From Dehalococcoidia bacterium (GTDB lineage: Bacteria > Chloroflexota > Dehalococcoidia > UBA2979): 64,000 nt of DNA. The position numbers were made by a program, and so were the translations under genes. The notes beneath the pieces were generated by a model that was not told the DNA's origin, did not search any database, and saw nothing but the letters and a program-made list of their open reading frames with translations. Below are positions 1 to 64,000 of this stretch, piece after piece. Position 1 is the stretch's first letter. Each line of letters begins with the position of its first letter. Location: contig JAPYRK010000001.1 of assembly GCA_029941115.1 (NCBI GenBank), forward strand, positions 1 to 64,000, written 5' to 3'.

Positions 1-819
1 GAAAAAAAGGGGATCACGTTTGATGTAGTCACTGACGAGGACCTCGACGACGAGGGCCTGGAATTACTTGAGAGCTACGACACCATCCTTACTGGTTCAC
101 ACCCGGAATATCATACGGCCAAGATGCTGGATTCCCTTCAAAGTTACGCCGATTCGGGTGGCAATTTGGTATACCTTGGGGGTAACGGTTTTTACTGGAA
201 AATCACACGTGTTCCTACTCTCCCAGGTGTTATCGAACTGCGTCGGGCCGAAGGTGGAATTCGTGCTTGGTCGCCTAAGCCTGGCGAATCTCACCACCAA
301 CTAGATGGTGGATATGGTGGGCTATGGAGGCGTAATGGGCGGCCTCCACAAAAACTTGTAGGTGTAGGTTTTTCAGCACAGGGGCTTTTTGAAAGTTCGT
401 ACTACAAACGAACACGTGAAAGTTACGATGAGGATGTGTCGTGGATTTTTGATGGTGTCAGTGAAGAGAAGCTAGGCAATTACGGGTTTAGTGGGGGAGG
501 CGCTGCGGGATTCGAACTCGATCGGGCAGACCAGGAGCTTGGCACTCCACCAGAGACGGTGATTCTTGCAGTAAGTGAAAATCATAGCGAGAGCTTTATA
601 GCAGTTCCGGAGGAATTACTCACTCACACTAGGACAGAAACTGGTGAAGACCCTGAAGATTTGATCCGAGCGGAAATAGTCTATTGTCCGAAGCCCAACG
701 GCGGTGCAGTATTTTCCGTTGGATCTATCTGCTTTTGCGGTAGCCTCAATCATAATGATGGGGATAATGGTGTTTCGAGAATGATCGAAAATGTCATTCG
801 CCGCTTCGCTTCTTTATAA
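1..819 (+). CDS. N,N-dimethylformamidase large-subunit-like protein (5'-truncated by the window edge)
   Basis: The reading frame is open from base 1 to the TAA at 817-819, giving the last 272 residues of a longer protein. The visible part has the character of the C-terminal domain of the N,N-dimethylformamidase beta (large) subunit family: an early stretch ending in a 'TGSHPEY' motif, a 'GGNLVYLGGNGFYW' glutamine-amidotransferase-like segment, and a tail about frequency of glycine-rich loops ending near 'NVIRRF'. The characterised family member hydrolyses N,N-dimethylformamide to dimethylamine and formate with a small alpha subunit. Many environmental homologues have unknown substrates, so hydrolysis of an N-substituted amide is inference. 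The N-terminal half, which carries the metal-binding residues, lies outside the window. The next gene is in the same direction, about 240 bp downstream. Confidence 0.72.
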   Translation, partial: EKKGITFDVVTDEDLDDEGLELLESYDTILTGSHPEYHTAKMLDSLQSYADSGGNLVYLGGNGFYWKITRVPTLPGVIELRRAEGGIRAWSPKPGESHHQLDGGYGGLWRRNGRPPQKLVGVGFSAQGLFESSYYKRTRESYDEDVSWIFDGVSEEKLGNYGFSGGGAAGFELDRADQELGTPPETVILAVSENHSESFIAVPEELLTHTRTETGEDPEDLIRAEIVYCPKPNGGAVFSVGSICFCGSLNHNDGDNGVSRMIENVIRRFASL

Positions 820-928
820 TCTAAGTCGCCAAATCGGTCAATTCTGGAAAAAGCATATCTATCCGCACATACCAGGTCTATACAGCCCCATTTCTTGGTA
901 TAATGGATAGATTCCATTCCAATACCAG

Positions 929-955
929 AGAGCCCTACGGGGCTCTTTGTTTTTG
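929..955 (+). terminator. Rho-independent terminator
   Basis: A perfect 7-bp stem (AGAGCCC at 929-935 with GGGCTCT at 940-946) closes on a TACG tetraloop and is followed by a T-rich tract to 954. This is a well-formed intrinsic terminator. It lies between the dimethylformamidase-like gene and the hydratase gene, so the two are probably not one transcript. Confidence 0.8.
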
Positions 956-1058
956 CCGTTCCTCACAGCAGTGCAAAACTCATTGGTTACCCCGTAGAGA
1001 ATCGAACGTAAGAAACGAATTCTCCAGATTTTGCTCTCGAATAGTTATTATTTCTGGT

Positions 1059-1889
1059 ATGTCACAAGAACGTATCGCTGAGTTTGTAGAAGAAAATGCT
1101 CACCTAACCGTTGAGAACGAGCGTTTAGCGGAACTGCTTACCGCCCTTCGTTTCGAGAACCGGCAGCAAAGTGGGTTGGCGTCCGACCTCGTTCCAGGCG
1201 ATACGGATGCGGCGTATCGAGTGTCGCGTGAGGTGTCGCGCCGCCTTGGCTGGAACGTCGCTGGATGGAAAATTGCAGCGTTTAAGCCGGAGATGCAAAG
1301 GCGGTTGCGGGCGAACGCACCGATCTACGGTCCCGTCTACGAGCCGCAGATCCACCTCTCACCGATGCGACTCGAAGGCCGCAGGCTGCTTCACCCCCTC
1401 GTCGAGGTTGAACTCGTGGTTCGATTGTCAGCACCCTTGCCTCCTCGGTCGTCTCCCTATCTGCGTAACGATATCGAGGACGCCGTAGGATCGATCCATC
1501 CGGGCCTCGAGATCGCCGAGTGCCGTTTCGCGCACGATGACCGCTTCCCGCCCTTGAATGCGATCCTTGCCGATGGAAGTGGATCGGGAACCCTCGTGCT
1601 CGGGGAAGCGATCGTCGGGTGGCGTTCCCACGATTTCAGCGCGGGCGATGCCGCTTTGCGCGTCAATGGCACTCAACGCCGTGAAGGGCGCATCTTCGAC
1701 GCGGTGGAGCACCCGCTCGCGCCCCTCGTTTGGATCGCCAACGAACTGTCTCGAGTCGGGGTCGGACTGCCTGCGGGCATATACGTCAGCACCGGTAGCC
1801 TAACCGGTATGTACCTGGCGAAACCGGGAGACGAGCTCACCGGCGATCTGGGTCCCTTGGGAGAAGTGCACGCGTTCGTAGGGGAATAG
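1059..1889 (+). CDS. 2-keto-4-pentenoate hydratase / fumarylacetoacetase-fold protein
   Basis: The 276-residue product resembles the MhpD-type hydratases, which add water to 2-hydroxypenta-2,4-dienoates in meta-cleavage pathways. Signs are a 'GWNVAGWKIAA' segment near residue 66, an E-x-E metal-ligand pair in 'HPLVEVEL' near residue 112, and a third acidic ligand region in 'HPGLEIAE' near residue 147. The chosen ATG at 1059 follows the terminator and excludes an implausible upstream extension; no clear ribosome-binding site precedes it. From about base 1150 the gene is markedly GC-rich (a sampled 60-base row is about 65% G+C) compared with the neighbours. It is followed by an integration scar, which fits acquisition by transfer. 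The true substrate is unknown; decarboxylase or isomerase members share the fold. Confidence 0.75.
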   Translation: MSQERIAEFVEENAHLTVENERLAELLTALRFENRQQSGLASDLVPGDTDAAYRVSREVSRRLGWNVAGWKIAAFKPEMQRRLRANAPIYGPVYEPQIHLSPMRLEGRRLLHPLVEVELVVRLSAPLPPRSSPYLRNDIEDAVGSIHPGLEIAECRFAHDDRFPPLNAILADGSGSGTLVLGEAIVGWRSHDFSAGDAALRVNGTQRREGRIFDAVEHPLAPLVWIANELSRVGVGLPAGIYVSTGSLTGMYLAKPGDELTGDLGPLGEVHAFVGE

Positions 1890-2001
1890 CCCCGGTTTTG
1901 CCTGGAGCGACCACCCCTCCCTCATAGTCGACGGGGGGTGCCTCCTCGCCACCTGCCTCCCCCTCCTCGAGCCGAGAACTCAGGAAAATATCTACAGCTA
2001 C

Positions 2002-2042
2002 TCCCCCATACAAGAAGAGGGCCAGCCGATCCTTCGACCTGC
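2002..2042 (+). repeat. 41-bp direct repeat, copy A
   Basis: The sequence from TCCCCCATAC to CTTCGACCTGC is identical over 41 bases to 11823-11863, in the same orientation and 9.8 kb away. In both places it is followed within a few bases by a paired 11-bp tandem repeat. A shorter piece of it, CCTTCGACCTGC, recurs at 45261-45272. Confidence 0.9.
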
Positions 2043-2064
2043 AGGGGGCAATTAGGGGGCAATT
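2043..2064 (+). repeat. 11-bp tandem repeat (two perfect copies)
   Basis: AGGGGGCAATT is present twice without a gap. Directly repeated units of 10-11 bp beside an attachment core are typical of arm-type binding sites of tyrosine recombinases. That role is inference; no integrase is encoded here. Confidence 0.75.
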
Positions 2065-2151
2065 GTTATTGATACCAGTTCATAGCATTCACAACAAACC
2101 CCAAAGTTTCAAGGGTTTAGTACACACAGTTCACATCATTCACCCATTAGA

Positions 2152-2194
2152 ACGAAGGCAGAGGTCGGAGGTTCGAATCCTCCCGGGCGCACCA
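2152..2194 (+). other. tRNA-Arg(ACG) 3' fragment, probable attachment-site copy
   Basis: Read from the anticodon ACG (2152-2154), the sequence has A37, A38, the 3' anticodon strand GGCAG, variable bases AGGTC, a perfect T-arm (GGAGG, loop TTCGAAT, CCTCC), the acceptor 3' strand CGGGCGC, discriminator A and encoded CCA. Upstream bases cannot form the 5' half of a tRNA. A 3' half without its 5' half is the usual mark of integration into a tRNA gene. The intact tRNA and the element should lie to the left, so the hydratase gene would be inside the element. Confidence 0.75.
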
Positions 2195-2203
2195 TACGTC
2201 GCT

Positions 2204-2227
2204 AAAGCCTATATATATCAAGGCTTT
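2204..2227 (+). terminator. Hairpin after the tRNA fragment
   Basis: AAAGCCT (2204-2210) pairs perfectly with AGGCTTT (2221-2227) around a 10-base AT-rich loop. The position, directly after the CCA end, suits the old terminator of the tRNA-Arg gene, carried with the 3' fragment. The following T-tract is short. Confidence 0.5.
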
Positions 2228-2268
2228 CTCCGCATAGCTATTTTCTAGCTTCAACAGAAAACTCTTTT

Positions 2269-2290
2269 TGTCCGCAGTTTGTCCGCAGAA
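2269..2290 (+). repeat. 11-bp tandem repeat pair (TGTCCGCAGTT / TGTCCGCAGAA)
   Basis: Two units share nine of 11 bases with no gap, and a weaker third unit (TGTCTGT...) follows. The layout matches the pairs at 2043, 11870 and 45058, though the unit sequence differs. It lies on the chromosomal side of the tRNA fragment, so it may belong to a second integration event at the same tRNA. Confidence 0.65.
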
Positions 2291-2421
2291 TGTCTGTAAC
2301 GGCTGTGATTCCTATTCTGATTCATCGAGCTGAGAAAATGAATAGGCGGTATGCTGCTCTCGAAATACGAAAATAGATATGCCATGAAAGAATCTGCCAG
2401 TAAATTTACGCTGTTTCCCAA

Positions 2422-3702
2422 ATGGTCAATAATATGAGTCCTGAAAACCGTGATTTGCCATCAACGGACAGTTCCCGAAACCCAGCTTTGATTGTTGCAA
2501 GTCAGAGGAACTTTCAATATTTTTGGATTGCTCAGTTCTTAATTCAGGTCGTCTGTGGGGCGATGAGATTTGCTTTCCTATGGCACGCACCGCAGCTTGG
2601 TGAAATAACTTGGACGGTGCCTCTACTCGGCTTCGCTACTAGTATTCCTGGACTTATAGTAGTGTTGCCGGTGGGCGCGATTGCTGACCGAACCAATCAC
2701 AAAACCTATTCCCTCGTGCTCAGTGTCGTTGCAACCGGGCTACTATTACTTACCGGTATTCTGTTAGTGCAGGATTCGCTAGATATATATTCCGCCTGCA
2801 TCTTAGCTTTGTTACTTGGCACCATACAGGCCGGTTCGCGGCCGGTTTTCCAGGCTATGGTACCCAAACTGGTTGAGAGTCGACTTCTTGCTACCGGCGT
2901 AGCTCTTCAAAATGTCGGTTCTATGGGCAGTCAGGTAATCGGAGCAATCATTGCTGGTGTCCTTATCAGTTTGATTGGTACTGGGTCCGCGTTTGTATTG
3001 TGGGGAGTACTGGCGTTTATAGCTTTTATCTCCTTTTATTTAATGAGCTATCCGAGCAGGAACCCCACAAACGAGAGCTACGCCCGTCCAACAATATTTT
3101 CAGGTATCTCTGATGGTATTCGCCTTTGTTTTTCTTCCACACCTATTAGGAGTCTAATCTTTGGTGGTTTTCTAATCGGAATTGGAGGTGGGGCCTGGAC
3201 AACGCTACTGCCCGAAATCGGACGTGATCAAATCGGTTTCGGGCCGGGGTACACCTCTCTACTGGCTGCTTTGGTTTCGGTAGGAATGATTTCATCAACT
3301 CTTTTTATAGCTACAAGAAGGCTGTTCAACAACAAAACTGTCTATTTCTTGATATCAGTAAACTGTTTCGGTCCGGGATTAATTTTCCTAGGCTTCACCC
3401 AAGAGCCAATTTGGGCCTTTACGTATATGTTTATTTCAGGATTGTATGCTGGGGTATTTCTCACTACTCAAAGAACCTTACTCCAAGAAAATGCTCCCAG
3501 TGATTTCGTTGCTCGAATAATGTCTTTGAATGTGTTCGTGAACGCCGGAACCGTGCCAATTTCGACAGGTATTATTTGGATACTAAGGCACATGTTCAGC
3601 AGTGGAGAAACTTTAGCAATTTTTGGACTTGCTGTAACGTTGTTATCGTTATTACTTACATTAAGTCGTAAATCGACCTGGGATAGACATTTCGACGCTT
3701 GA
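2422..3702 (+). CDS. MFS transporter (exporter type)
   Basis: The 426-residue protein is strongly hydrophobic with about 12 predicted membrane helices. It has the loop between helices 2 and 3 expected of the major facilitator superfamily ('GAIADRTNHK' near residue 92). The overall pattern resembles the MFS_3 / enterobactin-exporter-like group rather than sugar importers. An ATG at 2434 (second Met, residue 5) is an equally good start; neither has a strong ribosome-binding site. The gene stands alone just right of the integration scar and converges on a truncated pseudogene. The substrate cannot be told from sequence. Confidence 0.85.
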   Translation: MVNNMSPENRDLPSTDSSRNPALIVASQRNFQYFWIAQFLIQVVCGAMRFAFLWHAPQLGEITWTVPLLGFATSIPGLIVVLPVGAIADRTNHKTYSLVLSVVATGLLLLTGILLVQDSLDIYSACILALLLGTIQAGSRPVFQAMVPKLVESRLLATGVALQNVGSMGSQVIGAIIAGVLISLIGTGSAFVLWGVLAFIAFISFYLMSYPSRNPTNESYARPTIFSGISDGIRLCFSSTPIRSLIFGGFLIGIGGGAWTTLLPEIGRDQIGFGPGYTSLLAALVSVGMISSTLFIATRRLFNNKTVYFLISVNCFGPGLIFLGFTQEPIWAFTYMFISGLYAGVFLTTQRTLLQENAPSDFVARIMSLNVFVNAGTVPISTGIIWILRHMFSSGETLAIFGLAVTLLSLLLTLSRKSTWDRHFDA

Positions 3703-3705
3703 TCA

Positions 3706-3721
3706 AGTTCCGCGAGGAACT
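3706..3721 (+). terminator. Weak hairpin after the MFS gene
   Basis: AGTTCC and GGAACT form a perfect 6-bp stem with a GCGA tetraloop, four bases after the stop codon. Only a mixed CTCTATCTC follows, so it is a weak or factor-assisted terminator at best. Confidence 0.35.
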
Positions 3722-3768
3722 CTCTATCTCAGTCCAGCGTCTGATCTTCGGACGGTACTACTATCAGA

Positions 3769-4041
3769 TTAGACGGGAACCTTCTCTTTAAGCACCTCGT
3801 ACAGCTTGGACCAATCGGCAGTAGCGATTGGTCCAAGCTGTACGGTTCCAGACGCGCTGCCACCTTCAACTGATTCCTCATAAGAAAGATCGATTGGTCC
3901 CATCGGACCAACAACGTTGACTGTCCAAGATATGTTGTTACCGTCAGTAGTTCCTTCGAAGCTTGTTTCTCCGCCGTCAGGAATCTTTAAAGTTCCGTGA
4001 AGTACATTCCCTTCAACGGATAAGGTCGCTGCCGTTGGCGG
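3769..4041 (-). pseudogene. 5'-truncated small beta-rich protein gene
   Basis: On the minus strand a frame of 90 codons runs from just after an in-frame TGA (4042-4044) to the TAA at 3769-3771, with no start codon near its beginning. The translation (for example 'NVLHGTLKIPDGGETSFEG' and 'SGTVQLGPIATADW') matches, as I recall it, a small uncharacterised family of about 100 residues common in Actinobacteria and Chloroflexota, in which a 'PMG' strand pair and a 'VKLG.FG.A.FSGTR' ending are usual. The usual first 20 or so residues are absent. The last 12 codons after 'ADW' lie in an inverted repeat and look unlike the family. It sits downstream of lpdA on the same strand. Possibly a remnant, possibly using a non-standard start. 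Confidence 0.6.
3798..3844. repeat. Perfect 20-bp inverted repeat with 7-base loop
   Basis: CGTACAGCTTGGACCAATCG (3798-3817) is followed by seven bases and then its exact reverse complement (3825-3844). Both arms lie inside the pseudogene reading frame, where they encode the end of the conserved part and the aberrant tail. There is no T-tract on either side, so it is not a normal terminator. It looks like a template-switch duplication. Confidence 0.9.
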
Positions 4042-4119
4042 TCAAGCATTCGCGATTGAGACAATTATATTTAGTGACCGAAGCACTTAGCAATAATTCT
4101 AGTATCTGCTTCTAGATTC

Positions 4120-5532
4120 TCATCCACGCCCGATATGGTGAGAGCTTGTACCAAAAAATATTTCACTCGCCTCCATCAACGTTTCTGACAACGTCGGGTG
4201 TGGATGGACTGTCAACTTCAAATCTTGAAGTCGGGCGGCCATCTCAATCGCAAGTGTCGCTTCACCAATGAGCTCTGATGCTCCCTGCCCGACTATACCT
4301 GCGCCTACAACTCTTTCTGTTCCTGATTCAGATATAATTTTGGTCAGTCCACGAGACAGATTCGAGGCGATAGCCTTGCCTGATGAGGACCATGGAAATT
4401 TACTGACCACGACATCAAGTCCAAGTCGGCGCGCGTCAGTTTCAGTAATACCCGTCCACGCGATTTCTGGTTCAGTAAATACGACAGCTGGGATAACTGG
4501 TGGTTCCCATTCGCTAGGCAAGCCTGCAATCGCTTCGATCGCTACTCGAGCTTCGTGACTCGCCTTGTGAGCAAGCATCACTCCTCCCGTAACATCTCCA
4601 ATTGCAAATATATTCGAGAGATTTGTGCGTTTTTGCTTATCCGTTTGAATGAAGCCTGATTCAGTATACTCAACCCCTAGTTCGCTTAGGCCTAAATCCT
4701 CTACATTTGGCTCTCGACCTACAGATATAAGTACTCGATCGAATGGCATCTCGACAAGGTTTGGGTCTGGACCAGAAAAAGTTGCGATGATTCCATCTGG
4801 AGTCTCGACTAGTTGGGATACGGTCGTATTTAAACGGATACTCTCCACATAATCTTCTAACTGAAGAGTCATCACATCCACCAAATCAGAGTCAATCCCT
4901 GGAAGCAACGCGCTTGCTGCTTCGACAATAGTGATATGAGATCCTAGTGCTCCATACACGCTGGACATTTCCAGACCAACGTACCCACCACCTATAACTA
5001 AAAGTGAATCAGGTATCTCCGGTATAGAGAGTGCCTCCGTTGAATCCCAAATGTAATCTGAGTCCAGACGCAAATTCTCCGGCAGTACAGGCCTAGACCC
5101 AGTTGCCACAACCGCATAATCAAACTTAATGTCAATCAATTCGTCACTAGCATCAACTCGTAAAGTTTGATCGTCGAGAAATCGTCCACGTCCTTGCACA
5201 AAGGTCACATCACGCGCTCTTGCAATCTGAGAAAGCCCTCTCGTGAGTCTGCTAATGACTGTGTCCTTCCATCCCCGCAATTTATCGAGATCAATCTCAG
5301 GCGATGAAAAATGAATACCGAACGATGCAGCTTCGTGAGCCATATGCAGGCTATGTGTAGCGTGAAGCAATGCTTTAGAGGGAATACAACCATGGTGAAG
5401 GCATACACCTCCTGGCTGGGATTCTAAATCAACCAAAGTGACTTTCATGCCCATTTCACTTGCTAAAAACGCGGCAGGGTATCCGCCTGGACCAGCACCC
5501 AGAATCACAATATGAGGAGACAAATTAGACAT
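4120..5532 (-). CDS. lpdA: Dihydrolipoyl dehydrogenase (E3)
   Basis: This 470-residue flavoprotein reoxidises the dihydrolipoyl arm of E2 and passes electrons to NAD+. Visible features are the FAD-binding 'GAGPGGY' near residue 12, the redox disulfide in 'CLHHGC' near residues 47-52, the NAD-binding 'GGGYVGLEM' near residue 180, the second FAD motif 'IFAIGDV' near residue 310, and the catalytic His-Glu region 'HPHPTLSE' near residue 440. Length is normal for the family. The start ATG lies three bases after the stop of the E2 gene, so it is the last gene of the pyruvate dehydrogenase operon. The E3 may also serve other 2-oxo acid complexes elsewhere in the genome. Confidence 0.96.
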   Translation of the reverse strand: MSNLSPHIVILGAGPGGYPAAFLASEMGMKVTLVDLESQPGGVCLHHGCIPSKALLHATHSLHMAHEAASFGIHFSSPEIDLDKLRGWKDTVISRLTRGLSQIARARDVTFVQGRGRFLDDQTLRVDASDELIDIKFDYAVVATGSRPVLPENLRLDSDYIWDSTEALSIPEIPDSLLVIGGGYVGLEMSSVYGALGSHITIVEAASALLPGIDSDLVDVMTLQLEDYVESIRLNTTVSQLVETPDGIIATFSGPDPNLVEMPFDRVLISVGREPNVEDLGLSELGVEYTESGFIQTDKQKRTNLSNIFAIGDVTGGVMLAHKASHEARVAIEAIAGLPSEWEPPVIPAVVFTEPEIAWTGITETDARRLGLDVVVSKFPWSSSGKAIASNLSRGLTKIISESGTERVVGAGIVGQGASELIGEATLAIEMAARLQDLKLTVHPHPTLSETLMEASEIFFGTSSHHIGRG

Positions 5533-5535
5533 GAA

Positions 5536-6864
5536 TTACCTACCCATCGTTAGCATCATTGGGTTTTGAATCGCTCGTTCTATCCATTGCATAAATCGGG
5601 CGCCATCAGCGCCGTCGACAATTCGATGATCATGCCCAAGGGATAGCGGGATTTCAAGACCGGCAATCCAAGTACCATCATCCTGTAGCGATGGTACTTG
5701 TCTACTTCTTCCCACTCCAAGCACTGCTACCTCAGGGTAGTTGATAACAGGAGAGAAAAATTCGGTACCAAAACCACCAAGATTAGTGATGGTAAAGGTG
5801 CCGCCTTGAGAATCATCAAGCGAAAGATCATTATTTCGAGCCCGTGCACTGAGGTTCGTAAGTTCCACTGAAAGGTCAATGATGCTTTTTTTATCTACGT
5901 CGCGAATGACCGGCACGACCAAGCCTCGATCCGTGTCTATTGCCACTCCAATATGCACGTAATTCTTATAGATTATTTCTTCGCTCTGTAGATCAACACT
6001 GCTATTTATCAACGGATTTGCCTTGAGTGCAGCGGCCACAATTTTCAATATAAAGACGGTAATCGTTAGCTGTCCTCCTGCATCCTTGGCCTGCGCCTTA
6101 TATTTCTGACGAATATTTTCCATTTCAGTAATATCAATAGAGTGTTGTAGAGTCACATGTGGGATCGTAGTCCAACTCATAGACATATTTCTGCTAATTG
6201 TTCGCCTCAAACGGCTCATCGGTACCCGTGTTACATCACCAAAAACAGTAAAATCAGGCAATTTTTTGGTTTCGTTCAACGGTTGGGAATCCACGTTAAG
6301 AGAACGTGCTCGGACGACTAGTTTTATATCGTCTTCAGTGACTCTGCCACTATCACCTGAACCAGCCACCAAATCCAGTCCAACCCCTAATTCACGAGCA
6401 AATTTTCTTACTGAGGGCGCCGCTGATGGCCCAAAGCTAGTGGATAAGTCAGGTTCTACAAGCACATTAGGAGAAACTGATGGTACCTCAATTGGTTCAG
6501 AAATCTCTTCAGTTGCTAAATCTGAATTCTGATCAAAGTCAGTAGACACAGGTTCAACAACCTGTGTGTCTGGGATCTCTCTAGTTGAGTCAGCATCTGG
6601 AATCTTTGAGAGAATTACTTCTGACTTAGACTCCTGACTTAACACGAACAAAAGCTGTCCTACCTCAATTACTTGACCAGTAGATACCATGATCTCCGTG
6701 ACGTAACCTTCTATTTCCGATGGAACATCCAGTGTCGCTTTCTCGGTCTCAATTTCAAGAACTGAGTCATTTTCTCGCACGTAATCTCCGAGGTTAACCA
6801 GAATCTTAAGCACATCAGCGTCGAGAATATCCTCGCCCAACTCAGGTAACCTAATCTCACTCAT
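5536..6864 (-). CDS. aceF: Pyruvate dehydrogenase E2, dihydrolipoyl acetyltransferase
   Basis: The 442-residue protein has one N-terminal lipoyl domain (about residues 1-75, lipoyl lysine in 'ETEKATLD'), an acidic and serine/proline-rich linker, a peripheral subunit-binding domain near residues 145-185 ('APSVRKFARELGV'), and a C-terminal acyltransferase domain ending with the catalytic 'HDHRIVDGADGARF'. It transfers the acetyl group from E1 to CoA. The start is the ATG at 6864, preceded by GAGGA at a close spacing; a TTG one codon upstream is less likely. It lies 22 bases after aceE and three bases before lpdA. Having a single lipoyl domain is simpler than in E. coli, which has three. Confidence 0.95.
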   Translation of the reverse strand: MSEIRLPELGEDILDADVLKILVNLGDYVRENDSVLEIETEKATLDVPSEIEGYVTEIMVSTGQVIEVGQLLFVLSQESKSEVILSKIPDADSTREIPDTQVVEPVSTDFDQNSDLATEEISEPIEVPSVSPNVLVEPDLSTSFGPSAAPSVRKFARELGVGLDLVAGSGDSGRVTEDDIKLVVRARSLNVDSQPLNETKKLPDFTVFGDVTRVPMSRLRRTISRNMSMSWTTIPHVTLQHSIDITEMENIRQKYKAQAKDAGGQLTITVFILKIVAAALKANPLINSSVDLQSEEIIYKNYVHIGVAIDTDRGLVVPVIRDVDKKSIIDLSVELTNLSARARNNDLSLDDSQGGTFTITNLGGFGTEFFSPVINYPEVAVLGVGRSRQVPSLQDDGTWIAGLEIPLSLGHDHRIVDGADGARFMQWIERAIQNPMMLTMGR

Positions 6865-6886
6865 CAATTCCTCGCTAACCTAACTT

Positions 6887-9571
6887 TCAATCAACAGTTG
6901 CTGGATCGAGTTGACTGATATCAACGTTCAATTCATTAACATATTTTTGAAACTCTGAAACTAAAATCCGCTCATCTCTAAGCAATTGGGATAGTGCAGA
7001 AAAAACAATGTGATCTGCAGAGACCTCGAAGAAATCTCTGAGCTCCTCCCGCGTCGAACTGCGCCCAAAACCATCCGTCCCCAATGAAGTGAACGGAGCA
7101 TTCACATACTTTGCTACTGAATCAGGTAATGATTTTAAGTAGTCGGATGCAGCAATAACTGGCGCAGGTGAATCTCCTAAGCTGCACTCTAAAAATGATT
7201 TATGAGGCGTGGATTCTGGGTGTAGCCGATTCGATCGTTCGATAGATTGTGCGTCGCGTCTCAATTCGTTGTAAGAAGTAACTGACCATACATCGGCCTG
7301 AATCCCGTAATTCAGCAACGTCTGTTGAGCAGCGAGTGTCTCATTGAGGATCGCACCGCTCCCAAACAAGTTAATGTCCGGCCGATCGGTTTTTGAACAG
7401 GATTGCCTGAAACGGTATATCCCTCTTAGGACACCCTCTCTTACTTTATCGAAATCTCCGTCAGGAACAGGCGGTTGAACATAATTTTCATTACAGACGG
7501 TGAGATAGTAAAAAACGTCATCGCCTTCGTCATACATTCGTCTAATACCATCAGTCAAAATAATAGCAATCTCATAAGCAAAAGCTGGGTCATAAGAGAT
7601 TAGCGACGGAACAGTTGAGGCAAGAACCTGACTATGGCCATCCTGATGTTGCAGTCCCTCACCATTGAGTGTTGTGCGTCCGGAAGTCGCACCAATCAAA
7701 AAGCCTTTAACTCGAGCGTCGGCAGCAGCCATGACTAAGTCTCCAACTCGCTGCAAACCAAACATCGAGTAAAAAATAAAAAATGGAATAGTCGTAACTG
7801 CGTGCGTCATTTCTGATGTTCCTGCAGCTAAGAATGATGCGAGTGCTCCGGCTTCAGAAATCCCCTCTTGTAAAATTTGTCCCGTTTTACTTTCCTTGTA
7901 AAACAGTAATCCCCCCGCATCAACAGGTTCATATAACTGGCCTTTCGGTGCGTATATGCCAAACTGTCTGAAGAAACTATCTAGGCCAAAGGTTCTAGCT
8001 TCATCAGGAACAATTGGTACGATGCTACTGCCCAATAGGTCATCGCCCATTAAAGCAGCAAGCATCCGGACGAATACCATTGTGGTGGACGCTTCTCGTT
8101 CCCCAGAACCTAGATAAAAATCATCGAACAATCCCTCTGGAATTTTCGCGTTTAACGAGCGGGTCACTGTTCTTCTGGGTATAAATCCTCCTAATTTCTT
8201 TCGCCTATCAATTAGGTAGGTCATTTCCGGAGAATTATTTGCCGGTCGATAGAGTGGAGCTCCAATGACCTCCGCATCAGAGAGCGGTATTTCAAAGCGA
8301 TCTCTGAAATTTAGAAGTTCCTTTTCGTTTAGACGTTTCTGCTGATGAGTTATATTTCGTCCCTCACCAGACTCGCCAAGGCCATAACCTTTTATTGTGC
8401 GAGCAAGAATCACGGTTGGAGTACCCGAGTGACTCACAGCTGACTGGTAGGCGGCGAATACCTTGTCAGGGTCATGGCCACCAAGACGCATTCGCCAGAG
8501 TTCATCATCAGATAAATGCTCAACCATTCTCAAGAGGCGTGGATCTACCCCATAAAAATGCTCTCTAATATAGGCGCCGCCGGCAACGGTATATTTTTGA
8601 TACTCACCATCAACAATTTCACCCATCCGTTGGACCAACAAGCCTTCAGTATCCTCGTCCAATAGTGCATCCCACTCTTGACCCCAAAGCACTTTAATGA
8701 CGTTCCAACCGACTCCCCGGAAAACTGCTTCCAGCTCCTGGATAATTTGTCCATTGCCTCTAACAGGCCCATCAAGTCGTTGTAGATTACAGTTCACTAC
8801 GAAAATCAAGTTGTCCAAATTTTCTCTAGCTGCTAATGAAATGGCGCCAAGCGACTCTGGTTCATCAACTTCTCCATCGCCCAAAAAAGCCCATACTTTT
8901 TGTTTGGATTCAGCGATTAGGCCTCGCCCTTCTAAATACCGTGTAAATCTAGCTTGATAGATCGCTGAAAGAGGTCCTAACCCCATGGATACTGTCGGGA
9001 ACTGCCAATAGTCGGGCATCAATCGAGGATGTGGATATGACGGCAGACCTCCCCTCAATTCACGTCTGAAATTATGGAGCTTGTCTGGCTTAAGTCGACC
9101 CTCTAAATAAGATCGCGCATATATTCCAGGAGATGCATGACCCTGGAAATAAATAAGATCCGCTCCATCTTTGTACTCGTCCCCCTTAAAAAAGTGATTA
9201 AAGCCAATCTCCAATAACGTGGCCGCTGATGCGTAAGTCGAAATATGTCCGCCGATATCCTCAGAGGCCTGATTAGCTTCAACCACCATTGCCATAGCAT
9301 TCCACCGAATAAGACTCTTTATTCGTCTCTCCAAGAGTCGGTTCCCTGGAAACATGGGTTGGTGATGGTGGGAAATGGTGTTCACGTACGGGGTCTGCGA
9401 TGTGACCGGTAAGTGGATTCCCGATCGTTGTGCCTCTACTTGCAAACGGCTCAGGATTTCTGACGCTCGCTCGCCGCCCTGTTTCCGCTGCACATCACGT
9501 AGTGACTTAAGCCAGTCCTCGGTCTCAAGGCGCCGTGCTACTTGGTCATTGCCATCAACTAAATCCGACAT
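6887..9571 (-). CDS. aceE: Pyruvate dehydrogenase E1, homodimeric type
   Basis: The product decarboxylates pyruvate with thiamin diphosphate and loads acetyl groups onto the E2 lipoyl arm. With the ATG at 9571 it has 894 residues, close to E. coli AceE (887). The ThDP-binding motif begins with 'GDGEVDEPES' and ends at 'NCN', about 30 residues on. Other recognisable parts are 'SYPHPRLMPDYWQFPTVSMG' and 'QHQDGHSQVL'. An open frame continues upstream to 9754, but it has no family character, and a weak GGGA lies just before 9571. The gene is first in the operon aceE-aceF-lpdA and is transcribed divergently from lipB. The alpha2beta2 E1 type is not seen here. Confidence 0.95.
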   Translation of the reverse strand: MSDLVDGNDQVARRLETEDWLKSLRDVQRKQGGERASEILSRLQVEAQRSGIHLPVTSQTPYVNTISHHHQPMFPGNRLLERRIKSLIRWNAMAMVVEANQASEDIGGHISTYASAATLLEIGFNHFFKGDEYKDGADLIYFQGHASPGIYARSYLEGRLKPDKLHNFRRELRGGLPSYPHPRLMPDYWQFPTVSMGLGPLSAIYQARFTRYLEGRGLIAESKQKVWAFLGDGEVDEPESLGAISLAARENLDNLIFVVNCNLQRLDGPVRGNGQIIQELEAVFRGVGWNVIKVLWGQEWDALLDEDTEGLLVQRMGEIVDGEYQKYTVAGGAYIREHFYGVDPRLLRMVEHLSDDELWRMRLGGHDPDKVFAAYQSAVSHSGTPTVILARTIKGYGLGESGEGRNITHQQKRLNEKELLNFRDRFEIPLSDAEVIGAPLYRPANNSPEMTYLIDRRKKLGGFIPRRTVTRSLNAKIPEGLFDDFYLGSGEREASTTMVFVRMLAALMGDDLLGSSIVPIVPDEARTFGLDSFFRQFGIYAPKGQLYEPVDAGGLLFYKESKTGQILQEGISEAGALASFLAAGTSEMTHAVTTIPFFIFYSMFGLQRVGDLVMAAADARVKGFLIGATSGRTTLNGEGLQHQDGHSQVLASTVPSLISYDPAFAYEIAIILTDGIRRMYDEGDDVFYYLTVCNENYVQPPVPDGDFDKVREGVLRGIYRFRQSCSKTDRPDINLFGSGAILNETLAAQQTLLNYGIQADVWSVTSYNELRRDAQSIERSNRLHPESTPHKSFLECSLGDSPAPVIAASDYLKSLPDSVAKYVNAPFTSLGTDGFGRSSTREELRDFFEVSADHIVFSALSQLLRDERILVSEFQKYVNELNVDISQLDPATVD

Positions 9572-9688
9572 ACCAGTCCCTATATTTGAAATCATACGCC
9601 GTATGTCAAACATTTTTATTAACAATAATAGATAGTGCATATCACGCCGAGTAATAGCATTTTTGTGGAAATAGCATACCCTCTTAAC
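9572..9688. promoter_or_regulatory. Divergent control region of pdh and lip genes
   Basis: The 117 bases between the aceE and lipB starts are AT-rich and must hold both promoters, since the genes point away from each other. No clear -35/-10 pair or operator could be picked out. The shared region suggests that the complex and its lipoylation enzymes may be co-regulated. Confidence 0.5.
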
Positions 9689-10363
9689 ATGGGAACAGCT
9701 CGAGTCACAGTTCAGCACCAAGTCGAATATGCTGTAGGCCTTGATTGGCTGCACAAAGCATATCTATCTGTCCTAGATGGGCGAAAAGACTCAGCAAGTC
9801 AAATTGAGCAAATTGGATTCTTTGAACATAAGCCCGTATACACCTTGGGAGCTCGAGCAAATCGAACCAATCTAATAAGACCAGAAAATGAGCTCGCCGC
9901 CCCGCTAGTTCAAACCAGCCGCGGCGGCGATATCACCTTTCACGGCCCAGGACAAATCGTCTGCTATCCAGTGTTCGATCTAAATAGCAGGAAACTGAAA
10001 ATTGGTGAGTACATACGAGCTCTTGAATCCGTCATTATCGCTTCACTTCGTACAACAGGCTTGGATCCGAAGCGTATAGCAAATCTACCTGGAGTTTGGA
10101 TTGGAGAAAATAAAATTGCGGCCCTCGGAGTGCGGCTTCGTAACGGGATATCGCAACACGGATTTGCTATTAACGTAAGCACTGATCTTAGTTGGTACGA
10201 ATCAATTATCCCTTGTGGAATTGAAAATTATGGCGTGACATCAGTTGAAAAATTGGGCCTCAAAATAGAGTTTGATGAACTTATTGAGTGCCTCGCCACC
10301 AAACTTTGCAGCTATTTTGATATCCACTGCTATTCGCCCCTTGAAACAGTGCCTTATTCATAA
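9689..10363 (+). CDS. lipB: Octanoyl-[ACP]:protein N-octanoyltransferase
   Basis: LipB moves octanoate from acyl carrier protein to the lipoyl lysine of 2-oxo acid dehydrogenase E2 subunits and GcvH. The 224-residue product has the family signature 'RGGDITFHGPGQ' near residue 78, the conserved lysine in 'ENKIAALG' near residue 137, 'HGFAINV' near residue 156, and the catalytic cysteine in 'IIPCGI' near residue 172. I chose the ATG at 9689 because the upstream 18 codons to 9635 have no homology character and would crowd the divergent promoter; no ribosome-binding site is obvious. lipA follows after nine bases, and the target E2 is encoded next door. Confidence 0.94.
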   Translation: MGTARVTVQHQVEYAVGLDWLHKAYLSVLDGRKDSASQIEQIGFFEHKPVYTLGARANRTNLIRPENELAAPLVQTSRGGDITFHGPGQIVCYPVFDLNSRKLKIGEYIRALESVIIASLRTTGLDPKRIANLPGVWIGENKIAALGVRLRNGISQHGFAINVSTDLSWYESIIPCGIENYGVTSVEKLGLKIEFDELIECLATKLCSYFDIHCYSPLETVPYS

Positions 10364-10372
10364 AGGATTGCT

Positions 10373-11269
10373 ATGCGCTCCAGTACAGCCTCTCGCCCAG
10401 TCCATCAAAAAAAACCTAACTGGTTCAAAGCCAAATTCCCGACCGGAGAGCGATTCGCGGTAGTAAGAAATCTAGTCCGAGAACACAACTTAAGTACCGT
10501 TTGTGAAGAGGCCCGTTGTCCAAATATTGGAGAATGTTTCAACTCAGGTACTGCAACTTTTATGATTTTAGGTGACACATGTACACGTGCCTGCCGATAC
10601 TGTGCTGTTAATTCAGGACGTCCTGACCCCGTCGATCCACTCGAACCAATAAGGCTCAGTAAAGCCGTAAAAAAACTAGGCCTAGACTATGTCGTACTTA
10701 CATCGGTTGACCGGGATGATTTGAGCGACGGCGGGGCATCGGTGTTTGCCGCCTGCATTCGTTCAATCAAACATTTAAATCCATCTTGTCTGGTAGAAAT
10801 ATTAATCCCTGACTTTCAAGGAAACTTGTTAGCTCTGCATGAGGTTCTCAATGCAGAACCAGCTGTATTGAACCACAACATAGAGACCGTTAAAAGGCTC
10901 TATCCGGAGTTAAGGCCAAAAGGAAATTACTCCCTTGCCTTAAATCTATTCAGGCAGTCTAAGCAATACAACAAGACAATTCCGATAAAGAGTGGCTTGA
11001 TGGTTGGGATAGGTGAAACAATTCCTGAAATTCTTGAAACAATGAAAGATCTCAGGGACTCAGGAGTTGAATTACTAACAATTGGGCAATACTTACAGCC
11101 AACCCCAAAACATGTACCAATCTCTAGATTTGTCACTCCCCAAGAATTTGAAAGCTTCAAGAAGTTTGGGTACGATATCGGGTTTCGTCACATGGAGTCA
11201 GGACCACTGGTACGCTCTTCTTATCACGCAGCCAGCCAGGCGCAAGTGGCATCAAAGTTAAATCGTTGA
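10373..11269 (+). CDS. lipA: Lipoyl synthase (radical SAM)
   Basis: LipA inserts two sulfurs into the octanoyl chain to make lipoate. Both iron-sulfur clusters are visible: the auxiliary cluster ligands in 'CEEARCPNIGEC' near residues 44-55, and the radical-SAM CxxxCxxC in 'CTRACRYC' near residues 70-77. The conserved C-terminal 'RSSYHA' serine that completes the auxiliary cluster is also present. Length is 298 residues, typical. AAAGGA lies six bases before the ATG. It is the second gene of the lipB-lipA pair and converges on a thioredoxin-fold gene. Confidence 0.96.
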   Translation: MRSSTASRPVHQKKPNWFKAKFPTGERFAVVRNLVREHNLSTVCEEARCPNIGECFNSGTATFMILGDTCTRACRYCAVNSGRPDPVDPLEPIRLSKAVKKLGLDYVVLTSVDRDDLSDGGASVFAACIRSIKHLNPSCLVEILIPDFQGNLLALHEVLNAEPAVLNHNIETVKRLYPELRPKGNYSLALNLFRQSKQYNKTIPIKSGLMVGIGETIPEILETMKDLRDSGVELLTIGQYLQPTPKHVPISRFVTPQEFESFKKFGYDIGFRHMESGPLVRSSYHAASQAQVASKLNR

Positions 11270-11377
11270 TCGATCTCAAGAAATTCACATTCGATTCAGT
11301 TAGTTTCGCCAACGAAACCGACGGGGAGAGCAACGCCTTATTAGGCAACTGCGGGGCGATGGATATGCAGTCACCGT

Positions 11378-11671
11378 TTAGTGGAACAAGTTGTGGAGAT
11401 GGTTTCTTAAGATACGTTCGTTCGGAACTACTCCTTGTGAGAATAGTTTGCCATTGACCAGAACCACTGGCGGATGCCATCCTCCATGGATTAATGCTTT
11501 GGGAAGATTTTCCAGCCAAGGTTTTACTTCGATTTCAATATTTTCATAATCTGAAGTGATCTTTTCAATGAGTTGGTGGGTTAAATCACACTCTTTGCAC
11601 CAGCTGTCAGGGACATTGAAAAAGAATTGTTTCCCAGCTATTGGGAATAATGTAACAATGGATTTACTCAT
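11378..11671 (-). CDS. Small thioredoxin/glutaredoxin-fold protein
   Basis: This 97-residue protein has a WCxxC active site ('WCKEC', residues 24-28) after a first beta strand and helix. Near residue 67 a 'HPPVVLVNGKLFSQG' segment has the cis-proline and final strand pattern of glutaredoxin-like proteins. It could be a disulfide reductase or a redox carrier. The gene is tail-to-tail with lipA about 110 bases away; any link to lipoate or cluster assembly is only positional. Confidence 0.75.
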   Translation of the reverse strand: MSKSIVTLFPIAGKQFFFNVPDSWCKECDLTHQLIEKITSDYENIEIEVKPWLENLPKALIHGGWHPPVVLVNGKLFSQGVVPNERILRNHLHNLFH

Positions 11672-11822
11672 GCTGAGAGTGTAAACGTTTCCCCAGTAAT
11701 TTTTTCAAATTTTGTATGCATGTTTTATAAGCGAGTGCCCTCCCATACATAGGGGACGGGGAATCGCCTTTTGCCCTGGTACCCGCTCTTGCTTCGGGAT
11801 CTCGTTGAATGCCGCTGAGTAG

Positions 11823-11863
11823 TCCCCCATACAAGAAGAGGGCCAGCCGATCCTTCGACCTGC
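11823..11863 (+). repeat. 41-bp direct repeat, copy B
   Basis: Identical to 2002-2042. The two copies bracket the MFS gene, the pseudogene, the pyruvate dehydrogenase operon, lipB-lipA and the thioredoxin-fold gene. Confidence 0.9.
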
Positions 11864-11869
11864 CCCCTT

Positions 11870-11891
11870 TGTCCCACAAATGTCCCACATA
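11870..11891 (+). repeat. 11-bp tandem repeat pair (TGTCCCACAAA / TGTCCCACATA)
   Basis: Two adjacent 11-base units differ at one position. The unit is nearly the same as that at 45058-45079 (ATCCCACAAAC / ATCCCACATAA), 33 kb away. Arm-type recombinase binding sites are the best guess. Confidence 0.75.
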
Positions 11892-11983
11892 ACTCCAGAT
11901 AGACCTAGATCAACGTAGATCACCTATGAGACGCAACCCCTTATACAGTATGGGATACAAGATAATCCTGATAACCCCAAATA

Positions 11984-13618
11984 CTATTTGAAGACTGAAT
12001 AGGTGTGGTCCTGTTGAGTAATAAATTCAAGAAGCACAGCAGTACCCTCTTGCGTCTTTTGTATTCCTCGCTCGATTGCCGGAATGATATCCTCGGGTCG
12101 TTCTATTCGTTCACCATAACCGCCAAAAGCTTTAGCCATATCGGCATAATTACCTGAAATATCAGTCGATCCATATTTCTCGCGAGCTACCTGCATAATC
12201 GGCAACTCGATTGCCATCGAAAAATTATTAAACAGAATAGACAAAATTGGGATGTTCTCACGGACAGCCGTCTCAAAATCCATTCCTGTAAATCCAATAG
12301 CCGCATCACCCCATACATTTATACAAAGCTTATCCGGACGAGCCAATTTTGCGCCCATGGCTAGACCAAGTCCATACCCCAGTTGTGTGGTTTTTCCCCA
12401 GCCAATGTAGCTGAGCGGAACATCTGTAGTCCAAAACGGTGACAACTGATCTCTTGGACTACCAGCGTCATGCGTGATAATTGTGTTGTCTACATCCACT
12501 GTCGCATGCAAGTCACGGATAACTCTGTAAGGAGACAGTGGAGCACTGTCATCGTCAAGACGCGGCTGCCAGTCATTCAGCCATTCATCTCGAATGGAGG
12601 CAATTTCAGTCGCAATACCTTCGGCTCGCCCACGTCCGCCATCGCCTATAAGTGCACGAACCTCGCGAATGAGAGTGGTGAGTGTTAATTGTGCATCGCC
12701 AACTAATGGCTGCGTTACTTCAACTGTATTATCAAGGTCGAGTGGATCCAAAGTTGAATGAATCACGGTTTTACCTTTTGGGAATTGGATTCCAAATCCA
12801 GTTGCGAAGAATGAACAACCAATACCGAAAATAACGTCTGCTTTTTGAATAAAGTGATGGACCGGTTTCGGCAGTGCCCGTCCGCCCGAACCAAGTGCCA
12901 ACGGATGGGTTTCTGGAAACGCACTCTTCCCCTCAAGACTTGTTGTAACAGGCACCTCAAGTAACTCAGCCAGTTCTTTTAGTTCACCCCACGCTTTGGC
13001 GTAATGTACACCCTGTCCCGCATAAATTACCGGATTAGAAGCGCTCACGAGCATTTCCGCTGCTCTGGACACATCAGACGGATCAGGGGCAGATCGTGCA
13101 ACTTTCACAGGTGTATAGGACAACGATTCAATCTCTTCAGGAAATACATCAGTCGGGATTTCAATTACTGCCGGACGTGGTCGACCATTCCTCACGGCAC
13201 TAAATGCTCTACGCATTGCGTCTGGGATCGCAGACGACACAGTAACCTGCTCAACTGACTTCGCAACGTGCTGGAAGTTTAAAAGACTACTGAAATTAGG
13301 AGTGACATTCGTAAGCTTTCGATCATAACCGGCAGGAATTATAATGATCGGTACCGAGTCGCCATATGCTTGAGCGACTCCTCCAAACGCGTTCTCACTT
13401 CCAGGGCCGTGTTGCATTACAAAAACGCCGATTTCGTCACCCGAATTGATGCGACTAAAGGCGTCAGCCATATGAATACCAGTTCGCTCTTGTCGCACGA
13501 TAATCGTCCGTATGTCAGCTCGAGCAGCAGCTTCAATAATTGGATTCACTGGATATCCAACTATAAATTCAACGCCTTCTCGTTTTAATATTTCGGCTAT
13601 CGCATCAGAAACCAACAC
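11984..13618 (-). CDS. Thiamin diphosphate-dependent enzyme, acetolactate synthase-like
   Basis: The 544-residue protein has the three-domain layout of the acetolactate synthase / benzoylformate decarboxylase superfamily. The cofactor-activating glutamate is in 'RQERTG' near residue 43, a central domain follows, and a ThDP motif that begins 'GDAAIGFTG' and ends 'NN' lies near residue 440 (GDA rather than the common GDG). I chose the GTG at 13618 because a GGGGGA sits eight bases before it; the 32 codons upstream look non-coding. Acetolactate synthase proper is unlikely to be encoded alone without a regulatory subunit. Oxalyl-CoA, sulfopyruvate or other 2-oxo acid decarboxylation are alternatives. 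Confidence 0.82.
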   Translation of the reverse strand: MLVSDAIAEILKREGVEFIVGYPVNPIIEAAARADIRTIIVRQERTGIHMADAFSRINSGDEIGVFVMQHGPGSENAFGGVAQAYGDSVPIIIIPAGYDRKLTNVTPNFSSLLNFQHVAKSVEQVTVSSAIPDAMRRAFSAVRNGRPRPAVIEIPTDVFPEEIESLSYTPVKVARSAPDPSDVSRAAEMLVSASNPVIYAGQGVHYAKAWGELKELAELLEVPVTTSLEGKSAFPETHPLALGSGGRALPKPVHHFIQKADVIFGIGCSFFATGFGIQFPKGKTVIHSTLDPLDLDNTVEVTQPLVGDAQLTLTTLIREVRALIGDGGRGRAEGIATEIASIRDEWLNDWQPRLDDDSAPLSPYRVIRDLHATVDVDNTIITHDAGSPRDQLSPFWTTDVPLSYIGWGKTTQLGYGLGLAMGAKLARPDKLCINVWGDAAIGFTGMDFETAVRENIPILSILFNNFSMAIELPIMQVAREKYGSTDISGNYADMAKAFGGYGERIERPEDIIPAIERGIQKTQEGTAVLLEFITQQDHTYSVFK

Positions 13619-13799
13619 AGTACATATCCCCCTAATAAGCCCAAACACCGAGCTTGTTTGACAGTCTTGTAGCTTAAAAATTCTATAAGCTAATTGTTTT
13701 ATTATGAGCCTCAAGTTATACCAAGTAGTAGGTGTTTACAAGGCCAAGAAAAGATCTAATCCGACCAGCGCTATCTAATCTCGACGACCGTCTCTGTTT

Positions 13800-14771
13800 T
13801 TAATCTTTGATAGGTAAATTTGGCAACACGTCATCCGTAAAGCGGACAAAACTATCGTGGCTGAGTGGCGCGCACATCAAATAGTCGAGTCCTATTTCAT
13901 CCTGCAAGCGGAGGATTTCATCGACTACCTTTTCTTTCGTTCCATGGATCATCACCTTCTGCACGTACCGATCAACCGGATCCATATCTTCATCCGGGCG
14001 ATTGATGTAACTTCCAAGCATCCATTTCGCGCCCTGACTGGCTATTACCTCAGCTTCAGCATCAGTATCTGCTACTGCAATCAATCTTGCTGTTGGAAGA
14101 ATACGATTTTCGGTTGAGTGCCCATGTTCCCTCAATGTATCGAAAAATAACTGCCTCTTTTCACCAATTTCTTCATGACTTGAGTGGGGATCCATAAGAA
14201 TAGAAAAACCAAGCTTCGCTGCGGCCTCAATTGATTCTCGTGACGTCGCAGCCATCCATACGGGTGGGTGTGGGTCTTGCAGTGGTTTAGGAAGCACTTC
14301 AACATCCTCGAAATCCCAATATTTACCGTGATAGGTTAATTTCTCATTCTTCCAGGCTTCAACTACAATTTGGAAATTCTCTCTGAATTGCTCCCCGCCC
14401 GTCTCAGGCGTTACTCCGAAAACTTCATACTCTTTGCGGTCAAAACCGCGCCCGGCACCCCAGTTCACTCGACCACCAGAAAAATGATCGAGCAAAGCTA
14501 CTTCCTCAGCGATTCTTAGGGGGTGGTACATCGCTGCCAGCGTCACCCCCATTCCAATTCGAATATTTTGTGTCCTTGAAGCTACTTGGACTCCCATCAT
14601 ATGAACCGATGGACACACGGAATATGTTGAAAAATGATGCTCCGCTAACCATACACAGTCGTATCCTGTCTGATCCATGATCTCGATGCGAGATAATGCG
14701 CGTTCGTACACTTCGGGAAGCGGAACTCTTCTACCAGGCCATGAAAAAAACTGTAATGTACCTACATTCAT
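13800..14771 (-). CDS. Luciferase-like flavin-dependent monooxygenase
   Basis: This 323-residue protein belongs to the LLM class of F420/FMN-dependent TIM-barrel oxidoreductases. Evidence is the 'DCVWLAEHHF' segment near residue 38, 'RIGMGVTLAAMYHPLRIAEEVALLD' spanning residues 70-94, and 'GRVNWGAGRG' near residue 100. Such enzymes oxidise small organosulfur, amine or aldehyde substrates with reduced flavin supplied by a partner reductase. A strong GGGAGGAA lies seven bases before the ATG. No flavin reductase is adjacent, so the substrate stays open. Confidence 0.88.
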   Translation of the reverse strand: MNVGTLQFFSWPGRRVPLPEVYERALSRIEIMDQTGYDCVWLAEHHFSTYSVCPSVHMMGVQVASRTQNIRIGMGVTLAAMYHPLRIAEEVALLDHFSGGRVNWGAGRGFDRKEYEVFGVTPETGGEQFRENFQIVVEAWKNEKLTYHGKYWDFEDVEVLPKPLQDPHPPVWMAATSRESIEAAAKLGFSILMDPHSSHEEIGEKRQLFFDTLREHGHSTENRILPTARLIAVADTDAEAEVIASQGAKWMLGSYINRPDEDMDPVDRYVQKVMIHGTKEKVVDEILRLQDEIGLDYLMCAPLSHDSFVRFTDDVLPNLPIKD

Positions 14772-14838
14772 TCAAAATTCCTCCCTAGTCCTCAAGAAAT
14801 ATAACAGTCAACTAGTGGCGTAACAGTTTTTCACCCGA

Positions 14839-15591
14839 TTAATCTCTTACGAAAAACAGCTGGAACTCCAATATTCCATTATCTTCGATCGAAACAACCG
14901 ATCTTGAGGACGGCTGCTCAATGTCATAATCTGCAAACAAAATCGGGTAGGATCCGACAATTACAAGAACTTCGTCCACTAATGTTCCTTCAATCGTTAT
15001 AACTACCTGATTCGGCACTCCATGCAGCGTCAACGTTCCAACAACCGCATAGGATTCCGAAATTCCAGTCTTATAGTCCGCTGTTATCTGAATTTCATCA
15101 ACTAACTTGAAATCCGCTTGAGGAAATAAATCCGTCTCAATGGCCTGACTTCGCAGCGCTCGGTCCCTGTACTGACTATCGCTAGTGAGCGACCTCAAAT
15201 CAGCAATTATATTAACAGATAGTACCTTCGTCCCGTCAAACTCCAAAGTAGCCTCAATATTTGACGTTCTGCCGACCGCCGTGAATTCACCAAGTCTGTT
15301 GAGAATCTCGTTTACTCGGTACCCGACAAATGAATCTTGTGAGTCGGACAAGACCCAACTTCCCACTAACGACTGCTCCTCAGGTTCCTTGGTTTCTGTC
15401 GCCAGCGGCTGTGTGGCCGAGTTAGTTGTAATTGACGTGGACGAGGCAACAGATGCCACAGCTGCTTGCAATGACACCTCCTCTTCCACTGACCGAAATA
15501 CAAATAAGTACAAGAAAGCAACGATCGCAACTAGACTGAGAACAGCAAAAATTGCAAAAGAGATAAATACTTTGGACTTAATTTTTTTCAT
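14839..15591 (-). CDS. Membrane-anchored YceI-domain protein
   Basis: The first 35 residues give a short basic start and one hydrophobic segment, so the rest should lie outside the membrane. A Ser/Thr-rich linker (about residues 40-75) leads into a YceI beta-barrel domain (about 77-248), recognised by 'SFVGYRVNE', a central 'VNIIADLRSLTSD..YRDRALRS' region and 'GTLTLHGV' near residue 187. YceI proteins bind polyisoprenoids or other long lipids in a barrel. The 250-residue length is that of a YceI domain plus anchor. It is divergent from the amidohydrolase gene. Confidence 0.85.
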   Translation of the reverse strand: MKKIKSKVFISFAIFAVLSLVAIVAFLYLFVFRSVEEEVSLQAAVASVASSTSITTNSATQPLATETKEPEEQSLVGSWVLSDSQDSFVGYRVNEILNRLGEFTAVGRTSNIEATLEFDGTKVLSVNIIADLRSLTSDSQYRDRALRSQAIETDLFPQADFKLVDEIQITADYKTGISESYAVVGTLTLHGVPNQVVITIEGTLVDEVLVIVGSYPILFADYDIEQPSSRSVVSIEDNGILEFQLFFVRD

Positions 15592-15699
15592 ACTCTAACT
15601 TTACATAATATTTTCTTATGCTCCTTAGGAACTCATTACACTAGAGGCATAGCCGTTTCAAAAAAACCATTGGCAGTTTTATTGTTAGTTTGGAGACTC

Positions 15700-16857
15700 A
15701 TGAATAACGAATCAACGCATCTCTCACTTTTAAACGCGATGGTTTGGTCAGGAACTCAAGAGTCACCTATCAAAAGAAATGTTTTTATCGAAGACGGCAT
15801 CTTCGCGGATGAACCATCGACAAAGGCAATAAAAATTGATGCATCTGGTCTCACACTTATTCCTGGACTGATTGAGGCTCACGCGCATCTCTGCTTCAAC
15901 GCGGGAACCGACTGGAGAGCCGTGTATGACAACGATACGCCTTCACGTATGTTGCTAAGAATGGTAGAAAATGGCCAAAAAATGTTGCGGGCAGGAATTA
16001 CCACAGTTCGTGATTTAGGTGCGCCAACGGAGCTTGCTGTCACACTAAGAGATGCGATCGAGACGGGAGTGACCCGCGGACCCTCTCTCTTGGTCGCGGG
16101 TGCACCGGTTACACCAACAGGTGGGCATTGTTATTTTATGGGCGGCGAGGCCGATGGCGAGCTAGGCGTCAGGGTAGCCGTGCGTGAACGAGTTAAAGCG
16201 GGCACAGACTGGATCAAAGTTATGGCCTCAGGCGGCAATATGACACCAGGCACTAATGTTGAGCGCGCCCAATATTCGGTTGATGAAATGCGGGCGATCG
16301 TAGACGAGGCGCATCGGCTAGGTACATCTGTTACCGCTCACGCACATGGTGTCGAGGGAATTCGCCACGCTCTCGCGGGTGGCGTAGACATGCTCGAACA
16401 CTGCTCGTTCCAAACCCCCAATGGTAGTGAGCCGGTTGCGGAGGTTATTTCAGATATTGTCACCAAAAAAACAATCGTGTCGCCGACGATCGTCGGTGCT
16501 CTGGGTGGACAACAAAATACCGAACGCTACGCACGTCGGGCAAGTTTAACGAAGCAATTAGTTGAAAGTGGTGCCAGAATCCTCATGTCAACTGACTGTG
16601 GAATTCCCAATACGCCACACGAAGATTTAAGTTACGCACTCGAAGTCATGCAACATATGAGCGAGCTAAGCGCTCTTGAGACTTTACGACTAGCTACTAG
16701 TACTAGTGCTAAATTGCTTGACCTAAATGACCGTGGTTGCATCGAGACAGGATACAGGGCTGATCTCTTAGCATTACACACAGATCCGACCAAGGATTTA
16801 AGCGCGCTTCGAGATATTAAGTATGTGATCAGTGCTGGCAACCTAGTGTCTCGTTAG
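15700..16857 (+). CDS. Metal-dependent amidohydrolase (imidazolonepropionase/Xaa-Pro dipeptidase-like)
   Basis: The 385-residue protein has the amidohydrolase signature HxH in 'EAHAHLCF' near residue 65, a candidate carbamylated lysine in 'DWIKVMASGG' near residue 178, metal histidines in 'TAHAHG' near 215 and 'LEHC' near 237, and the catalytic aspartate in 'STDCG' near 300. This layout is common to prolidase-like and aryldialkylphosphatase-like members that cleave dipeptides or cyclic amides. The ATG at 15700 has GGAG six bases upstream, so I prefer it to the ATG at 15670. It converges on the LldD-like gene. Confidence 0.88.
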   Translation: MNNESTHLSLLNAMVWSGTQESPIKRNVFIEDGIFADEPSTKAIKIDASGLTLIPGLIEAHAHLCFNAGTDWRAVYDNDTPSRMLLRMVENGQKMLRAGITTVRDLGAPTELAVTLRDAIETGVTRGPSLLVAGAPVTPTGGHCYFMGGEADGELGVRVAVRERVKAGTDWIKVMASGGNMTPGTNVERAQYSVDEMRAIVDEAHRLGTSVTAHAHGVEGIRHALAGGVDMLEHCSFQTPNGSEPVAEVISDIVTKKTIVSPTIVGALGGQQNTERYARRASLTKQLVESGARILMSTDCGIPNTPHEDLSYALEVMQHMSELSALETLRLATSTSAKLLDLNDRGCIETGYRADLLALHTDPTKDLSALRDIKYVISAGNLVSR

Positions 16858-16867
16858 GCAATAAATC

Positions 16868-18088
16868 TCAGTCTCGTCGCACACGAACCAAATCTGGAGT
16901 TAATTCCGAAAGAGATGACGCACCAGCCAGCGCCATCGTACGCTCTAATCCCTCTCGCAAATGCAAAAGAGCATGGTCTACCCCACGCTCACCCCCTGCG
17001 CCCAAACCGTATAAATAGGCCCGTCCAGCCATACAGGCGTTAGCGCCCAACGCAATAGCTTTTGCAATATCACTCCCTCTGCGGACTCCACCATCACAAA
17101 TTATCTCGATATCTCCTCCAACCGCCTGAACCACAGAGTCGAGAAGTTCAAATGGAGCGGGTGCTCCATCCAACTGTCGGCCACCATGATTCGAGAGAGC
17201 AATCCCCTCCAGCTTCAGATCTGTCGCAATTTTGGCGTCTTCTACAGTCTGTATTCCCTTGATTATGATCGGGCCTTTCCAAATCGATCGAAACCACTCG
17301 ACATCTGACCAAGACAAACTCGGATCAAATTGTGAATTAATATAATCTGACAACGTGACAGGGTCTGACCCATCACCTACACCCTTACCTTTGACGTTCG
17401 CAAAAGAGATAGGATCAGAAGTTACAAAATCCCAAGTCCAACCTGGGTGCAATATACCATCGATGATTGTGCCCATACCAACCTTCGGTGGCAGAGTGAA
17501 ACCCTGGCGTACATCTCTCTCCCTCCGGCCAAGCACTGCAGTATCGACCGTGATCATTATGCCCTCATAATCAGCGGCGATTGCACGCTCGAGCATCTCG
17601 CGAACAAGTTCACGATCCCGCCACACATATACCTGAAACCATTTCCTACCCGAAGATACCTCCGCAATTTCTTCAATCGATCGCGTTCCAAGAGTCGAAA
17701 GCGTATACGGAATTCCTGCACGATCTGCAGATCGTGCAACGGCCAGTTCACCTTGCGAATCTGCTATTCGGCCAAAACCCGTCGGTGCAAGTATTAGCGG
17801 AAATGAGAGGTCTCTCCCAAAAAGTTTGGATTGCAAGGAAATATTACTGACGTCCCGAAAGACCCGAGGTCTGAATTCAACAGCCCCATATGCCTCACTG
17901 TTTCGACGCAGTGTCACTTCGTCCTCCGCCGCGCCATCGATGTAATCAAATACCCCACCAGGAAGACGGCGCTTAGCCTTTGCTCGCAAGTCAGAGATAC
18001 TCGCGGCAGTCTGAAGTCTCCTAGTAACAGGATCCCATTCAAATTTTCTAAAACGAAGCACCGATCTAAGAGTTGAAATAACACGCAT
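16868..18088 (-). CDS. FMN-dependent alpha-hydroxy-acid dehydrogenase (LldD-like)
   Basis: The protein oxidises an L-2-hydroxy acid (lactate, glycolate or mandelate type) with FMN, passing electrons to quinone or oxygen. Visible are 'FDYIDGAAEDEVT' near residue 45, 'LAPTGFGRI' near 100, 'WFQVYVWRD' near 150, and the active-site block 'LSNHGGRQLDG' near 300 with the catalytic histidine. 'CDGGVRRGSDIAKA' binds the FMN phosphate. I chose the ATG at 18088 with AGGGGA seven bases before it; a GTG at 18106 is possible. There are no electron-transfer partners beside it. The substrate is inferred only at family level. Confidence 0.88.
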   Translation of the reverse strand: MRVISTLRSVLRFRKFEWDPVTRRLQTAASISDLRAKAKRRLPGGVFDYIDGAAEDEVTLRRNSEAYGAVEFRPRVFRDVSNISLQSKLFGRDLSFPLILAPTGFGRIADSQGELAVARSADRAGIPYTLSTLGTRSIEEIAEVSSGRKWFQVYVWRDRELVREMLERAIAADYEGIMITVDTAVLGRRERDVRQGFTLPPKVGMGTIIDGILHPGWTWDFVTSDPISFANVKGKGVGDGSDPVTLSDYINSQFDPSLSWSDVEWFRSIWKGPIIIKGIQTVEDAKIATDLKLEGIALSNHGGRQLDGAPAPFELLDSVVQAVGGDIEIICDGGVRRGSDIAKAIALGANACMAGRAYLYGLGAGGERGVDHALLHLREGLERTMALAGASSLSELTPDLVRVRRD

Positions 18089-18143
18089 AGCTGGTCCCCT
18101 ACTCACCCGATCTTCACTGTCGCTCGACTGTCAATTAATCTCT

Positions 18144-19361
18144 TTATGAATCGCCATCCGGACGCAAAATTAATATATTCATGAACGCCACGCCAGCCGC
18201 AATCGCAATGGCTACAGATAAATTCACTGAGTCCGGACTAAACAACGATCCATAGCCCACATTATAAAACGAAGCGCCAAGCATTTGTACAAATCCTAAT
18301 ATTGCGGATGCCATACCAGCGATCTGAGGAAATGGGATCATCGCAGTAGCCATTGCCGCGGGCCTGGCAAATCCAAAGCCGAAAGCTGTTACGGTCATCG
18401 GCAATACGATTGTCCACACATTACTCATCCCGGTCAGGGTAAAGAAAGTCATCGTCGCTCCACCTAACATTCCAATTCCTGTTCCGATAAGCACAAGTTT
18501 ATTTGTCTTGATGCGCCCTATAAAACGACTTGCCGTCCATGCACCCAACATTATTCCAAATGCCATCAGGCCAAACGAAAATCCAAAGTTTCTGGGCGAA
18601 AGTCCAAACTCATCAATGAGGACGAACGAGGAAGATGAAATAAATATCAATTGCGCACTGAACATGAAACCAATAGTGGTTGAATAGATAACAAAATCTC
18701 TGTTAGAAAAAAGTGTGCCCAGATTTTTGACTATTGACACGTAAGTAAGTGCGGTTGAATCCTGATAGTGATTTGTCTCGGAAAATGAAACTCGATACCC
18801 AATCAACAACAGAACACCAAGCAATATAAGTGCAAAGAAAACAGCCTGCCAATCAAATACCTCCAGCAGAAGGCCGCCGATAATCGGTGCAAGCATAGGA
18901 GCCAGAGGTGTCGCAACGTTGATGTAAGAAAGTGCTCGAACCGCACCCTCCTTACCGTAATGATCTAGCACAATTGCACGACTGATCGCCGCTCCAGCGC
19001 CGCCGCCGAAACCTTGAATAACTCTACCTATAATCAACACCGTTGAGCCGTTTGCCAAGACACAGATTATTCCACCCAACACGAATAAAAAAAGGCCAAC
19101 AGTCAACACCGGTCTCCTGCCAAACCGATCAGAACACGGTCCATAAATCAACTGTGAGCTGGCGAACGCAAGCAAAAACAGCGTGACGCATAGCTGTAAC
19201 GCCGTCGAACTAATATCCAATTGAGATGCCATAGAAGGCATCGCTGGTAAAAACATATCCACCGCGAGCGGCGCTATCGCACTGAGGACTATCAGTAGCG
19301 ATAAAATCCATAATTGATTTTCAACACTTTGCTTCCTATAGAAGACTTGAGTTAGGTTCAT
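18144..19361 (-). CDS. Bcr/CflA-family multidrug efflux MFS transporter
   Basis: The 405-residue membrane protein has 12 predicted helices. The N-terminal part 'DMFLPAMPSMASQLDIS' and the loop 'YGPCSDRFGRRPVL' are typical of the Bcr/CflA drug-proton antiporters. A motif-C-like glycine-rich stretch follows in 'RVIQGFGGGAGAAISRA'. It shares a short divergent intergenic region, with an 11-bp inverted repeat, with trmL. The export substrate is unknown. Confidence 0.9.
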   Translation of the reverse strand: MNLTQVFYRKQSVENQLWILSLLIVLSAIAPLAVDMFLPAMPSMASQLDISSTALQLCVTLFLLAFASSQLIYGPCSDRFGRRPVLTVGLFLFVLGGIICVLANGSTVLIIGRVIQGFGGGAGAAISRAIVLDHYGKEGAVRALSYINVATPLAPMLAPIIGGLLLEVFDWQAVFFALILLGVLLLIGYRVSFSETNHYQDSTALTYVSIVKNLGTLFSNRDFVIYSTTIGFMFSAQLIFISSSSFVLIDEFGLSPRNFGFSFGLMAFGIMLGAWTASRFIGRIKTNKLVLIGTGIGMLGGATMTFFTLTGMSNVWTIVLPMTVTAFGFGFARPAAMATAMIPFPQIAGMASAILGFVQMLGASFYNVGYGSLFSPDSVNLSVAIAIAAGVAFMNILILRPDGDS

Positions 19362-19416
19362 AAAGACAAGATAGGTTTATTTTTGCCTACAAGGTGAAAA
19401 CTCAACCAATATAGCT

Positions 19417-19445
19417 GTAGTTCAAAAAATATCATTTTGAACTAC
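19417..19445. promoter_or_regulatory. 11-bp inverted repeat in a divergent intergenic region
   Basis: GTAGTTCAAAA (19417-19427) and its exact reverse complement (19435-19445) surround a seven-base loop. The repeat lies between the starts of the efflux gene and trmL, where an operator of a drug-responsive repressor would be expected. No regulator gene is adjacent, and no T-tract marks it as a terminator. Confidence 0.5.
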
Positions 19446-19464
19446 GAGGTAAACTCTCATACTT

Positions 19465-19950
19465 ATGAGTAAAAAAATAATCCAAATGTTTCATATCGTT
19501 CTTTTTGAGCCACTCATACCAGGAAACACAGGAAACATTATTCGACTGTGCGCAAATACCGGAGCATCGCTGCACCTCATCAGGCCTCTTGGATTCAATT
19601 TTAACGAAACTCATTTACGTCGTGCATCGCTCGATTATTCTGACTTAGCTTCGGTAACGGAATATGAAAACCTTGAATCATATATCGCACAGTGGTCGGA
19701 AAGACGAATACTTGCGATCACGACCAGCGCTACTGAGACTTATACAGATACAGAATTTACCGTCTCAGACTCACTACTTTTTGGTCGTGAAGATACCGGT
19801 CTGCCGGACTCATATCTCGAAGGGCTGCCAACGGATCAAAAATTATTAATTCCAATGCAGCCATCAAATCGGAGCATTAACTTATCGAACTCTGTGGCAA
19901 TAGTTACCTACGAAGCGTGGCGACAACTTTCCTTCCAAGGACGGGTCTAG
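19465..19950 (+). CDS. trmL: tRNA (cytidine/uridine-34 2'-O)-methyltransferase
   Basis: This SPOUT-class enzyme methylates the wobble base ribose of leucine tRNAs. The 161-residue protein shows motif 1 'PGNTGNIIRLCANTG' near residue 19, motif 2 'LLFGREDTGLP' near residue 107, and motif 3 'IPMQPSNRSINLSNS' near residue 133, which forms the trefoil-knot SAM site. Length is standard. The ATG at 19486 is an alternative start and gives a product that begins exactly at the conserved strand. The gene is tail-to-tail with an ABC-F gene, 12 bases apart. Confidence 0.93.
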   Translation: MSKKIIQMFHIVLFEPLIPGNTGNIIRLCANTGASLHLIRPLGFNFNETHLRRASLDYSDLASVTEYENLESYIAQWSERRILAITTSATETYTDTEFTVSDSLLFGREDTGLPDSYLEGLPTDQKLLIPMQPSNRSINLSNSVAIVTYEAWRQLSFQGRV

Positions 19951-19962
19951 AAAAATACTCAA

Positions 19963-21525
19963 TTACCAGTCCAAGATCTCAGTGCACTCACCATCTTCGA
20001 CCCGAATAACTCGAGTAGCAACCTCTTTAACTAACAAGTCATCATGACTTGCGCAGACGATAGTTCCTTCATATTTAGACAGCGCTTCAATGAGTTTTTT
20101 GCGAGTAGTTACGTCCAAATGGTTCGTCGGCTCATCTAGGAGCAGCACATTCGAAGGTTGGAGTAGAAATTTCGCTAAGGCAACCCGACTTCGTTCACCA
20201 CCCGATAAGACTGAAATTAATTTGTGTACGGTGTCTCCTCTAAATAAAAATTGTCCGAGAGCTCTGCGAATCTCTGTCTCGGACTTACCAGCTGCTACTG
20301 ACTTCACTTCATCAAGTACCGATACGCTCACATCCAACACCTCATCCTGATGCTGATCGTAATATGTGGGTTCCGCTCTATCAGACCAAAGAATGCTGCC
20401 TTCTGTCGGAGCAAATTCTCCAGAAATAGCTCTTAAAAACGTGCTTTTCCCACTTCCATTGGGTCCAACCAAAACAACTTTTTGTCCCCGCTCCACGACC
20501 ATATTTGCGTCGATCAATATGGTCTGATCATCCCAATTATGACCGAGACCATCCACCTGTAAGACCTCACGCTCCACTCGACCTGATGATTCCAACTGAA
20601 ATGAAACCTGTTTCTCCTTAGTCGGCAACACAGTCCGGTTAATCTTTTCAAGTGACTTCTCTCTCGATGCGACTTGCGTTGCTTTTGTTGCTTTGCTGCG
20701 AAACCGTTCAATAAAACGTTCTTGCCTGGCGATTTCACGATTCTCCTGAGTCGCTGCCTTCTCAAGTTGGGTTATCTTGGCAGCCTTCTGCGTGAGGAAC
20801 GAGGAATAGTTGCCGACATAACTCGTCACCAGTCCATCACGCAACTCAACGATTCTCTCTGCTACACCGTCCAAGAAATCACGATCGTGCGTGACCAACA
20901 CAACCGTTCCTGAAAATTGTGAGAGGTACTGGGTAAGCCATGCCTTAGCGCGCTGATCCAAATGGTTAGTGGGCTCATCCAGCAATAAATGCTCCGGCTG
21001 ACGCACCAGTATTTTGGCCAGTCCAATTCGCATTTTCCAACCACCAGAAAAATCCCCACACTTTTTATCTCTATCCTCTTTGGTAAATCCTAGTCCGTCT
21101 AACACACGCCCAATACGCTCTTCTATTCTGTACCCATCCAATGCCTCAAACGCTGAAAATAGTGAAGCTTGCTGCTCTATCAGCTGATCAATATTCCCGG
21201 TGCCCTGGCTAATTAATTCAGAGACTTGATCAATTTCGCTCTGAAGTGTGGTTACATCATCAAACGAAACCCATAATTCTTCGAGTAATTTGCGATCGCT
21301 CTCGAACGGTACATCTTGATTTAAATAGCTCAATTCGCCAGCTTTACAACCAGCTGTTCCTGAATCTGGCGTTTCAACTCCTGCGACCAACTTAAGAAGG
21401 GTTGACTTACCCGTACCATTTGGTCCGACCAGACCTATCTTTTCACCGTCTGGCACGTGAAACGACACATCTCGCAGAATTGGAGTTGCTCCGAACGATT
21501 TACTTAGCTCATTAACAAAAATCAC
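19963..21525 (-). CDS. ABC-F family ATPase
   Basis: The 520-residue protein holds two ATP-binding cassettes and no membrane segments. Walker A motifs are 'GPNGTGKST' (near 35) and 'GPNGSGKST' (near 345), signature motifs 'SGGWKMRIGLAK' and 'LSGGERSRVALAK', and two 'LLLDEPTNHLD' Walker B sequences. A charged inter-domain linker sits near residues 240-310. ABC-F proteins act on the ribosome as translation factors or antibiotic-protection factors. The lack of a long C-terminal coiled coil argues against Uup. The start is a GTG. It is divergent from the hypothetical gene to its right. Confidence 0.92.
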   Translation of the reverse strand: MIFVNELSKSFGATPILRDVSFHVPDGEKIGLVGPNGTGKSTLLKLVAGVETPDSGTAGCKAGELSYLNQDVPFESDRKLLEELWVSFDDVTTLQSEIDQVSELISQGTGNIDQLIEQQASLFSAFEALDGYRIEERIGRVLDGLGFTKEDRDKKCGDFSGGWKMRIGLAKILVRQPEHLLLDEPTNHLDQRAKAWLTQYLSQFSGTVVLVTHDRDFLDGVAERIVELRDGLVTSYVGNYSSFLTQKAAKITQLEKAATQENREIARQERFIERFRSKATKATQVASREKSLEKINRTVLPTKEKQVSFQLESSGRVEREVLQVDGLGHNWDDQTILIDANMVVERGQKVVLVGPNGSGKSTFLRAISGEFAPTEGSILWSDRAEPTYYDQHQDEVLDVSVSVLDEVKSVAAGKSETEIRRALGQFLFRGDTVHKLISVLSGGERSRVALAKFLLQPSNVLLLDEPTNHLDVTTRKKLIEALSKYEGTIVCASHDDLLVKEVATRVIRVEDGECTEILDW

Positions 21526-21591
21526 AGTACATCAATGTTACCGGAAGCTTATTTACGATCTATGATCCAGCGATATAAAGTGAGATTTAAA

Positions 21592-22377
21592 ATGATCTAT
21601 CAAATCGATACAGAGTGGGAACAATTAAGATATCCGGATGCGAAACTTGTCAGTGGTGCGTTCGAACTCGATTCGCTCGTTGGCGAGGAATCTTGGTATC
21701 CCGCCCGAACAAACATTGACTTACATCTAACTCTCGCTGAAATATTTGAACAATGGTCTTTCACACCACACTTCAGTACTCACAGCAAAAATAATAGTCT
21801 CGACATCGAAGTTCAGGAATGGGTGAGATCCTACGGTTTGCTCCATCATGTGGCAGATTCTAGACCCAGGTTCGGCAAATACGCACGCACTTTTATAGAA
21901 ACTGCGGGCATGATTAGCTGGATTACTCAAAGCACAGCCCTCGTTGAAACAATGCAGAAGATTGACTCAAATGATATGGATTTAATTGACGCCAAAATTG
22001 CCTTCCCAAATCCACTTCAGTATGTAACTCCATCAAAAGAAATAGCACACACAGTGGTCGATCATCACGGAAAGCAATTTCCGCGCACTGTCACCGAGCC
22101 ACATCAATTCGCTCCGGCTGCTAAAGCTCAGATGAGCGGTTTACATGTGACGAGTAAAGAATGGAATACATCTTCACGTACGGTATTGAATTGCATCCAA
22201 AAAGTTCTCAACACATATCTCTCAACGGAGGTGGATTTAATTCCGTTGAACACACTCACTCACAAGAGTGATGGCACCAGCGACGACCCAGCTCAGTGCC
22301 TAATACGACCAAAAAATCTAATCGGCTTTATATGGTCTTTATGTCTCACACAGACCGATGTAAATATTTCCGTATAA
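21592..22377 (+). CDS. Hypothetical protein
   Basis: I do not recognise the function. The frame is open from 21535. I prefer the ATG at 21592 because the earlier one would leave only nine bases to the divergent ABC-F start. The 261-residue product is soluble, rich in Thr, His and Trp, without signal peptide or membrane segment. Its tail, 'RPKNLIGFIWSL', resembles, as I recall it, the segment before a CxxC zinc finger in some uncharacterised actinobacterial proteins. The finger itself is absent here, so the gene may be 3'-truncated. A DoxX-like gene follows in the same direction after 38 bases. Confidence 0.5.
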   Translation: MIYQIDTEWEQLRYPDAKLVSGAFELDSLVGEESWYPARTNIDLHLTLAEIFEQWSFTPHFSTHSKNNSLDIEVQEWVRSYGLLHHVADSRPRFGKYARTFIETAGMISWITQSTALVETMQKIDSNDMDLIDAKIAFPNPLQYVTPSKEIAHTVVDHHGKQFPRTVTEPHQFAPAAKAQMSGLHVTSKEWNTSSRTVLNCIQKVLNTYLSTEVDLIPLNTLTHKSDGTSDDPAQCLIRPKNLIGFIWSLCLTQTDVNISV

Positions 22378-22415
22378 CCCCAAAACCTTCCACGAATTCA
22401 GGGTAGGCTAGATCC

Positions 22416-22826
22416 ATGCTCAGTAGTACACGTCTCAGACATCTTCTCGCAACGTTATACGGCATTCCGTTCGTCATTATCGGAATTAACCACTTTAGAA
22501 ATCCTGAATGGTTTGAACCCATTGTCCCTGAAGCCATCGGATCGCCAAGATTCTGGGTGCTAGTAAGTGGAGTGTTTGAAATTCTCTTGGGACTAATGGT
22601 GATGATCCCACGAACACGGAAATATGCAAGCATTGGTTTCGTAGCCATGCTAATCAGTATTTATTGGGCAAATCTCAACATGTGGATCAATGATATTGAA
22701 ATTGGAAACACCCGACTTTCGCAATTCGGACACGTCGTACGGGCAGCGATCCAATTCCTGCTCATTATTGTGGCGTTATGGCTTGGTAAACTACCGCCCT
22801 TTAATAAAAAAGGTGTGCCTGATTAG
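22416..22826 (+). CDS. DoxX-like integral membrane protein
   Basis: The 136-residue protein has four predicted membrane helices. Its 'GINHFRNPEWFEPIVPEAIG' segment between helices 1 and 2 is characteristic of the DoxX / MauE-like family. Family members have been tied to quinone- or thiol-linked redox chemistry, but most are uncharacterised. It lies behind the hypothetical gene and converges on the halogenase-like gene. Confidence 0.78.
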   Translation: MLSSTRLRHLLATLYGIPFVIIGINHFRNPEWFEPIVPEAIGSPRFWVLVSGVFEILLGLMVMIPRTRKYASIGFVAMLISIYWANLNMWINDIEIGNTRLSQFGHVVRAAIQFLLIIVALWLGKLPPFNKKGVPD

Positions 22827-22867
22827 TGACAAGCGTCACGAATATTAATCTCTGCGCAATCACTCGA

Positions 22868-24544
22868 TTATTTCCGAGCCAACCGTTCAAATCTGCGGCG
22901 CTCGGCTCTCGTCTTACCAGGCGGCGTGACATCCAACATCCCAATCGTAATAATTGGCGGCAAGTCTTTAAGAATTAATGATCGAATTGCGCCTGGCTGA
23001 GCTACACCATGCTCTGCCTCGAATTCTGAAATGACCGCTGACATCGTTTTGGATCCATCCATTTTTGCAATAAGTCCTGCCATTACCGGACTGAGTGGAT
23101 ACCCATGAGCCAAATTCTTATCACTATCAACAACCAAATGAAATGTCTGCTTGTACTCACTACCGGAAAGAATCGGCTTCTGTTCCAGTCGTATGTGCCT
23201 CGGCAATATGGGAATTCCATTCAGCAAATCTTCACCATTGTTCGCTATCAATCGCTCGGTTGCGGCAGTCTGCTCTTTGAGATGAGCCTCCATTCGTGAC
23301 ACGTCATCAAGAATTCCACCCGGAATTTCGCCTCGTTCAATCACTGCACGCTCATACCCTTGCGGTGGTTGTCCCCCCACCACTTTCACGAACGCCTCCC
23401 GTGGTGTCTTTGACTCATCACCTAAAATTCTTCGGGCCTCCCAAAAATACGAGTCTGATGCGCGATTGGTTCCGTAAAACAATTGTGCCGTTAAATGAAA
23501 GTATTGATATTGCTTCTCATATATATCGCGATATGTTGCGGCAGCGGTCTCACTTACCGAGGGATCCGTCAACACTGTCTGTACGTACGTCGAGGCTAGC
23601 GACGCTGATCCCAAAGCGAGATGCACGCCTGATGAAAATAACGGGTCGACAAAGCAAGCCGCGTCACCAACTAGAATATAGCCATCACCGGAAAATGCAG
23701 AGGACTTATAAGACCAATCCCGGACTACCTTCGGCTCCCCTACGAAGCTGGCGTTACTAAGCATTTCCTTGACATGAGGTGCTTCATTAATCTGCGCCTG
23801 AAGAAATCCTTCTGGTCCGAGTTCTCGAAGTCGATCATGGCCGATATCCTTATCAACCACAGCACCGACACTATCAACGCCTGTATGCAGAGGTATTTTC
23901 CACAGCCAGCCGTGCTCAAATGCCTCTATGAAAATATTGCCGTCATTCGGAGATTTAAGGTGTGTGCCTCCTTTGAAATATCCATATACAGCCAAATTAT
24001 TGAAGTGAGTATCCCATTCAAGTAAGCCTAATTTCCTACTGAGAATTGCAGCCTGTCCGCTTGCATCGACGACGAACCGTGACGTAATCTCTGATTCAGT
24101 TCCGTCCTGTAAAAATTTAACACCAGACGCACGACCTTCATCGAATAATACGTCGAGTACCTGCGCATTCTCCCGCACATCAACACCATGAGTAGCGGCG
24201 TTCTTCAGCAAAATATTGTCAAATTCTGAGCGAACCACCTGGAACGACGTCGGTCGTTGTCCAGGATCATCTGAAAAATACCAGCTCCACGGATCAGGAT
24301 CTGAACCCCATACCAATGTGGCGCCGTGTTTCACAACAAATCCAGCGGCCTCAACCTCTGGCATTACCCCGAGTTGTTCTAATATCGGAATACTTGCCGG
24401 CAGAAGCGATTCTCCCACGTGCTCCCGTGGAAACCGTTCACGCTCGACAATCGTAACTGCATATCCGGCGTCCGCCAGAAATGTGGCGACCGTACTTCCT
24501 CCCGGGCCGCCACCGATTACTACAATGTCACATGTGTCTGCCAC
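22868..24544 (-). CDS. Flavin-dependent halogenase-like monooxygenase
   Basis: This 558-residue protein belongs to the tryptophan-halogenase/geranylgeranyl-reductase flavoprotein group. The FAD-binding GxGxxG is 'GGGPGGS' (residues 11-17). The halogenase signature WxWxIP is present as 'WLWKIP' at residues 203-208, and 'DPLFSSGVHLAL' near residue 316 matches the phenol/pyrrole halogenase subgroup. Lys72, in 'VVKHGATLVWG', sits where I expect the catalytic lysine that forms a haloamine. The roughly 150-residue C-terminal extension looks like a small helical domain of unknown role. The start is a GTG with GGAGT before it. Hydroxylases share several of these motifs, so halogenation is inference. 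No carrier protein or flavin reductase is adjacent. Confidence 0.72.
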   Translation of the reverse strand: MADTCDIVVIGGGPGGSTVATFLADAGYAVTIVERERFPREHVGESLLPASIPILEQLGVMPEVEAAGFVVKHGATLVWGSDPDPWSWYFSDDPGQRPTSFQVVRSEFDNILLKNAATHGVDVRENAQVLDVLFDEGRASGVKFLQDGTESEITSRFVVDASGQAAILSRKLGLLEWDTHFNNLAVYGYFKGGTHLKSPNDGNIFIEAFEHGWLWKIPLHTGVDSVGAVVDKDIGHDRLRELGPEGFLQAQINEAPHVKEMLSNASFVGEPKVVRDWSYKSSAFSGDGYILVGDAACFVDPLFSSGVHLALGSASLASTYVQTVLTDPSVSETAAATYRDIYEKQYQYFHLTAQLFYGTNRASDSYFWEARRILGDESKTPREAFVKVVGGQPPQGYERAVIERGEIPGGILDDVSRMEAHLKEQTAATERLIANNGEDLLNGIPILPRHIRLEQKPILSGSEYKQTFHLVVDSDKNLAHGYPLSPVMAGLIAKMDGSKTMSAVISEFEAEHGVAQPGAIRSLILKDLPPIITIGMLDVTPPGKTRAERRRFERLARK

Positions 24545-24588
24545 AAAACACTCCTACATTTACTTTAAATCAAACGAGCTGAAATCAA

Positions 24589-24626
24589 AACTGACCTTGG
24601 AAACTATATAGTTTCCAAGGTCAGTT
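24589..24626 (-). terminator. 38-bp perfect palindrome, terminator of the ABC operon
   Basis: Each strand reads AACTGACCTTGGAAACTAT followed at once by its reverse complement. On the minus strand it is followed by TTTTGATTT, so transcripts from the ABC importer genes would form a long stem and then a U-tract. It ends the operon and separates it from the halogenase-like gene. Confidence 0.75.
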
Positions 24627-24686
24627 CATTTACTTACTGAGTAGCACCATAGTCACCGCAGTGACACTACTATCAACGTGGCTGAA

Positions 24687-26426
24687 TTAGGCTTTACTTG
24701 CCCACTTCAGGTAGGCCCATGCGTCAGCATCATAGCCACCGTTCCACTGAACGCTAGGCGATCTAAACCTATTTCCGTTACCTCGCACAACACCGTTAGA
24801 CCAAGCCACATCGAGGAACTTCTTATTCCAGGCTTCCCAATCCTCAACCTCACCGTCTTTAGCTGCCTCGATCATGTCCATCCACTCGAGCTCGTCCTTA
24901 ACACCTGGGCGTTCTCGCAAAGGCACACTCCCGTCGCCGACGGGAGCATTCATTCGACCATCATACGAATCAGCATAAAGAACCGTCAGTGCTGGGCTTC
25001 CCTGCTTAATCCAGTTACCAAAACCGATCAGCATATGCTCGAAGGTGCCAGTCGTCTGGAGTGAAATCATTTCACTGTACTCACGGTTATTAATTTGCAG
25101 CCGTATGCCCATTTGAGCTAGATCTTGTTGTATCATCTGCGCTGTAGCTGGTGCGTCTAAACGCTCAGGTAGTACATCTGCTTTCAACACGTCGCCGTTC
25201 CCCATACCAGCCGCATAAATTAGCTTTGCCGCCTCTGTCGGATTGTACGCACTCTTATCGAGCTCCGGCACATATGCAACCGAACTAGGCTGGAACTGAA
25301 GTCGGCCAGGCGAATCGAACTTACCGAAGTATTCCTTCTGAAGACGATCGTGCTGTATTAGTAGCATAAGAGCCTGTCTTACTCGCTTGTCCAGAAGATC
25401 AGCACGCAATCGGAATACTCGACCGCCCATACCACCGTATGTTTCATGTTCCCAATCTGGGTTATCAGCAATTGCCTCAGCATGCTCCGGTAGCAAGGTT
25501 CCTCCGGTGAAGAGATCAATATCACCAGCTTCGAATGCTAGTCCCTGCGCACCCGAGTCAGAGAAAATTGTTGTCTCAATCTTATCCACATACGGACCGG
25601 TCTCACCCCAGTAATCAGCATTCTTTGTGAGTTCATAACCCACGTTAGGATCGTAATTACCAAACATGAACGGACCTGTACCGTTAAGAACACCTTCTTT
25701 AACCTGCTCGAGTGTGTTCATATCACCAATATTTGCGCCCCGGAAGAAGTCATACATATATCCGGTTGGCTTCGATAATCGGACCACGACAGTCTTGTCA
25801 TCTGGGGTCTCAACAGACGTAAAGTTAGCTGACATGAGGTTATACGGGCTTCCCACCACGCCTTCGTGCTCACCAGCCATCATTAGGTCGTACGAGAATT
25901 TCACGTCAGCAGAAGTCATTGGCTTGCCATCGTGGAATTTGACGTCTTTATCAATCAATTTAAATATGACCGTAGTACCACCATCGGTGACTTCCCAGCT
26001 CTGGGCAAGACTTGGATAGACGCTGAAATCTGCGTCGTGTAGTTCGTATAGAGGTGCCTTCTGATCAGCTGCAAGTTGGCGCTTACCTCTCATCTTTCCC
26101 ACTTCGACCAATCGATCGAATATTCGGGAGTTCTGATTCATATACGTGTTGTTACCAGCCGTGTTAAACGGCATTCGAACAAAGTTTGGAGTTGAGTTCG
26201 TACCCGCCGTAATGGTTCCACCCATGTTGATACCGCTATCGGTTGCGGAGGTTGTGGCAACCGAAGTTGCGACTACCTGCTGGGTCGCTGCGCTCGAGGC
26301 CGATGTCGTGTCATCATCGCCACCACAGCCAATTAGAGCCGCACCTGCGAGTCCTGCTCCGCCAAGCGCAGCCCCACGCATTAGACGCCTTCTTGAGATC
26401 ATTCTCCTATTCCAATAATCAGCCAT
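24687..26426 (-). CDS. ABC transporter substrate-binding lipoprotein (SBP family 5)
   Basis: The 579-residue protein is the periplasmic or surface-anchored receptor of a peptide/opine/nickel-type importer. The N terminus has a twin-arginine-like 'SRRRLMRGAA' stretch, a hydrophobic core and a lipobox-like 'ALIGCGG' with the lipidation cysteine near residue 34. A Ser/Thr/Ala-rich linker and the family 5 fold follow, with 'WEVTDGGTTVIFKLIDKDVKFHDGKPMTSADVKFS' spanning residues near 130. AGGAGG lies four bases before the ATG at 26426, which decides the start. It comes last in the operon, after both permeases. Bound ligand is unknown; di- and oligopeptides are the family default. Confidence 0.92.
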   Translation of the reverse strand: MADYWNRRMISRRRLMRGAALGGAGLAGAALIGCGGDDDTTSASSAATQQVVATSVATTSATDSGINMGGTITAGTNSTPNFVRMPFNTAGNNTYMNQNSRIFDRLVEVGKMRGKRQLAADQKAPLYELHDADFSVYPSLAQSWEVTDGGTTVIFKLIDKDVKFHDGKPMTSADVKFSYDLMMAGEHEGVVGSPYNLMSANFTSVETPDDKTVVVRLSKPTGYMYDFFRGANIGDMNTLEQVKEGVLNGTGPFMFGNYDPNVGYELTKNADYWGETGPYVDKIETTIFSDSGAQGLAFEAGDIDLFTGGTLLPEHAEAIADNPDWEHETYGGMGGRVFRLRADLLDKRVRQALMLLIQHDRLQKEYFGKFDSPGRLQFQPSSVAYVPELDKSAYNPTEAAKLIYAAGMGNGDVLKADVLPERLDAPATAQMIQQDLAQMGIRLQINNREYSEMISLQTTGTFEHMLIGFGNWIKQGSPALTVLYADSYDGRMNAPVGDGSVPLRERPGVKDELEWMDMIEAAKDGEVEDWEAWNKKFLDVAWSNGVVRGNGNRFRSPSVQWNGGYDADAWAYLKWASKA

Positions 26427-26486
26427 AAAACCTCCTAGGTAAAAATTTATTGCTAGCACTGAAAGGATAAAGAAAATAGGTTTGTG

Positions 26487-26512
26487 CTGTCTGTTAACAA
26501 GTTAACAGATAG
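26487..26512. repeat. Inverted repeat between permease and receptor genes
   Basis: TCTGTTAAC and GTTAACAGA form a 9-bp perfect inverted repeat around AA, extendable by two more pairs past one mismatch. It lies after the permease stop and before the receptor's ribosome-binding site. A hairpin here could stabilise the receptor mRNA or limit read-through. A related half-site, TTAACAG, is found upstream of the divergent operon and of the malate synthase gene. Confidence 0.45.
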
Positions 26513-26539
26513 CCTGCGCTCCTGGTTCAGCGGTATCTA

Positions 26540-27439
26540 CTAGCCATCTCGCCTTCGAATTGGATCAAGTCTCTCCGACATCACGTCGCTCAAAAAATTC
26601 AGAGACAGCAGAAGCATCGCCAGAAGAACAACTGGACCAAGAACGTAATGAGGTGCAAACCTCATATACCGACCACCATCCAGCAATAACTGGCCTAACG
26701 TCGCATCCGGTGGCGCAGTACCAAGACCCAGATAGTTAAGAGCCGCCATAGTGAGAACAGAGGCAACTACCGCGAGTGGTAACGCCACTGCGAACGCACC
26801 AAACGTGTTTACCGACACATGTCGCCATAAGATCCGGCGCTCCGTTGCGCCAAGGCATCGAGCGGCCGTCACATAATCACGCTCACGCTCACGCAGCACT
26901 CCGGCCCGAGCCAAGCGTGCCATACCAGAAATATTAAAAATAGCAATAGCTATTCCTAGCGGTAAGATTCCACCACCCAAAATAGTTAATACCACAATTG
27001 CTATCAAAATTCCTGGAAAAGCTAGTAATGTATCTACACCGCGCATGATGAAAATATCGGTGAGCCCACCTCTCCACCCCGCCACGTAGCCAAGCGCAAT
27101 ACCAACTATCCACCCAGAAATAACTGCTCCCACACCAATAATTACCGTCCGCCCCAGACCAGACGCATTTCTTGCAAGCAAATCACGGGATATATGATCT
27201 GTTCCCATTGGATGCTCCCACGAAGGTGACTGATTCTTTGTCACGTTCTCAATCCAATTTGGGTCCATACCCCAAAGTAGTGGCACCAGAACGGCAAATA
27301 AAACTAAAATTGATAACCCCAATAATGAGATAAAGCCCCTGACTGTCTTGCCAACAGCGCGCACTTCCCTCAGTAAAGAACTGATAGCTGTAGGTGGCAC
27401 CTCAGATGCAAAAATAGGATCTACTGCATTAGCTGACAT
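26540..27439 (-). CDS. ABC transporter permease (DppC-like)
   Basis: This 299-residue inner-membrane subunit has about six helices and an extracytoplasmic loop after helix 1 carrying 'HPMGTDHISRDLLAR', the hallmark of DppC/OppC permeases. The ATPase-coupling EAA loop is 'TAARCLGATERRILWRHV' near residue 195. The ATG at 27439 follows GGAGG, which lies within the end of the previous gene; a longer frame to 27490 would overlap that gene deeply. It pairs with the DppB-like gene upstream. No ATPase gene is visible in the operon. Confidence 0.92.
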   Translation of the reverse strand: MSANAVDPIFASEVPPTAISSLLREVRAVGKTVRGFISLLGLSILVLFAVLVPLLWGMDPNWIENVTKNQSPSWEHPMGTDHISRDLLARNASGLGRTVIIGVGAVISGWIVGIALGYVAGWRGGLTDIFIMRGVDTLLAFPGILIAIVVLTILGGGILPLGIAIAIFNISGMARLARAGVLRERERDYVTAARCLGATERRILWRHVSVNTFGAFAVALPLAVVASVLTMAALNYLGLGTAPPDATLGQLLLDGGRYMRFAPHYVLGPVVLLAMLLLSLNFLSDVMSERLDPIRRRDG

Positions 27440-27440
27440 C

Positions 27441-28406
27441 TTATGCCTCCACTTTCCCACCGAGACGAATTCTCGGATCCAGTCCGACATATAAAAGATC
27501 AGTTACCAAATTGACAACCAAAAATATAATCACCAAAAGCAAGGTGATGCCTTGCATCATTACGTAATCACGTTCTCTCACCGCATTAACCAAGGCTCGG
27601 CCTATACCTGGCCACGTGAACACTTGCTCAATTACTAAGGTGCCTGCCAACACACCACCAACTTGCAAGCCCATAATAGTCACAACTGGAATAAGGCTCG
27701 GTTTCAACGCGTGTCTAATCATCACCGTGCGCTCACGAAGCCCTTTAGCCCGGGCGGTACGAATATAGTCCTCAGTCAACGTATCCAAAATCGATTGCCG
27801 TGTGTATCGCGAGATCTGAGCAGCAACAATACTGCCCAAAGCTATGGTGGGAAGCGCGAGATGTTTAAGTGCATCCACAGGATCTTCGGTAAACGGCACC
27901 CTGCCAGACGCTGGGAACCACCTAAACTGAATAGCGAAAATCAACAGGTATAAAAGACCGGCAATAAATGAAGGAATACCTATATTAATTCCAGTCCATA
28001 ACGATGCAATATAGTCCCAAGTACCTCCCTTGTTTACTGCTGCCAATACACCGAGTACCACGCCCCAAACAAATCCATAGGTCAATGCGAATAAAGCAAG
28101 TTCAATGGTTGCAGGAAAGGCACTAAAAATAATGTCGCCGGCCGGAATTCCCTTGTTCATTGAAACACCGAAGTCACCTTTGATGGCATTTCCGACCCAG
28201 CTAAAATATTGCACATGAAAAGGATCATTCAATCCCAGACGCTCACGCGCCAGTTCATACGCTTCTTGGCTAGTTTGATTTTCTCCACTCGAAGCTAAAA
28301 GTGCAGGATCTCCTGGGATTAACCTGACGACCATGAACACCAGAAAAGATGCCAAAAACATCACTGGTATCATCTGCGTAATCAAGCGGTGGATAAAATA
28401 CTGCAT
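27441..28406 (-). CDS. ABC transporter permease (DppB-like)
   Basis: The 321-residue protein starts with a membrane helix and 'VVRLIPGDPALL', typical of DppB/OppB/NikB. It has six predicted helices and the coupling loop 'TARAKGLRERTVMIRHALK' near residue 215. It is the first gene of the importer operon and is divergent from the CoA-transferase gene. The stop codon lies immediately before the start of the DppC-like gene. The two ATPase subunits expected for this importer class are missing from the window, so they must be encoded elsewhere or shared. Confidence 0.92.
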   Translation of the reverse strand: MQYFIHRLITQMIPVMFLASFLVFMVVRLIPGDPALLASSGENQTSQEAYELARERLGLNDPFHVQYFSWVGNAIKGDFGVSMNKGIPAGDIIFSAFPATIELALFALTYGFVWGVVLGVLAAVNKGGTWDYIASLWTGINIGIPSFIAGLLYLLIFAIQFRWFPASGRVPFTEDPVDALKHLALPTIALGSIVAAQISRYTRQSILDTLTEDYIRTARAKGLRERTVMIRHALKPSLIPVVTIMGLQVGGVLAGTLVIEQVFTWPGIGRALVNAVRERDYVMMQGITLLLVIIFLVVNLVTDLLYVGLDPRIRLGGKVEA

Positions 28407-28607
28407 AGACTGTCAACGCCTCATTCCTCAATCTCACAAACCAATATCACCTTCGGTATGTGGTGGCAGATGAAAGAGTATCATCTGCTTTAATTGCTAC
28501 GCTTAATGTAGAGCTACAGTTACTCGAGTTCTGTTAGCTACTTAACAGTCAGCATATCGATTTCGTGAAACTATAACAAAAACTTATTGACATCATGGAG
28601 TGTGATT
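28407..28607. promoter_or_regulatory. Divergent control region of importer and CoA-transferase operons
   Basis: The 201 bases hold two inverted repeats: GCAGATGA / TCATCTGC (28466-28473 and 28481-28488, loop 7) and CTGTTA / TAACAG (28531-28536 and 28543-28548, loop 6). Both could be operators coordinating the two operons. A GGAG precedes the CoA-transferase ATG. Promoter boxes are not clear. Confidence 0.5.
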
Positions 28608-31004
28608 ATGAGTCAACCATTTTCAGACATTCGTGTCTTAGATCTTTCAACATCGCTATCAGGTGCGTTCGCAGCTCGGTTCTTCGGGGACTTCGGAGCC
28701 GAAGTTATACTCGCCGAAAATGAGACGGGGCACACTTTACGAAATTCCAAAGTACTCCACGCATATTCGAACTGGAATAAAAAATCAATTCGGCTCCGCA
28801 GCGATGACGAGCTTACTGATCTTATAAAAAGCAGCGACATCATCATCACGACTGAGATCGCTAAAGAAAATAAACTCTTCGCTCGGGTGACTGAGAAAAG
28901 AATTCCCGGCTCAGTTCATTTGTCTATTACCCCGCATGGTTTAGATGGCAATCTGGCAGGAGTCCCCGGTAATGGCCTGACTGCTTCAGCACGAACAGGG
29001 TTTTCACATATCAATGTGTACGAAAATGAACCGCCTCTGCAGCTGCCAGTTAATCTGACGGGTTTCATTGCCGGCGTATGTGGATTTATCACCTCAGCCG
29101 CGGTTGCACTACAAATGAGAAGTTCCGGCCTCGGAGATCTAGTCGATGTGAGCGAAGTCGAATCTCTTTCTCTCGCCTCTGCTCCCTGGGCCATACAGGC
29201 TATCTTTGAAAATCGAGGCTGGTCGAGAGGCGTGCTCGGCGGCAAAGCGAGAGGAGTACCCGGACCTCTCTGGGAAGCCAAAGATGGCCTAATTAATTTT
29301 GGGCTGGGCGATTTTAGAAATTGGACCGAATCCATGAGGGTACTTGGAGTCGAGGAATATGCCGAAAACCCTGAACTCGTCCCAGATATAGGTCGACACG
29401 GCAATCCACTACTATCGGAAGTCGTAGCTGCTGTCGCACAAGCTGTGCCGAGCAAAAGTCGTAAAGATATGTTCCTCGCACTTTGTAAATTGCGTTCAAT
29501 AACCGGAATGGTTCAGGACATGTCAGATATTGAGTCATGTGAACATCTAAATGAACGTGATTATTTCCGTAGCACTAGAATCGGCGGCAAATTAGTTACA
29601 TTCCCCGGTCCGTCGGCACACTTATCCCCGCTTAAGTGGGAGCTCCACTCTGACGCACCTTCACTTGACCAAGATCGTGAACAGATAGATATCAAAAGAA
29701 GCCCCATCGAAATCAAGAATCCAAGTTCTACGTCGATGCCACCAGACGGACCACTCGCTGGGAAAAAGGTACTCACATTCACACACGCCTGGTCAGGCAC
29801 ATTCGCGACTGAGCTCTTAGGACTGCTCGGCGCTGACGTAGTTCAGATTGAAGCACCGCACCGAGTGGATGTTTGGAGAAGGGTGAGCAAAAACGTGCCC
29901 GACGCCGTGACAAACACTGACATCGATCAACACTTCCTCAATACACAGGGTTTGTATAACTCAGCAAACTTGAATAAGCGAGCCATAACACTAGATATGA
30001 GAACGACCGAAGGCCAGGAAATATTTTGGCAACTTGTACCGCATTTTGACATAGTCATGGACAATTTCACACCACAAATTTTGCCGCGATGGGGAATTAC
30101 ACTGGAAACACTTGCTGAAAAACGTCCTGGCATCGTGTTTGCGTCATTATCCGCCTACGGCGCCACTGGACCGTATCAAGAATTTCCAGGAAACGGCGGC
30201 ACGACTGAACCTATGTCCGGCCTGTCTTCAATTCATGGCTATGAAGGTGACCTAGGGATGAACACAGGAGGAATGATCCCGGATCCGATATCCGGATATT
30301 TCACGATTGCTTCGGTCATAGCCGCACTTCATGAAACGAGCAAGACCGGAGAAGCACAGCGCATCGAAGGTTCGATGCTCGAATCTCTCACAGCGATCGT
30401 TGGCGATGCACTAGGTGAATATCAGCTCAGTGGTGAAATTCCCAGACCCCATGGCAACAAACACCCCGAAATTGCCCCGCACGGCGTGTACCAAACCAAA
30501 AATAGTGAATGGATAGCGATCTCTGCCGATAATGAAATCGCTTGGAATAACCTCGCCAATCTGCTAGGACTTAGTGAAAATTCCCAATTCAAAAACCAAC
30601 AACAACGAAAAGAAAATGAATCTCTCCTGAACAAAATCATAAGCGAATGGGCCCAGAATCAATCAGCGCAAGACGTGGAAAATCAACTGACTGGATTAGG
30701 CGTGTGCGCAGCGCGGGTAGCTGACCCCTACAAGATATATAGCGAACCCGATGCTAATTTCCTCTCGAGGGATTTTTTATCGTATATTAAGCATCCAGAG
30801 ACAGGAGTTAACGTACTCCCCACGCGCGCCTGGAAGTTTGAAAGTATTGAGTCATCTAAAGTTCGACCGGCCCCCTGTGTCGGTCAACACAGTAAAGAAG
30901 TACTGCAAGAATATTTGAATGTAACCGATGAAAAATATCAAGAACTGATTGAGAACACCGTAACCGGAACAATATACGACTACGAAAGGTACAAAAAAAT
31001 ATGA
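28608..31004 (+). CDS. Tandem CaiB/BaiF family III CoA-transferase
   Basis: The 798-residue protein contains two CoA-transferase family III domains, about residues 1-350 and 385-785; a usual member has one of about 400. Each begins with the family N-terminal motif ('IRVLDLSTSLSGAFAARFFG' and 'KKVLTFTHAWSGTFATELLG'). In the second domain the DP..G motif that carries the catalytic aspartate is present ('PDPISGYF'). In the equivalent place the first domain has 'NLTGFIAG', so it has probably lost transferase activity. The product should activate an organic acid with CoA from an acyl-CoA donor. Its TGA overlaps the ATG of the carboxylase gene (ATGA), which implies translational coupling. The substrate is unknown. 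Confidence 0.9.
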   Translation: MSQPFSDIRVLDLSTSLSGAFAARFFGDFGAEVILAENETGHTLRNSKVLHAYSNWNKKSIRLRSDDELTDLIKSSDIIITTEIAKENKLFARVTEKRIPGSVHLSITPHGLDGNLAGVPGNGLTASARTGFSHINVYENEPPLQLPVNLTGFIAGVCGFITSAAVALQMRSSGLGDLVDVSEVESLSLASAPWAIQAIFENRGWSRGVLGGKARGVPGPLWEAKDGLINFGLGDFRNWTESMRVLGVEEYAENPELVPDIGRHGNPLLSEVVAAVAQAVPSKSRKDMFLALCKLRSITGMVQDMSDIESCEHLNERDYFRSTRIGGKLVTFPGPSAHLSPLKWELHSDAPSLDQDREQIDIKRSPIEIKNPSSTSMPPDGPLAGKKVLTFTHAWSGTFATELLGLLGADVVQIEAPHRVDVWRRVSKNVPDAVTNTDIDQHFLNTQGLYNSANLNKRAITLDMRTTEGQEIFWQLVPHFDIVMDNFTPQILPRWGITLETLAEKRPGIVFASLSAYGATGPYQEFPGNGGTTEPMSGLSSIHGYEGDLGMNTGGMIPDPISGYFTIASVIAALHETSKTGEAQRIEGSMLESLTAIVGDALGEYQLSGEIPRPHGNKHPEIAPHGVYQTKNSEWIAISADNEIAWNNLANLLGLSENSQFKNQQQRKENESLLNKIISEWAQNQSAQDVENQLTGLGVCAARVADPYKIYSEPDANFLSRDFLSYIKHPETGVNVLPTRAWKFESIESSKVRPAPCVGQHSKEVLQEYLNVTDEKYQELIENTVTGTIYDYERYKKI

Positions 31005-34000
31005 GCTTCCAGAAAATCTTGATCGCTAACCGTGGTGAAATTGCGATACGCATAATGCGAGCCGCAAATGATCTTGGGACTAAAACAGTCGCTATATATT
31101 CCGAAGATGATGCGACCTCATTACACCGAACCATCGCTGACGAGAGTTTTGCACTGTCTGGTAGAGGTGTTCCCGCGTATCTCGATATGGACGCAATTAT
31201 TGATGCTGCAAAAGAAATGAATTGTGATGCCATCCATCCCGGTTACGGGTTTTTAGCTGAAAATTCAGAGTTTGCAAAAAAGTGTGCTGAACAAAATCTC
31301 ACATTTATCGGGCCCGAGGTTGAACATCTTGAATTATTTGGTAACAAAGGACGTGCACGAGCAGCCGCCACGGCCGCTGGGGTGCCAATTCTTAAGGGTA
31401 TTGATCGATCGGTTTCGCTCGAGGAGGCACAAGAATTCTATTCAAGTCTTGGGGGAGATGCGGGGATGATGATCAAGGCCGTTGCAGGTGGTGGTGGGCG
31501 AGGATCACGAGCTGTGACAGACGAACTTGAAATAGAAGAAACCTTTAAAAGATGTGCGTCGGAGGCAACGAGCGCCTTCGGTAATGGAGAGCTCTATGTG
31601 GAAGAATTCATTCAACGGGCTAGACATATTGAAGTTCAAATTCTTGGAGACAAAAGCGGAAATATAATCAATCTTGGCGAACGTGAATGCAGTGTTCAAC
31701 GACGATATCAAAAAATAGTTGAGATCGCCCCTGCTCCTCACCTTCCTGAGCAGCTGCGTGACGACATCATTGAAGCCGCCCAACGTCTTGCTCAGAGTGT
31801 TAATTATTCGAATCTCGGCACCTTCGAATTCCTTGTAAACACCAACACATCCGACGGAGGCGACCCATTTTCATTTATTGAAACGAATGCTCGACTACAG
31901 GTCGAGCATACTGTGACAGAAGCTGTGACCGGTGTTGATATCGTGCAGGCTCAAATTGAATTAGCTGGCGGAGCACTGCTCGCTGATCTTGGATTAGATG
32001 GCTCTGATATAGGAACACCTCGAGGCTTTGCTATCCAAGCTCGCATCAATATGGAGACACTCGGCGTGGACGGAACAGTGCGACCGGCAGGGGGAACCCT
32101 CCGCTCATATGAGGCACCAAACGGTCCAGGTGTCCGAACCGATGGGTTCGGATATGCCGGTTACACAACTAGTCCGATGTTCGACTCACTACTCGCGAAA
32201 GTAATTACACATTCGCCATCTAACAAATTTGAGACTGCCGTACAGCGATCGCTCCGTGCGCTTTCTGAATTCCGAATAGAGGGGGTGGCCACAAATATCC
32301 CTTTCTTGATGAATGTTCTAACAAACACTGACTTTATTGATGGATCGGTACATACGCGATGGGTCGACGAGAAAATAGCTGATCTCGCGATGACAGACAC
32401 CGATAGCCAGCAAAAGCGTTGGATTGAAAGTGCCGAAGTGCAAATCCCTGTGGCTGCCGGCCAACAGGCGAGCCCACTCACTGGGACGGCTCCAGTCATG
32501 GTGGACACGTCAGACCCTTTGGCACTTTTCAGTTACGACCGCCAAGTGAAAGAAGCGGAAAAAGTTGAGCGTCCGACGGAAGATGCAGTAGCGAGTCTTG
32601 TTGGCCCTGACGGATCGATTGGAATAAGCGCTCCTATTCAAGGAACGATTATTCAGATCTCTGTCACTGAGGGAGATTCGATACGCATGGGTCAGGAAAT
32701 GCTCATTATGGAAGCCATGAAAATGGAGCACGTAATTAAGGCTGATATCAGTGGAATCGTCAAGAAAATCAATGTCGCCCCGGGCGACATAATTGTGGAA
32801 GGCCATCCGTTGATTTTCGTTGAAGAGGGCGAGCTGGACGAAGCTAGTTATGAAGAGGAAGAGGCTATTGATCTAGATTACATCCGACCAGATCTGGAAG
32901 AAGCCTATGCCAGACACGCGTTCACGCTCGATGAAAATAGACCAGAAGCTGTAGCAAAACGGTACGGACGTGGTTATCGAATGCCACGTGAAAATATCGC
33001 ACAATTGGTTGATGACGGGACATTCAAAGAATATGGCCCATTAGTAGTAGCAAGGCAACACCAACGCTTCACTAGTGAGGAACTCAGAAAGAACACTCCT
33101 GCAGACGGTTTGGTGTCAGGTATCGGTTCGGTGAACGGAAAATATTTTTCTCCTGAACAAGCTCGGACGATGGTCATCTCATACGACTACACCGTACTCG
33201 CCGGAACACAAGGTGGCCGTAACCACTATAAGCAAGATCGTATGTTTGAACTTGCCGAACGATTTAAAATCCCACTAATTTTTTTCACAGAAGGTGGTGG
33301 TGGGCGACCTGGCGATGATCACACTGGGCCCGGAGTGGCATTTGACACCCATACATTCACACAATTCTCTCAGCTCAGTGGCTGGATCCCGCTCGTAGGA
33401 ATTACTAATGGACGATGCTTTGCCGGAAACACTGCGCTCTTGGCGTGCTGTGATGTGATTATTGCAACCGAAGGCTCTACCGTCGCCATGGGTGGACCCG
33501 CAATGGTAGAAAGCGGTGGCTTAGGTGTGTACACACCAGAAGAGCTTGGCCCAATGTCGTTCCAAGTGCCGAACGGAGTGGTTGATATTCTGGTAAAAGA
33601 CGAAGAAGAAGCAGTGGATGTTGCTAAAAAATATCTATCGTATTTCCAAGGCCCAATAGATGACTGGGAAGCACCAGATCAACGACCCCTCCGACATATA
33701 GTGCCTGAAAACCGCAAACAGCTCTACGACATGCGGGAAATAATAAACACGATCGCTGATAAAGATTCAGTGCTTGAAATACGTGAAAAGTTTGGTATTG
33801 GTATTATTACAGCCTTCATGCGCATTGAAGGTAAACCTATGGCAGTGATAGCTAATAATCCTCATCATATTGCTGGCGCAATTGACTCGGATGGTGCTGA
33901 CAAAGGTGCTCGATTTGTTCAACTATGCGATGCCTACGATATTCCAATTTTAAGTTTGATGGATTGTCCCGGAATGATGGTAGGGCCGGATGTTGAATCC

Positions 34001-34438
34001 ACCGCGTTGGTCAGACACTGTGTCCGAATGTTCAATGCTGGTGCAAACCTTACAACGCCAATGTTCCTTACAGTTGTTCGAAAGGCCTATGGGCTAGGTG
34101 TACAAGCGATGTGTGGCGCTAGCTCTTTTGTAGGGTTCTTTTCAGTCGCGTGGCCCACAGCGGAATTTGCCGGTATGGCGATTGAAGGCTCTGTGAAGCT
34201 CGGATATCGGAAAGAGTTGGAGGCTATCGAAGATCCAGCCAAGCGACTGGCTGAATATCAAAACCGAGTAGACCGCGCTTATGAAAATGCAAAAGCCGTT
34301 AATGCAAGTGCCGGTTACGGCATTGACGACGTGATCGACCCAGCGGATACACGATCGTGGCTTGTCATGGGACTAAATAGTGTTCCTTCGCCGCCTGAAC
34401 GTACGGAAAAGAAATATCCGTTTATTGATACCTGGTAG
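31001..34438 (+). CDS. Single-chain acyl-CoA carboxylase (BC-BCCP-CT fusion)
   Basis: One 1145-residue polypeptide holds all parts of a biotin-dependent acyl-CoA carboxylase. Biotin carboxylase occupies about residues 1-450 ('ILIANRGEIAIRI', ATP loop 'AGGGGRGSR', 'RLQVEHTVTE'). A biotin carrier domain lies near 545-610, with biotinyl Lys574 in 'EAMKMEH'. A carboxyltransferase with both crotonase-like halves covers about 640-1145 ('GGGGRPGDD', 'NNPHHIAGAIDSDGADKGARF'). This arrangement matches the long-chain acyl-CoA carboxylase (LCC) type known from mycobacteria, a homo-hexamer of about 120 kDa chains that accepts short to long acyl-CoAs. It is translationally coupled to the tandem CoA-transferase, which may supply its substrate. 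Acyl-chain preference is not readable. Confidence 0.93.
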   Translation: MSFQKILIANRGEIAIRIMRAANDLGTKTVAIYSEDDATSLHRTIADESFALSGRGVPAYLDMDAIIDAAKEMNCDAIHPGYGFLAENSEFAKKCAEQNLTFIGPEVEHLELFGNKGRARAAATAAGVPILKGIDRSVSLEEAQEFYSSLGGDAGMMIKAVAGGGGRGSRAVTDELEIEETFKRCASEATSAFGNGELYVEEFIQRARHIEVQILGDKSGNIINLGERECSVQRRYQKIVEIAPAPHLPEQLRDDIIEAAQRLAQSVNYSNLGTFEFLVNTNTSDGGDPFSFIETNARLQVEHTVTEAVTGVDIVQAQIELAGGALLADLGLDGSDIGTPRGFAIQARINMETLGVDGTVRPAGGTLRSYEAPNGPGVRTDGFGYAGYTTSPMFDSLLAKVITHSPSNKFETAVQRSLRALSEFRIEGVATNIPFLMNVLTNTDFIDGSVHTRWVDEKIADLAMTDTDSQQKRWIESAEVQIPVAAGQQASPLTGTAPVMVDTSDPLALFSYDRQVKEAEKVERPTEDAVASLVGPDGSIGISAPIQGTIIQISVTEGDSIRMGQEMLIMEAMKMEHVIKADISGIVKKINVAPGDIIVEGHPLIFVEEGELDEASYEEEEAIDLDYIRPDLEEAYARHAFTLDENRPEAVAKRYGRGYRMPRENIAQLVDDGTFKEYGPLVVARQHQRFTSEELRKNTPADGLVSGIGSVNGKYFSPEQARTMVISYDYTVLAGTQGGRNHYKQDRMFELAERFKIPLIFFTEGGGGRPGDDHTGPGVAFDTHTFTQFSQLSGWIPLVGITNGRCFAGNTALLACCDVIIATEGSTVAMGGPAMVESGGLGVYTPEELGPMSFQVPNGVVDILVKDEEEAVDVAKKYLSYFQGPIDDWEAPDQRPLRHIVPENRKQLYDMREIINTIADKDSVLEIREKFGIGIITAFMRIEGKPMAVIANNPHHIAGAIDSDGADKGARFVQLCDAYDIPILSLMDCPGMMVGPDVESTALVRHCVRMFNAGANLTTPMFLTVVRKAYGLGVQAMCGASSFVGFFSVAWPTAEFAGMAIEGSVKLGYRKELEAIEDPAKRLAEYQNRVDRAYENAKAVNASAGYGIDDVIDPADTRSWLVMGLNSVPSPPERTEKKYPFIDTW

Positions 34439-34457
34439 AGGTGACTCAGTGTCCGCT

Positions 34458-36059
34458 TTATTCGAGGTACTGATAGGCCGGTATCGTAAGGAAATCGACA
34501 AACTCTTCGCTGAGGACCAATTGGTCCAGTATCAAGGCGGCTTCACTAAAATGCTGATCTTCGTTAGCGTTGAGACTTGCGAGCTCTTCCGATCGAAACT
34601 GCGAATATAGGTCTGCAGTTATGGTCCTACCATCATCGAGCGGGACTGAATGAGTAATCCACTGCCATAACTGTGCTCGGCTGATCTCAGCTGTTGCCGC
34701 ATCCTCCATCAAATTATTGATGGCCGCAGCACCGTTCCCGCTTAGCCATTGATTAATATATTGCAAGGCAACCGAAATATTGAGTCGAACGCCCGTTTCA
34801 GTGGTATCCCCCTGCGTGAGATTCGCTCCACTGAGTGCTGCAGCATCGGCTACCACATCATCGCGCTGCCGATCCTTCTGATTATCGTTCTCACCGAGTA
34901 CCTGCTGAAATGAGGCTCGCGCAGTTGGCTCCAGATCGGGGTGTGCTATCCAAGTACCATCGAATCCATTTTGTGACTCTCGGTCTTTATCAGCCTTCAC
35001 TGCCGCAAGAGCCACAGCATTCAGCTCAGCATCTCTTCTGCTAGGAATAAATGCTGACATTCCGCCCATCGCGTGAGCTCCTCGCCGATGGCAAGTCTTT
35101 ACAAGTAAATCCGTATACGCACTCATAAATGGAACAGTCATTCCAATTTGAGCTCGGTCTGGAAGCGCGAACTCCCGACGATTTCTAAATCGCTTAATCA
35201 CGCTAAAAATATAATCCCACCGACCAGCATTCAAGCCCGAGATATGCTCCCGTAACTCGAAAAGAATTTCATCCATCTCGTAGGCAGCCGTAAGGGTTTC
35301 AATCAATACCGTGGCACGGATTGAACCGCGACTGATACCTAAATTATCCTGACTGAAATTAAATACGCTATTCCATAACCTAGCCTCTAAATGCCCTTCT
35401 AACTTGGCTAAATAAAAATAGGGACCAGTGTCTCGCCTGAGTCGTTCGTCAGCATTATGAAATAAGTAAAGTCCCGCATCGAAAAGTGACGCCGAACACG
35501 GATTTCCATCCACAAACAGATGCTTCTCCTCTAAGTGCCAGCCACGAGGTCGAACAATGAGTGTGACATCATCCTTAACCAGCTCATAAGACTTACCGTT
35601 AGGCTCTTCCAAAGTCATATCGCCTCGGACCGCATCAGTAAGATTGATCTGGGCTTCAACCACATTTTCCCAAGTAGGTGAAAGCGAATCCTCCAAATCT
35701 GCCATAAACGCATCTGCATTAGAATTGAGCGCGTTAATCATCATTTTTCTGTCGCAGGGACCTGTGATTTCAACCCAACGCTTCTCTAAATCTTCCGGGC
35801 AATCCGCCACGACCCAATCGCTCTCACGAATGCCAATAGTCTCATCTAAAAAATCAGGTAACTCGCCTGAATCAAACTTATGCTGACGTGCAATACGTGC
35901 CGCCAGAAGCTCAAGTCGAGCAGTGTTGAACTCACGTTGTAAAGATGCAATAAATTCCAGAGCATCAACACTTAATATACTCTTCCATTTATCTGGGAAA
36001 ATACCTCTAATCTCGATCCCTTTCGCTATTTCTTGAATTACTGGACTTGAATCGGACAT
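34458..36059 (-). CDS. aceB: Malate synthase A
   Basis: The 533-residue protein condenses glyoxylate with acetyl-CoA to malate. Recognisable parts are '[11 protein letters not shown]' near residue 115, 'RPRGWHL' near 165, '[16 protein letters not shown]' near 215 (including a conserved glutamate), and '[16 protein letters not shown]' near 255. The C-terminal helical plug has '[23 protein letters not shown]' near 455. Length matches isoform A, not the long isoform G. GAGG lies six bases before the ATG at 36059. It converges on the carboxylase gene. Isocitrate lyase is not in the window, so glyoxylate may come from another pathway. Confidence 0.95.
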
Positions 36060-36162
36060 ATAGAGCCTCACGTACTTAACAGATGGAGAATTTCAACCCG
36101 AGAGAGAGTAACAAATTTCACGAATGCTGTCAGTTAGTCAACTCAATCAATGAATAACTTAC

Positions 36163-36429
36163 CTAACCTCCACCGAGTGGCGGTACCAAATAGATATCAC
36201 TATCGGTATCAACGGTTTCTGTTAATCCTCTCGAATCCAGAATTGACCCATCGATGGCGACCGCAAGATCTGATCTCAAACCCTCTGAAGTAATAATCTG
36301 CGTAGTCAGCTCGGGACAAATCGACTCGAGGTTTCTAAAGACTTCCCGTAAAGTGGTTCCAGTCACCTCTACAGAGTCACGCATGTCACAAAAAGCCTGT
36401 AGTGCGTTAGGGAGATGAATAATCGGCAT
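36163..36429 (-). CDS. MoaD/ThiS-type ubiquitin-like protein
   Basis: This 88-residue beta-grasp protein ends in 'VYLVPPLGGG'-like sequence (the visible end is PPLGGG). The terminal Gly-Gly is used by such proteins to carry sulfur as a thiocarboxylate. Members serve molybdopterin synthase (MoaD), thiamin synthesis (ThiS) or cysteine synthesis (CysO). It lies 16 bases downstream of a molybdenum hydroxylase gene on the same strand, which favours a role in molybdenum cofactor supply. The last residue is a third glycine, slightly unusual for the class. Confidence 0.8.
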   Translation of the reverse strand: MPIIHLPNALQAFCDMRDSVEVTGTTLREVFRNLESICPELTTQIITSEGLRSDLAVAIDGSILDSRGLTETVDTDSDIYLVPPLGGG

Positions 36430-36445
36430 AAGCTCTCAAAGATTC

Positions 36446-38737
36446 TTACGACTCGTGCTCGGCTAACTCTCTAAGGATACTCTCAGGATTTGCCGGAAGA
36501 CTACTGACACGAATACCTACAGCATCATAGATTGCATTTGCAATCGCCGCTAACGGGGGCACGATGGGTACCTCTCCAACTCCGCGAACCCCAAACGGAT
36601 GCCCGGGATTTGGCACTTCAACTAACACCGTGTCGATCGCTGGAAGGTCGTTGGCAACCGGCATTCGATAATCAAGAAAAGATGAATTAGCCATCGAACC
36701 ATCATCGTTATATACATACTCCTCGTTCAGTGCCATACCTATACCTTGCACCGCACCACCTTGTATCTGACCCTCGACATACGCGGGATGAATTGCTCGT
36801 CCCACATCCTGAATAGCCGTATATCTAAGAACAGTCACCTTACCGGTGTCTCTATCGACATGCACATCAGCAATATGCGCTCCAAAGCATGCGCCGACTT
36901 TACCAACATTCGTGGATACCAGATCGGCTCGCCCCTGAACCATACCGCCGGTTGAAGGCAGCTTCGCGGCTGCCTCCTTGAATGTCATCACTAGGTCACC
37001 GGGCCCATGCAGTGACGCATCAATGGGGCTATAATTCACGTCATCGACTGGAACTTCCCAGATTTTCGCGATCCGCTCCTCAAGTTGGGTACTGATATCT
37101 ACAGCGGCTTGGTAAACCGCCCAGCCGGTCGCAAAGGTTGTCCGGCTCCCACCGGTATTACCTGTGTAGCCGATTGTGTCTGTATCCCCTACAAGAGAAT
37201 TGATGTCTTCATACTTGATGCCAAGAGTGTCCGCAAATTGCATTGCCAGTGAAGCTCTCTGTCCACCAATATCTACTGAGCCAGTGATAAGAGTTACTTT
37301 GCCATCCTCATGAACGTTTGCATAAGCACTGGATTCACCGCCACCATTTTGCCAGAAACCCATAGCTACGCCGCGACCGACATCCTTCTGAGTTATCTCT
37401 GCACGATAATGTGGATGTTCGCTTGTAGTAGTGATTACCTCACGGGATCCTACCGATCCGTGCGTCGCACCATCGCTTCTGCGGTCGCCCTCAACGGCGG
37501 CATTCATGTCGCGAAGCTCCATGGGGTCAATGTCTAACATTTCCGCTAATTCATCCAGCACCGACTCAACTGCAAATTCTGAAGCAGGTGCGCCTGGAGC
37601 ACGATATGCAGCTGTCTTCGGTCGATTCAGTACGATATCTAATCCAAGTATTCGCTGATGCGGAACAACGTACGGGCCTAGGGCGCAACGTGCGCCACCC
37701 GCTACAGGGGATCCTGGATAGGCACCTGCTTCGTACTCTAACCGAATATCAGCGGCCACTATTTTTCCTTCACGGGTGGCACCTATTTTTACAAACGATC
37801 GTGTACCCGATGTGGGTCCCGTCGCCTCCAGCACTTCAGTCCTATTCATGGTTACTTGTACTGGTCGCCCTGATTTACGCGATAAAAGAGCTGCAATTGG
37901 TTCCAAATAAACAACGGTCTTCCCGCCAAAACCTCCGCCGATTTCAGCTGGTATCACCCGCAGGTTACCCAAGCTTATGCCAAGTACACGGCTCACATTT
38001 TGTCTGATGCCAAAGGCACCTTGCGTACTTGTCCAGAGCGTTATCTTTCCGTCCTGACTCCAGATGGCTGTGGCATTATGGGTCTCGATATATCCCTGAT
38101 GACTCATCGCAGTCTCATATACTCGTTCCAATACCACTTCGGCCTGAGAAAACCCCTCGTCCACATCACCGAATCCCATTTCAACGGTTCTAGCTATATT
38201 TGACGGCCTGCCATCAACCGGTTGAAACAAATCTTCTACAAGAGAATCAAGTCCGTCGTCATGAAGAATTGGAGCGTCGGGCGCCAGAGCATCATCAATA
38301 GTCACGACCGGTGGTAAGACTTCATACTCGACCTCAATCAGGTCAAGCGCATCCTCAGCTATGTGTACATCTGTTGCTGCGATAGCCGCTACCGGATGGC
38401 CTTTAAATAGTACTTTGCGTCGCGCCATCAGCCTTTCAATGTCCCACTGTGCTGGCATCGGTCCACGAAGAGTCTGCAATATGGCTTCGACCGGCTCGGG
38501 AAAATCATCACTGGTTACAACAGCCAACACGCCTGGGAGTGCGAGCGCTTTCGAAACATCAATATTCTTAATAATTGCATGCGCATGCGGACTTCGCTTA
38601 ACTCGACCGATAACCATATTTGGTAATCGCACATCCGCACCATAGATGGCTCGACCTGTGACTTTATCAATTCCGTCCGGTCGTACGGTATTTGTCCCTA
38701 CTGACGAAATCTTTGGCTCTAACATAGTCATCTGCAT
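36446..38737 (-). CDS. Molybdenum hydroxylase large subunit (xanthine dehydrogenase family)
   Basis: The 763-residue protein is the molybdopterin-binding subunit of the xanthine/aldehyde oxidoreductase family. Evidence includes 'GRAIYGADV' near residue 30, 'GGGFGGKT' near 265, 'AAYRAPGAP' near 370, a C-terminal 'VGRAIHPAYVEGQIQGGAVQ' region near 660, and the active-site glutamate in 'GVGEVP' near 727. The 'AYRCSFR' loop of aerobic CO dehydrogenase is absent, so CODH is unlikely. AAGGAA precedes the ATG at 38737. No FAD-binding or 2Fe-2S subunit genes are adjacent, although such enzymes normally need both. The substrate is likely a heterocycle or aldehyde, unproven. Confidence 0.88.
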   Translation of the reverse strand: MQMTMLEPKISSVGTNTVRPDGIDKVTGRAIYGADVRLPNMVIGRVKRSPHAHAIIKNIDVSKALALPGVLAVVTSDDFPEPVEAILQTLRGPMPAQWDIERLMARRKVLFKGHPVAAIAATDVHIAEDALDLIEVEYEVLPPVVTIDDALAPDAPILHDDGLDSLVEDLFQPVDGRPSNIARTVEMGFGDVDEGFSQAEVVLERVYETAMSHQGYIETHNATAIWSQDGKITLWTSTQGAFGIRQNVSRVLGISLGNLRVIPAEIGGGFGGKTVVYLEPIAALLSRKSGRPVQVTMNRTEVLEATGPTSGTRSFVKIGATREGKIVAADIRLEYEAGAYPGSPVAGGARCALGPYVVPHQRILGLDIVLNRPKTAAYRAPGAPASEFAVESVLDELAEMLDIDPMELRDMNAAVEGDRRSDGATHGSVGSREVITTTSEHPHYRAEITQKDVGRGVAMGFWQNGGGESSAYANVHEDGKVTLITGSVDIGGQRASLAMQFADTLGIKYEDINSLVGDTDTIGYTGNTGGSRTTFATGWAVYQAAVDISTQLEERIAKIWEVPVDDVNYSPIDASLHGPGDLVMTFKEAAAKLPSTGGMVQGRADLVSTNVGKVGACFGAHIADVHVDRDTGKVTVLRYTAIQDVGRAIHPAYVEGQIQGGAVQGIGMALNEEYVYNDDGSMANSSFLDYRMPVANDLPAIDTVLVEVPNPGHPFGVRGVGEVPIVPPLAAIANAIYDAVGIRVSSLPANPESILRELAEHES

Positions 38738-38841
38738 TACTTCCTTAAAATACGATGGCATCTTTGGATCTGCTCAATACACTTGGAATCATAGCAAACC
38801 ATTTAATTTCTTATGGAGTTAGAAAATGATTTGCCTGCAGA

Positions 38842-39801
38842 TCAGATCTGCTTCAAACAACGAAACCCGACATTACTCGCTGTACTGTCAGGAGAAACTC
38901 CAACACGAGCAGCTGGTCGATACCTCGAACAATAGCTGGCATGACATAAAAAAGATCCGCCTTTTTGTACCTTTAAGTTCCCTGTGGCTGGCCCAAAGGG
39001 GTCAACCGTGGGAGATACGCTTCCGTCGGGTATCGCAAACCAGTCAGCACACCACTCCCACACATTACCCGTCATATTATGAAGCCCGTACCCATTTTCC
39101 GGAAAATGATCAGCTGGACACGTCCCATACCATCCGTCTTCTCCACTATTACGTGCCGGAAAAACACCCTGCCACGTGTTAGATAAATACTTGCCGTCTG
39201 GATTCAACTCATCACCCCATGGAAATAAAGCTCCATCTAATCCACCTCGCGCCGCGTATTCCCAACAAGCTTCCGAAGGTAATTCCTTGCCTAACCAATT
39301 GGCATAGGCAACAGCATCAAACCAACTGACATGCACTACAGGGTGTCGTAGGCGATCCTCAATAGTGCTGTGTGGGCCCTCGGGATGCTGCCAGTTCGCC
39401 TTAAATACCTGTCGCCACCAAGGTGCATCGGCTACCCCTCGTGTAGGCTCGAAATCGTCAGGAAGCAAGCCAGCAAAAACAAATGACCAACCTTCCTGGT
39501 CTGCTGTTGTGATATATCCCGTCTCATCGATAAACGACATAAAATCACGATTCGTCACTGTACACGTATCTAATAAAAATTCTGAAACGGAAACAGATCG
39601 GACAGGGCCTTCCCCATCTGCTGCATAAGACATTGGGTCCTCAGAACCCATACGAAATATTCCGTCACTTATTAAGATCATGTGACGCCGTATATCGGTC
39701 GCTGAACTCGAACGACTAATCACCTGTTGACTAGGTGAAATAATCTGACCCGAAATATCGTCAGCAAGGTTTGGTACACAACACAGACACTTTTCAGACA
39801 T
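38842..39801 (-). CDS. Formylglycine-generating enzyme (sulfatase-modifying)
   Basis: This 319-residue protein has the FGE-sulfatase fold and, unlike most look-alikes, the catalytic cysteine pair: Cys286 and Cys291 in 'SFLCHASYCSRYRPAAR'. This matches the spacing of the human enzyme. Other signature parts are 'MILISDGIFRMGSED' near residue 41, 'HPVVHVSWFDAVAYANWLG' near 152, and 'GNVWEWCADW' near 247. It would convert an active-site cysteine of type I sulfatases (CxPxR) to formylglycine with copper and oxygen. No sulfatase gene lies in the window. The N terminus carries extra cysteines ('CLCC') of unknown role. Confidence 0.9.
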   Translation of the reverse strand: MSEKCLCCVPNLADDISGQIISPSQQVISRSSSATDIRRHMILISDGIFRMGSEDPMSYAADGEGPVRSVSVSEFLLDTCTVTNRDFMSFIDETGYITTADQEGWSFVFAGLLPDDFEPTRGVADAPWWRQVFKANWQHPEGPHSTIEDRLRHPVVHVSWFDAVAYANWLGKELPSEACWEYAARGGLDGALFPWGDELNPDGKYLSNTWQGVFPARNSGEDGWYGTCPADHFPENGYGLHNMTGNVWEWCADWFAIPDGSVSPTVDPFGPATGNLKVQKGGSFLCHASYCSRYRPAARVGVSPDSTASNVGFRCLKQI

Positions 39802-39947
39802 CGCTCATCAATCTTTTACACATTCACTGATTATCCTATGCGCCAAGATGAATATGCGGTGACAAAGTCAATCAATTAACCATTACACTTAGCCACACTA
39901 AATCGACGCATCTATGCACATATGCATATCAAGGACACGCCAGCTAA

Positions 39948-40493
39948 ATGAACACAAATGATGACTTATACGAATTCCTGCTTTCACTGGGCACCGATGA
40001 AGTCGCACACACAGGCGGAGATTTTCTGCATCACCTGCAATCGGTTCAAAATCTGCTCGAAAAGAACGGCGCAGACATAGATATGACCCGAGCCGGCCTG
40101 TTTCATTCAATCTACGGAACGCAGGGCTTTCAAGACTTTTCATTACCACTCAGCGAGCGATCCGTGATTAAAAATCTCATAGGTGAGCGCGCCGAATTTG
40201 TTGCGTTCTGCAATTGCGTGATGAATCGTGAGACGTTTGATGAAGCTCTAGCGCAGGCAGTAACCACTGGCGACTCATTCACTATTGAAAACCGTGAGGA
40301 CAAGAGTTCGATAGAGCTTAATCGCAGTCAGTTAATAGATTTGAGTGAGGTTCACCTTTTTGACTGGTTAGAACAGGTGAAGCGAAGTGAAAGAGGTTGG
40401 AACTACAGACGAACTGCCTATGAAAATATGGCACGACTTGTAGGTGCACGTGCTACTGATCTCTATGAACGGGTATTCGCTGACGAAACTTAA
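39948..40493 (+). CDS. DUF6817-like / HD-fold-like protein
   Basis: The 181-residue product is soluble. It has a histidine-rich front half ('HTGGDFLHHLQSV' near residue 22, 'GLFHSIYGTQGF' near 50), which I associate with the DUF6817 family. Arrangement of His and Asp residues recalls HD-type metal sites, but no textbook HD dyad is present. It heads a row of three genes in the same direction with an MBL-fold hydrolase (24 bp) and an SDR enzyme (35 bp). Function unknown. Confidence 0.6.
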   Translation: MNTNDDLYEFLLSLGTDEVAHTGGDFLHHLQSVQNLLEKNGADIDMTRAGLFHSIYGTQGFQDFSLPLSERSVIKNLIGERAEFVAFCNCVMNRETFDEALAQAVTTGDSFTIENREDKSSIELNRSQLIDLSEVHLFDWLEQVKRSERGWNYRRTAYENMARLVGARATDLYERVFADET

Positions 40494-40517
40494 TCACAGA
40501 TAGTAAGGGGCAGTAAT

Positions 40518-41363
40518 ATGACAACCACACCTGGAACTGAAATAGTTGAACTTAGCACCGGAGTGTATGCAAGGCTACACGCTGGCCTGACAAATGCCGG
40601 AATAATCATCGGAGATAACAGTGTTCTTGTGATCGACTCACTTCGGGTTCCTTCGTTCGCACGCGATCTTATTCAGGACGTCCGTCACGTCACCAACAAA
40701 CCCATACAATACGTGGTAGACACCCACTCCCACTGGGATCATGCCTGGGGCAACGAAGAATTTCCAGATACAACCATAATTGCTCACACCAACGCCCGAA
40801 AAGAAATGCTAGATGTGGAATGGAATAGGCAATGGCGGGAAAAAGTAGTCTCGGCAGGTGATCCTTGGTCTGAAGAGGCAAAAATCGTCAACATAACTCC
40901 TCCTGATCTCACCTTTGAAAATACGATGCAACTTTATTTTGGAGACCGAGCAATTAATCTCGTTTATTTAGGTAAAGCACACACGAGCGGTGATATATTT
41001 ATTCACTTACCAGAAGAGAAAATCTTATTTACAGGTGATGTGGCCCAAGATAGCGGTATTCCGTTTCTCGGTGATAGCTATCCCTCAGATTGGTTGTCTA
41101 CTGACGACAGGCTCATTGAAATAGAATGCGATCGATTCGTATCTGGCCATGGACCGATAGGAAGTCATGCCGCTTTGGTAGATGCCCGAGATTTTATTCA
41201 TGAACTGGTTGGCAATGTCATGACATCTGTCGCAGAAAATGAGCCTGAAGGGTCCGCATCGAATACGGTGGTGGCAAAAATGCAATATCGTTTTGGGGAT
41301 TGGAGAGGTTTCGAAAGCCTCGCTGATAAAATACCAGAGGTATATCAAAAACTGAATATCTAG
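40518..41363 (+). CDS. Metallo-beta-lactamase-fold hydrolase
   Basis: The 281-residue protein has the metal-binding motif HxHxDH as 'HSHWDH' near residue 72, the third histidine in 'GKAHTSGD' near 155, the bridging aspartate in 'FTGDVAQD' near 175, and a late histidine in 'SGHGP' near 213. This is a two-zinc hydrolase of the type acting on thioesters, lactones or quaternary compounds. AAGGGG precedes the ATG. It sits between a DUF6817-like gene and an SDR gene, probably one operon. Confidence 0.88.
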   Translation: MTTTPGTEIVELSTGVYARLHAGLTNAGIIIGDNSVLVIDSLRVPSFARDLIQDVRHVTNKPIQYVVDTHSHWDHAWGNEEFPDTTIIAHTNARKEMLDVEWNRQWREKVVSAGDPWSEEAKIVNITPPDLTFENTMQLYFGDRAINLVYLGKAHTSGDIFIHLPEEKILFTGDVAQDSGIPFLGDSYPSDWLSTDDRLIEIECDRFVSGHGPIGSHAALVDARDFIHELVGNVMTSVAENEPEGSASNTVVAKMQYRFGDWRGFESLADKIPEVYQKLNI

Positions 41364-41398
41364 AGGAATATAATTAGTGAAATCGGGGTGAAATAATT

Positions 41399-42283
41399 AT
41401 GGATAATTTTGAAGACAAGGTAGCTGTGATCACTGGGGCAGCATCAGGCATGGGACTTGCTTTTGCAAGACGATTTGGGCAAGAGGGAATGAAAGTTGTC
41501 TTAACCGATGTAGAAGAGGATGCCCTGAATGCGGCCACTCAGGCTTTGAAGCAAGAAGAACTCGATGTGATTGGTGTTCAAGCGAATGTTGCCAATCTTG
41601 ATGAAGTTCAGGCCCTTGCGGATACAGCTATGAGTGAGTTTGGAAGAATTGACGTGCTTTGTAATAACGCGGGCGTTGCAGGAGATCTCGATTTTGTTGG
41701 TCAGCGTAACCAACCACTATGGGAACAATCCCCTGAGCTTTGGAACTGGACGTTTGGAGTAAATGTGACAGGTGTTTTGAACGGGATTCGCACATTCCTG
41801 CCAATTATGTTGTCACAAAATGAGCCTGGACACGTAGTAAATACGGCTTCAATGGCAGGGCTCTTGGGAGGCTCAGGTGCTGGAATTTATGGTGCCACCA
41901 AACATGCAGTCGTTAGAATTACAGAGGCTCTCTATTTCCAACTGATCGAGGCGGAATCAAAAATACACGCCTCTGTTTTATGCCCTGGCATTATAAACAC
42001 ACGCATTTTCTCTTCGGGTAGAAATAGACCAGATATGTTTTGGACTGCTGGCGAAAAACCTAATCAAGTCGATACTGACGCACGTATCGATGCAGGTGAT
42101 CAATTCTTTGCTCATGGCTTGCCGCCTGAAAGCGTCGCGGAGCAACTTCTTGAATCCATTAAGAATAAGCAATTTTGGGTATTAACCCCTGACGTGCCAC
42201 TTGAGAGAATATCGATTCGACATCAGCACATTATTGAACAAACAAACCCAGATCCGCTTCCACCTCTGACTCCAATAAATTAG
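41399..42283 (+). CDS. Short-chain dehydrogenase/reductase
   Basis: The 294-residue NAD(P)-dependent oxidoreductase has the cofactor motif 'TGAASGMG' near residue 13, 'NNAGVAGD' near 92, the catalytic serine in 'NTASMAG' near 150 and the YxxxK pair in 'YGATKHA' near 162. After the NAD-binding 'VTDVEEDAL' the acidic residue favours NAD(H). It is the last gene of the row starting at 39948. The C-terminal part is longer than the classical 250-residue SDR. Substrate not predictable. Confidence 0.9.
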   Translation: MDNFEDKVAVITGAASGMGLAFARRFGQEGMKVVLTDVEEDALNAATQALKQEELDVIGVQANVANLDEVQALADTAMSEFGRIDVLCNNAGVAGDLDFVGQRNQPLWEQSPELWNWTFGVNVTGVLNGIRTFLPIMLSQNEPGHVVNTASMAGLLGGSGAGIYGATKHAVVRITEALYFQLIEAESKIHASVLCPGIINTRIFSSGRNRPDMFWTAGEKPNQVDTDARIDAGDQFFAHGLPPESVAEQLLESIKNKQFWVLTPDVPLERISIRHQHIIEQTNPDPLPPLTPIN

Positions 42284-42334
42284 ACTTTCGAAAAAAAATA
42301 CGGTGGAATCTTTAAGGATTTGATCGTCCGTTCA

Positions 42335-43963
42335 TCAAACTGGAAGGTTAGTTGAAGTACCCGATAACCAAGTATCGATTATCGGTATGGCATTCAACTG
42401 CTTGGGGTTCACATCGAATGGATTCTGGCCAAGAATCGTGAAGTCCGCCAGCTTTCCGACTTCCAGACTTCCAATCTGATCGTCAATGCCGAGCTGCCAG
42501 GCCGCATCGATCGTTACAGCCCGAAGAGCATCTCTAAGATCTAACTTCTCCGGCTCATTAATTACCTCACCCGTCAGTGCCATTCGAGTCACCGCAGTCT
42601 GCACCAAATCCAAAGGATTTGGCGGAAACATCGGCGAATCCGCATGCAACGAGATTCGAATCCCTGCTTCCTGGGCACTCCGAGCAGGCATCAGATATTG
42701 CGATCGTTCATGTCCGATAATTTCATCCCGGAGTCGCTGGCCATAATATTTGACGTGATTCATATGGAAACTAATTGAAATTCCCAGATCAGCCGCCCGC
42801 GTGATCTCGTCTTTCTCCATCAAAGCACTATGCTCAATTCGGTGACGATGCACTTTGTTAAAAGAGTTATTCAGTACTCGCTCAAACGTATCAAGCACCT
42901 CACGCGTCGCCCTGTCTCCCTGAGCGTGCACCAGTATCTGTACCCCGCGATCATGAAGTCCACTGATAAGTTGATAAAACTCATCTAACTCCCAGTTAGC
43001 CCGGCCAGTTGAGTCTGTCGCTATACCCAAACCTTCGGTGGTTAGTTCACTATTCAAATAGGGTTGATCTAACAACATGGTTCCTGTGTACGGGGAGCCG
43101 TCGTACCAGAGCTTCACTCCACTCATGCCAAACACGTTATTTGAAGAGAATGTAGGTAAATTGTGCTTATCGATATCCATATGGCGTAAATAAACCGCAT
43201 TACGAATTCTAAGTCGATCAGCCTTCGTCTCTTTCTGGTAGAGCGTCACAGTCTCGATATCTCTGAAGAAAAGTCCTGCAGATCCTATCGTAGTGATACC
43301 TACCGACTTATATCGATCATACTGTCTGGAAAGGTTCTTCGAGCGGATCTCGAGTGAGTCATCAAAAAATCTCAAAAACGGTCTCATCGCTGGAGATTCC
43401 TCAATTTTTCCAGTCAGACGACCGGTCTCGTCCCTGACATATTCGCCGCCAAATCGAGCAGGTTCGCTCGATTCATCTATCCCCGCCTCCGAGAGAGCTA
43501 AGGAATTCACAAATAGTGTATGCATACTTTGGGTCATCACAGCAATGGGGTTTTCAGGTGAAATTCTGTCAAGTTCCTCTCGAGTCAGACCAGTTAATTC
43601 ACGAAAAATTACCGGATCGTAGCCAAACGCGAATATCCACTCACCTTTTGGAACTTGATTAACAGATTTCTGAAGAGTGTCCATCACCTCAACTGATGTT
43701 TGGTGTGAAAAACCACTAATATCAACCCAAGAATACATTTGAGCACAAAGATCTGGGTGCGTATGTGGTTCGATAAAACCTGGGAACACTGCACAGTCTA
43801 AAAAGGTATGAATCCCAGTATCGGGTCCTTGCATATATTGAAGATCAGTACCGACTGCAAGGATTACCCCGTCTTTTATCGCCACAGACGTGACTACCGA
43901 ATCAGATGAATCCATAGTGATTATGTGCTTCGCACTGACAATTGCATCCGCATAAATAGGCAT
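42335..43963 (-). CDS. YtcJ-like metal-dependent amidohydrolase
   Basis: The 542-residue protein belongs to the amidohydrolase_3 / YtcJ group. It shows the HxH metal motif in 'EPHTHPDL' near residue 66, 'HAQGDRATREVLDTFE' near 347, 'RHRIEHSALM' near 373 and the late aspartate in 'SLHADSPM' near 427. Relatives hydrolyse N-substituted formamides, cyclic amides or similar compounds. The gene converges on the SDR gene and is followed upstream by the tRNA cluster. The real substrate is unknown. Confidence 0.88.
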   Translation of the reverse strand: MPIYADAIVSAKHIITMDSSDSVVTSVAIKDGVILAVGTDLQYMQGPDTGIHTFLDCAVFPGFIEPHTHPDLCAQMYSWVDISGFSHQTSVEVMDTLQKSVNQVPKGEWIFAFGYDPVIFRELTGLTREELDRISPENPIAVMTQSMHTLFVNSLALSEAGIDESSEPARFGGEYVRDETGRLTGKIEESPAMRPFLRFFDDSLEIRSKNLSRQYDRYKSVGITTIGSAGLFFRDIETVTLYQKETKADRLRIRNAVYLRHMDIDKHNLPTFSSNNVFGMSGVKLWYDGSPYTGTMLLDQPYLNSELTTEGLGIATDSTGRANWELDEFYQLISGLHDRGVQILVHAQGDRATREVLDTFERVLNNSFNKVHRHRIEHSALMEKDEITRAADLGISISFHMNHVKYYGQRLRDEIIGHERSQYLMPARSAQEAGIRISLHADSPMFPPNPLDLVQTAVTRMALTGEVINEPEKLDLRDALRAVTIDAAWQLGIDDQIGSLEVGKLADFTILGQNPFDVNPKQLNAIPIIDTWLSGTSTNLPV

Positions 43964-43997
43964 AGGTCTGGGTCCTACTCGAAACTGACTCTAATAG

Positions 43998-44073
43998 TGG
44001 TGCGCCGAGAGGGATTCGAACCCCCGACTTGCGGTTCCGAAGACCGCCGCTCTGTCCCCTGAGCTACCGGCGC
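43998..44073 (-). tRNA. tRNA-Arg (anticodon UCG)
   Basis: The minus strand folds as a cloverleaf: acceptor GCGCCGG, anticodon stem GCGGT/ACCGC around loop CTTCGGA with anticodon TCG, and T-arm GGGGG-TTCGAAT-CCCTC. The CCA end is encoded. It reads CGA codons and leads a row of three tRNA genes. Confidence 0.93.
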
Positions 44074-44084
44074 ATTGCCATATC

Positions 44085-44176
44085 TGGCGGAGAGAGAGGG
44101 ATTCGAACCCTCGAATCAAGTTACCCCGATTACACGCTTTCCAGGCGAGCCCGTTCAACCACTCCGGCATCTCTCC
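44085..44176 (-). tRNA. tRNA-Ser (anticodon GGA)
   Basis: Acceptor GGAGAGA pairs with TCTCTCC; the anticodon loop is CTGGAAA with anticodon GGA. A long variable arm and encoded CCA mark a class II tRNA. One non-canonical T-T pair lies in the anticodon stem. Confidence 0.93.
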
Positions 44177-44218
44177 GTAGATAAAACTTTAGTCTATCTC
44201 CTCGTACTGGTCATTCTC

Positions 44219-44310
44219 TGGCGGAGAGGATGGGATTCGAACCCATGAAGCGACATTCGCCGCTTACTCGTTTTCGAGACGAGCGCCTTCAACCACTCGG
44301 CCACCTCTCC
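44219..44310 (-). tRNA. tRNA-Ser (anticodon CGA)
   Basis: Acceptor GGAGAGG, anticodon stem CTCGT/ACGAG around loop CTCGAAA, a long variable arm and encoded CCA give tRNA-Ser for UCG codons. It is the first transcribed gene of the three-tRNA row. Confidence 0.94.
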
Positions 44311-44369
44311 ACCAAGAAGTTTATCTCACCTCTAGGCAATAAAAAGTTTTTATATAATTTATGACTCGC

Positions 44370-44567
44370 TTATTTACGCGAATTATAATCGGAAGTTAAG
44401 TCTTCAAGGCTGTCCGACAACTCATCTTCAAAGGCTTGCTGCGCCTCCTTTAGCCTCTGCGAAAGTTTAGAAAGTTGCATAGATTGACCGTCGGCCTGCA
44501 GATAACGCATTATTAAAAAGCCTGATACGACTGCAAAAATGAGGAGCACTAATTTCTTAAGACTCAC
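44370..44567 (-). CDS. Small single-span membrane protein
   Basis: The 65-residue product starts with one hydrophobic helix (about residues 3-22), followed by a polar, probably coiled-coil helix rich in Gln, Glu and Leu. I do not recognise a family. The start is a GTG directly after the stop codon of the previous gene (TAG-GTG), so the two are almost certainly translated together. It lies just upstream of the tRNA cluster, in the same direction. Confidence 0.6.
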   Translation of the reverse strand: MSLKKLVLLIFAVVSGFLIMRYLQADGQSMQLSKLSQRLKEAQQAFEDELSDSLEDLTSDYNSRK

Positions 44568-44906
44568 CTACTCGTCCTTACTTCTCGATCTGCGTACACC
44601 CAAGCCAGCTAGAATCGCCGCGCCTTTTCTTATTCCACGACCGACCGACACGATTCTGATGACTGGATGAACTGCTGAATCAGCAACAAACTCTGTAGCT
44701 GCTCTAACATTTTGGACTGATTTGTGTGCCTCATCTAGAGTTGGCTTAATTGGATCCAGCAACAAGGAGTTTGTCTGTCTAACTAAAGAACGCACAGCAA
44801 CCCATAAACCCACCGCCGCGATAACCAAAACGAACATCAATATCAACCCAAAAAGGCCATAGAGAATGATAACCACATCGCGAATAGTTTCTAGGTCTAT
44901 GCCCAC
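44568..44906 (-). CDS. Small membrane protein with coiled-coil character (DUF948-like)
   Basis: The 112-residue product has one long hydrophobic segment (about residues 8-38) and then a helical stretch with 'LVRQTNSLLLDPIKPTLDEAHKS' near residue 42, like DUF948 or methyl-accepting-type helices. A second weakly hydrophobic part lies near 85-105 before a basic end. The start is a GTG with AGAGGAG nearby. It is paired with the 65-residue membrane protein. Function unknown; an envelope or division role would be guesswork. Confidence 0.6.
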   Translation of the reverse strand: MGIDLETIRDVVIILYGLFGLILMFVLVIAAVGLWVAVRSLVRQTNSLLLDPIKPTLDEAHKSVQNVRAATEFVADSAVHPVIRIVSVGRGIRKGAAILAGLGVRRSRSKDE

Positions 44907-45461
44907 TTAGTTTCACTCCTCTTCCACTAAACTTTCTTACCTATTCAAGCTACTCTCGTTTCATCATACAGAGGAACAGAGGTGGATTCTTTATTTCCTT
45001 GTTTGCCCATATGTAGCACGTGTTTCGTGTATTTATGATACTCCTAAACAACCCTTAATCCCACAAACATCCCACATAAGTCTAAATTTAGGTGTTTTTT
45101 AGGACTTTCTTTCGTCTTGCGCGGCAAGCATTTATCCAGACAACCGATGCTTAGGACAACTTGGCTTCTTACTGAGGTATTGACCACAATGATTGAATCC
45201 CTGGCACTGGTAATGTTCTATTCCAAACGGATCTTGTAGGTACTGGAGGCTTCGGGCAAACCTTCGACCTGCACCTCCTCCTTAATCTCATCCGCAACGG
45301 GCATGATTACTGTTTACAGCCATTTATACGGAAGCTAGAGTTTATGGAGTCTTAAGTACATTCAATCGGTGATACCAATCCTGAGGGTACCAGAAATTCA
45401 GGATAGAATCGTTTGAAACACGAGTAACCATCTACCTTACAAAATAAAAAGGATTACTTAA
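44907..45461. other. Gene-free region with integration-type repeats
   Basis: No gene is supported in these 555 bases. They hold the 11-bp tandem pair at 45058, a 12-bp match (45261-45272) to the 41-bp repeat, and an inverted repeat ATCCTGA/TCAGGAT at 45378-45384 and 45398-45404 upstream of ald. The last may be an operator for alanine-dependent control. The rest is low in structure. Confidence 0.5.
45058..45079 (+). repeat. 11-bp tandem repeat pair (ATCCCACAAAC / ATCCCACATAA)
   Basis: Two adjacent units share the first eight bases and resemble the pair at 11870-11891 across the whole stretch. It is the most divergent in position, sitting between small membrane-protein genes and ald. Best read as another arm-type site or its remnant. 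Confidence 0.65.
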
Positions 45462-46589
45462 ATGAAAATCGGTGTTCCACGAGAGATAAAAAATCACGAA
45501 TATCGGGTTGGCTTAGCACCGGCCAGTGTTCGTGAGTTGGTACTTTTGGGCCATGACGTCTCGGTCGAAAGTAATGCTGGTTTGGGAATTAGAGCCGACG
45601 ATGCGGTGTATGAACGAGCTGGAGCTAAGATTAGTAAAGATGCTGCCAGCATTTTCGCATCTTCCGAAATGATAGTAAAAGTTAAGGAGCCGCAAACTGA
45701 AGAAAGATTGATGCTGCGGGAAGGACAAGTCCTTTTAACGTATCTCCATTTGGCACCTGATCCAGCGCAGACCGCCGATCTGATAGCAAGTGGGGCGACT
45801 TGCATAGCTTACGAAACGGTGACGTCCCCTAACGGAGGATTACCACTATTAGCTCCTATGTCTAAGGTGGCGGGACGGATGGCGATCCAGGCAGGAGCGT
45901 ACTGTCTGGAACACCCTCATGGCGGATCAGGGATTCTGCTTGGTGGCGTTCCGGGAGTGAATCAAGCGAAAGTAGTGATTCTCGGTGCTGGTGTCGTCGG
46001 TACCCATGCTGCCCACATAGCTATCGGCATGGGCGCCGATGTATGGGTCCTGGATAATAATGACCAAGCGCTCGAGCGTCACTGGAGACAGTTTGGCCGA
46101 GACTCTCATACTGTCTTTTCAACTCAAGATTCTTTGGAACAGCATACATTAGATGCCGATTTGGTAATAGGTGGTGTGTTGGTACCGGGCGCCCGCGCTC
46201 CAAAACTTGTAACCGTCGAAATGGTTCGAAAAATGAAACAAGGCGCAGTAATTGTTGACGTGGCTATTGACCAAGGCGGCTGTTGCGAGACATCTCGCGC
46301 CACCAGTCACGAGGATCCCACGTATGTTGTTGATGGGGTGGTTCATTACTGTGTAGCCAATATGCCTGGGGGAGTCCCACTGACCTCTACTTTCGCCCTC
46401 AATAACGCAACTCTGCCGCATGTCATCGCATTAGCCAGCAAGGGGCCAGAACGGGCTCTCCTGGATGACGAGCATTTGCGGGCTGGTTTAAATGTTTATA
46501 AGGGTAAAGTTACCTGCAAAGAGGTTGCTGACAATCTAGGATATGACTACGTGTCGTCATCAGATGCCCTGTCCGATAATTATGATTAA
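45462..46589 (+). CDS. ald: Alanine dehydrogenase
   Basis: The 375-residue enzyme reversibly deaminates L-alanine to pyruvate with NAD+. It begins with 'MKIGVPREIKNHEYRVGLAP', has the catalytic lysine in 'IVKVKEPQ' near residue 75 and the catalytic histidine in 'LTYLHLAPD' near 96. The NAD-binding 'VVILGAGVVGTHAAHIAIGMGA' glycine-rich region starts near 168, and 'VDVAIDQGGC' lies near 265. AGGA lies eight bases before the ATG. It is a single gene after a gene-free region. It links amino-acid nitrogen with the pyruvate used by the dehydrogenase complex, a general metabolic connection only. Confidence 0.96.
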   Translation: MKIGVPREIKNHEYRVGLAPASVRELVLLGHDVSVESNAGLGIRADDAVYERAGAKISKDAASIFASSEMIVKVKEPQTEERLMLREGQVLLTYLHLAPDPAQTADLIASGATCIAYETVTSPNGGLPLLAPMSKVAGRMAIQAGAYCLEHPHGGSGILLGGVPGVNQAKVVILGAGVVGTHAAHIAIGMGADVWVLDNNDQALERHWRQFGRDSHTVFSTQDSLEQHTLDADLVIGGVLVPGARAPKLVTVEMVRKMKQGAVIVDVAIDQGGCCETSRATSHEDPTYVVDGVVHYCVANMPGGVPLTSTFALNNATLPHVIALASKGPERALLDDEHLRAGLNVYKGKVTCKEVADNLGYDYVSSSDALSDNYD

Positions 46590-46638
46590 CTAACATAATG
46601 GTTTTTACACATACGGAGTTACAGATATATAGTTGGCA

Positions 46639-47706
46639 TTATGGCTCGATAATGCCACCACCTATGACTTGGCTCCCACTATACAAGACCAAAACCTGAC
46701 CTGGTGTGGGTCCCCGAGCGGGACTGTCAAACAAAAACTCGTTGACGTTCCCGATGGAAATCAGTCTGCCCTGGATTGGATCCGCGTGATATCTAATTCG
46801 TGCCTGAAATCGATCCCCTACTGCGGGCGTATCACCCACCCAGGAAGCCTGACTAAACCTGGCAAATTTTTTATAAAGATCTTGCTCATTACCGATTACG
46901 ACTATGTTTTGTACTGGATCAATATTAGTGACGAAATTTTTTTGCCCCGTTGCGATCCCGAGGCCTCTTCTCTGTCCAACGGTATAACCCGCTACACCAG
47001 TATGAGAGCCAACAGCTTCGCCGCTCGCCAGTTCAATAACGCCCGAGTTCATTTCCACACCATGGTTTTCTAGTACGACCCTATAGTCACCACCAGGCAC
47101 GAAACATATGTCAACTGAGTCAGGCTTATCCGCTATCGACATCCCCAGAGAGCGAGCTACTTCCCTGACTTGATCTTTCCGAAGATTGCCCAACGGGAAC
47201 AAAGTTCGGGCAAGTTGATCTTGCCCTAGCATATATAACACATAGGTTTGATCTTTTTCTGCATCTAACGCACGATGCAATTCGTAAAGTTGATTTTCAT
47301 TTTCCGCGATGCCTGCATAATGGCCTGTGGCTAGATAGTCACACTCAAATGCCTTGGCTTTTTCAAACAACGCATCAAATTTCACATATTGATTGCAATT
47401 CACGCACGGATTAGGCGTACGGCCATTTTTGTATGATTCAATAAATGGATTTAATACATTCGTTTCAAATTCCTTCTCCATATTGAGGGTGTAGTGCGGA
47501 ATACCGATAGCAGTCGCCGCTGACTTAGCATCACCGATGTCCTCAACACCACAACAAGTGCGTCCAGATCGAAGTGCCAATTCATCTGGTTCCGTATAAA
47601 GCCGTAGCGTAACACCAATGACGTCATAGCCTTGCTGCACAAGTAGCGCAGCAGCAACCGCAGAATCGACACCACCTGACATTGCAACTAAGACTCGCTT
47701 GCCCAC
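46639..47706 (-). CDS. mnmA: tRNA 2-thiouridine synthase (U34)
   Basis: MnmA activates U34 of Glu, Gln and Lys tRNAs with ATP and inserts sulfur. The 355-residue protein has the PP-loop motif 'SGGVDSAVAA' near residue 9, one catalytic cysteine in 'NPCVNCNQ' near 100, the second in 'SVDICFVPGGDY' near 195, and 'TVGQRRGLGIA' near 237. The start is a GTG with AAGGAA seven bases upstream. It is divergent from rsfS. Confidence 0.95.
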   Translation of the reverse strand: MGKRVLVAMSGGVDSAVAAALLVQQGYDVIGVTLRLYTEPDELALRSGRTCCGVEDIGDAKSAATAIGIPHYTLNMEKEFETNVLNPFIESYKNGRTPNPCVNCNQYVKFDALFEKAKAFECDYLATGHYAGIAENENQLYELHRALDAEKDQTYVLYMLGQDQLARTLFPLGNLRKDQVREVARSLGMSIADKPDSVDICFVPGGDYRVVLENHGVEMNSGVIELASGEAVGSHTGVAGYTVGQRRGLGIATGQKNFVTNIDPVQNIVVIGNEQDLYKKFARFSQASWVGDTPAVGDRFQARIRYHADPIQGRLISIGNVNEFLFDSPARGPTPGQVLVLYSGSQVIGGGIIEP

Positions 47707-47832
47707 TGCAGAATTCCTTTTTGACTTTATACTCGATTATGTTCAGTCTAGGTCCCAAAACCGTACTAGCCTATACTCGTGACGCTAAAATTATTCTTAA
47801 ACAACCAAAAGTAGTGAGCCATTAACAATACT

Positions 47833-48207
47833 ATGTCAGAAAACAACGAGCGTTCCACCCTACTACCTCCCATAGATTTTGCCAGGGAGTTGGTAGATAT
47901 GTTGACTGATCGGCAAGCTGAAGATATCGTCCTGCTCGACATGACTCGACTCCAGGGATTCGCCGATTACTTCATCATCGCCACTGTAGACAATATTCGA
48001 CTAGCCGGTGCCGTGGTTGATTCTCTCAGAGCTAGACTTAAGGAAGCCGGGTTCACCAGTGAAAATGAAGGAAATCCCGAAGACGGATGGCTATTAGTTA
48101 CCTGCGGTCAAGGAATAGTGGTACATCTATTCTCACCAGAACGGAGGCGATTCTACGATCTCGAGGGCCTCTGGTCCGAGGCCTCAGAAATCCTTCGCGT
48201 CCAATAA
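47833..48207 (+). CDS. rsfS: Ribosomal silencing factor RsfS
   Basis: The 124-residue protein binds ribosomal protein uL14 and blocks subunit joining in starvation. Typical features are 'LVDMLTDRQAEDIVLLDM' near residue 17, 'ADYFIIAT' near 42, and 'GWLLVTCGQGIVVHLFSPERRRFYDLEGLW' near 84-113. Length and domain match the family. It converges on ndk, with 14 bases between stops. Confidence 0.94.
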   Translation: MSENNERSTLLPPIDFARELVDMLTDRQAEDIVLLDMTRLQGFADYFIIATVDNIRLAGAVVDSLRARLKEAGFTSENEGNPEDGWLLVTCGQGIVVHLFSPERRRFYDLEGLWSEASEILRVQ

Positions 48208-48221
48208 ATACTATTTCCTAA

Positions 48222-48674
48222 TTATTCGAATACCCACGAATCGACGTCACGCGACCAGCTAATCACATCGGCATTATCTCCAAAGAAAATTGAAATCTCT
48301 CTCTCCGCTGATTCCGGTGAATCTGATCCATGCACCACATTTCGCCCAATTTCAAGGCCGTAATCTCCTCGTATGGTGCCGGGTGCAGCGTCAACAGGCT
48401 TGGTTCCGCCCATTGTGCTTCTGGCAGCTGAAACAGCATCGGTACCTTCAAACACGGCAGCGATAATTGGTGAAGAAGTAATGTATGCAACTAAACCCTC
48501 AAAGAATGGTTTTCCAAGGTGCTCACCGTAATGATCTTCCGCTAGCTCTCTTGAAACTTGAAGAAGTCTTAATCCAGCTAAACGCAGGCCTCGTTTTTCA
48601 AAACGTGAGAGGACTTCAAATGATATTCCTCTCTGCATTCCGTCAGGCTTGATTAGAATTAGCGTACGTTCCAT
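48222..48674 (-). CDS. ndk: Nucleoside diphosphate kinase
   Basis: The 150-residue enzyme moves the gamma phosphate from ATP to other nucleoside diphosphates through a phosphohistidine. It starts 'MERTLILIKPDGMQRG', and the catalytic histidine is in 'RNVVHGSDSPESAEREI' near residue 115. GGAGGG precedes the ATG. Length is slightly above the usual 140 because of the C-terminal tail. It lies downstream of the thiL-tsaE-tsaB genes, on the same strand. Confidence 0.96.
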   Translation of the reverse strand: MERTLILIKPDGMQRGISFEVLSRFEKRGLRLAGLRLLQVSRELAEDHYGEHLGKPFFEGLVAYITSSPIIAAVFEGTDAVSAARSTMGGTKPVDAAPGTIRGDYGLEIGRNVVHGSDSPESAEREISIFFGDNADVISWSRDVDSWVFE

Positions 48675-48740
48675 AACCCTCCCTCGAATATTTTAACTAA
48701 TTAAAATAACTCTCACCTAACAGTATCCTCGCCAAAAGTC

Positions 48741-49457
48741 TTACGTGCCGCTCGACTTCGTTATATAAGGGGGTCGAACATAAATTGCATCTACTAGGCC
48801 AGCTGCGAGATAAACCGAAGGATCGGATTCAGCACACTTCAAAGCCGACAGAGCTCTCACCGTTCCATCGTCTTCACGAAAAAAACGTACGCCGCTCAGT
48901 CTCTCGCGAGCGAAAGATTGACTCACCAAATCTGTCAAATCTCCTGTCAATAATGCCTGCTGAGGAATAATTTGACTGATGTCACTATGCGCGTTTACCT
49001 GCGGTGAATTCAAGCTAGATATTGATCCATCCTCATTTCGTTGAAAGCTTTGCCAAACGACGCCAGTTGAACCGGCGTCATGAATAACCGTCACAGCACC
49101 AGCTGATCGTTTCCTCTCTAATACATCCCAACTGTCAGCCAACAAGCGAGAAATTGGTGCAATTGGTATATCCAAACCAAGCCCAATTCCTTGCACTGTT
49201 GCAATACCTACCCGCAATGACGCGTATCGGCCTGGACCAGCTACGACAACAAGACCTGTAATCTCATCTCTGAGTAGATTTAATCTATCCAGAAATAAAT
49301 CGACATTCAGTAACAATTCTTCAGCTACTGACGATTCAACTCTCCATTTTTGGGTTGTAATGACAGTCTTAATTGGCTGACCGCTACTAACCGACAAAGC
49401 AAGCGAGACGACTGGGGTAGAGGTGTCAACTGAAAGAATTACTCGTTTGTTACCCAT
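48741..49457 (-). CDS. tsaB: tRNA t6A threonylcarbamoyl complex protein TsaB
   Basis: TsaB is the dimerisation partner of TsaD in t6A37 tRNA modification. The 238-residue protein begins 'RVILSVDTSTPVVSLAL' and has the ASKHA-fold 'VVAGPGRYASLRVGIATVQGI' near residue 70 (usually GPGSFTGLRIG). The conserved core is therefore slightly altered. Its start overlaps the tsaE stop by eight bases, so the genes are coupled. tsaD is not in the window. Confidence 0.9.
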   Translation of the reverse strand: MGNKRVILSVDTSTPVVSLALSVSSGQPIKTVITTQKWRVESSVAEELLLNVDLFLDRLNLLRDEITGLVVVAGPGRYASLRVGIATVQGIGLGLDIPIAPISRLLADSWDVLERKRSAGAVTVIHDAGSTGVVWQSFQRNEDGSISSLNSPQVNAHSDISQIIPQQALLTGDLTDLVSQSFARERLSGVRFFREDDGTVRALSALKCAESDPSVYLAAGLVDAIYVRPPYITKSSGT

Positions 49458-49926
49458 ATGACTCTAATCTCTTAGCCATTTCTCCATATTTTTCACCCAC
49501 TACTGTCACGGTAATCGAACGTTCGTCCTCAATTTCAAGTGTTTTAAAATCTAAAAATACATGATCCTTCGGCAAAACCTCGATGCCGCGTTCAGGCCAC
49601 TCGATTACTAGAACACCTTCACTTGATTGAGCCACTAAATCAAGATCCTCGACATCTGTAGCGTTAGTGAGTCGGTATAAATCAGCATGATAAAGAGGAA
49701 TAATACCTTCGTGAACACTCATTAATACAAATGTTGGACTATTAACTTGTGATTCAACTTTAAGTGCCTCACCAATTCCCTGAGTGAACGCTGTCTTGCC
49801 AGCACCTAAGTCTCCATTTAGAAGAATTACATAGCCTTTTTGAAAAAGTTTCCCCAACTTTCTACCAAGTGAGCGTGTCTGTTTCACACCTTTAGTTTTA
49901 AAAATAATCTGTCGCTCTAATGTCAT
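49450..49926 (-). CDS. tsaE: tRNA t6A threonylcarbamoyl complex ATPase TsaE
   Basis: The 158-residue P-loop ATPase regulates the TsaB-TsaD complex. Evidence is the Walker A 'GDLGAGKTAFTQGIG' near residue 39, 'SPTFVLMSVHEG' near 63, 'LYHADLYRL' near 77 and the Walker B-like 'VLVIEWPERG' near 105. It lies between thiL (3 bp) and tsaB (overlap), in an operon. Confidence 0.93.
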   Translation of the reverse strand: MTLERQIIFKTKGVKQTRSLGRKLGKLFQKGYVILLNGDLGAGKTAFTQGIGEALKVESQVNSPTFVLMSVHEGIIPLYHADLYRLTNATDVEDLDLVAQSSEGVLVIEWPERGIEVLPKDHVFLDFKTLEIEDERSITVTVVGEKYGEMAKRLESYG

Positions 49927-49929
49927 CTT

Positions 49930-50964
49930 CTAGTTACCATGATCCCAACCACGAATCGCTGGATGGTATATCTCACCTTGGGAATCAAGTGCTCTAACTG
50001 CAGCTCCGTCAGCTATTTTCTCGACAACTCGGCCTACAACCGTCAACTCTGTATCGCTCCCTTGCTCAATATCTTTAAACAGTTCTTCGGCAAAAATGAG
50101 GGCTAATTCATAATCTTCGCCTCCACCTAATCCTAAATCTAAAGCCTTAGATCTCCCAAGAAGAGTTACGGCTGAAGCTTCGAGTGGAACATCATCACAA
50201 ATAACTTCAATATCTACCTCTGATGCGCTCGCGACGTGACCCAAATCTTGTAAAAAGCCATCTGATACATCGATAGCGCACAGTGCACCAGCAAGCAACG
50301 CTTTTCTGCCTGCGCCAACACGTGCTTCCGGTCGACGGTGCCGCCTTGTAAGTATTTCCATGGACTGCTCGATTTCACCTGCGCTCCTAATCAACGAAAG
50401 ACCAGCTGCTGATCCCCCAAGCCGACCAGTGACAACCACAATGTCACCGACTTTGGCCGAATCTCTCCGCAGTATCCTGTTGTCTACAGAATGTTCAGTC
50501 TCACCTATTACAGTTATAGAGATGCCGTTAGCGTTACCTTTGACTACATCTCCACCGGCAACTTTCACGCCATGAAAAAGACAGGCATCGCTGATACCCT
50601 GCACCAGCTCATCAACAAAAACACTTGAAGTAAATTCAGAAAGCGTCAATGAAATTAATAACATTTTAGGGGTAGCTCCCATAGCAGCGATATCTGAAAC
50701 CGAGGCCGCTACAGCTCGCCAACCAACATCTAATGACGTCATTGTTGATTCACTACCTTCCAGCCAATGCACCCCGGCTGTCATTGCGTCAACACTTGCA
50801 ACAATTAAATTTCCCGGACTGGATGTGGCCCAAACCGCCGCATCGTCTCCCGGTGGTACAACGATGTCTTGAGCTACCGCCACTCCTAATTGATCAATGA
50901 TCCTATGGATAAGGCTAAACTCGTGAAAAGAGAATAATTCGTCTCGTGCACCTAAACTAACCAT
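49930..50964 (-). CDS. thiL: Thiamine-monophosphate kinase
   Basis: ThiL phosphorylates thiamine monophosphate to thiamin diphosphate, the cofactor of the ThDP enzymes in this window. The 344-residue protein has the PurM-like fold with 'PPGDDAAVW' near residue 38, 'GWRAVAASVSDIAAMGA' near 82, 'VAGGDVVKGN' near 135, and 'AIDVSDGFLQDLGH' near 230. It is the first gene of the thiL-tsaE-tsaB operon. This combination is also seen in other bacteria. The start is an ATG with a plausible N terminus. Confidence 0.93.
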   Translation of the reverse strand: MVSLGARDELFSFHEFSLIHRIIDQLGVAVAQDIVVPPGDDAAVWATSSPGNLIVASVDAMTAGVHWLEGSESTMTSLDVGWRAVAASVSDIAAMGATPKMLLISLTLSEFTSSVFVDELVQGISDACLFHGVKVAGGDVVKGNANGISITVIGETEHSVDNRILRRDSAKVGDIVVVTGRLGGSAAGLSLIRSAGEIEQSMEILTRRHRRPEARVGAGRKALLAGALCAIDVSDGFLQDLGHVASASEVDIEVICDDVPLEASAVTLLGRSKALDLGLGGGEDYELALIFAEELFKDIEQGSDTELTVVGRVVEKIADGAAVRALDSQGEIYHPAIRGWDHGN

Positions 50965-51025
50965 ATATGTAACTCACCCAACTCCAGACGCCATTGATCT
51001 ACCAAGGAAATCAAACCCAAAGAAC

Positions 51026-51754
51026 ATGAAACCCCGGATTCTCATCTCACGTGCCGAACACATCCCTTCAGAAAACTGGAACGACTATGCAGCGTGTGTT
51101 ACTGACGCGGGTGGTGTCGCCATTCCATATGATCTAGACACTTATTATACCCAAACTAAACTTCCCGAATACGAAGGAATTGTTTTAACAGCCGGAATTG
51201 ACGTCCAGCCTGGTCGATACGCCGAGAAAGACCATCCAAAGGTTACAGACTGGAACATAAAACGGGATGATTTTGAGATCGCCCTAATTGATGATGCAGT
51301 ACAGAATAAGAAAGCACTCCTTTGCATATGCAGGGGTGTTCAGCTGCTAAATATCTGGGGGGGTGGGTCGCTTTTACAACATCTAACTGACCGTGAACCG
51401 CACCGCGCTCGGAGAAATCCAACGAATCAGGATATTGAAAGCGGCTGGCACAATGTCTCAATAAAAACCAATAGCCTACTTCATCAAATTACGGGACAAA
51501 ATGTTATTCGGGTCAACTCTCGGCATCACCAGGCCATAACCAAAAACTCGCTGGGAAAGAAGATTGTGGGTACTGGAATAGCACCCGATGGAATTGTAGA
51601 AGCTATAGAAATTGCTGACACGCACTGGGTCCTTGGAATTCAATGGCATCCTGAACGACCTGAAATGTCAGAAAATACAATTTATGACGACGGGGCAAAA
51701 AAAATTTGGTACGCCTTCGTCGAAGCCGCGAAGTTAGTTAACCCAACAAAATGA
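51026..51754 (+). CDS. Class I glutamine-amidotransferase-like gamma-glutamyl hydrolase (PuuD-like)
   Basis: The 242-residue protein belongs to the peptidase C26 group of class I amidotransferases. It has the nucleophile elbow 'CICRGVQLLNIWGGG' near residue 98, 'HHQAITKNSLG' near 173 and the catalytic 'GIQWHPERPE' near 210. Relatives cleave gamma-glutamyl-GABA or other gamma-glutamyl amides. Its stop overlaps the ATG of a gamma-glutamylcyclotransferase-like gene (ATGA), so they are coupled and probably handle the same type of conjugate. Confidence 0.87.
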   Translation: MKPRILISRAEHIPSENWNDYAACVTDAGGVAIPYDLDTYYTQTKLPEYEGIVLTAGIDVQPGRYAEKDHPKVTDWNIKRDDFEIALIDDAVQNKKALLCICRGVQLLNIWGGGSLLQHLTDREPHRARRNPTNQDIESGWHNVSIKTNSLLHQITGQNVIRVNSRHHQAITKNSLGKKIVGTGIAPDGIVEAIEIADTHWVLGIQWHPERPEMSENTIYDDGAKKIWYAFVEAAKLVNPTK

Positions 51755-52251
51755 TTGATACCTTTATATATTTTGCGTACGGGTCAAATCTCGATCCTCA
51801 CAGACTCCATTTAAACTGTCCCTCTGCGCAATTTCTATCAGCCGGCAAGCTGTATGATTTCACCCTAAATTTCACGAAAACTAGTGAAATACGCTGGCGG
51901 GGAGGTGTGGCTGATATCGTCGAAACTCCGAATGACTCAATGTGGGGAGCAGTCTGGCAAATAGATATTGCCGAGTCAGATGCTCTTGACCGCCAAGAAG
52001 GTGTACACGCCGAGCCACAGGGCTATCATCGCCTTGATGTAATCGTTGAAAGTCCCGACGGCAGACTCAGTCATTGCCGGACCTACCAAGTTACGGTAAG
52101 GGAGGCACTCAATATACCGCCCTCACCAGCCTACAAAGACACTCTAATCAGAGGCGCAGAATACTGCGATCTGCCGGCTGATTATCAAGCTTTAATAGGA
52201 AATATTAGAGACAACGGGCGGGACGGTGGTGATCCAAGACTCGAGCCATAA
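51751..52251 (+). CDS. Gamma-glutamylcyclotransferase-like protein
   Basis: This 166-residue AIG2/GGCT-fold protein begins with the family signature 'YFAYGSNLDPHRL' near residue 6. It has an acidic catalytic candidate in 'LDRQEGV' near 78 and a conserved tyrosine in 'AYKDTLIRGAEY' near 129. Such enzymes convert gamma-glutamyl amines or peptides to 5-oxoproline and free amine. It overlaps the PuuD-like gene by four bases and is followed by gyrA about 80 bases on. Confidence 0.87.
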   Translation: MIDTFIYFAYGSNLDPHRLHLNCPSAQFLSAGKLYDFTLNFTKTSEIRWRGGVADIVETPNDSMWGAVWQIDIAESDALDRQEGVHAEPQGYHRLDVIVESPDGRLSHCRTYQVTVREALNIPPSPAYKDTLIRGAEYCDLPADYQALIGNIRDNGRDGGDPRLEP

Positions 52252-52331
52252 GTCCATACGTTGACCGACAATTAAGGGCTTCATCTGCTAAAATGTATAG
52301 GCATGTGAGCAGTATAAAAAGCTGAGGGTCA

Positions 52332-54914
52332 ATGGTCACAACTACCGACAATAATAGTACTGATGGTAGCGGGGTACGCCCGGTTCAAATAGTCAGCGAA
52401 ATGCGCAGCGCGTACCTGGACTACGCGATGTCGGTTATCGTGGCACGAGCCCTCCCTGACGCACGTGACGGCCTAAAGCCTGTTCAAAGACGCATACTTT
52501 TTGCTATGCAAGAACTAGGCATTAATCCAAACACTCCCTTTAAAAAATGCGCACGAATGGTTGGGGATGTAATGGGTAAATACCACCCCCATGGTGACTC
52601 AGCTATTTACGAAGCCTTAGTGAGAATGGCTCAACCTTTTTCGATGCGCTATCCACTAATCACTGGTCAAGGAAATTTTGGCTCGGTCGATGGTGACCCA
52701 CCGGCCGCAATGAGATACACAGAAGCGCGACTAGCACCTATTTCATCAGAACTCTTATCAGATCTCGACCGAAATACTGTAAATATGGTGCCGAACTTTG
52801 ATGATTCTCTAACACAACCCGAAGTTTTACCCGCTCGACTACCAAATTTACTTCTAAATGGTGCCAGCGGGATTGCGGTCGGTATGGCAACAAATATTCC
52901 GCCGCACAATATCAATGAATTGACGCTGGCGATCGATTATCTAATCACAAATCGAGAAGCCACAGTAGACGAACTGATGGAACTACTACCAGGTCCAGAC
53001 TTTCCCACCGCAGGAACTATCTTTGACAAATCAGAGATAAGACAGGCATATGCAACTGGACGAGGCCGTCTGGTAATGCACGCCCGAATCGCGCTTGAGG
53101 AAACAAGCTCTGGCCGATCGCAAATTATTGTGACTGAATTACCGTATCAGGTAAATAAGGCTGCTCTACTAGAACGTATAGCGGAGCAAGTTAGAAGCAA
53201 AGTAATTGACGGCATAACAGATCTTCGCGATGAGAGTGACCGCAATGGTATGCGCATGGTGATAGAACTGGGTAGAAATGCCTCCTTTCACGCTGTGCGC
53301 AGCCAGCTCTTAAAACACTCAGCACTACGGAGTGCCTTCCATGTAAATCTGGTAGCGCTCGTTACGACGGAAGATACGGGACCGCTGGACATTGAATTCG
53401 TTGAAGACGAGGTTATCTTCGATTCAGAGTGGATCGAAAATACTAGTGAAAATAGAAACCCGTCCGAGGTAACCGGACGACCTGAGACACTGTCTCTTCG
53501 AGAATCTCTTCAGGCTTTCATCGATCACAGACGTCAGGTTGTCCAAAGGCGATCCATTTTCGATCGACACAAGGCACGACAGCGGCGACACATCTTAGCG
53601 GGACTGCTTAAAGCGATAGAAAATCTTGACGAAATAATTGACACCATTCGAAGTGCTGAGTCAGCCGAAGTTGCAAAAGCATCGCTAATGGATTCTCCTC
53701 ACAATCTAACTGACCGGCAGGCACAGGCTGTGCTCGACCTCCAGCTTCGACGATTAGCACATCTCGAATCCTCAAAGATTCTTCAAGAATATGATGAACT
53801 AATTACGTTCATAAATGAATTAAATGAGCTTCTAGGGAGCCAGGAAAAAATTGATAACGTATTAAAGGCTGACAACGCCGAACTTCGAGAGAAATACGGC
53901 GATGAAAGAAGAACTCAACTTATTGACTCAGCGGAGACTGACATTTCTGCAGCTGATTTGATACCTCATCAACAAGTGGTCGTAACCATGTCTGAGACGA
54001 ATTACGTCAAGCGTGTTCCCCTGGAAACATATCGAACACAACATCGGGGAGGCAAAGGAGTTGCCGGTCAACGACTACGTGATGAAGACAAAATAAAGCT
54101 TCTACTGTCCTGCGATACGCACGACAAACTTTTAATTTTTGCGGCGTCGGGCAGAGTTTTTGCTCTTCCAGCGCATGAAATAAATGATTCTTCTCGCACA
54201 GCTCAAGGTGTTCATATTCGGAATCTAGTCGAGTTTGGTGAAGATCATGACGGAGATCAAGTTACCGCAGTCATTGCTATAAAAGATCAAGATCAATCCA
54301 ACGACGATCAGTCGGCTATGATTTTCGCGACTGAAAAGGGTGAGGTTAAGCGTACTCTTCGCTCCAGGTTTGATCGTGTGAGACGGACTGGACTCATAGC
54401 TATGAATTTGAAGCCAGATGACCGCCTTGTGTCAGTTTCGCCAGCAGCAATAGACTCGACTGCCATTCTTGTGTCTAGTGACGGATATGCTGTCAGATTT
54501 GAACTGGGAAAACTTAGAGAAGCTTCACGTACATCCGGTGGTGTTAAGGGAATTAAATTAAATCCTGGTGCACGCCTAGTAGGCTTAGTCATCGACAGTG
54601 AAGGCGATGACATACTAGTCATGTCAAACGAGGGCAAAGGCAAAAGGACTCCCATATCAGACTATCCAGTGAAGGGTAGGGGAACTCGTGGTGTGCGCAC
54701 ATTTGGCTCGACTAACGATGTTGATTTAATAGGGGCAGCTGCAGTACGTGAGAACGACCAGCTCATGATTATTACAAAAAACGGCCAAATGCTTCGAACA
54801 CGTGCTGGGGATGTTCGGCAATCAAGTCGTGCAACAAAAGGAGTGATGACTCAGAAACCTACTGTTGGTGATTCATTAGCTGCATTTGCAATAGATCTTG
54901 CCGACAGAGAATAA
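52332..54914 (+). CDS. gyrA: DNA gyrase subunit A
   Basis: The 860-residue subunit cuts and rejoins DNA during supercoiling. The catalytic tyrosine is Tyr129 in '[10 protein letters not shown]'. The quinolone-determining region reads '[20 protein letters not shown]', with the usual serine and a glutamate at the second key position. The C-terminal beta-pinwheel (about 540-855) carries the GyrA box as 'QHRGGKG' near residue 565, with His in place of Arg, plus repeated wing blades. GAGG lies just before the ATG. gyrB is not in the window. A tRNA-Pro gene lies ten bases after the stop on the other strand. Confidence 0.97.
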
Positions 54915-54923
54915 GAAAGTTAA

Positions 54924-55000
54924 TGGTCGGGGTGCCCGGATTTGAACCGGGGGCCTCTTCGTCCCGAACGAAGCACTCTGCCAGGCTGAGCTACACCCCG
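54924..55000 (-). tRNA. tRNA-Pro (anticodon CGG)
   Basis: Acceptor CGGGGTG, anticodon stem CTTCG/CGAAG around loop TTCGGGA with anticodon CGG and G37, T-arm CCCGG-TTCAAAT-CCGGG, and encoded CCA. It reads CCG codons. It lies between the converging ends of gyrA and the kinase fusion gene. Confidence 0.93.
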
Positions 55001-55027
55001 TCACTAATAAAGACTATCAGATTGACC

Positions 55028-56665
55028 TCATTCACTCGATTGATGAATGGACTCTATATGTTTAGAAATTAAAGAGGTTTGTTCTGGAAGCTGTAAATTT
55101 GAGTCAATAACGATTCCATTTGAAAGTTCATCTGCACTAGGTATCTGATATAGCTCTAGCTGTTTCTTCAGTACATTTGGGGTGGCGTCCGAAATATTAC
55201 CTACTCTATTCATTCTATTCACAACACGATCCTCAGCTAGTTCGGCATCAATATCTATAGCTACTAACGTCGAAGATGCTCCTAACTGAATAGCAATAGC
55301 CCTCGAATTCATTCGCTGAGCGCGTGTCAAATGCGTTGCATCCAACACAACAGACTGACCATGTGAAATGAATAGTTGCGCTTTTTCAACCATTTTTTCA
55401 TAGACTTGTTGGCTAATATCATCTGAATATTTTGATGGCGAGAGCTCTTCCCCGACAGCAACACCAAACATTTCCTTACGGATCGCATCACTATTAAGCC
55501 AAGCGAAGCCATACTTTGAGGCTAATGTGGCGCTGATGAGCGATTTACCACTTCCAGAAACACCGCACATCACAACAGACATTGGCTGACTCAAGTCAGG
55601 TACGTATCCGACCGCAAGTGAAAAATATGACGAGGCTTCTATTTCTAATTTCTGACGAGCGTCTATGCTGAGCCCTGAATCCTGCGCAGTTATCGATGCG
55701 ATCTTTCCTCTAATAAATGCTCGAAACATCCGATGTAATGGCTGTACAACACTTAGCGTTTGATCACCGGTCGCAATAATATAGCGACCAACAAGCTCAT
55801 TAGCTAAACTTTCATAACCTAAAGCAGTCATATCCATGGCTAGAAAAGCCAGCTCGTAGCCGACGTCTAAATACCGAAACTGAAACCAGTCATTAAATTC
55901 AATTCCATCAACTATGACTATTCCATCCGAGCGACCAGACGCGAGTTCTGAGAAAGAATCTAAAAGATAAACATGGTCACAATGTAAATCGCCATGACCC
56001 TCAATGACTAGACCAGCCTCCAGTCTTTGCAACAAAACAGATTCGTGCACTTGTAACATCTTCTCGACCGATGTCAGCAAACGCTCGTACGTCTCCCGTG
56101 GCAAAGTGAAGTCAATAAAATCTGCGACCTCGGCTAACTCTCTATCCCACCATTCCTTGACTTTCTTTGGTCCGGCAAATTCAACATCTGCTTCCACCTC
56201 CTCACAAGTTTTATGAAATTCAAACAGACGCATTGCCAAACGCTCAGCGAGGGTATCCACATTCTCACCACCGGTCTTGAGAACCGACGCTAACGTGGCC
56301 TCCTCGGGTAAGCGCCTCATCTTCACCGCCCACTCTAAAGTCTCTGCTCCTTGGGACTTGTTAGGTGAAGGGTCTATAACAATTTGCCCTCCGCTCAAAC
56401 GAACAACGGGTACAACACCTAAATAAATAGAAGGTGCCAGTCGACTATTTAATACGACTTCCTGCTCACAAAAAAATTTTCGGCTTTCAAGCGACATTTG
56501 GTTAATGAACCCAAAATCAACTGCTTTCTTCGTCTTAAATACATAATCGCCAGCGATATGCACATACGAGATATGGGTCTCGCGAAGATCTATTTCCGTC
56601 ACCTCATAGCTGTATGCGGACGAATTGAGCAGAGCAATTACATACTCAGGAGATTCTGGCAACAT
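55028..56665 (-). CDS. Phosphotransferase-P-loop kinase fusion protein
   Basis: The 545-residue protein joins an N-terminal aminoglycoside-phosphotransferase-like domain (about 20-350) to a C-terminal P-loop kinase (about 360-520). In the first, 'EGHGDLHCDHVYLL' near residue 226 is the catalytic loop and 'IVIVDGIEFNDWFQFRYLDVGYEL' near 250 holds the metal-binding aspartate. In the second, 'CGVSGSGKSLIS' near 372 is the Walker A motif. This two-kinase layout is a known bacterial family of unproven substrate. It sits upstream of tRNA-Pro on the same strand and is divergent from moaC. Antibiotic resistance should not be assumed. Confidence 0.85.
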   Translation of the reverse strand: MLPESPEYVIALLNSSAYSYEVTEIDLRETHISYVHIAGDYVFKTKKAVDFGFINQMSLESRKFFCEQEVVLNSRLAPSIYLGVVPVVRLSGGQIVIDPSPNKSQGAETLEWAVKMRRLPEEATLASVLKTGGENVDTLAERLAMRLFEFHKTCEEVEADVEFAGPKKVKEWWDRELAEVADFIDFTLPRETYERLLTSVEKMLQVHESVLLQRLEAGLVIEGHGDLHCDHVYLLDSFSELASGRSDGIVIVDGIEFNDWFQFRYLDVGYELAFLAMDMTALGYESLANELVGRYIIATGDQTLSVVQPLHRMFRAFIRGKIASITAQDSGLSIDARQKLEIEASSYFSLAVGYVPDLSQPMSVVMCGVSGSGKSLISATLASKYGFAWLNSDAIRKEMFGVAVGEELSPSKYSDDISQQVYEKMVEKAQLFISHGQSVVLDATHLTRAQRMNSRAIAIQLGASSTLVAIDIDAELAEDRVVNRMNRVGNISDATPNVLKKQLELYQIPSADELSNGIVIDSNLQLPEQTSLISKHIESIHQSSE

Positions 56666-56723
56666 TCATTGAAACTAAACGCGTCTTGGCAACAAGTCAA
56701 ACCAAGAGCGCTAGAATAGTAAT

Positions 56724-57212
56724 ATGAAAAATTCTCAACTCAGCCACCTTGATTCATCTGGCGCAGCTCGCATGGTAGATGTATCTACAAAAGACATCAC
56801 TACACGTGAAGCAACAGCCCAATCAAAAGTATTCCTGAAAAAAGAAACACTCGAATTAATTACACGTGGGAACATCCCGAAAGGGGATGTTTTCGCAAGT
56901 GCCCGAATCGCTGGAATTATGGCAGCAAAAGAAACTCACCGACTAATTCCACTGTGCCATCCGTTGCCAATAACGGCTGTAAACATTGAAATTACTGCCC
57001 AAAACTCCAACGAGGAACACAGTATTATTATTGCGGCCACAGTGCGCGTAAATTCTCAAACTGGAGTCGAAATGGAAGCACTCACAGCCGCGAGCATCGC
57101 CGCCCTAACCATTTATGACATGTGCAAGGCGGTTGATCGTGGTATGACTATCTCAGATGTAAAATTGCTAAAAAAATCTGGAGGACTCTCTGGCAATTAT
57201 CAGTCAGAGTGA
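56724..57212 (+). CDS. moaC: Cyclic pyranopterin monophosphate synthase
   Basis: MoaC completes the first step of molybdenum cofactor synthesis after MoaA. The 162-residue protein has '[16 protein letters not shown]' near residue 17, the conserved '[13 protein letters not shown]' near 72, and '[28 protein letters not shown]' near 112-139, which holds the catalytic lysine and histidines of the family. Its 3' end overlaps the ileS 3' end by 13 bases. It supports molybdenum enzyme use in this organism, in line with the hydroxylase gene at 36-39 kb. Confidence 0.95.
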
Positions 57213-60200
57213 GCTAACTCGACACCTAAAGAAACTGATTCACCATCAAGCTCTCCGGACCATGAAGTTGCCTCTTCAGACGAGTCCTCCTCGTTAACTT
57301 CCAATGCCAGAGTTTCATCGGCTACATAATTTAAGTGCAAATACATAGCAGATGAAATCAATTCAGTACCAGACCATGAAATCTTAATCCTGTCCGATAT
57401 ATCAAATCCAGCATCCTTGCGAAGGTTTTGTAAACGTCGCACTATCTCACGGGCGAGGCCTTCGGCAATAAGCGCCTCATCAAGTCTAGTTTCGAGAAGT
57501 GCTAGGTACCCGCCATCCTCCTGAGCTGACCATCCGTCAGAAGCATCTACAGCGACGAGAATGTCCGTAGCTGTAAACTCATACTCACCAAGAGTCACGG
57601 ACCCACTCCGTTTCATTGACTCAATGATTTCAACTGAGTTAGCCGACTCAATTACACTTTTAATCGTGGAAACTTCTTTGCCAAATCTTGGACCTAACGT
57701 CTGTAGATTAGGTTTAAGCGTAAATTGAACACGGTCTCCTGGGTCATCCAGCACTTCTACGGCCTTTACATTCAGCTCCGCAGCAATATCCTCTTTCCAG
57801 TCAGCTAGCGCCTCGCGCTCTTCGGAGTTACGCGGAATTAAGACCACAGTCGCACACGGCTGTCTAACTTTGACTTTTGCCTGTTCTCGAGCTGCCCGTC
57901 CGAGTGAAATCATTTTCTGAACCAGAGTGACCTGGCGCGACAAATCTTCGTCAATTAAATCCTCCAACAAAACCGGCCAGTAATTTAGATGAATGGAATC
58001 AATATCGCTACCGCTGTGGGTCCGCTCCAAATTCTGGTAAATAGTCTCGGCAATAAACGGAGTGAAGGGTGCTAATAATCTACTTACAGTGGTTAGGCAG
58101 TGATACAAGGTTGCTAACGCCGCCCTCGAGTCTTCATCATCACCCGATTTCCAGAATCGTCTTCGATTTCGCCTCACATACCAATTCGAGAGCTGGTCTA
58201 CGAATGACGCTATCGGATGAGCCGCTTGGGCAGGCTCGTATGCCTCCAGCGCAGAAGTAACCTTTTGTACTGTTATTTCAAGCTCAGAGCGAATCCACCT
58301 ATCAATTGGAACCCGCGAATTCAGAGAATTGTAATTAGTCGGATTAAACGATCCTGTATTTGCGTAGGTGACAAAAAATGAGTACGTATTCCAAAGTGTT
58401 GATAAAAATTTTCTAGATGTCTCTTGTACTAAATCGGGAGAGAATCTTCTCGAGTTGCCAGGAGGGGAAGTCGTGTACATAGTCCAACGCACTGCGTCAG
58501 CTCCATAGTCGTCCAAAACTGACCAAGGGTTAATCACATTACCGACCGATTTTGACATCTTTAAACCTTCACCATCAAGAATATGGCCGAGGCAAATAAC
58601 GTTTTCAAAGGATCTCTCTGCATGAGTATCACCTGTGCGGTGCAACAACGTTGCTAGAGCGTGTAGCGTATAAAACCATCCCCTTGTCTGATCAACCGCT
58701 TCACAAATAAAATCAGCCGGAAACTCCTCGGTGAAAATATCTTTATTCTCGAAAGGGTAATGATGCTGTGCATAAGGCATCGCACCTGAATCAAACCATG
58801 CGTCAGCCACCTCAGGAGTCCTATTCATTCGACCACTACACTTCATACAACCAATAATCACGTCATCCACAAATGGCCGGTGAGGATCTATTTCACCGTT
58901 AGGGCGCTTAATTGCGTCTCCTGTACCGTCTATTGCTCTTTCAAAAAGCTCATCAAATGATCCAATCGTATCGACAGAGCCACATTCCTCACAAGACCAT
59001 ATAGGTAACGGAGTACCCCAATAGCGCTCTCGCGAAACTGCCCAGTCCACATTGTCCGAAAGCCACTCGCCAAATCGACCATCTTTTATATGATTAGGAA
59101 CCCAACCAATTTTCTGATTAGAGGAAACGAGATCGTCACGGACCGCAGTAGTACGTATATACCAAGATGGTTTTGCATAATAAAGAATCGGAGAATCACA
59201 TCTCCAACAGAAAGGATATGTATGGCGAATCTGCTCAGATTTAAATAAAAGACCTCTCTCACGCAGGTCGGCAGTAACGGCTTTGTCGGCCTCCTTGGCA
59301 AACAGTCCGTCCCCAGGTCCGCCTAGGACAATTCCATCTGGACGTACCGGCTGTAAAAACATCAAATCATTAGCTCGACCGATTCCATAGTCCTCTGCGC
59401 CAAAAGCAGGTGCAACATGAAGGACGCCTGTTCCTTCATCGGTAGTTACCTCATCTGATGCGACAACTTTACGGCTGGGAAGATCGTCCAAAGACGCTGG
59501 CCTCACTGCGACGCCATCCACGAACATATATGGGTCTGCATCTTTCCAAAGTTCGGCTGACCATAATTCCTCGTAATGTCCGCCAACTAGGCTCGATCCC
59601 TTAAAACGAGCTAAAACAGAGCCATCCGGCGCAAGATCAGATACTCGGTCTGTGGCCACAATAATTCGCTCAATACCTATGTGCTGATCTTCTCGTTCGA
59701 CCAATGAATACTCAGCATCCACAGAAACCGCTAACGCGGCTGATCCGGAAAGTGTCCAAGGTGTCGTCGTCCAAGCTAACAAGGATGTCTGGACTCCTTG
59801 TTTGAGTTGCAGAATCTCAATAGAGTCATCATCCAGATTGCTAGATTCGTTCGGCACAATGAAGCGAATAGTTACACCAGGATCTGGCGTATCTTCTTTG
59901 TAGCCAAGAGAAATTTCATGACTTGAAAGTGAGGTTTGACATCTCGGGCAGTGTGGTGTGACTCGAAAATCCTGAAACATCAAACCGTTATCCCATAACC
60001 GCTTAAATATCCACCAGCAAGATTCGATATAATTTGAGTCATACGTCACATAGGGATCACTCATGTCCACCCAATAGCCAATCCTATCGGTTAAACGTTC
60101 CCAGTCCTGTACATAGTTAAAAACTGATTCTCTACATCTTCGGTTGAATTCCTCAACTCCAAAAATCTCTATTTCCTTCTTTTCCTTAAAGCCAAGCTGC

Positions 60201-60499
60201 TTCTCAACTTCCAGTTCAACTGGAAGTCCGTGAGTATCCCAACCACCTTTTCTTGGGACACGATAGCCACGCATAGTGCGATACCTTGGAATTAAATCTT
60301 TAAAAGCACGAGCGAGCACATGATGAATTCCAGGGTTTCCGTTAGCAGTTGGTGGGCCTTCATAAAAAATAAACTTATTATCGATCGGTCTTTCTTCGAC
60401 CGACCGCTTAAATACATCTAAGTCTTTCCACAGCGCCAAAATCTCCTGCTCTTGTGCAGGAAAAGAAATCCGAGAGTTAACTTCTTGAAATAGTCCCAA
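57200..60499 (-). CDS. ileS: Isoleucyl-tRNA synthetase, type 2
   Basis: The 1099-residue enzyme charges tRNA-Ile. It belongs to the long, eukaryote-like IleRS2 group, as shown by the N-terminal '[12 protein letters not shown]' and '[18 protein letters not shown]' segments. The class I signature HxGH is replaced by 'GIHH' at residues 57-60 (DNA 60320-60331), the swapped GxHH variant. 'KMSKS' lies near residue 647. An editing domain fills the middle and a tRNA-binding tail follows. I chose the TTG at 60499, with AGAGG seven bases before it, since the protein family starts close to 'LFQEVNS'. A TTG at 60517 is possible. The 3' end overlaps moaC. No T-box leader is visible upstream. Confidence 0.93.
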
Positions 60500-60621
60500 A
60501 CCTATGCCTCTAATCAATCACTTAGATACGTGCTGTTCTAAGAGCTTAAAAATTTATAATACTCTGTGCTTTGCATGTAGATACAATATCGTCAGGTTTT
60601 ATCTTTTCTCCGTGCGGTCCA

Positions 60622-60653
60622 ACTGTTAGTGTTCCACCCGAAACACTAACAGT
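60622..60653 (-). terminator. 12-bp stem hairpin overlapping a stop codon
   Basis: ACTGTTAGTGTT (60622-60633) and its exact reverse complement (60642-60653) surround an eight-base loop. On the minus strand the hairpin starts within the last codons and stop of the alpha/beta hydrolase gene. No T-tract follows, so it may be a factor-aided terminator or a 3'-end stabiliser. Confidence 0.5.
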
Positions 60654-61461
60654 CTAATTCAACCTCATCTACAAAGGCCCGAACGGATGAATTCCAAACC
60701 GACGGGTTCTCAAAATAGGCTGAGTGACCCGCCGCAGGTACACCTACATATTGTGAACCAGGTGTTAGTTGATGCGATATTTGAATAAGATCAGGGTGGA
60801 CGACACGATCATAATTTCCACAAATCCAGAGTATGGGTAGCTGACTTTCGCTCAATCTCTGAGCAGTTGTTCCTTTGTAATTAATCATTCTCGCGGTCGG
60901 TGCCAAAAAATCCTTTCGGCGTTTTGGATTTAAACCACGTAATTGTCTATATAAGAATTGTCGCTCAGGATTTGTTTGAGCAAACTCGGGTGCCATTGCT
61001 CTTTGTAATAGCGACCCGGAAAGCGTGCCATCTTGCTCTAATTGTGACTTCAAGGCCCTATACGATTCGTCAACACAACCACCATTTGTACCAGAATAAA
61101 TCAATGATTTAATCATCTCTGGTTCCCTTGAAAACAATCCGAAAGCTGTACGGCCTCCCATGGAGTGAGCGACAAAATGAACATTTTTAACCCCAAGATG
61201 TTTCAATAACGCTCTCGTATCACCGCCAAAAGCGATGCGCCCAGGTCCATCCGAAATATCTGGAGAACGGCCAAATGCTCGGTGATCAAATGTGATAACA
61301 GGATATCTGTCTGAGAAGGCTTCGATATTTTGCCACCAAACCACAGCATTTCCGCCTGCCCCATGAGCCAATAATATTGGTGACACAGTGCTCGTAGCTA
61401 TATCTGGTCCGTAGGTTTCGTAATACAAAGAAAAACCATCAGCGAATTCTAGGCGGGGCAT
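60646..61461 (-). CDS. Alpha/beta hydrolase
   Basis: The 271-residue enzyme has the alpha/beta-hydrolase triad: nucleophile serine in 'VAHSMGGRTAFG' near residue 98, aspartate in 'NYDRVVHPDL' near 219, and histidine in 'AAGHSAYFE' near 246. The oxyanion region is 'LLAHGAGGNAV' near 29. It is typical of esterases, dehalogenases or carboxylesterase-type members and has no signal peptide. Its start overlaps the TPR gene by 23 bases. The substrate is unknown. Confidence 0.9.
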   Translation of the reverse strand: MPRLEFADGFSLYYETYGPDIATSTVSPILLAHGAGGNAVVWWQNIEAFSDRYPVITFDHRAFGRSPDISDGPGRIAFGGDTRALLKHLGVKNVHFVAHSMGGRTAFGLFSREPEMIKSLIYSGTNGGCVDESYRALKSQLEQDGTLSGSLLQRAMAPEFAQTNPERQFLYRQLRGLNPKRRKDFLAPTARMINYKGTTAQRLSESQLPILWICGNYDRVVHPDLIQISHQLTPGSQYVGVPAAGHSAYFENPSVWNSSVRAFVDEVELDC

Positions 61462-61933
61462 ATTCTCTCAACTCCTCGTCCCATGGCTCTCCAGTTGCCC
61501 TGGCTATGACGTCTAGCATATCCTCAACGTCCCCTTTAAGTGCATCATCAGGTTCCTCACGTAATACGGCTAATGCCTCAAAAAACAGCATGCGGGCTCT
61601 TTTATAGAGCTCTTGGGGTGTCTCCGCTGGGGCCTGATACGAAAATTTCGGACGCTCTAACGCATTAGCTACGTACTCGGAACACCAACCAGCCGTATAC
61701 AGTATGTACGCGTCTTGGGGATCGGACTTGACGGCTCTTCTCAGATAATCCAAACCTTCATTAAATTTACGTTGCCGTGTAACTAATGTCTGTCCCAGAT
61801 ACGAGTATCCAGCTGCAAACTCAGGATGATCTGCAACAATTTCACGGACTTGTTCAACCGCGGTAGAAATATCACCGGCAGCATGCAGCTGCATGGCTAC
61901 CCGTAGCAGGGTATTCGGATCGAGATTTGCCAT
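61439..61933 (-). CDS. TPR-repeat protein
   Basis: The 164-residue product has about three tetratricopeptide-like helix pairs: 'LLRVAMQLHAAGDISTAVEQ' near residue 9, 'AAGYSYLGQTLVTRQRKFNEGLDYLRRAV' near 40-68 and 'AYILYTAGWCSEYVANALE' near 74. It would be a protein-protein interaction module. It overlaps the alpha/beta hydrolase gene, so the two are likely co-translated. The C-terminal end overlaps by 8 codons with the next start. Specific partner unknown. Confidence 0.72.
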   Translation of the reverse strand: MANLDPNTLLRVAMQLHAAGDISTAVEQVREIVADHPEFAAGYSYLGQTLVTRQRKFNEGLDYLRRAVKSDPQDAYILYTAGWCSEYVANALERPKFSYQAPAETPQELYKRARMLFFEALAVLREEPDDALKGDVEDMLDVIARATGEPWDEELREYAPPRIR

Positions 61934-62034
61934 GCCTATAACTCTAACCGCATCGTGTCTAAATTTTTAAAATTAGCGAAGCTAAAACTAAAATAATGCG
62001 CTAACATGCCTCTTACTGAGGAGGTAAATTAAAT

Positions 62035-62508
62035 ATGACTGATGAGTTAGAACTAACACAGGATATGAAGGATGCAATTGACCGAGAAGGAGATCCTGTT
62101 CTTTACGAGGTCACAACGCTGGGGATTCGAACGTTTGCTCGAGCGGTTGGCTACACAAATACTAAATATTATGATGAAGGCGCAGCCCTGGCGGCTGGCC
62201 ATTCGACCTTACCATCACCACCGGGCTACTTAGGTATGCCGGTGTGGAACCCAAACAAAGAACCATCAAGACAACCCACTTTCAATAATCCATTTACAAA
62301 AAATTTGAATGGCGGAACTCAAGTTCAGCCAATCCAACAGGTATATGCCGGAGATGTACTCAGCGCTGTGTCACGAATTACCAACCTGACCATGAGTCCA
62401 AGTAAGTCTCTGGGAAAAATGCTGATTCGCGAGACCGAGACTGTATATACCCGCCAGTCAGATGGTGTTGTTGTGGCCAAAACTCAAGGGCAAGGAATTT
62501 CTTACTAG
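62035..62508 (+). CDS. MaoC/FAS1-like dehydratase N-terminal-type subunit
   Basis: The 157-residue hotdog-fold protein resembles the non-catalytic subunit (HadA-type, MaoC_dehydrat_N) of heterodimeric (R)-hydroxyacyl dehydratases. Evidence is 'VTTLGIRTFARAVGYTNTKYYD' near residue 22, 'PPGYLGMPVW' near 60, and a second strand pattern near 105-150. GAGGAGGT precedes the ATG. It lies 30 bases before the second subunit gene and about 470 bases before a CoA-transferase-like gene. It probably acts on acyl-CoA rather than acyl carrier protein, which is inference. Confidence 0.82.
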   Translation: MTDELELTQDMKDAIDREGDPVLYEVTTLGIRTFARAVGYTNTKYYDEGAALAAGHSTLPSPPGYLGMPVWNPNKEPSRQPTFNNPFTKNLNGGTQVQPIQQVYAGDVLSAVSRITNLTMSPSKSLGKMLIRETETVYTRQSDGVVVAKTQGQGISY

Positions 62509-62538
62509 GATATTTACACGTTAACAGAGGAGAGAAAT

Positions 62539-62964
62539 ATGGTATCTGCACAAAACTGGAATGAAGTGAGTGAGGGTCAAGTATTCACACTTACTGAGCC
62601 AATGGACTCACAACGGCTTGTTATATGGGCTGCGGCCTCGGGTGATTTTTACCAAATTCACTATGATGACGATTTTGCAAAAGGAAATAATCTTCCCGAT
62701 ATTATTGTGCACGGCGCACTAAAAGGAATGCTCGTTGGGCGACTACTCGATGAGATTTGCGGTGATTCAGGAAGAGTTACGAACTTTGGAGTCTCCTACC
62801 GAGGAATGGATCCAGCACGACAAGATTTAACAGTGCACGCAACGGTTATCAAGAAATACGAAGAAAATGGCGAACACCTGTTGGATCTTGAAGTTGGAGT
62901 CAAGCAAGAGGATGGATCCACTGAAACCACTCCGGGGACAGCCACTATTGCCGTACCTGCCTAG
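62539..62964 (+). CDS. MaoC-type dehydratase catalytic subunit
   Basis: The 141-residue hotdog-fold protein has the hydratase-2 motif region 'AAASGDFYQIHYDDDFAKGNNLPDIIVHGALKGML' near residues 31-66, including the Asp/His dyad typical of (R)-specific enoyl-CoA hydratases. AGAGGAGA lies before the ATG. It pairs with the preceding gene (HadA-HadB style). A CaiB-type gene starts 15 bases after its stop, so the three look like one operon for an acyl-CoA pathway. Confidence 0.87.
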   Translation: MVSAQNWNEVSEGQVFTLTEPMDSQRLVIWAAASGDFYQIHYDDDFAKGNNLPDIIVHGALKGMLVGRLLDEICGDSGRVTNFGVSYRGMDPARQDLTVHATVIKKYEENGEHLLDLEVGVKQEDGSTETTPGTATIAVPA

Positions 62965-62979
62965 CAACAGTTCAACCGC

Positions 62980-64000
62980 ATGAATCGGTCGGAGTTTGAA
63001 CGGGGGGTACGCCTTGCGGGACTGGACGTTCCAGACTCGCACCTGAAGATTATTGGTGCTGATCCTGTTTATTACTCCCCGTTCCACCTCGGTGAAGGGG
63101 CCGCAATAGCTCACGCCTTAATAGGATCAAAAGTTGACCAGATATGGCGCGAGCTGGAACACAAGGCTCAGCAAATTACGGTTGACGTCCGGCACGCTGC
63201 TGCATCATTGAATTCTACACACTGGCTGCAAATTAAAAATAAATCTGCAACTGACAATGTACCGGCGATAAGAAATATGACTCGAATCTTTCGGTGCAAG
63301 GATGACAGGTTCATTCACCTACATAAGTCATTTCGCGATGGGCCATCTATTGCAGTTGAACTTGGAATAGAGGCAGAGGCTGATGTTTCAACTATCGCTC
63401 AAGCAGTCTCACGTCGTGATTCTTTTGAGCTAGAAGCTGCATTAATTCGACGAGGTCTCACAGGAGCCGTGGTTAGAAACTCATCCGAATGGGTAAAACA
63501 TCCACAAGGAAAAGCGTTACTTAACCGGCCTGTGGTTGAAATTATAAAAATTGGTGATGCGCCTCCTGAACCCATAAAAATTGGCTCCCGACCCCTTTCA
63601 GATCTGCGGGTTCTTGATCTCACTCGTGTATTAGCTGGCCCGACAAGCGCGCGTACATTAGCTGAACATGGCGCAGAAGTTGTCCATGTAGCTTCACCAA
63701 ACTTACCCACAATCGACCTTTTTGAAATGGATACTGGACATGGGAAGCGTCAGATACACATTGACCTAGATACAGAAGAGGATGCTGACATTCTCACTTC
63801 GATGGCAAAGCGGACCGATGTCTTCAGTCAAGGTTTTCGCACGGGTGCGCTTGATAGGCGTGGATTTGGTCCACAGCAACTGGCTACGTTACGGCCCGGC
63901 GTCATCTATGTGTCTGAAAATTGTTACGGACATCACGGACCATGGGCTAATAGACCAGGTTGGGAACAATTTGCACAAACAGTTTCTGGAGTTGCTGAAC
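62980..64000 (+). CDS. CaiB/BaiF family III CoA-transferase (3'-truncated by the window edge)
   Basis: An open frame from the ATG at 62980 runs off the end with 340 codons visible. The first 200 or so residues are an N-terminal region lacking the standard motif, and a CaiB-type domain starts near residue 208 with 'SDLRVLDLTRVLAGPTSARTLAEHGAEVVHV'. Further family matches are 'RQIHIDLDTEEDADIL' near 260 and 'RPGVIYVSENCYGHHGPWA' near 302. As with 28608-31004, the gene seems to have two halves, but the N-terminal one here is weak. It closely follows the dehydratase pair. Confidence 0.82.
   Translation, partial: MNRSEFERGVRLAGLDVPDSHLKIIGADPVYYSPFHLGEGAAIAHALIGSKVDQIWRELEHKAQQITVDVRHAAASLNSTHWLQIKNKSATDNVPAIRNMTRIFRCKDDRFIHLHKSFRDGPSIAVELGIEAEADVSTIAQAVSRRDSFELEAALIRRGLTGAVVRNSSEWVKHPQGKALLNRPVVEIIKIGDAPPEPIKIGSRPLSDLRVLDLTRVLAGPTSARTLAEHGAEVVHVASPNLPTIDLFEMDTGHGKRQIHIDLDTEEDADILTSMAKRTDVFSQGFRTGALDRRGFGPQQLATLRPGVIYVSENCYGHHGPWANRPGWEQFAQTVSGVAE

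Follow-up and report, generated by a model that had tools for sequence, protein, structure and literature searches.

A displaced tRNA-Arg(GCG) 3' half as a scar of site-specific integration in a Dehalococcoidia genome

Repeats of tRNA 3' ends are described at the ends of inserted cassettes in Actinomarinales (PMC7771536), in Candidatus Methylopumilus, whose islands can be as small as 330 bp (PMC10872708), and in Alteromonas (PMC4119200). The locus studied here resembles these additive flexible islands, as described, in its cassettes at tRNA genes, 3'-end repeats, variable cargo, exchange between lineages, and streamlined marine host. It differs from those descriptions in three aspects. Several Arg tRNAs of one genus share arms and paired repeats, which those accounts, in the portions covered, do not mention; the host belongs to Dehalococcoidia; and a near-identical copy of one cargo gene exists in another phylum. 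Additive islands at tRNA genes are already published. What is new is the host group, the loss of the integrase, and the cross-phylum cargo.

Other described systems share part of this architecture. The CIMEs and tandem accretions described in PMC5704250 likewise have integrase-less ends and, where two elements share one target, an internal att site separating them. However, we found neither a resident ICE nor a resident IME, and the cassettes go down to one gene. The attP of prophages (PMC2951348), as in the viral stretches L196 and L197, presents a tRNA 3'-end core between repeated arm sites, which are putative in our case. In tyrosine integrases of this kind, one domain binds the core sites and the other the arm sites (PMC2951348). 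Unlike in L196 and L197, where an integrase gene adjoins the site, none adjoins the scar. Tycheposons, as presented in PMC10872708, are also tRNA-bordered cargo elements of marine plankton. Nevertheless, they are described there with a tyrosine recombinase, and none was seen in the element at the scar. In the portions covered of the SAR202 literature on genomic islands, integrases, and the flexible genome (including PMC10444878 and PMC11994032), we found no such islands. The account of one SAR202 isolate reports predicted genomic islands and, in the portions covered, does not mention tRNA ends (PMC10444878).

The genome under study (G000) is a metagenome-assembled genome (MAG) of 1.9 Mb in 56 contigs, about 93% complete. 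The window is the initial 64 kb of its contig C1 (165 kb), and window base 1 is the first base of C1. ARAGORN calls four tRNAs in the window. The host of this contig is probably of the SAR202 type. Three relatives belong to the same genus (G001, G002, and G003), and G004 to the same family. G000-G003 and the other genomes compared are all MAGs in contigs.

The locus presents a tRNA 3' half with an arm on each side and mobile cargo on the left, and the architecture recurs at other Arg tRNAs of the genus. The features at the half are the following.

2044-2064, + strand: left direct-repeat pair with an 11-bp period, putative integrase arm-type sites
2096-2119, + strand: hairpin-forming motif AAACCC..GGGTTT of the left (P) arm
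2153-2194, + strand: displaced 3' half of tRNA-Arg(GCG), candidate att core (98% to the intact gene; no tRNA call)
2204-2227, + strand: hairpin just 3' of the half, either P' arm or former terminator of the tRNA
2267-2288, + strand: right direct-repeat pair with an 11-bp period, putative arm-type sites

The stretch 2153-2194 is a scar of site-specific integration into tRNA-Arg, and it is probably no simple island edge. Of its 42 bases, 41 agree with the intact tRNA-Arg of the same genome (contig C20, 22363-22439); the single mismatch leaves 98% identity, with an E value of 1.3e-14. The similarity begins inside the anticodon loop and runs to the CCA, including the T arm and the 3' acceptor strand. 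The original prediction described this fragment at 2152-2194, with a downstream hairpin and no 5' half, and predicted an intact tRNA-Arg with the same 3' end to its left, where C1 has no bases before the window. Most of this stands. The 3' part of a tRNA-Arg is there, the hairpin is present, ARAGORN calls no tRNA at the fragment, and the intact gene is the one on C20, which supports an origin by site-specific integration. The extent requires a correction: the start is 2153, and base 2195 also matches the intact gene. The anticodon was wrongly given as ACG. That string, at 2152-2154, straddles the start of the tRNA similarity. The intact gene on C20 and the copies in G001, G002, and G003 have GCG (ARAGORN), and no ACG tRNA-Arg appears among the 35 scanned tRNA matches of G000 (of 37). 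The GCG loop is identical in the 25 of 30 family copies readable in register; the other five are slices out of register and were left unread. As a side observation, the CGY-reading tRNA-Arg is of the GCG type in G000-G003 and in these 25 copies, and no ACG type was seen in them. It is hardly credible that the fragment is a chance or tRNA-like sequence with no history of recombination. The E value of its match to the genome's own tRNA speaks against it, and so does the reversed T-arm/CCA control pattern, which gives 0-1 matches per strand per genome.

Integrase arm sites are often paired, about 11 bp apart. Exact pairs of 9-mers at period 11 occur three times in the 64 kb, and a Markov-1 model gives a mean of 0.175 and a maximum of 1 (40 runs). 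The other periods from 9 to 30 yield 0 or 1 exact pair in the window. Two of the three pairs flank the tRNA half, 88 bp to the left and 72 bp to the right of the core, and these two are unlike in sequence. We infer from the sequence that the pairs may be arm-type sites of tyrosine integrases. A lambda-type attP has paired repeats on both sides of the core and an adjoining integrase gene. The paired repeats are found here, as putative arm sites known from sequence, and the ORFs of window 1-16000 include no adjoining integrase gene.

Each arm has relatives at other tRNA sites. A mini-element on contig C95 of G002 has a tRNA core and cargo unlike those of the scar, and its right end shares 77% identity (74 bp) with the left arm (2046-2119). 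Taken with the core, the right arm shows 89% identity across 134 bp with the intact tRNA-Arg(GCG) and its flank in G003. The corresponding values are 90% (91 bp) for G002 and 85% (71 bp) for G001. The hairpin lies at an equal position after the intact tRNA-Arg(GCG) of G001, G002, and G003, and hairpin-bearing flanks of like kind also follow the CCT and TCT Arg tRNAs.

We surveyed repeat pairs in 28 att-site stretches, which are hand-picked end stretches of unequal length. Perfect pairs are present in 8/28, weak pairs in 4/28, and none in 16/28. Two of the eight perfect pairs have period 12 and lie on the 5' side of the intact tRNA-Arg(TCT) of G034 and G029. The background of 259 windows gives no perfect pair and six with at least 8/9. 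Perfect pairs are missing in the right flanks of the intact tRNA-Arg(GCG) in G000-G003, at both ends of the integrase-bearing island of G004, and at a gammaproteobacterial hydratase locus. Two side observations concern tRNA flanks. In G029:C6 and G034:C41 (L151 and L150), an integrase-family match ends about 140 bp before tRNA-Arg(TCT). Behind tRNA-Lys(CTT) on C18 of G000 (L178, 224-424) there are a hairpin and a weak 11-bp-period pair, possibly a further hotspot.

The DNA to the left of the half holds two genes.

1-819, + strand: N,N-dimethylformamidase-like gene, of which the contig end leaves only the 3' part (Pfam DMFA2_C)
1102-1924, + strand, coding to 1889: hydratase cargo of the FAA_hydrolase family, with a 3' tail (Pfam, nucleotide identities)

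On sequence grounds, the hydratase beside the scar is mobile cargo. Its GC content is 0.62, and the maximum is 0.53 in 303 equal-size windows of the rest, in agreement with the suggestion that this GC-rich gene was transferred. Its nucleotide identity is 95.2% to G002 and 96.4% to G003; the corresponding values are 67.9% and 68.7% for a chromosomal gene that lies upstream of the tRNA pair. Close relatives occur in only two (G002 and G003) of 59 other genomes of the class, where four further matches have 26-32%. In G002, the intact tRNA-Arg(GCG) precedes the hydratase by about 440 bp. In G003, it is on contig C38 with no tRNA nearby and a weak repeat pair on its left. A gammaproteobacterial MAG (NZNP01000083.1) carries a copy at 93.7% identity, about 45 bp behind tRNA-Phe, with no displaced tRNA-Phe end behind it. 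Likewise, an alpha/beta hydrolase follows tRNA-Arg(GCG) in G001-G003, and in G000 the same hydrolase is found behind the displaced tRNA-Arg(TCT) half. These placements indicate that cargo moves among Arg tRNA loci and beyond. One cargo gene is thereby found at tRNA genes of two phyla. As a separate observation, a T-arm/CCA pattern match occurs upstream of the hydratase (984-1007, minus strand). Its T stem is unpaired, and the match is probably due to chance.

Displaced halves are also present at other Arg tRNAs of G000. On C27, an intact tRNA-Arg(CCT) lies 12.6 kb from the half. On C12, the half is about 230 bp behind tRNA-Arg(TCT), and a further one is on C22. Repeats of tRNA 3' ends separate cassettes on C27, C12, C22, and C1 of G000, and on C95 of G002. 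The last of these is a complete 2.04-kb element with both ends and a single gene of 577 amino acids. It consists of the intact tRNA-Arg(TCT), a repeat pair, the gene, a second repeat pair, and the displaced half. As in a CIME, it keeps the att ends and has lost the genes for integration and transfer. The classical form is found in G004:C37, where a Phage_integrase gene adjoins tRNA-Arg(TCT) and the displaced half lies 17.6 kb on, at 18863.

The original prediction also advised looking leftwards for an integrase gene, and an integrase beside the fragment finds no support. Two PF00589 genes are present in each of the genomes G000-G003, which we take to be XerC and XerD (Xer-like), and both integrase-family genes of G000 are on C3. 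The PF00589 search finds none inside the element at the scar, in an assembly that is about 93% complete, and none in the C27 element.

The tRNA-Arg(TCT) site allows a comparison between relatives. As far as the CCA, the left flank in G001 is collinear with C12 of G000 (84%, 7 kb); the right flank continues on C22, behind the displaced half. Both parts lie close to contig ends in G000, the intact tRNA to the end of C12 and the displaced half to the start of C22. The site is nearly empty in G001 and occupied in G000, with the interior lost between contigs. The comparison of G001 with G002 and G000 reveals insertions at the tRNA end. Similarly, as in additive islands, tRNA-Arg(GCG) is followed by four different gene sets in G000-G003.

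The following features bear on the DNA to the right of the scar.

1999-2042, + strand: first copy of a 44-nt module end, direct repeat of 11820-11863
2422-3702, + strand: MFS transporter, first gene right of the scar (Pfam MFS_1)
4024-4082, + strand: orphan tail of a DoxX-like gene, beside lpd (54/59 bases equal the end of the full gene on C14 of G000)
4120-11671, - strand, with lipB and lipA on the + strand: pyruvate dehydrogenase (PDH) and lipoate module (ORFs, Pfam)
11820-11863, + strand: second copy of the 44-nt module end
11868-11889, + strand: third repeat pair of the window, directly after the second 44-nt copy

This DNA is a mosaic. The order is the MFS gene, a broken reading frame, the DoxX-like tail of 59 bases, and the PDH and lipoate genes. 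Homologues of the MFS transporter (47-51%) occur in G001, in G002, and twice on C43 of G000, and none is at this locus. We take the gene with a tail here and a full copy on C14 to be DoxX-like; DoxX and lpd are adjacent in G001. In the PDH module, Pfam supports lpd, E1, and a thioredoxin-like protein, and the other genes carry the names we presume from general knowledge. A close lpd is found only in G000, G001 (86%), and G014 (59%) among the seven genomes searched. The two 44-nt copies are 98% identical and constitute the sole direct repeat of at least 22 nt in the window. Each directly precedes an 11-bp-period pair. They are 9.8 kb apart, with the PDH and lipoate genes between them. No third copy exists in G000-G003, apart from an 18-nt match in G002, and no tRNA end is present at the right boundary of the PDH block. 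Two details stand by themselves: the orphan DoxX-like tail resembles the boundary of a second insertion or rearrangement, and a strong inverted repeat (3798-3844, a hairpin with a stem of about 20 bp) lies inside the broken reading frame.

These data can be compared with a classical island edge, as put forward in the original prediction. In that case, one element would start at the tRNA-Arg(GCG) of C20 and end at 2152, and the DNA from 2195 onwards would be the native flank with its terminator. The bases after the half do resemble those after the intact tRNA-Arg(GCG) of G001-G003, over 28-91 bp, and the stretch 2195-2286 could be an old native flank. Moreover, G000 displays precisely such a split at tRNA-Arg(TCT), with the intact gene on C12, the displaced half on C22, and both flanks collinear with G001. 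However, hairpins of that kind are also behind other Arg tRNAs, hence not specific to the GCG flank. The right side of the scar has a repeat pair like those of element ends, and the block of MFS gene, DoxX tail, and PDH genes is nowhere beside tRNA-Arg(GCG) in the three relatives. Finally, C20 makes an unlikely left end for an island that stops at 2152, because the genus-typical genes of G001-G003, presumably Crp, a dehydrogenase, and a TPP enzyme, resume there about 2.3 kb after the tRNA-Arg. We consider the classical edge unlikely. Outgroup synteny was tried as a guide to the native flank and dropped: in G024 the pair of tRNA-Leu and tRNA-Arg lies near what we take to be uvrC, xerD, and enolase, and L173 of G014 matches, while in G000 xerD and enolase are on C3, away from the tRNA.

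Because both sides of the fragment carry attachment-site arms, base 2195 more likely opens another module than a stretch of native DNA. The mosaic right side and the 44-nt repeats before the pairs lead us to interpret the scar as the place where two modules meet. Our preferred reading, with a probability of about 0.65, is the att core of a tyrosine recombinase at the 3' end of tRNA-Arg(GCG), at which two modules meet within an additive island with cargo swapping. A tyrosine recombinase would have integrated DNA at this 3' end, leaving the core at 2153-2194, and the repeat pairs would act as its arm-type sites. The left module would probably be a hydratase cassette, and the right one would be headed by the MFS gene. 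The two may have come together by tandem accretion, or the scar may be the attP of a re-inserted circle. The integrase might have acted in trans or been lost since. The outcome would be an additive island whose cargo genes are exchanged among Arg tRNA loci. This anatomy of core, paired arm repeats, and single-gene cargo offers a testable scheme for the gain and swap of genes in uncultured bacteria poor in mobile elements.

An assembly chimera would produce a similar junction, if two places with a common 42-base tRNA end had been misjoined in the MAG. The assembly has 56 contigs, its island contigs break near displaced halves (C12, C22, and C1), and C14 and C43 overlap exactly by 55 bases, as contigs broken at a k-mer typically do. 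Nevertheless, the half and the intact gene are not fully identical, with one base different, and each arm is matched independently in other genomes. The 42-base repeat is also shorter than the apparent k-mer length, as far as this can be deduced. A misjoin is quite improbable.

The origin of the cassettes can be framed more broadly. They might be a family of non-autonomous units of one to a few genes in marine Dehalococcoidia, with full arms (tRNA core and 11-bp-period pairs) and no integrase, moved in trans by integrases of passing phages or other elements, stacked at several Arg tRNAs, and taking metabolic genes across phyla. We propose this only tentatively. If cassettes did move in trans, they would escape any search for mobile elements that relies on integrase genes alone.

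We searched two exact repeat-pair patterns in the IMG/VR viral contigs and obtained 20 stretches. They contain five tRNA 3'-end patterns in all, each within 150 bp of a pair (5/5), and 15 of the 20 stretches lack a tRNA 3' end. The GGGGGCAA-type pattern accounts for four of the five ends, with tRNA ends in 4/4 stretches. Three of these stretches share one tRNA-Met end and may thus come from related phages. By model search, tyrosine recombinases are present in L196 and L197, at 123 and 237 bp from the pair, and in none of the other 18 stretches; Pfam reports Phage_integrase in both. In several other viral stretches, the repeat lies within palindromic arrays of a different kind. An unrelated motif, the hairpin of the left arm, matches 13 viral stretches, and no tRNA end occurs in their 115 kb. 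A search of the viral contigs for the hydratase finds none. The exact tRNA 3' end is found in them twice, both times inside intact tRNA genes. Separately, a phage-like IMG/VR contig ends in three tandem, near-identical tRNA-Arg(ACG) genes (L168, 17-299).
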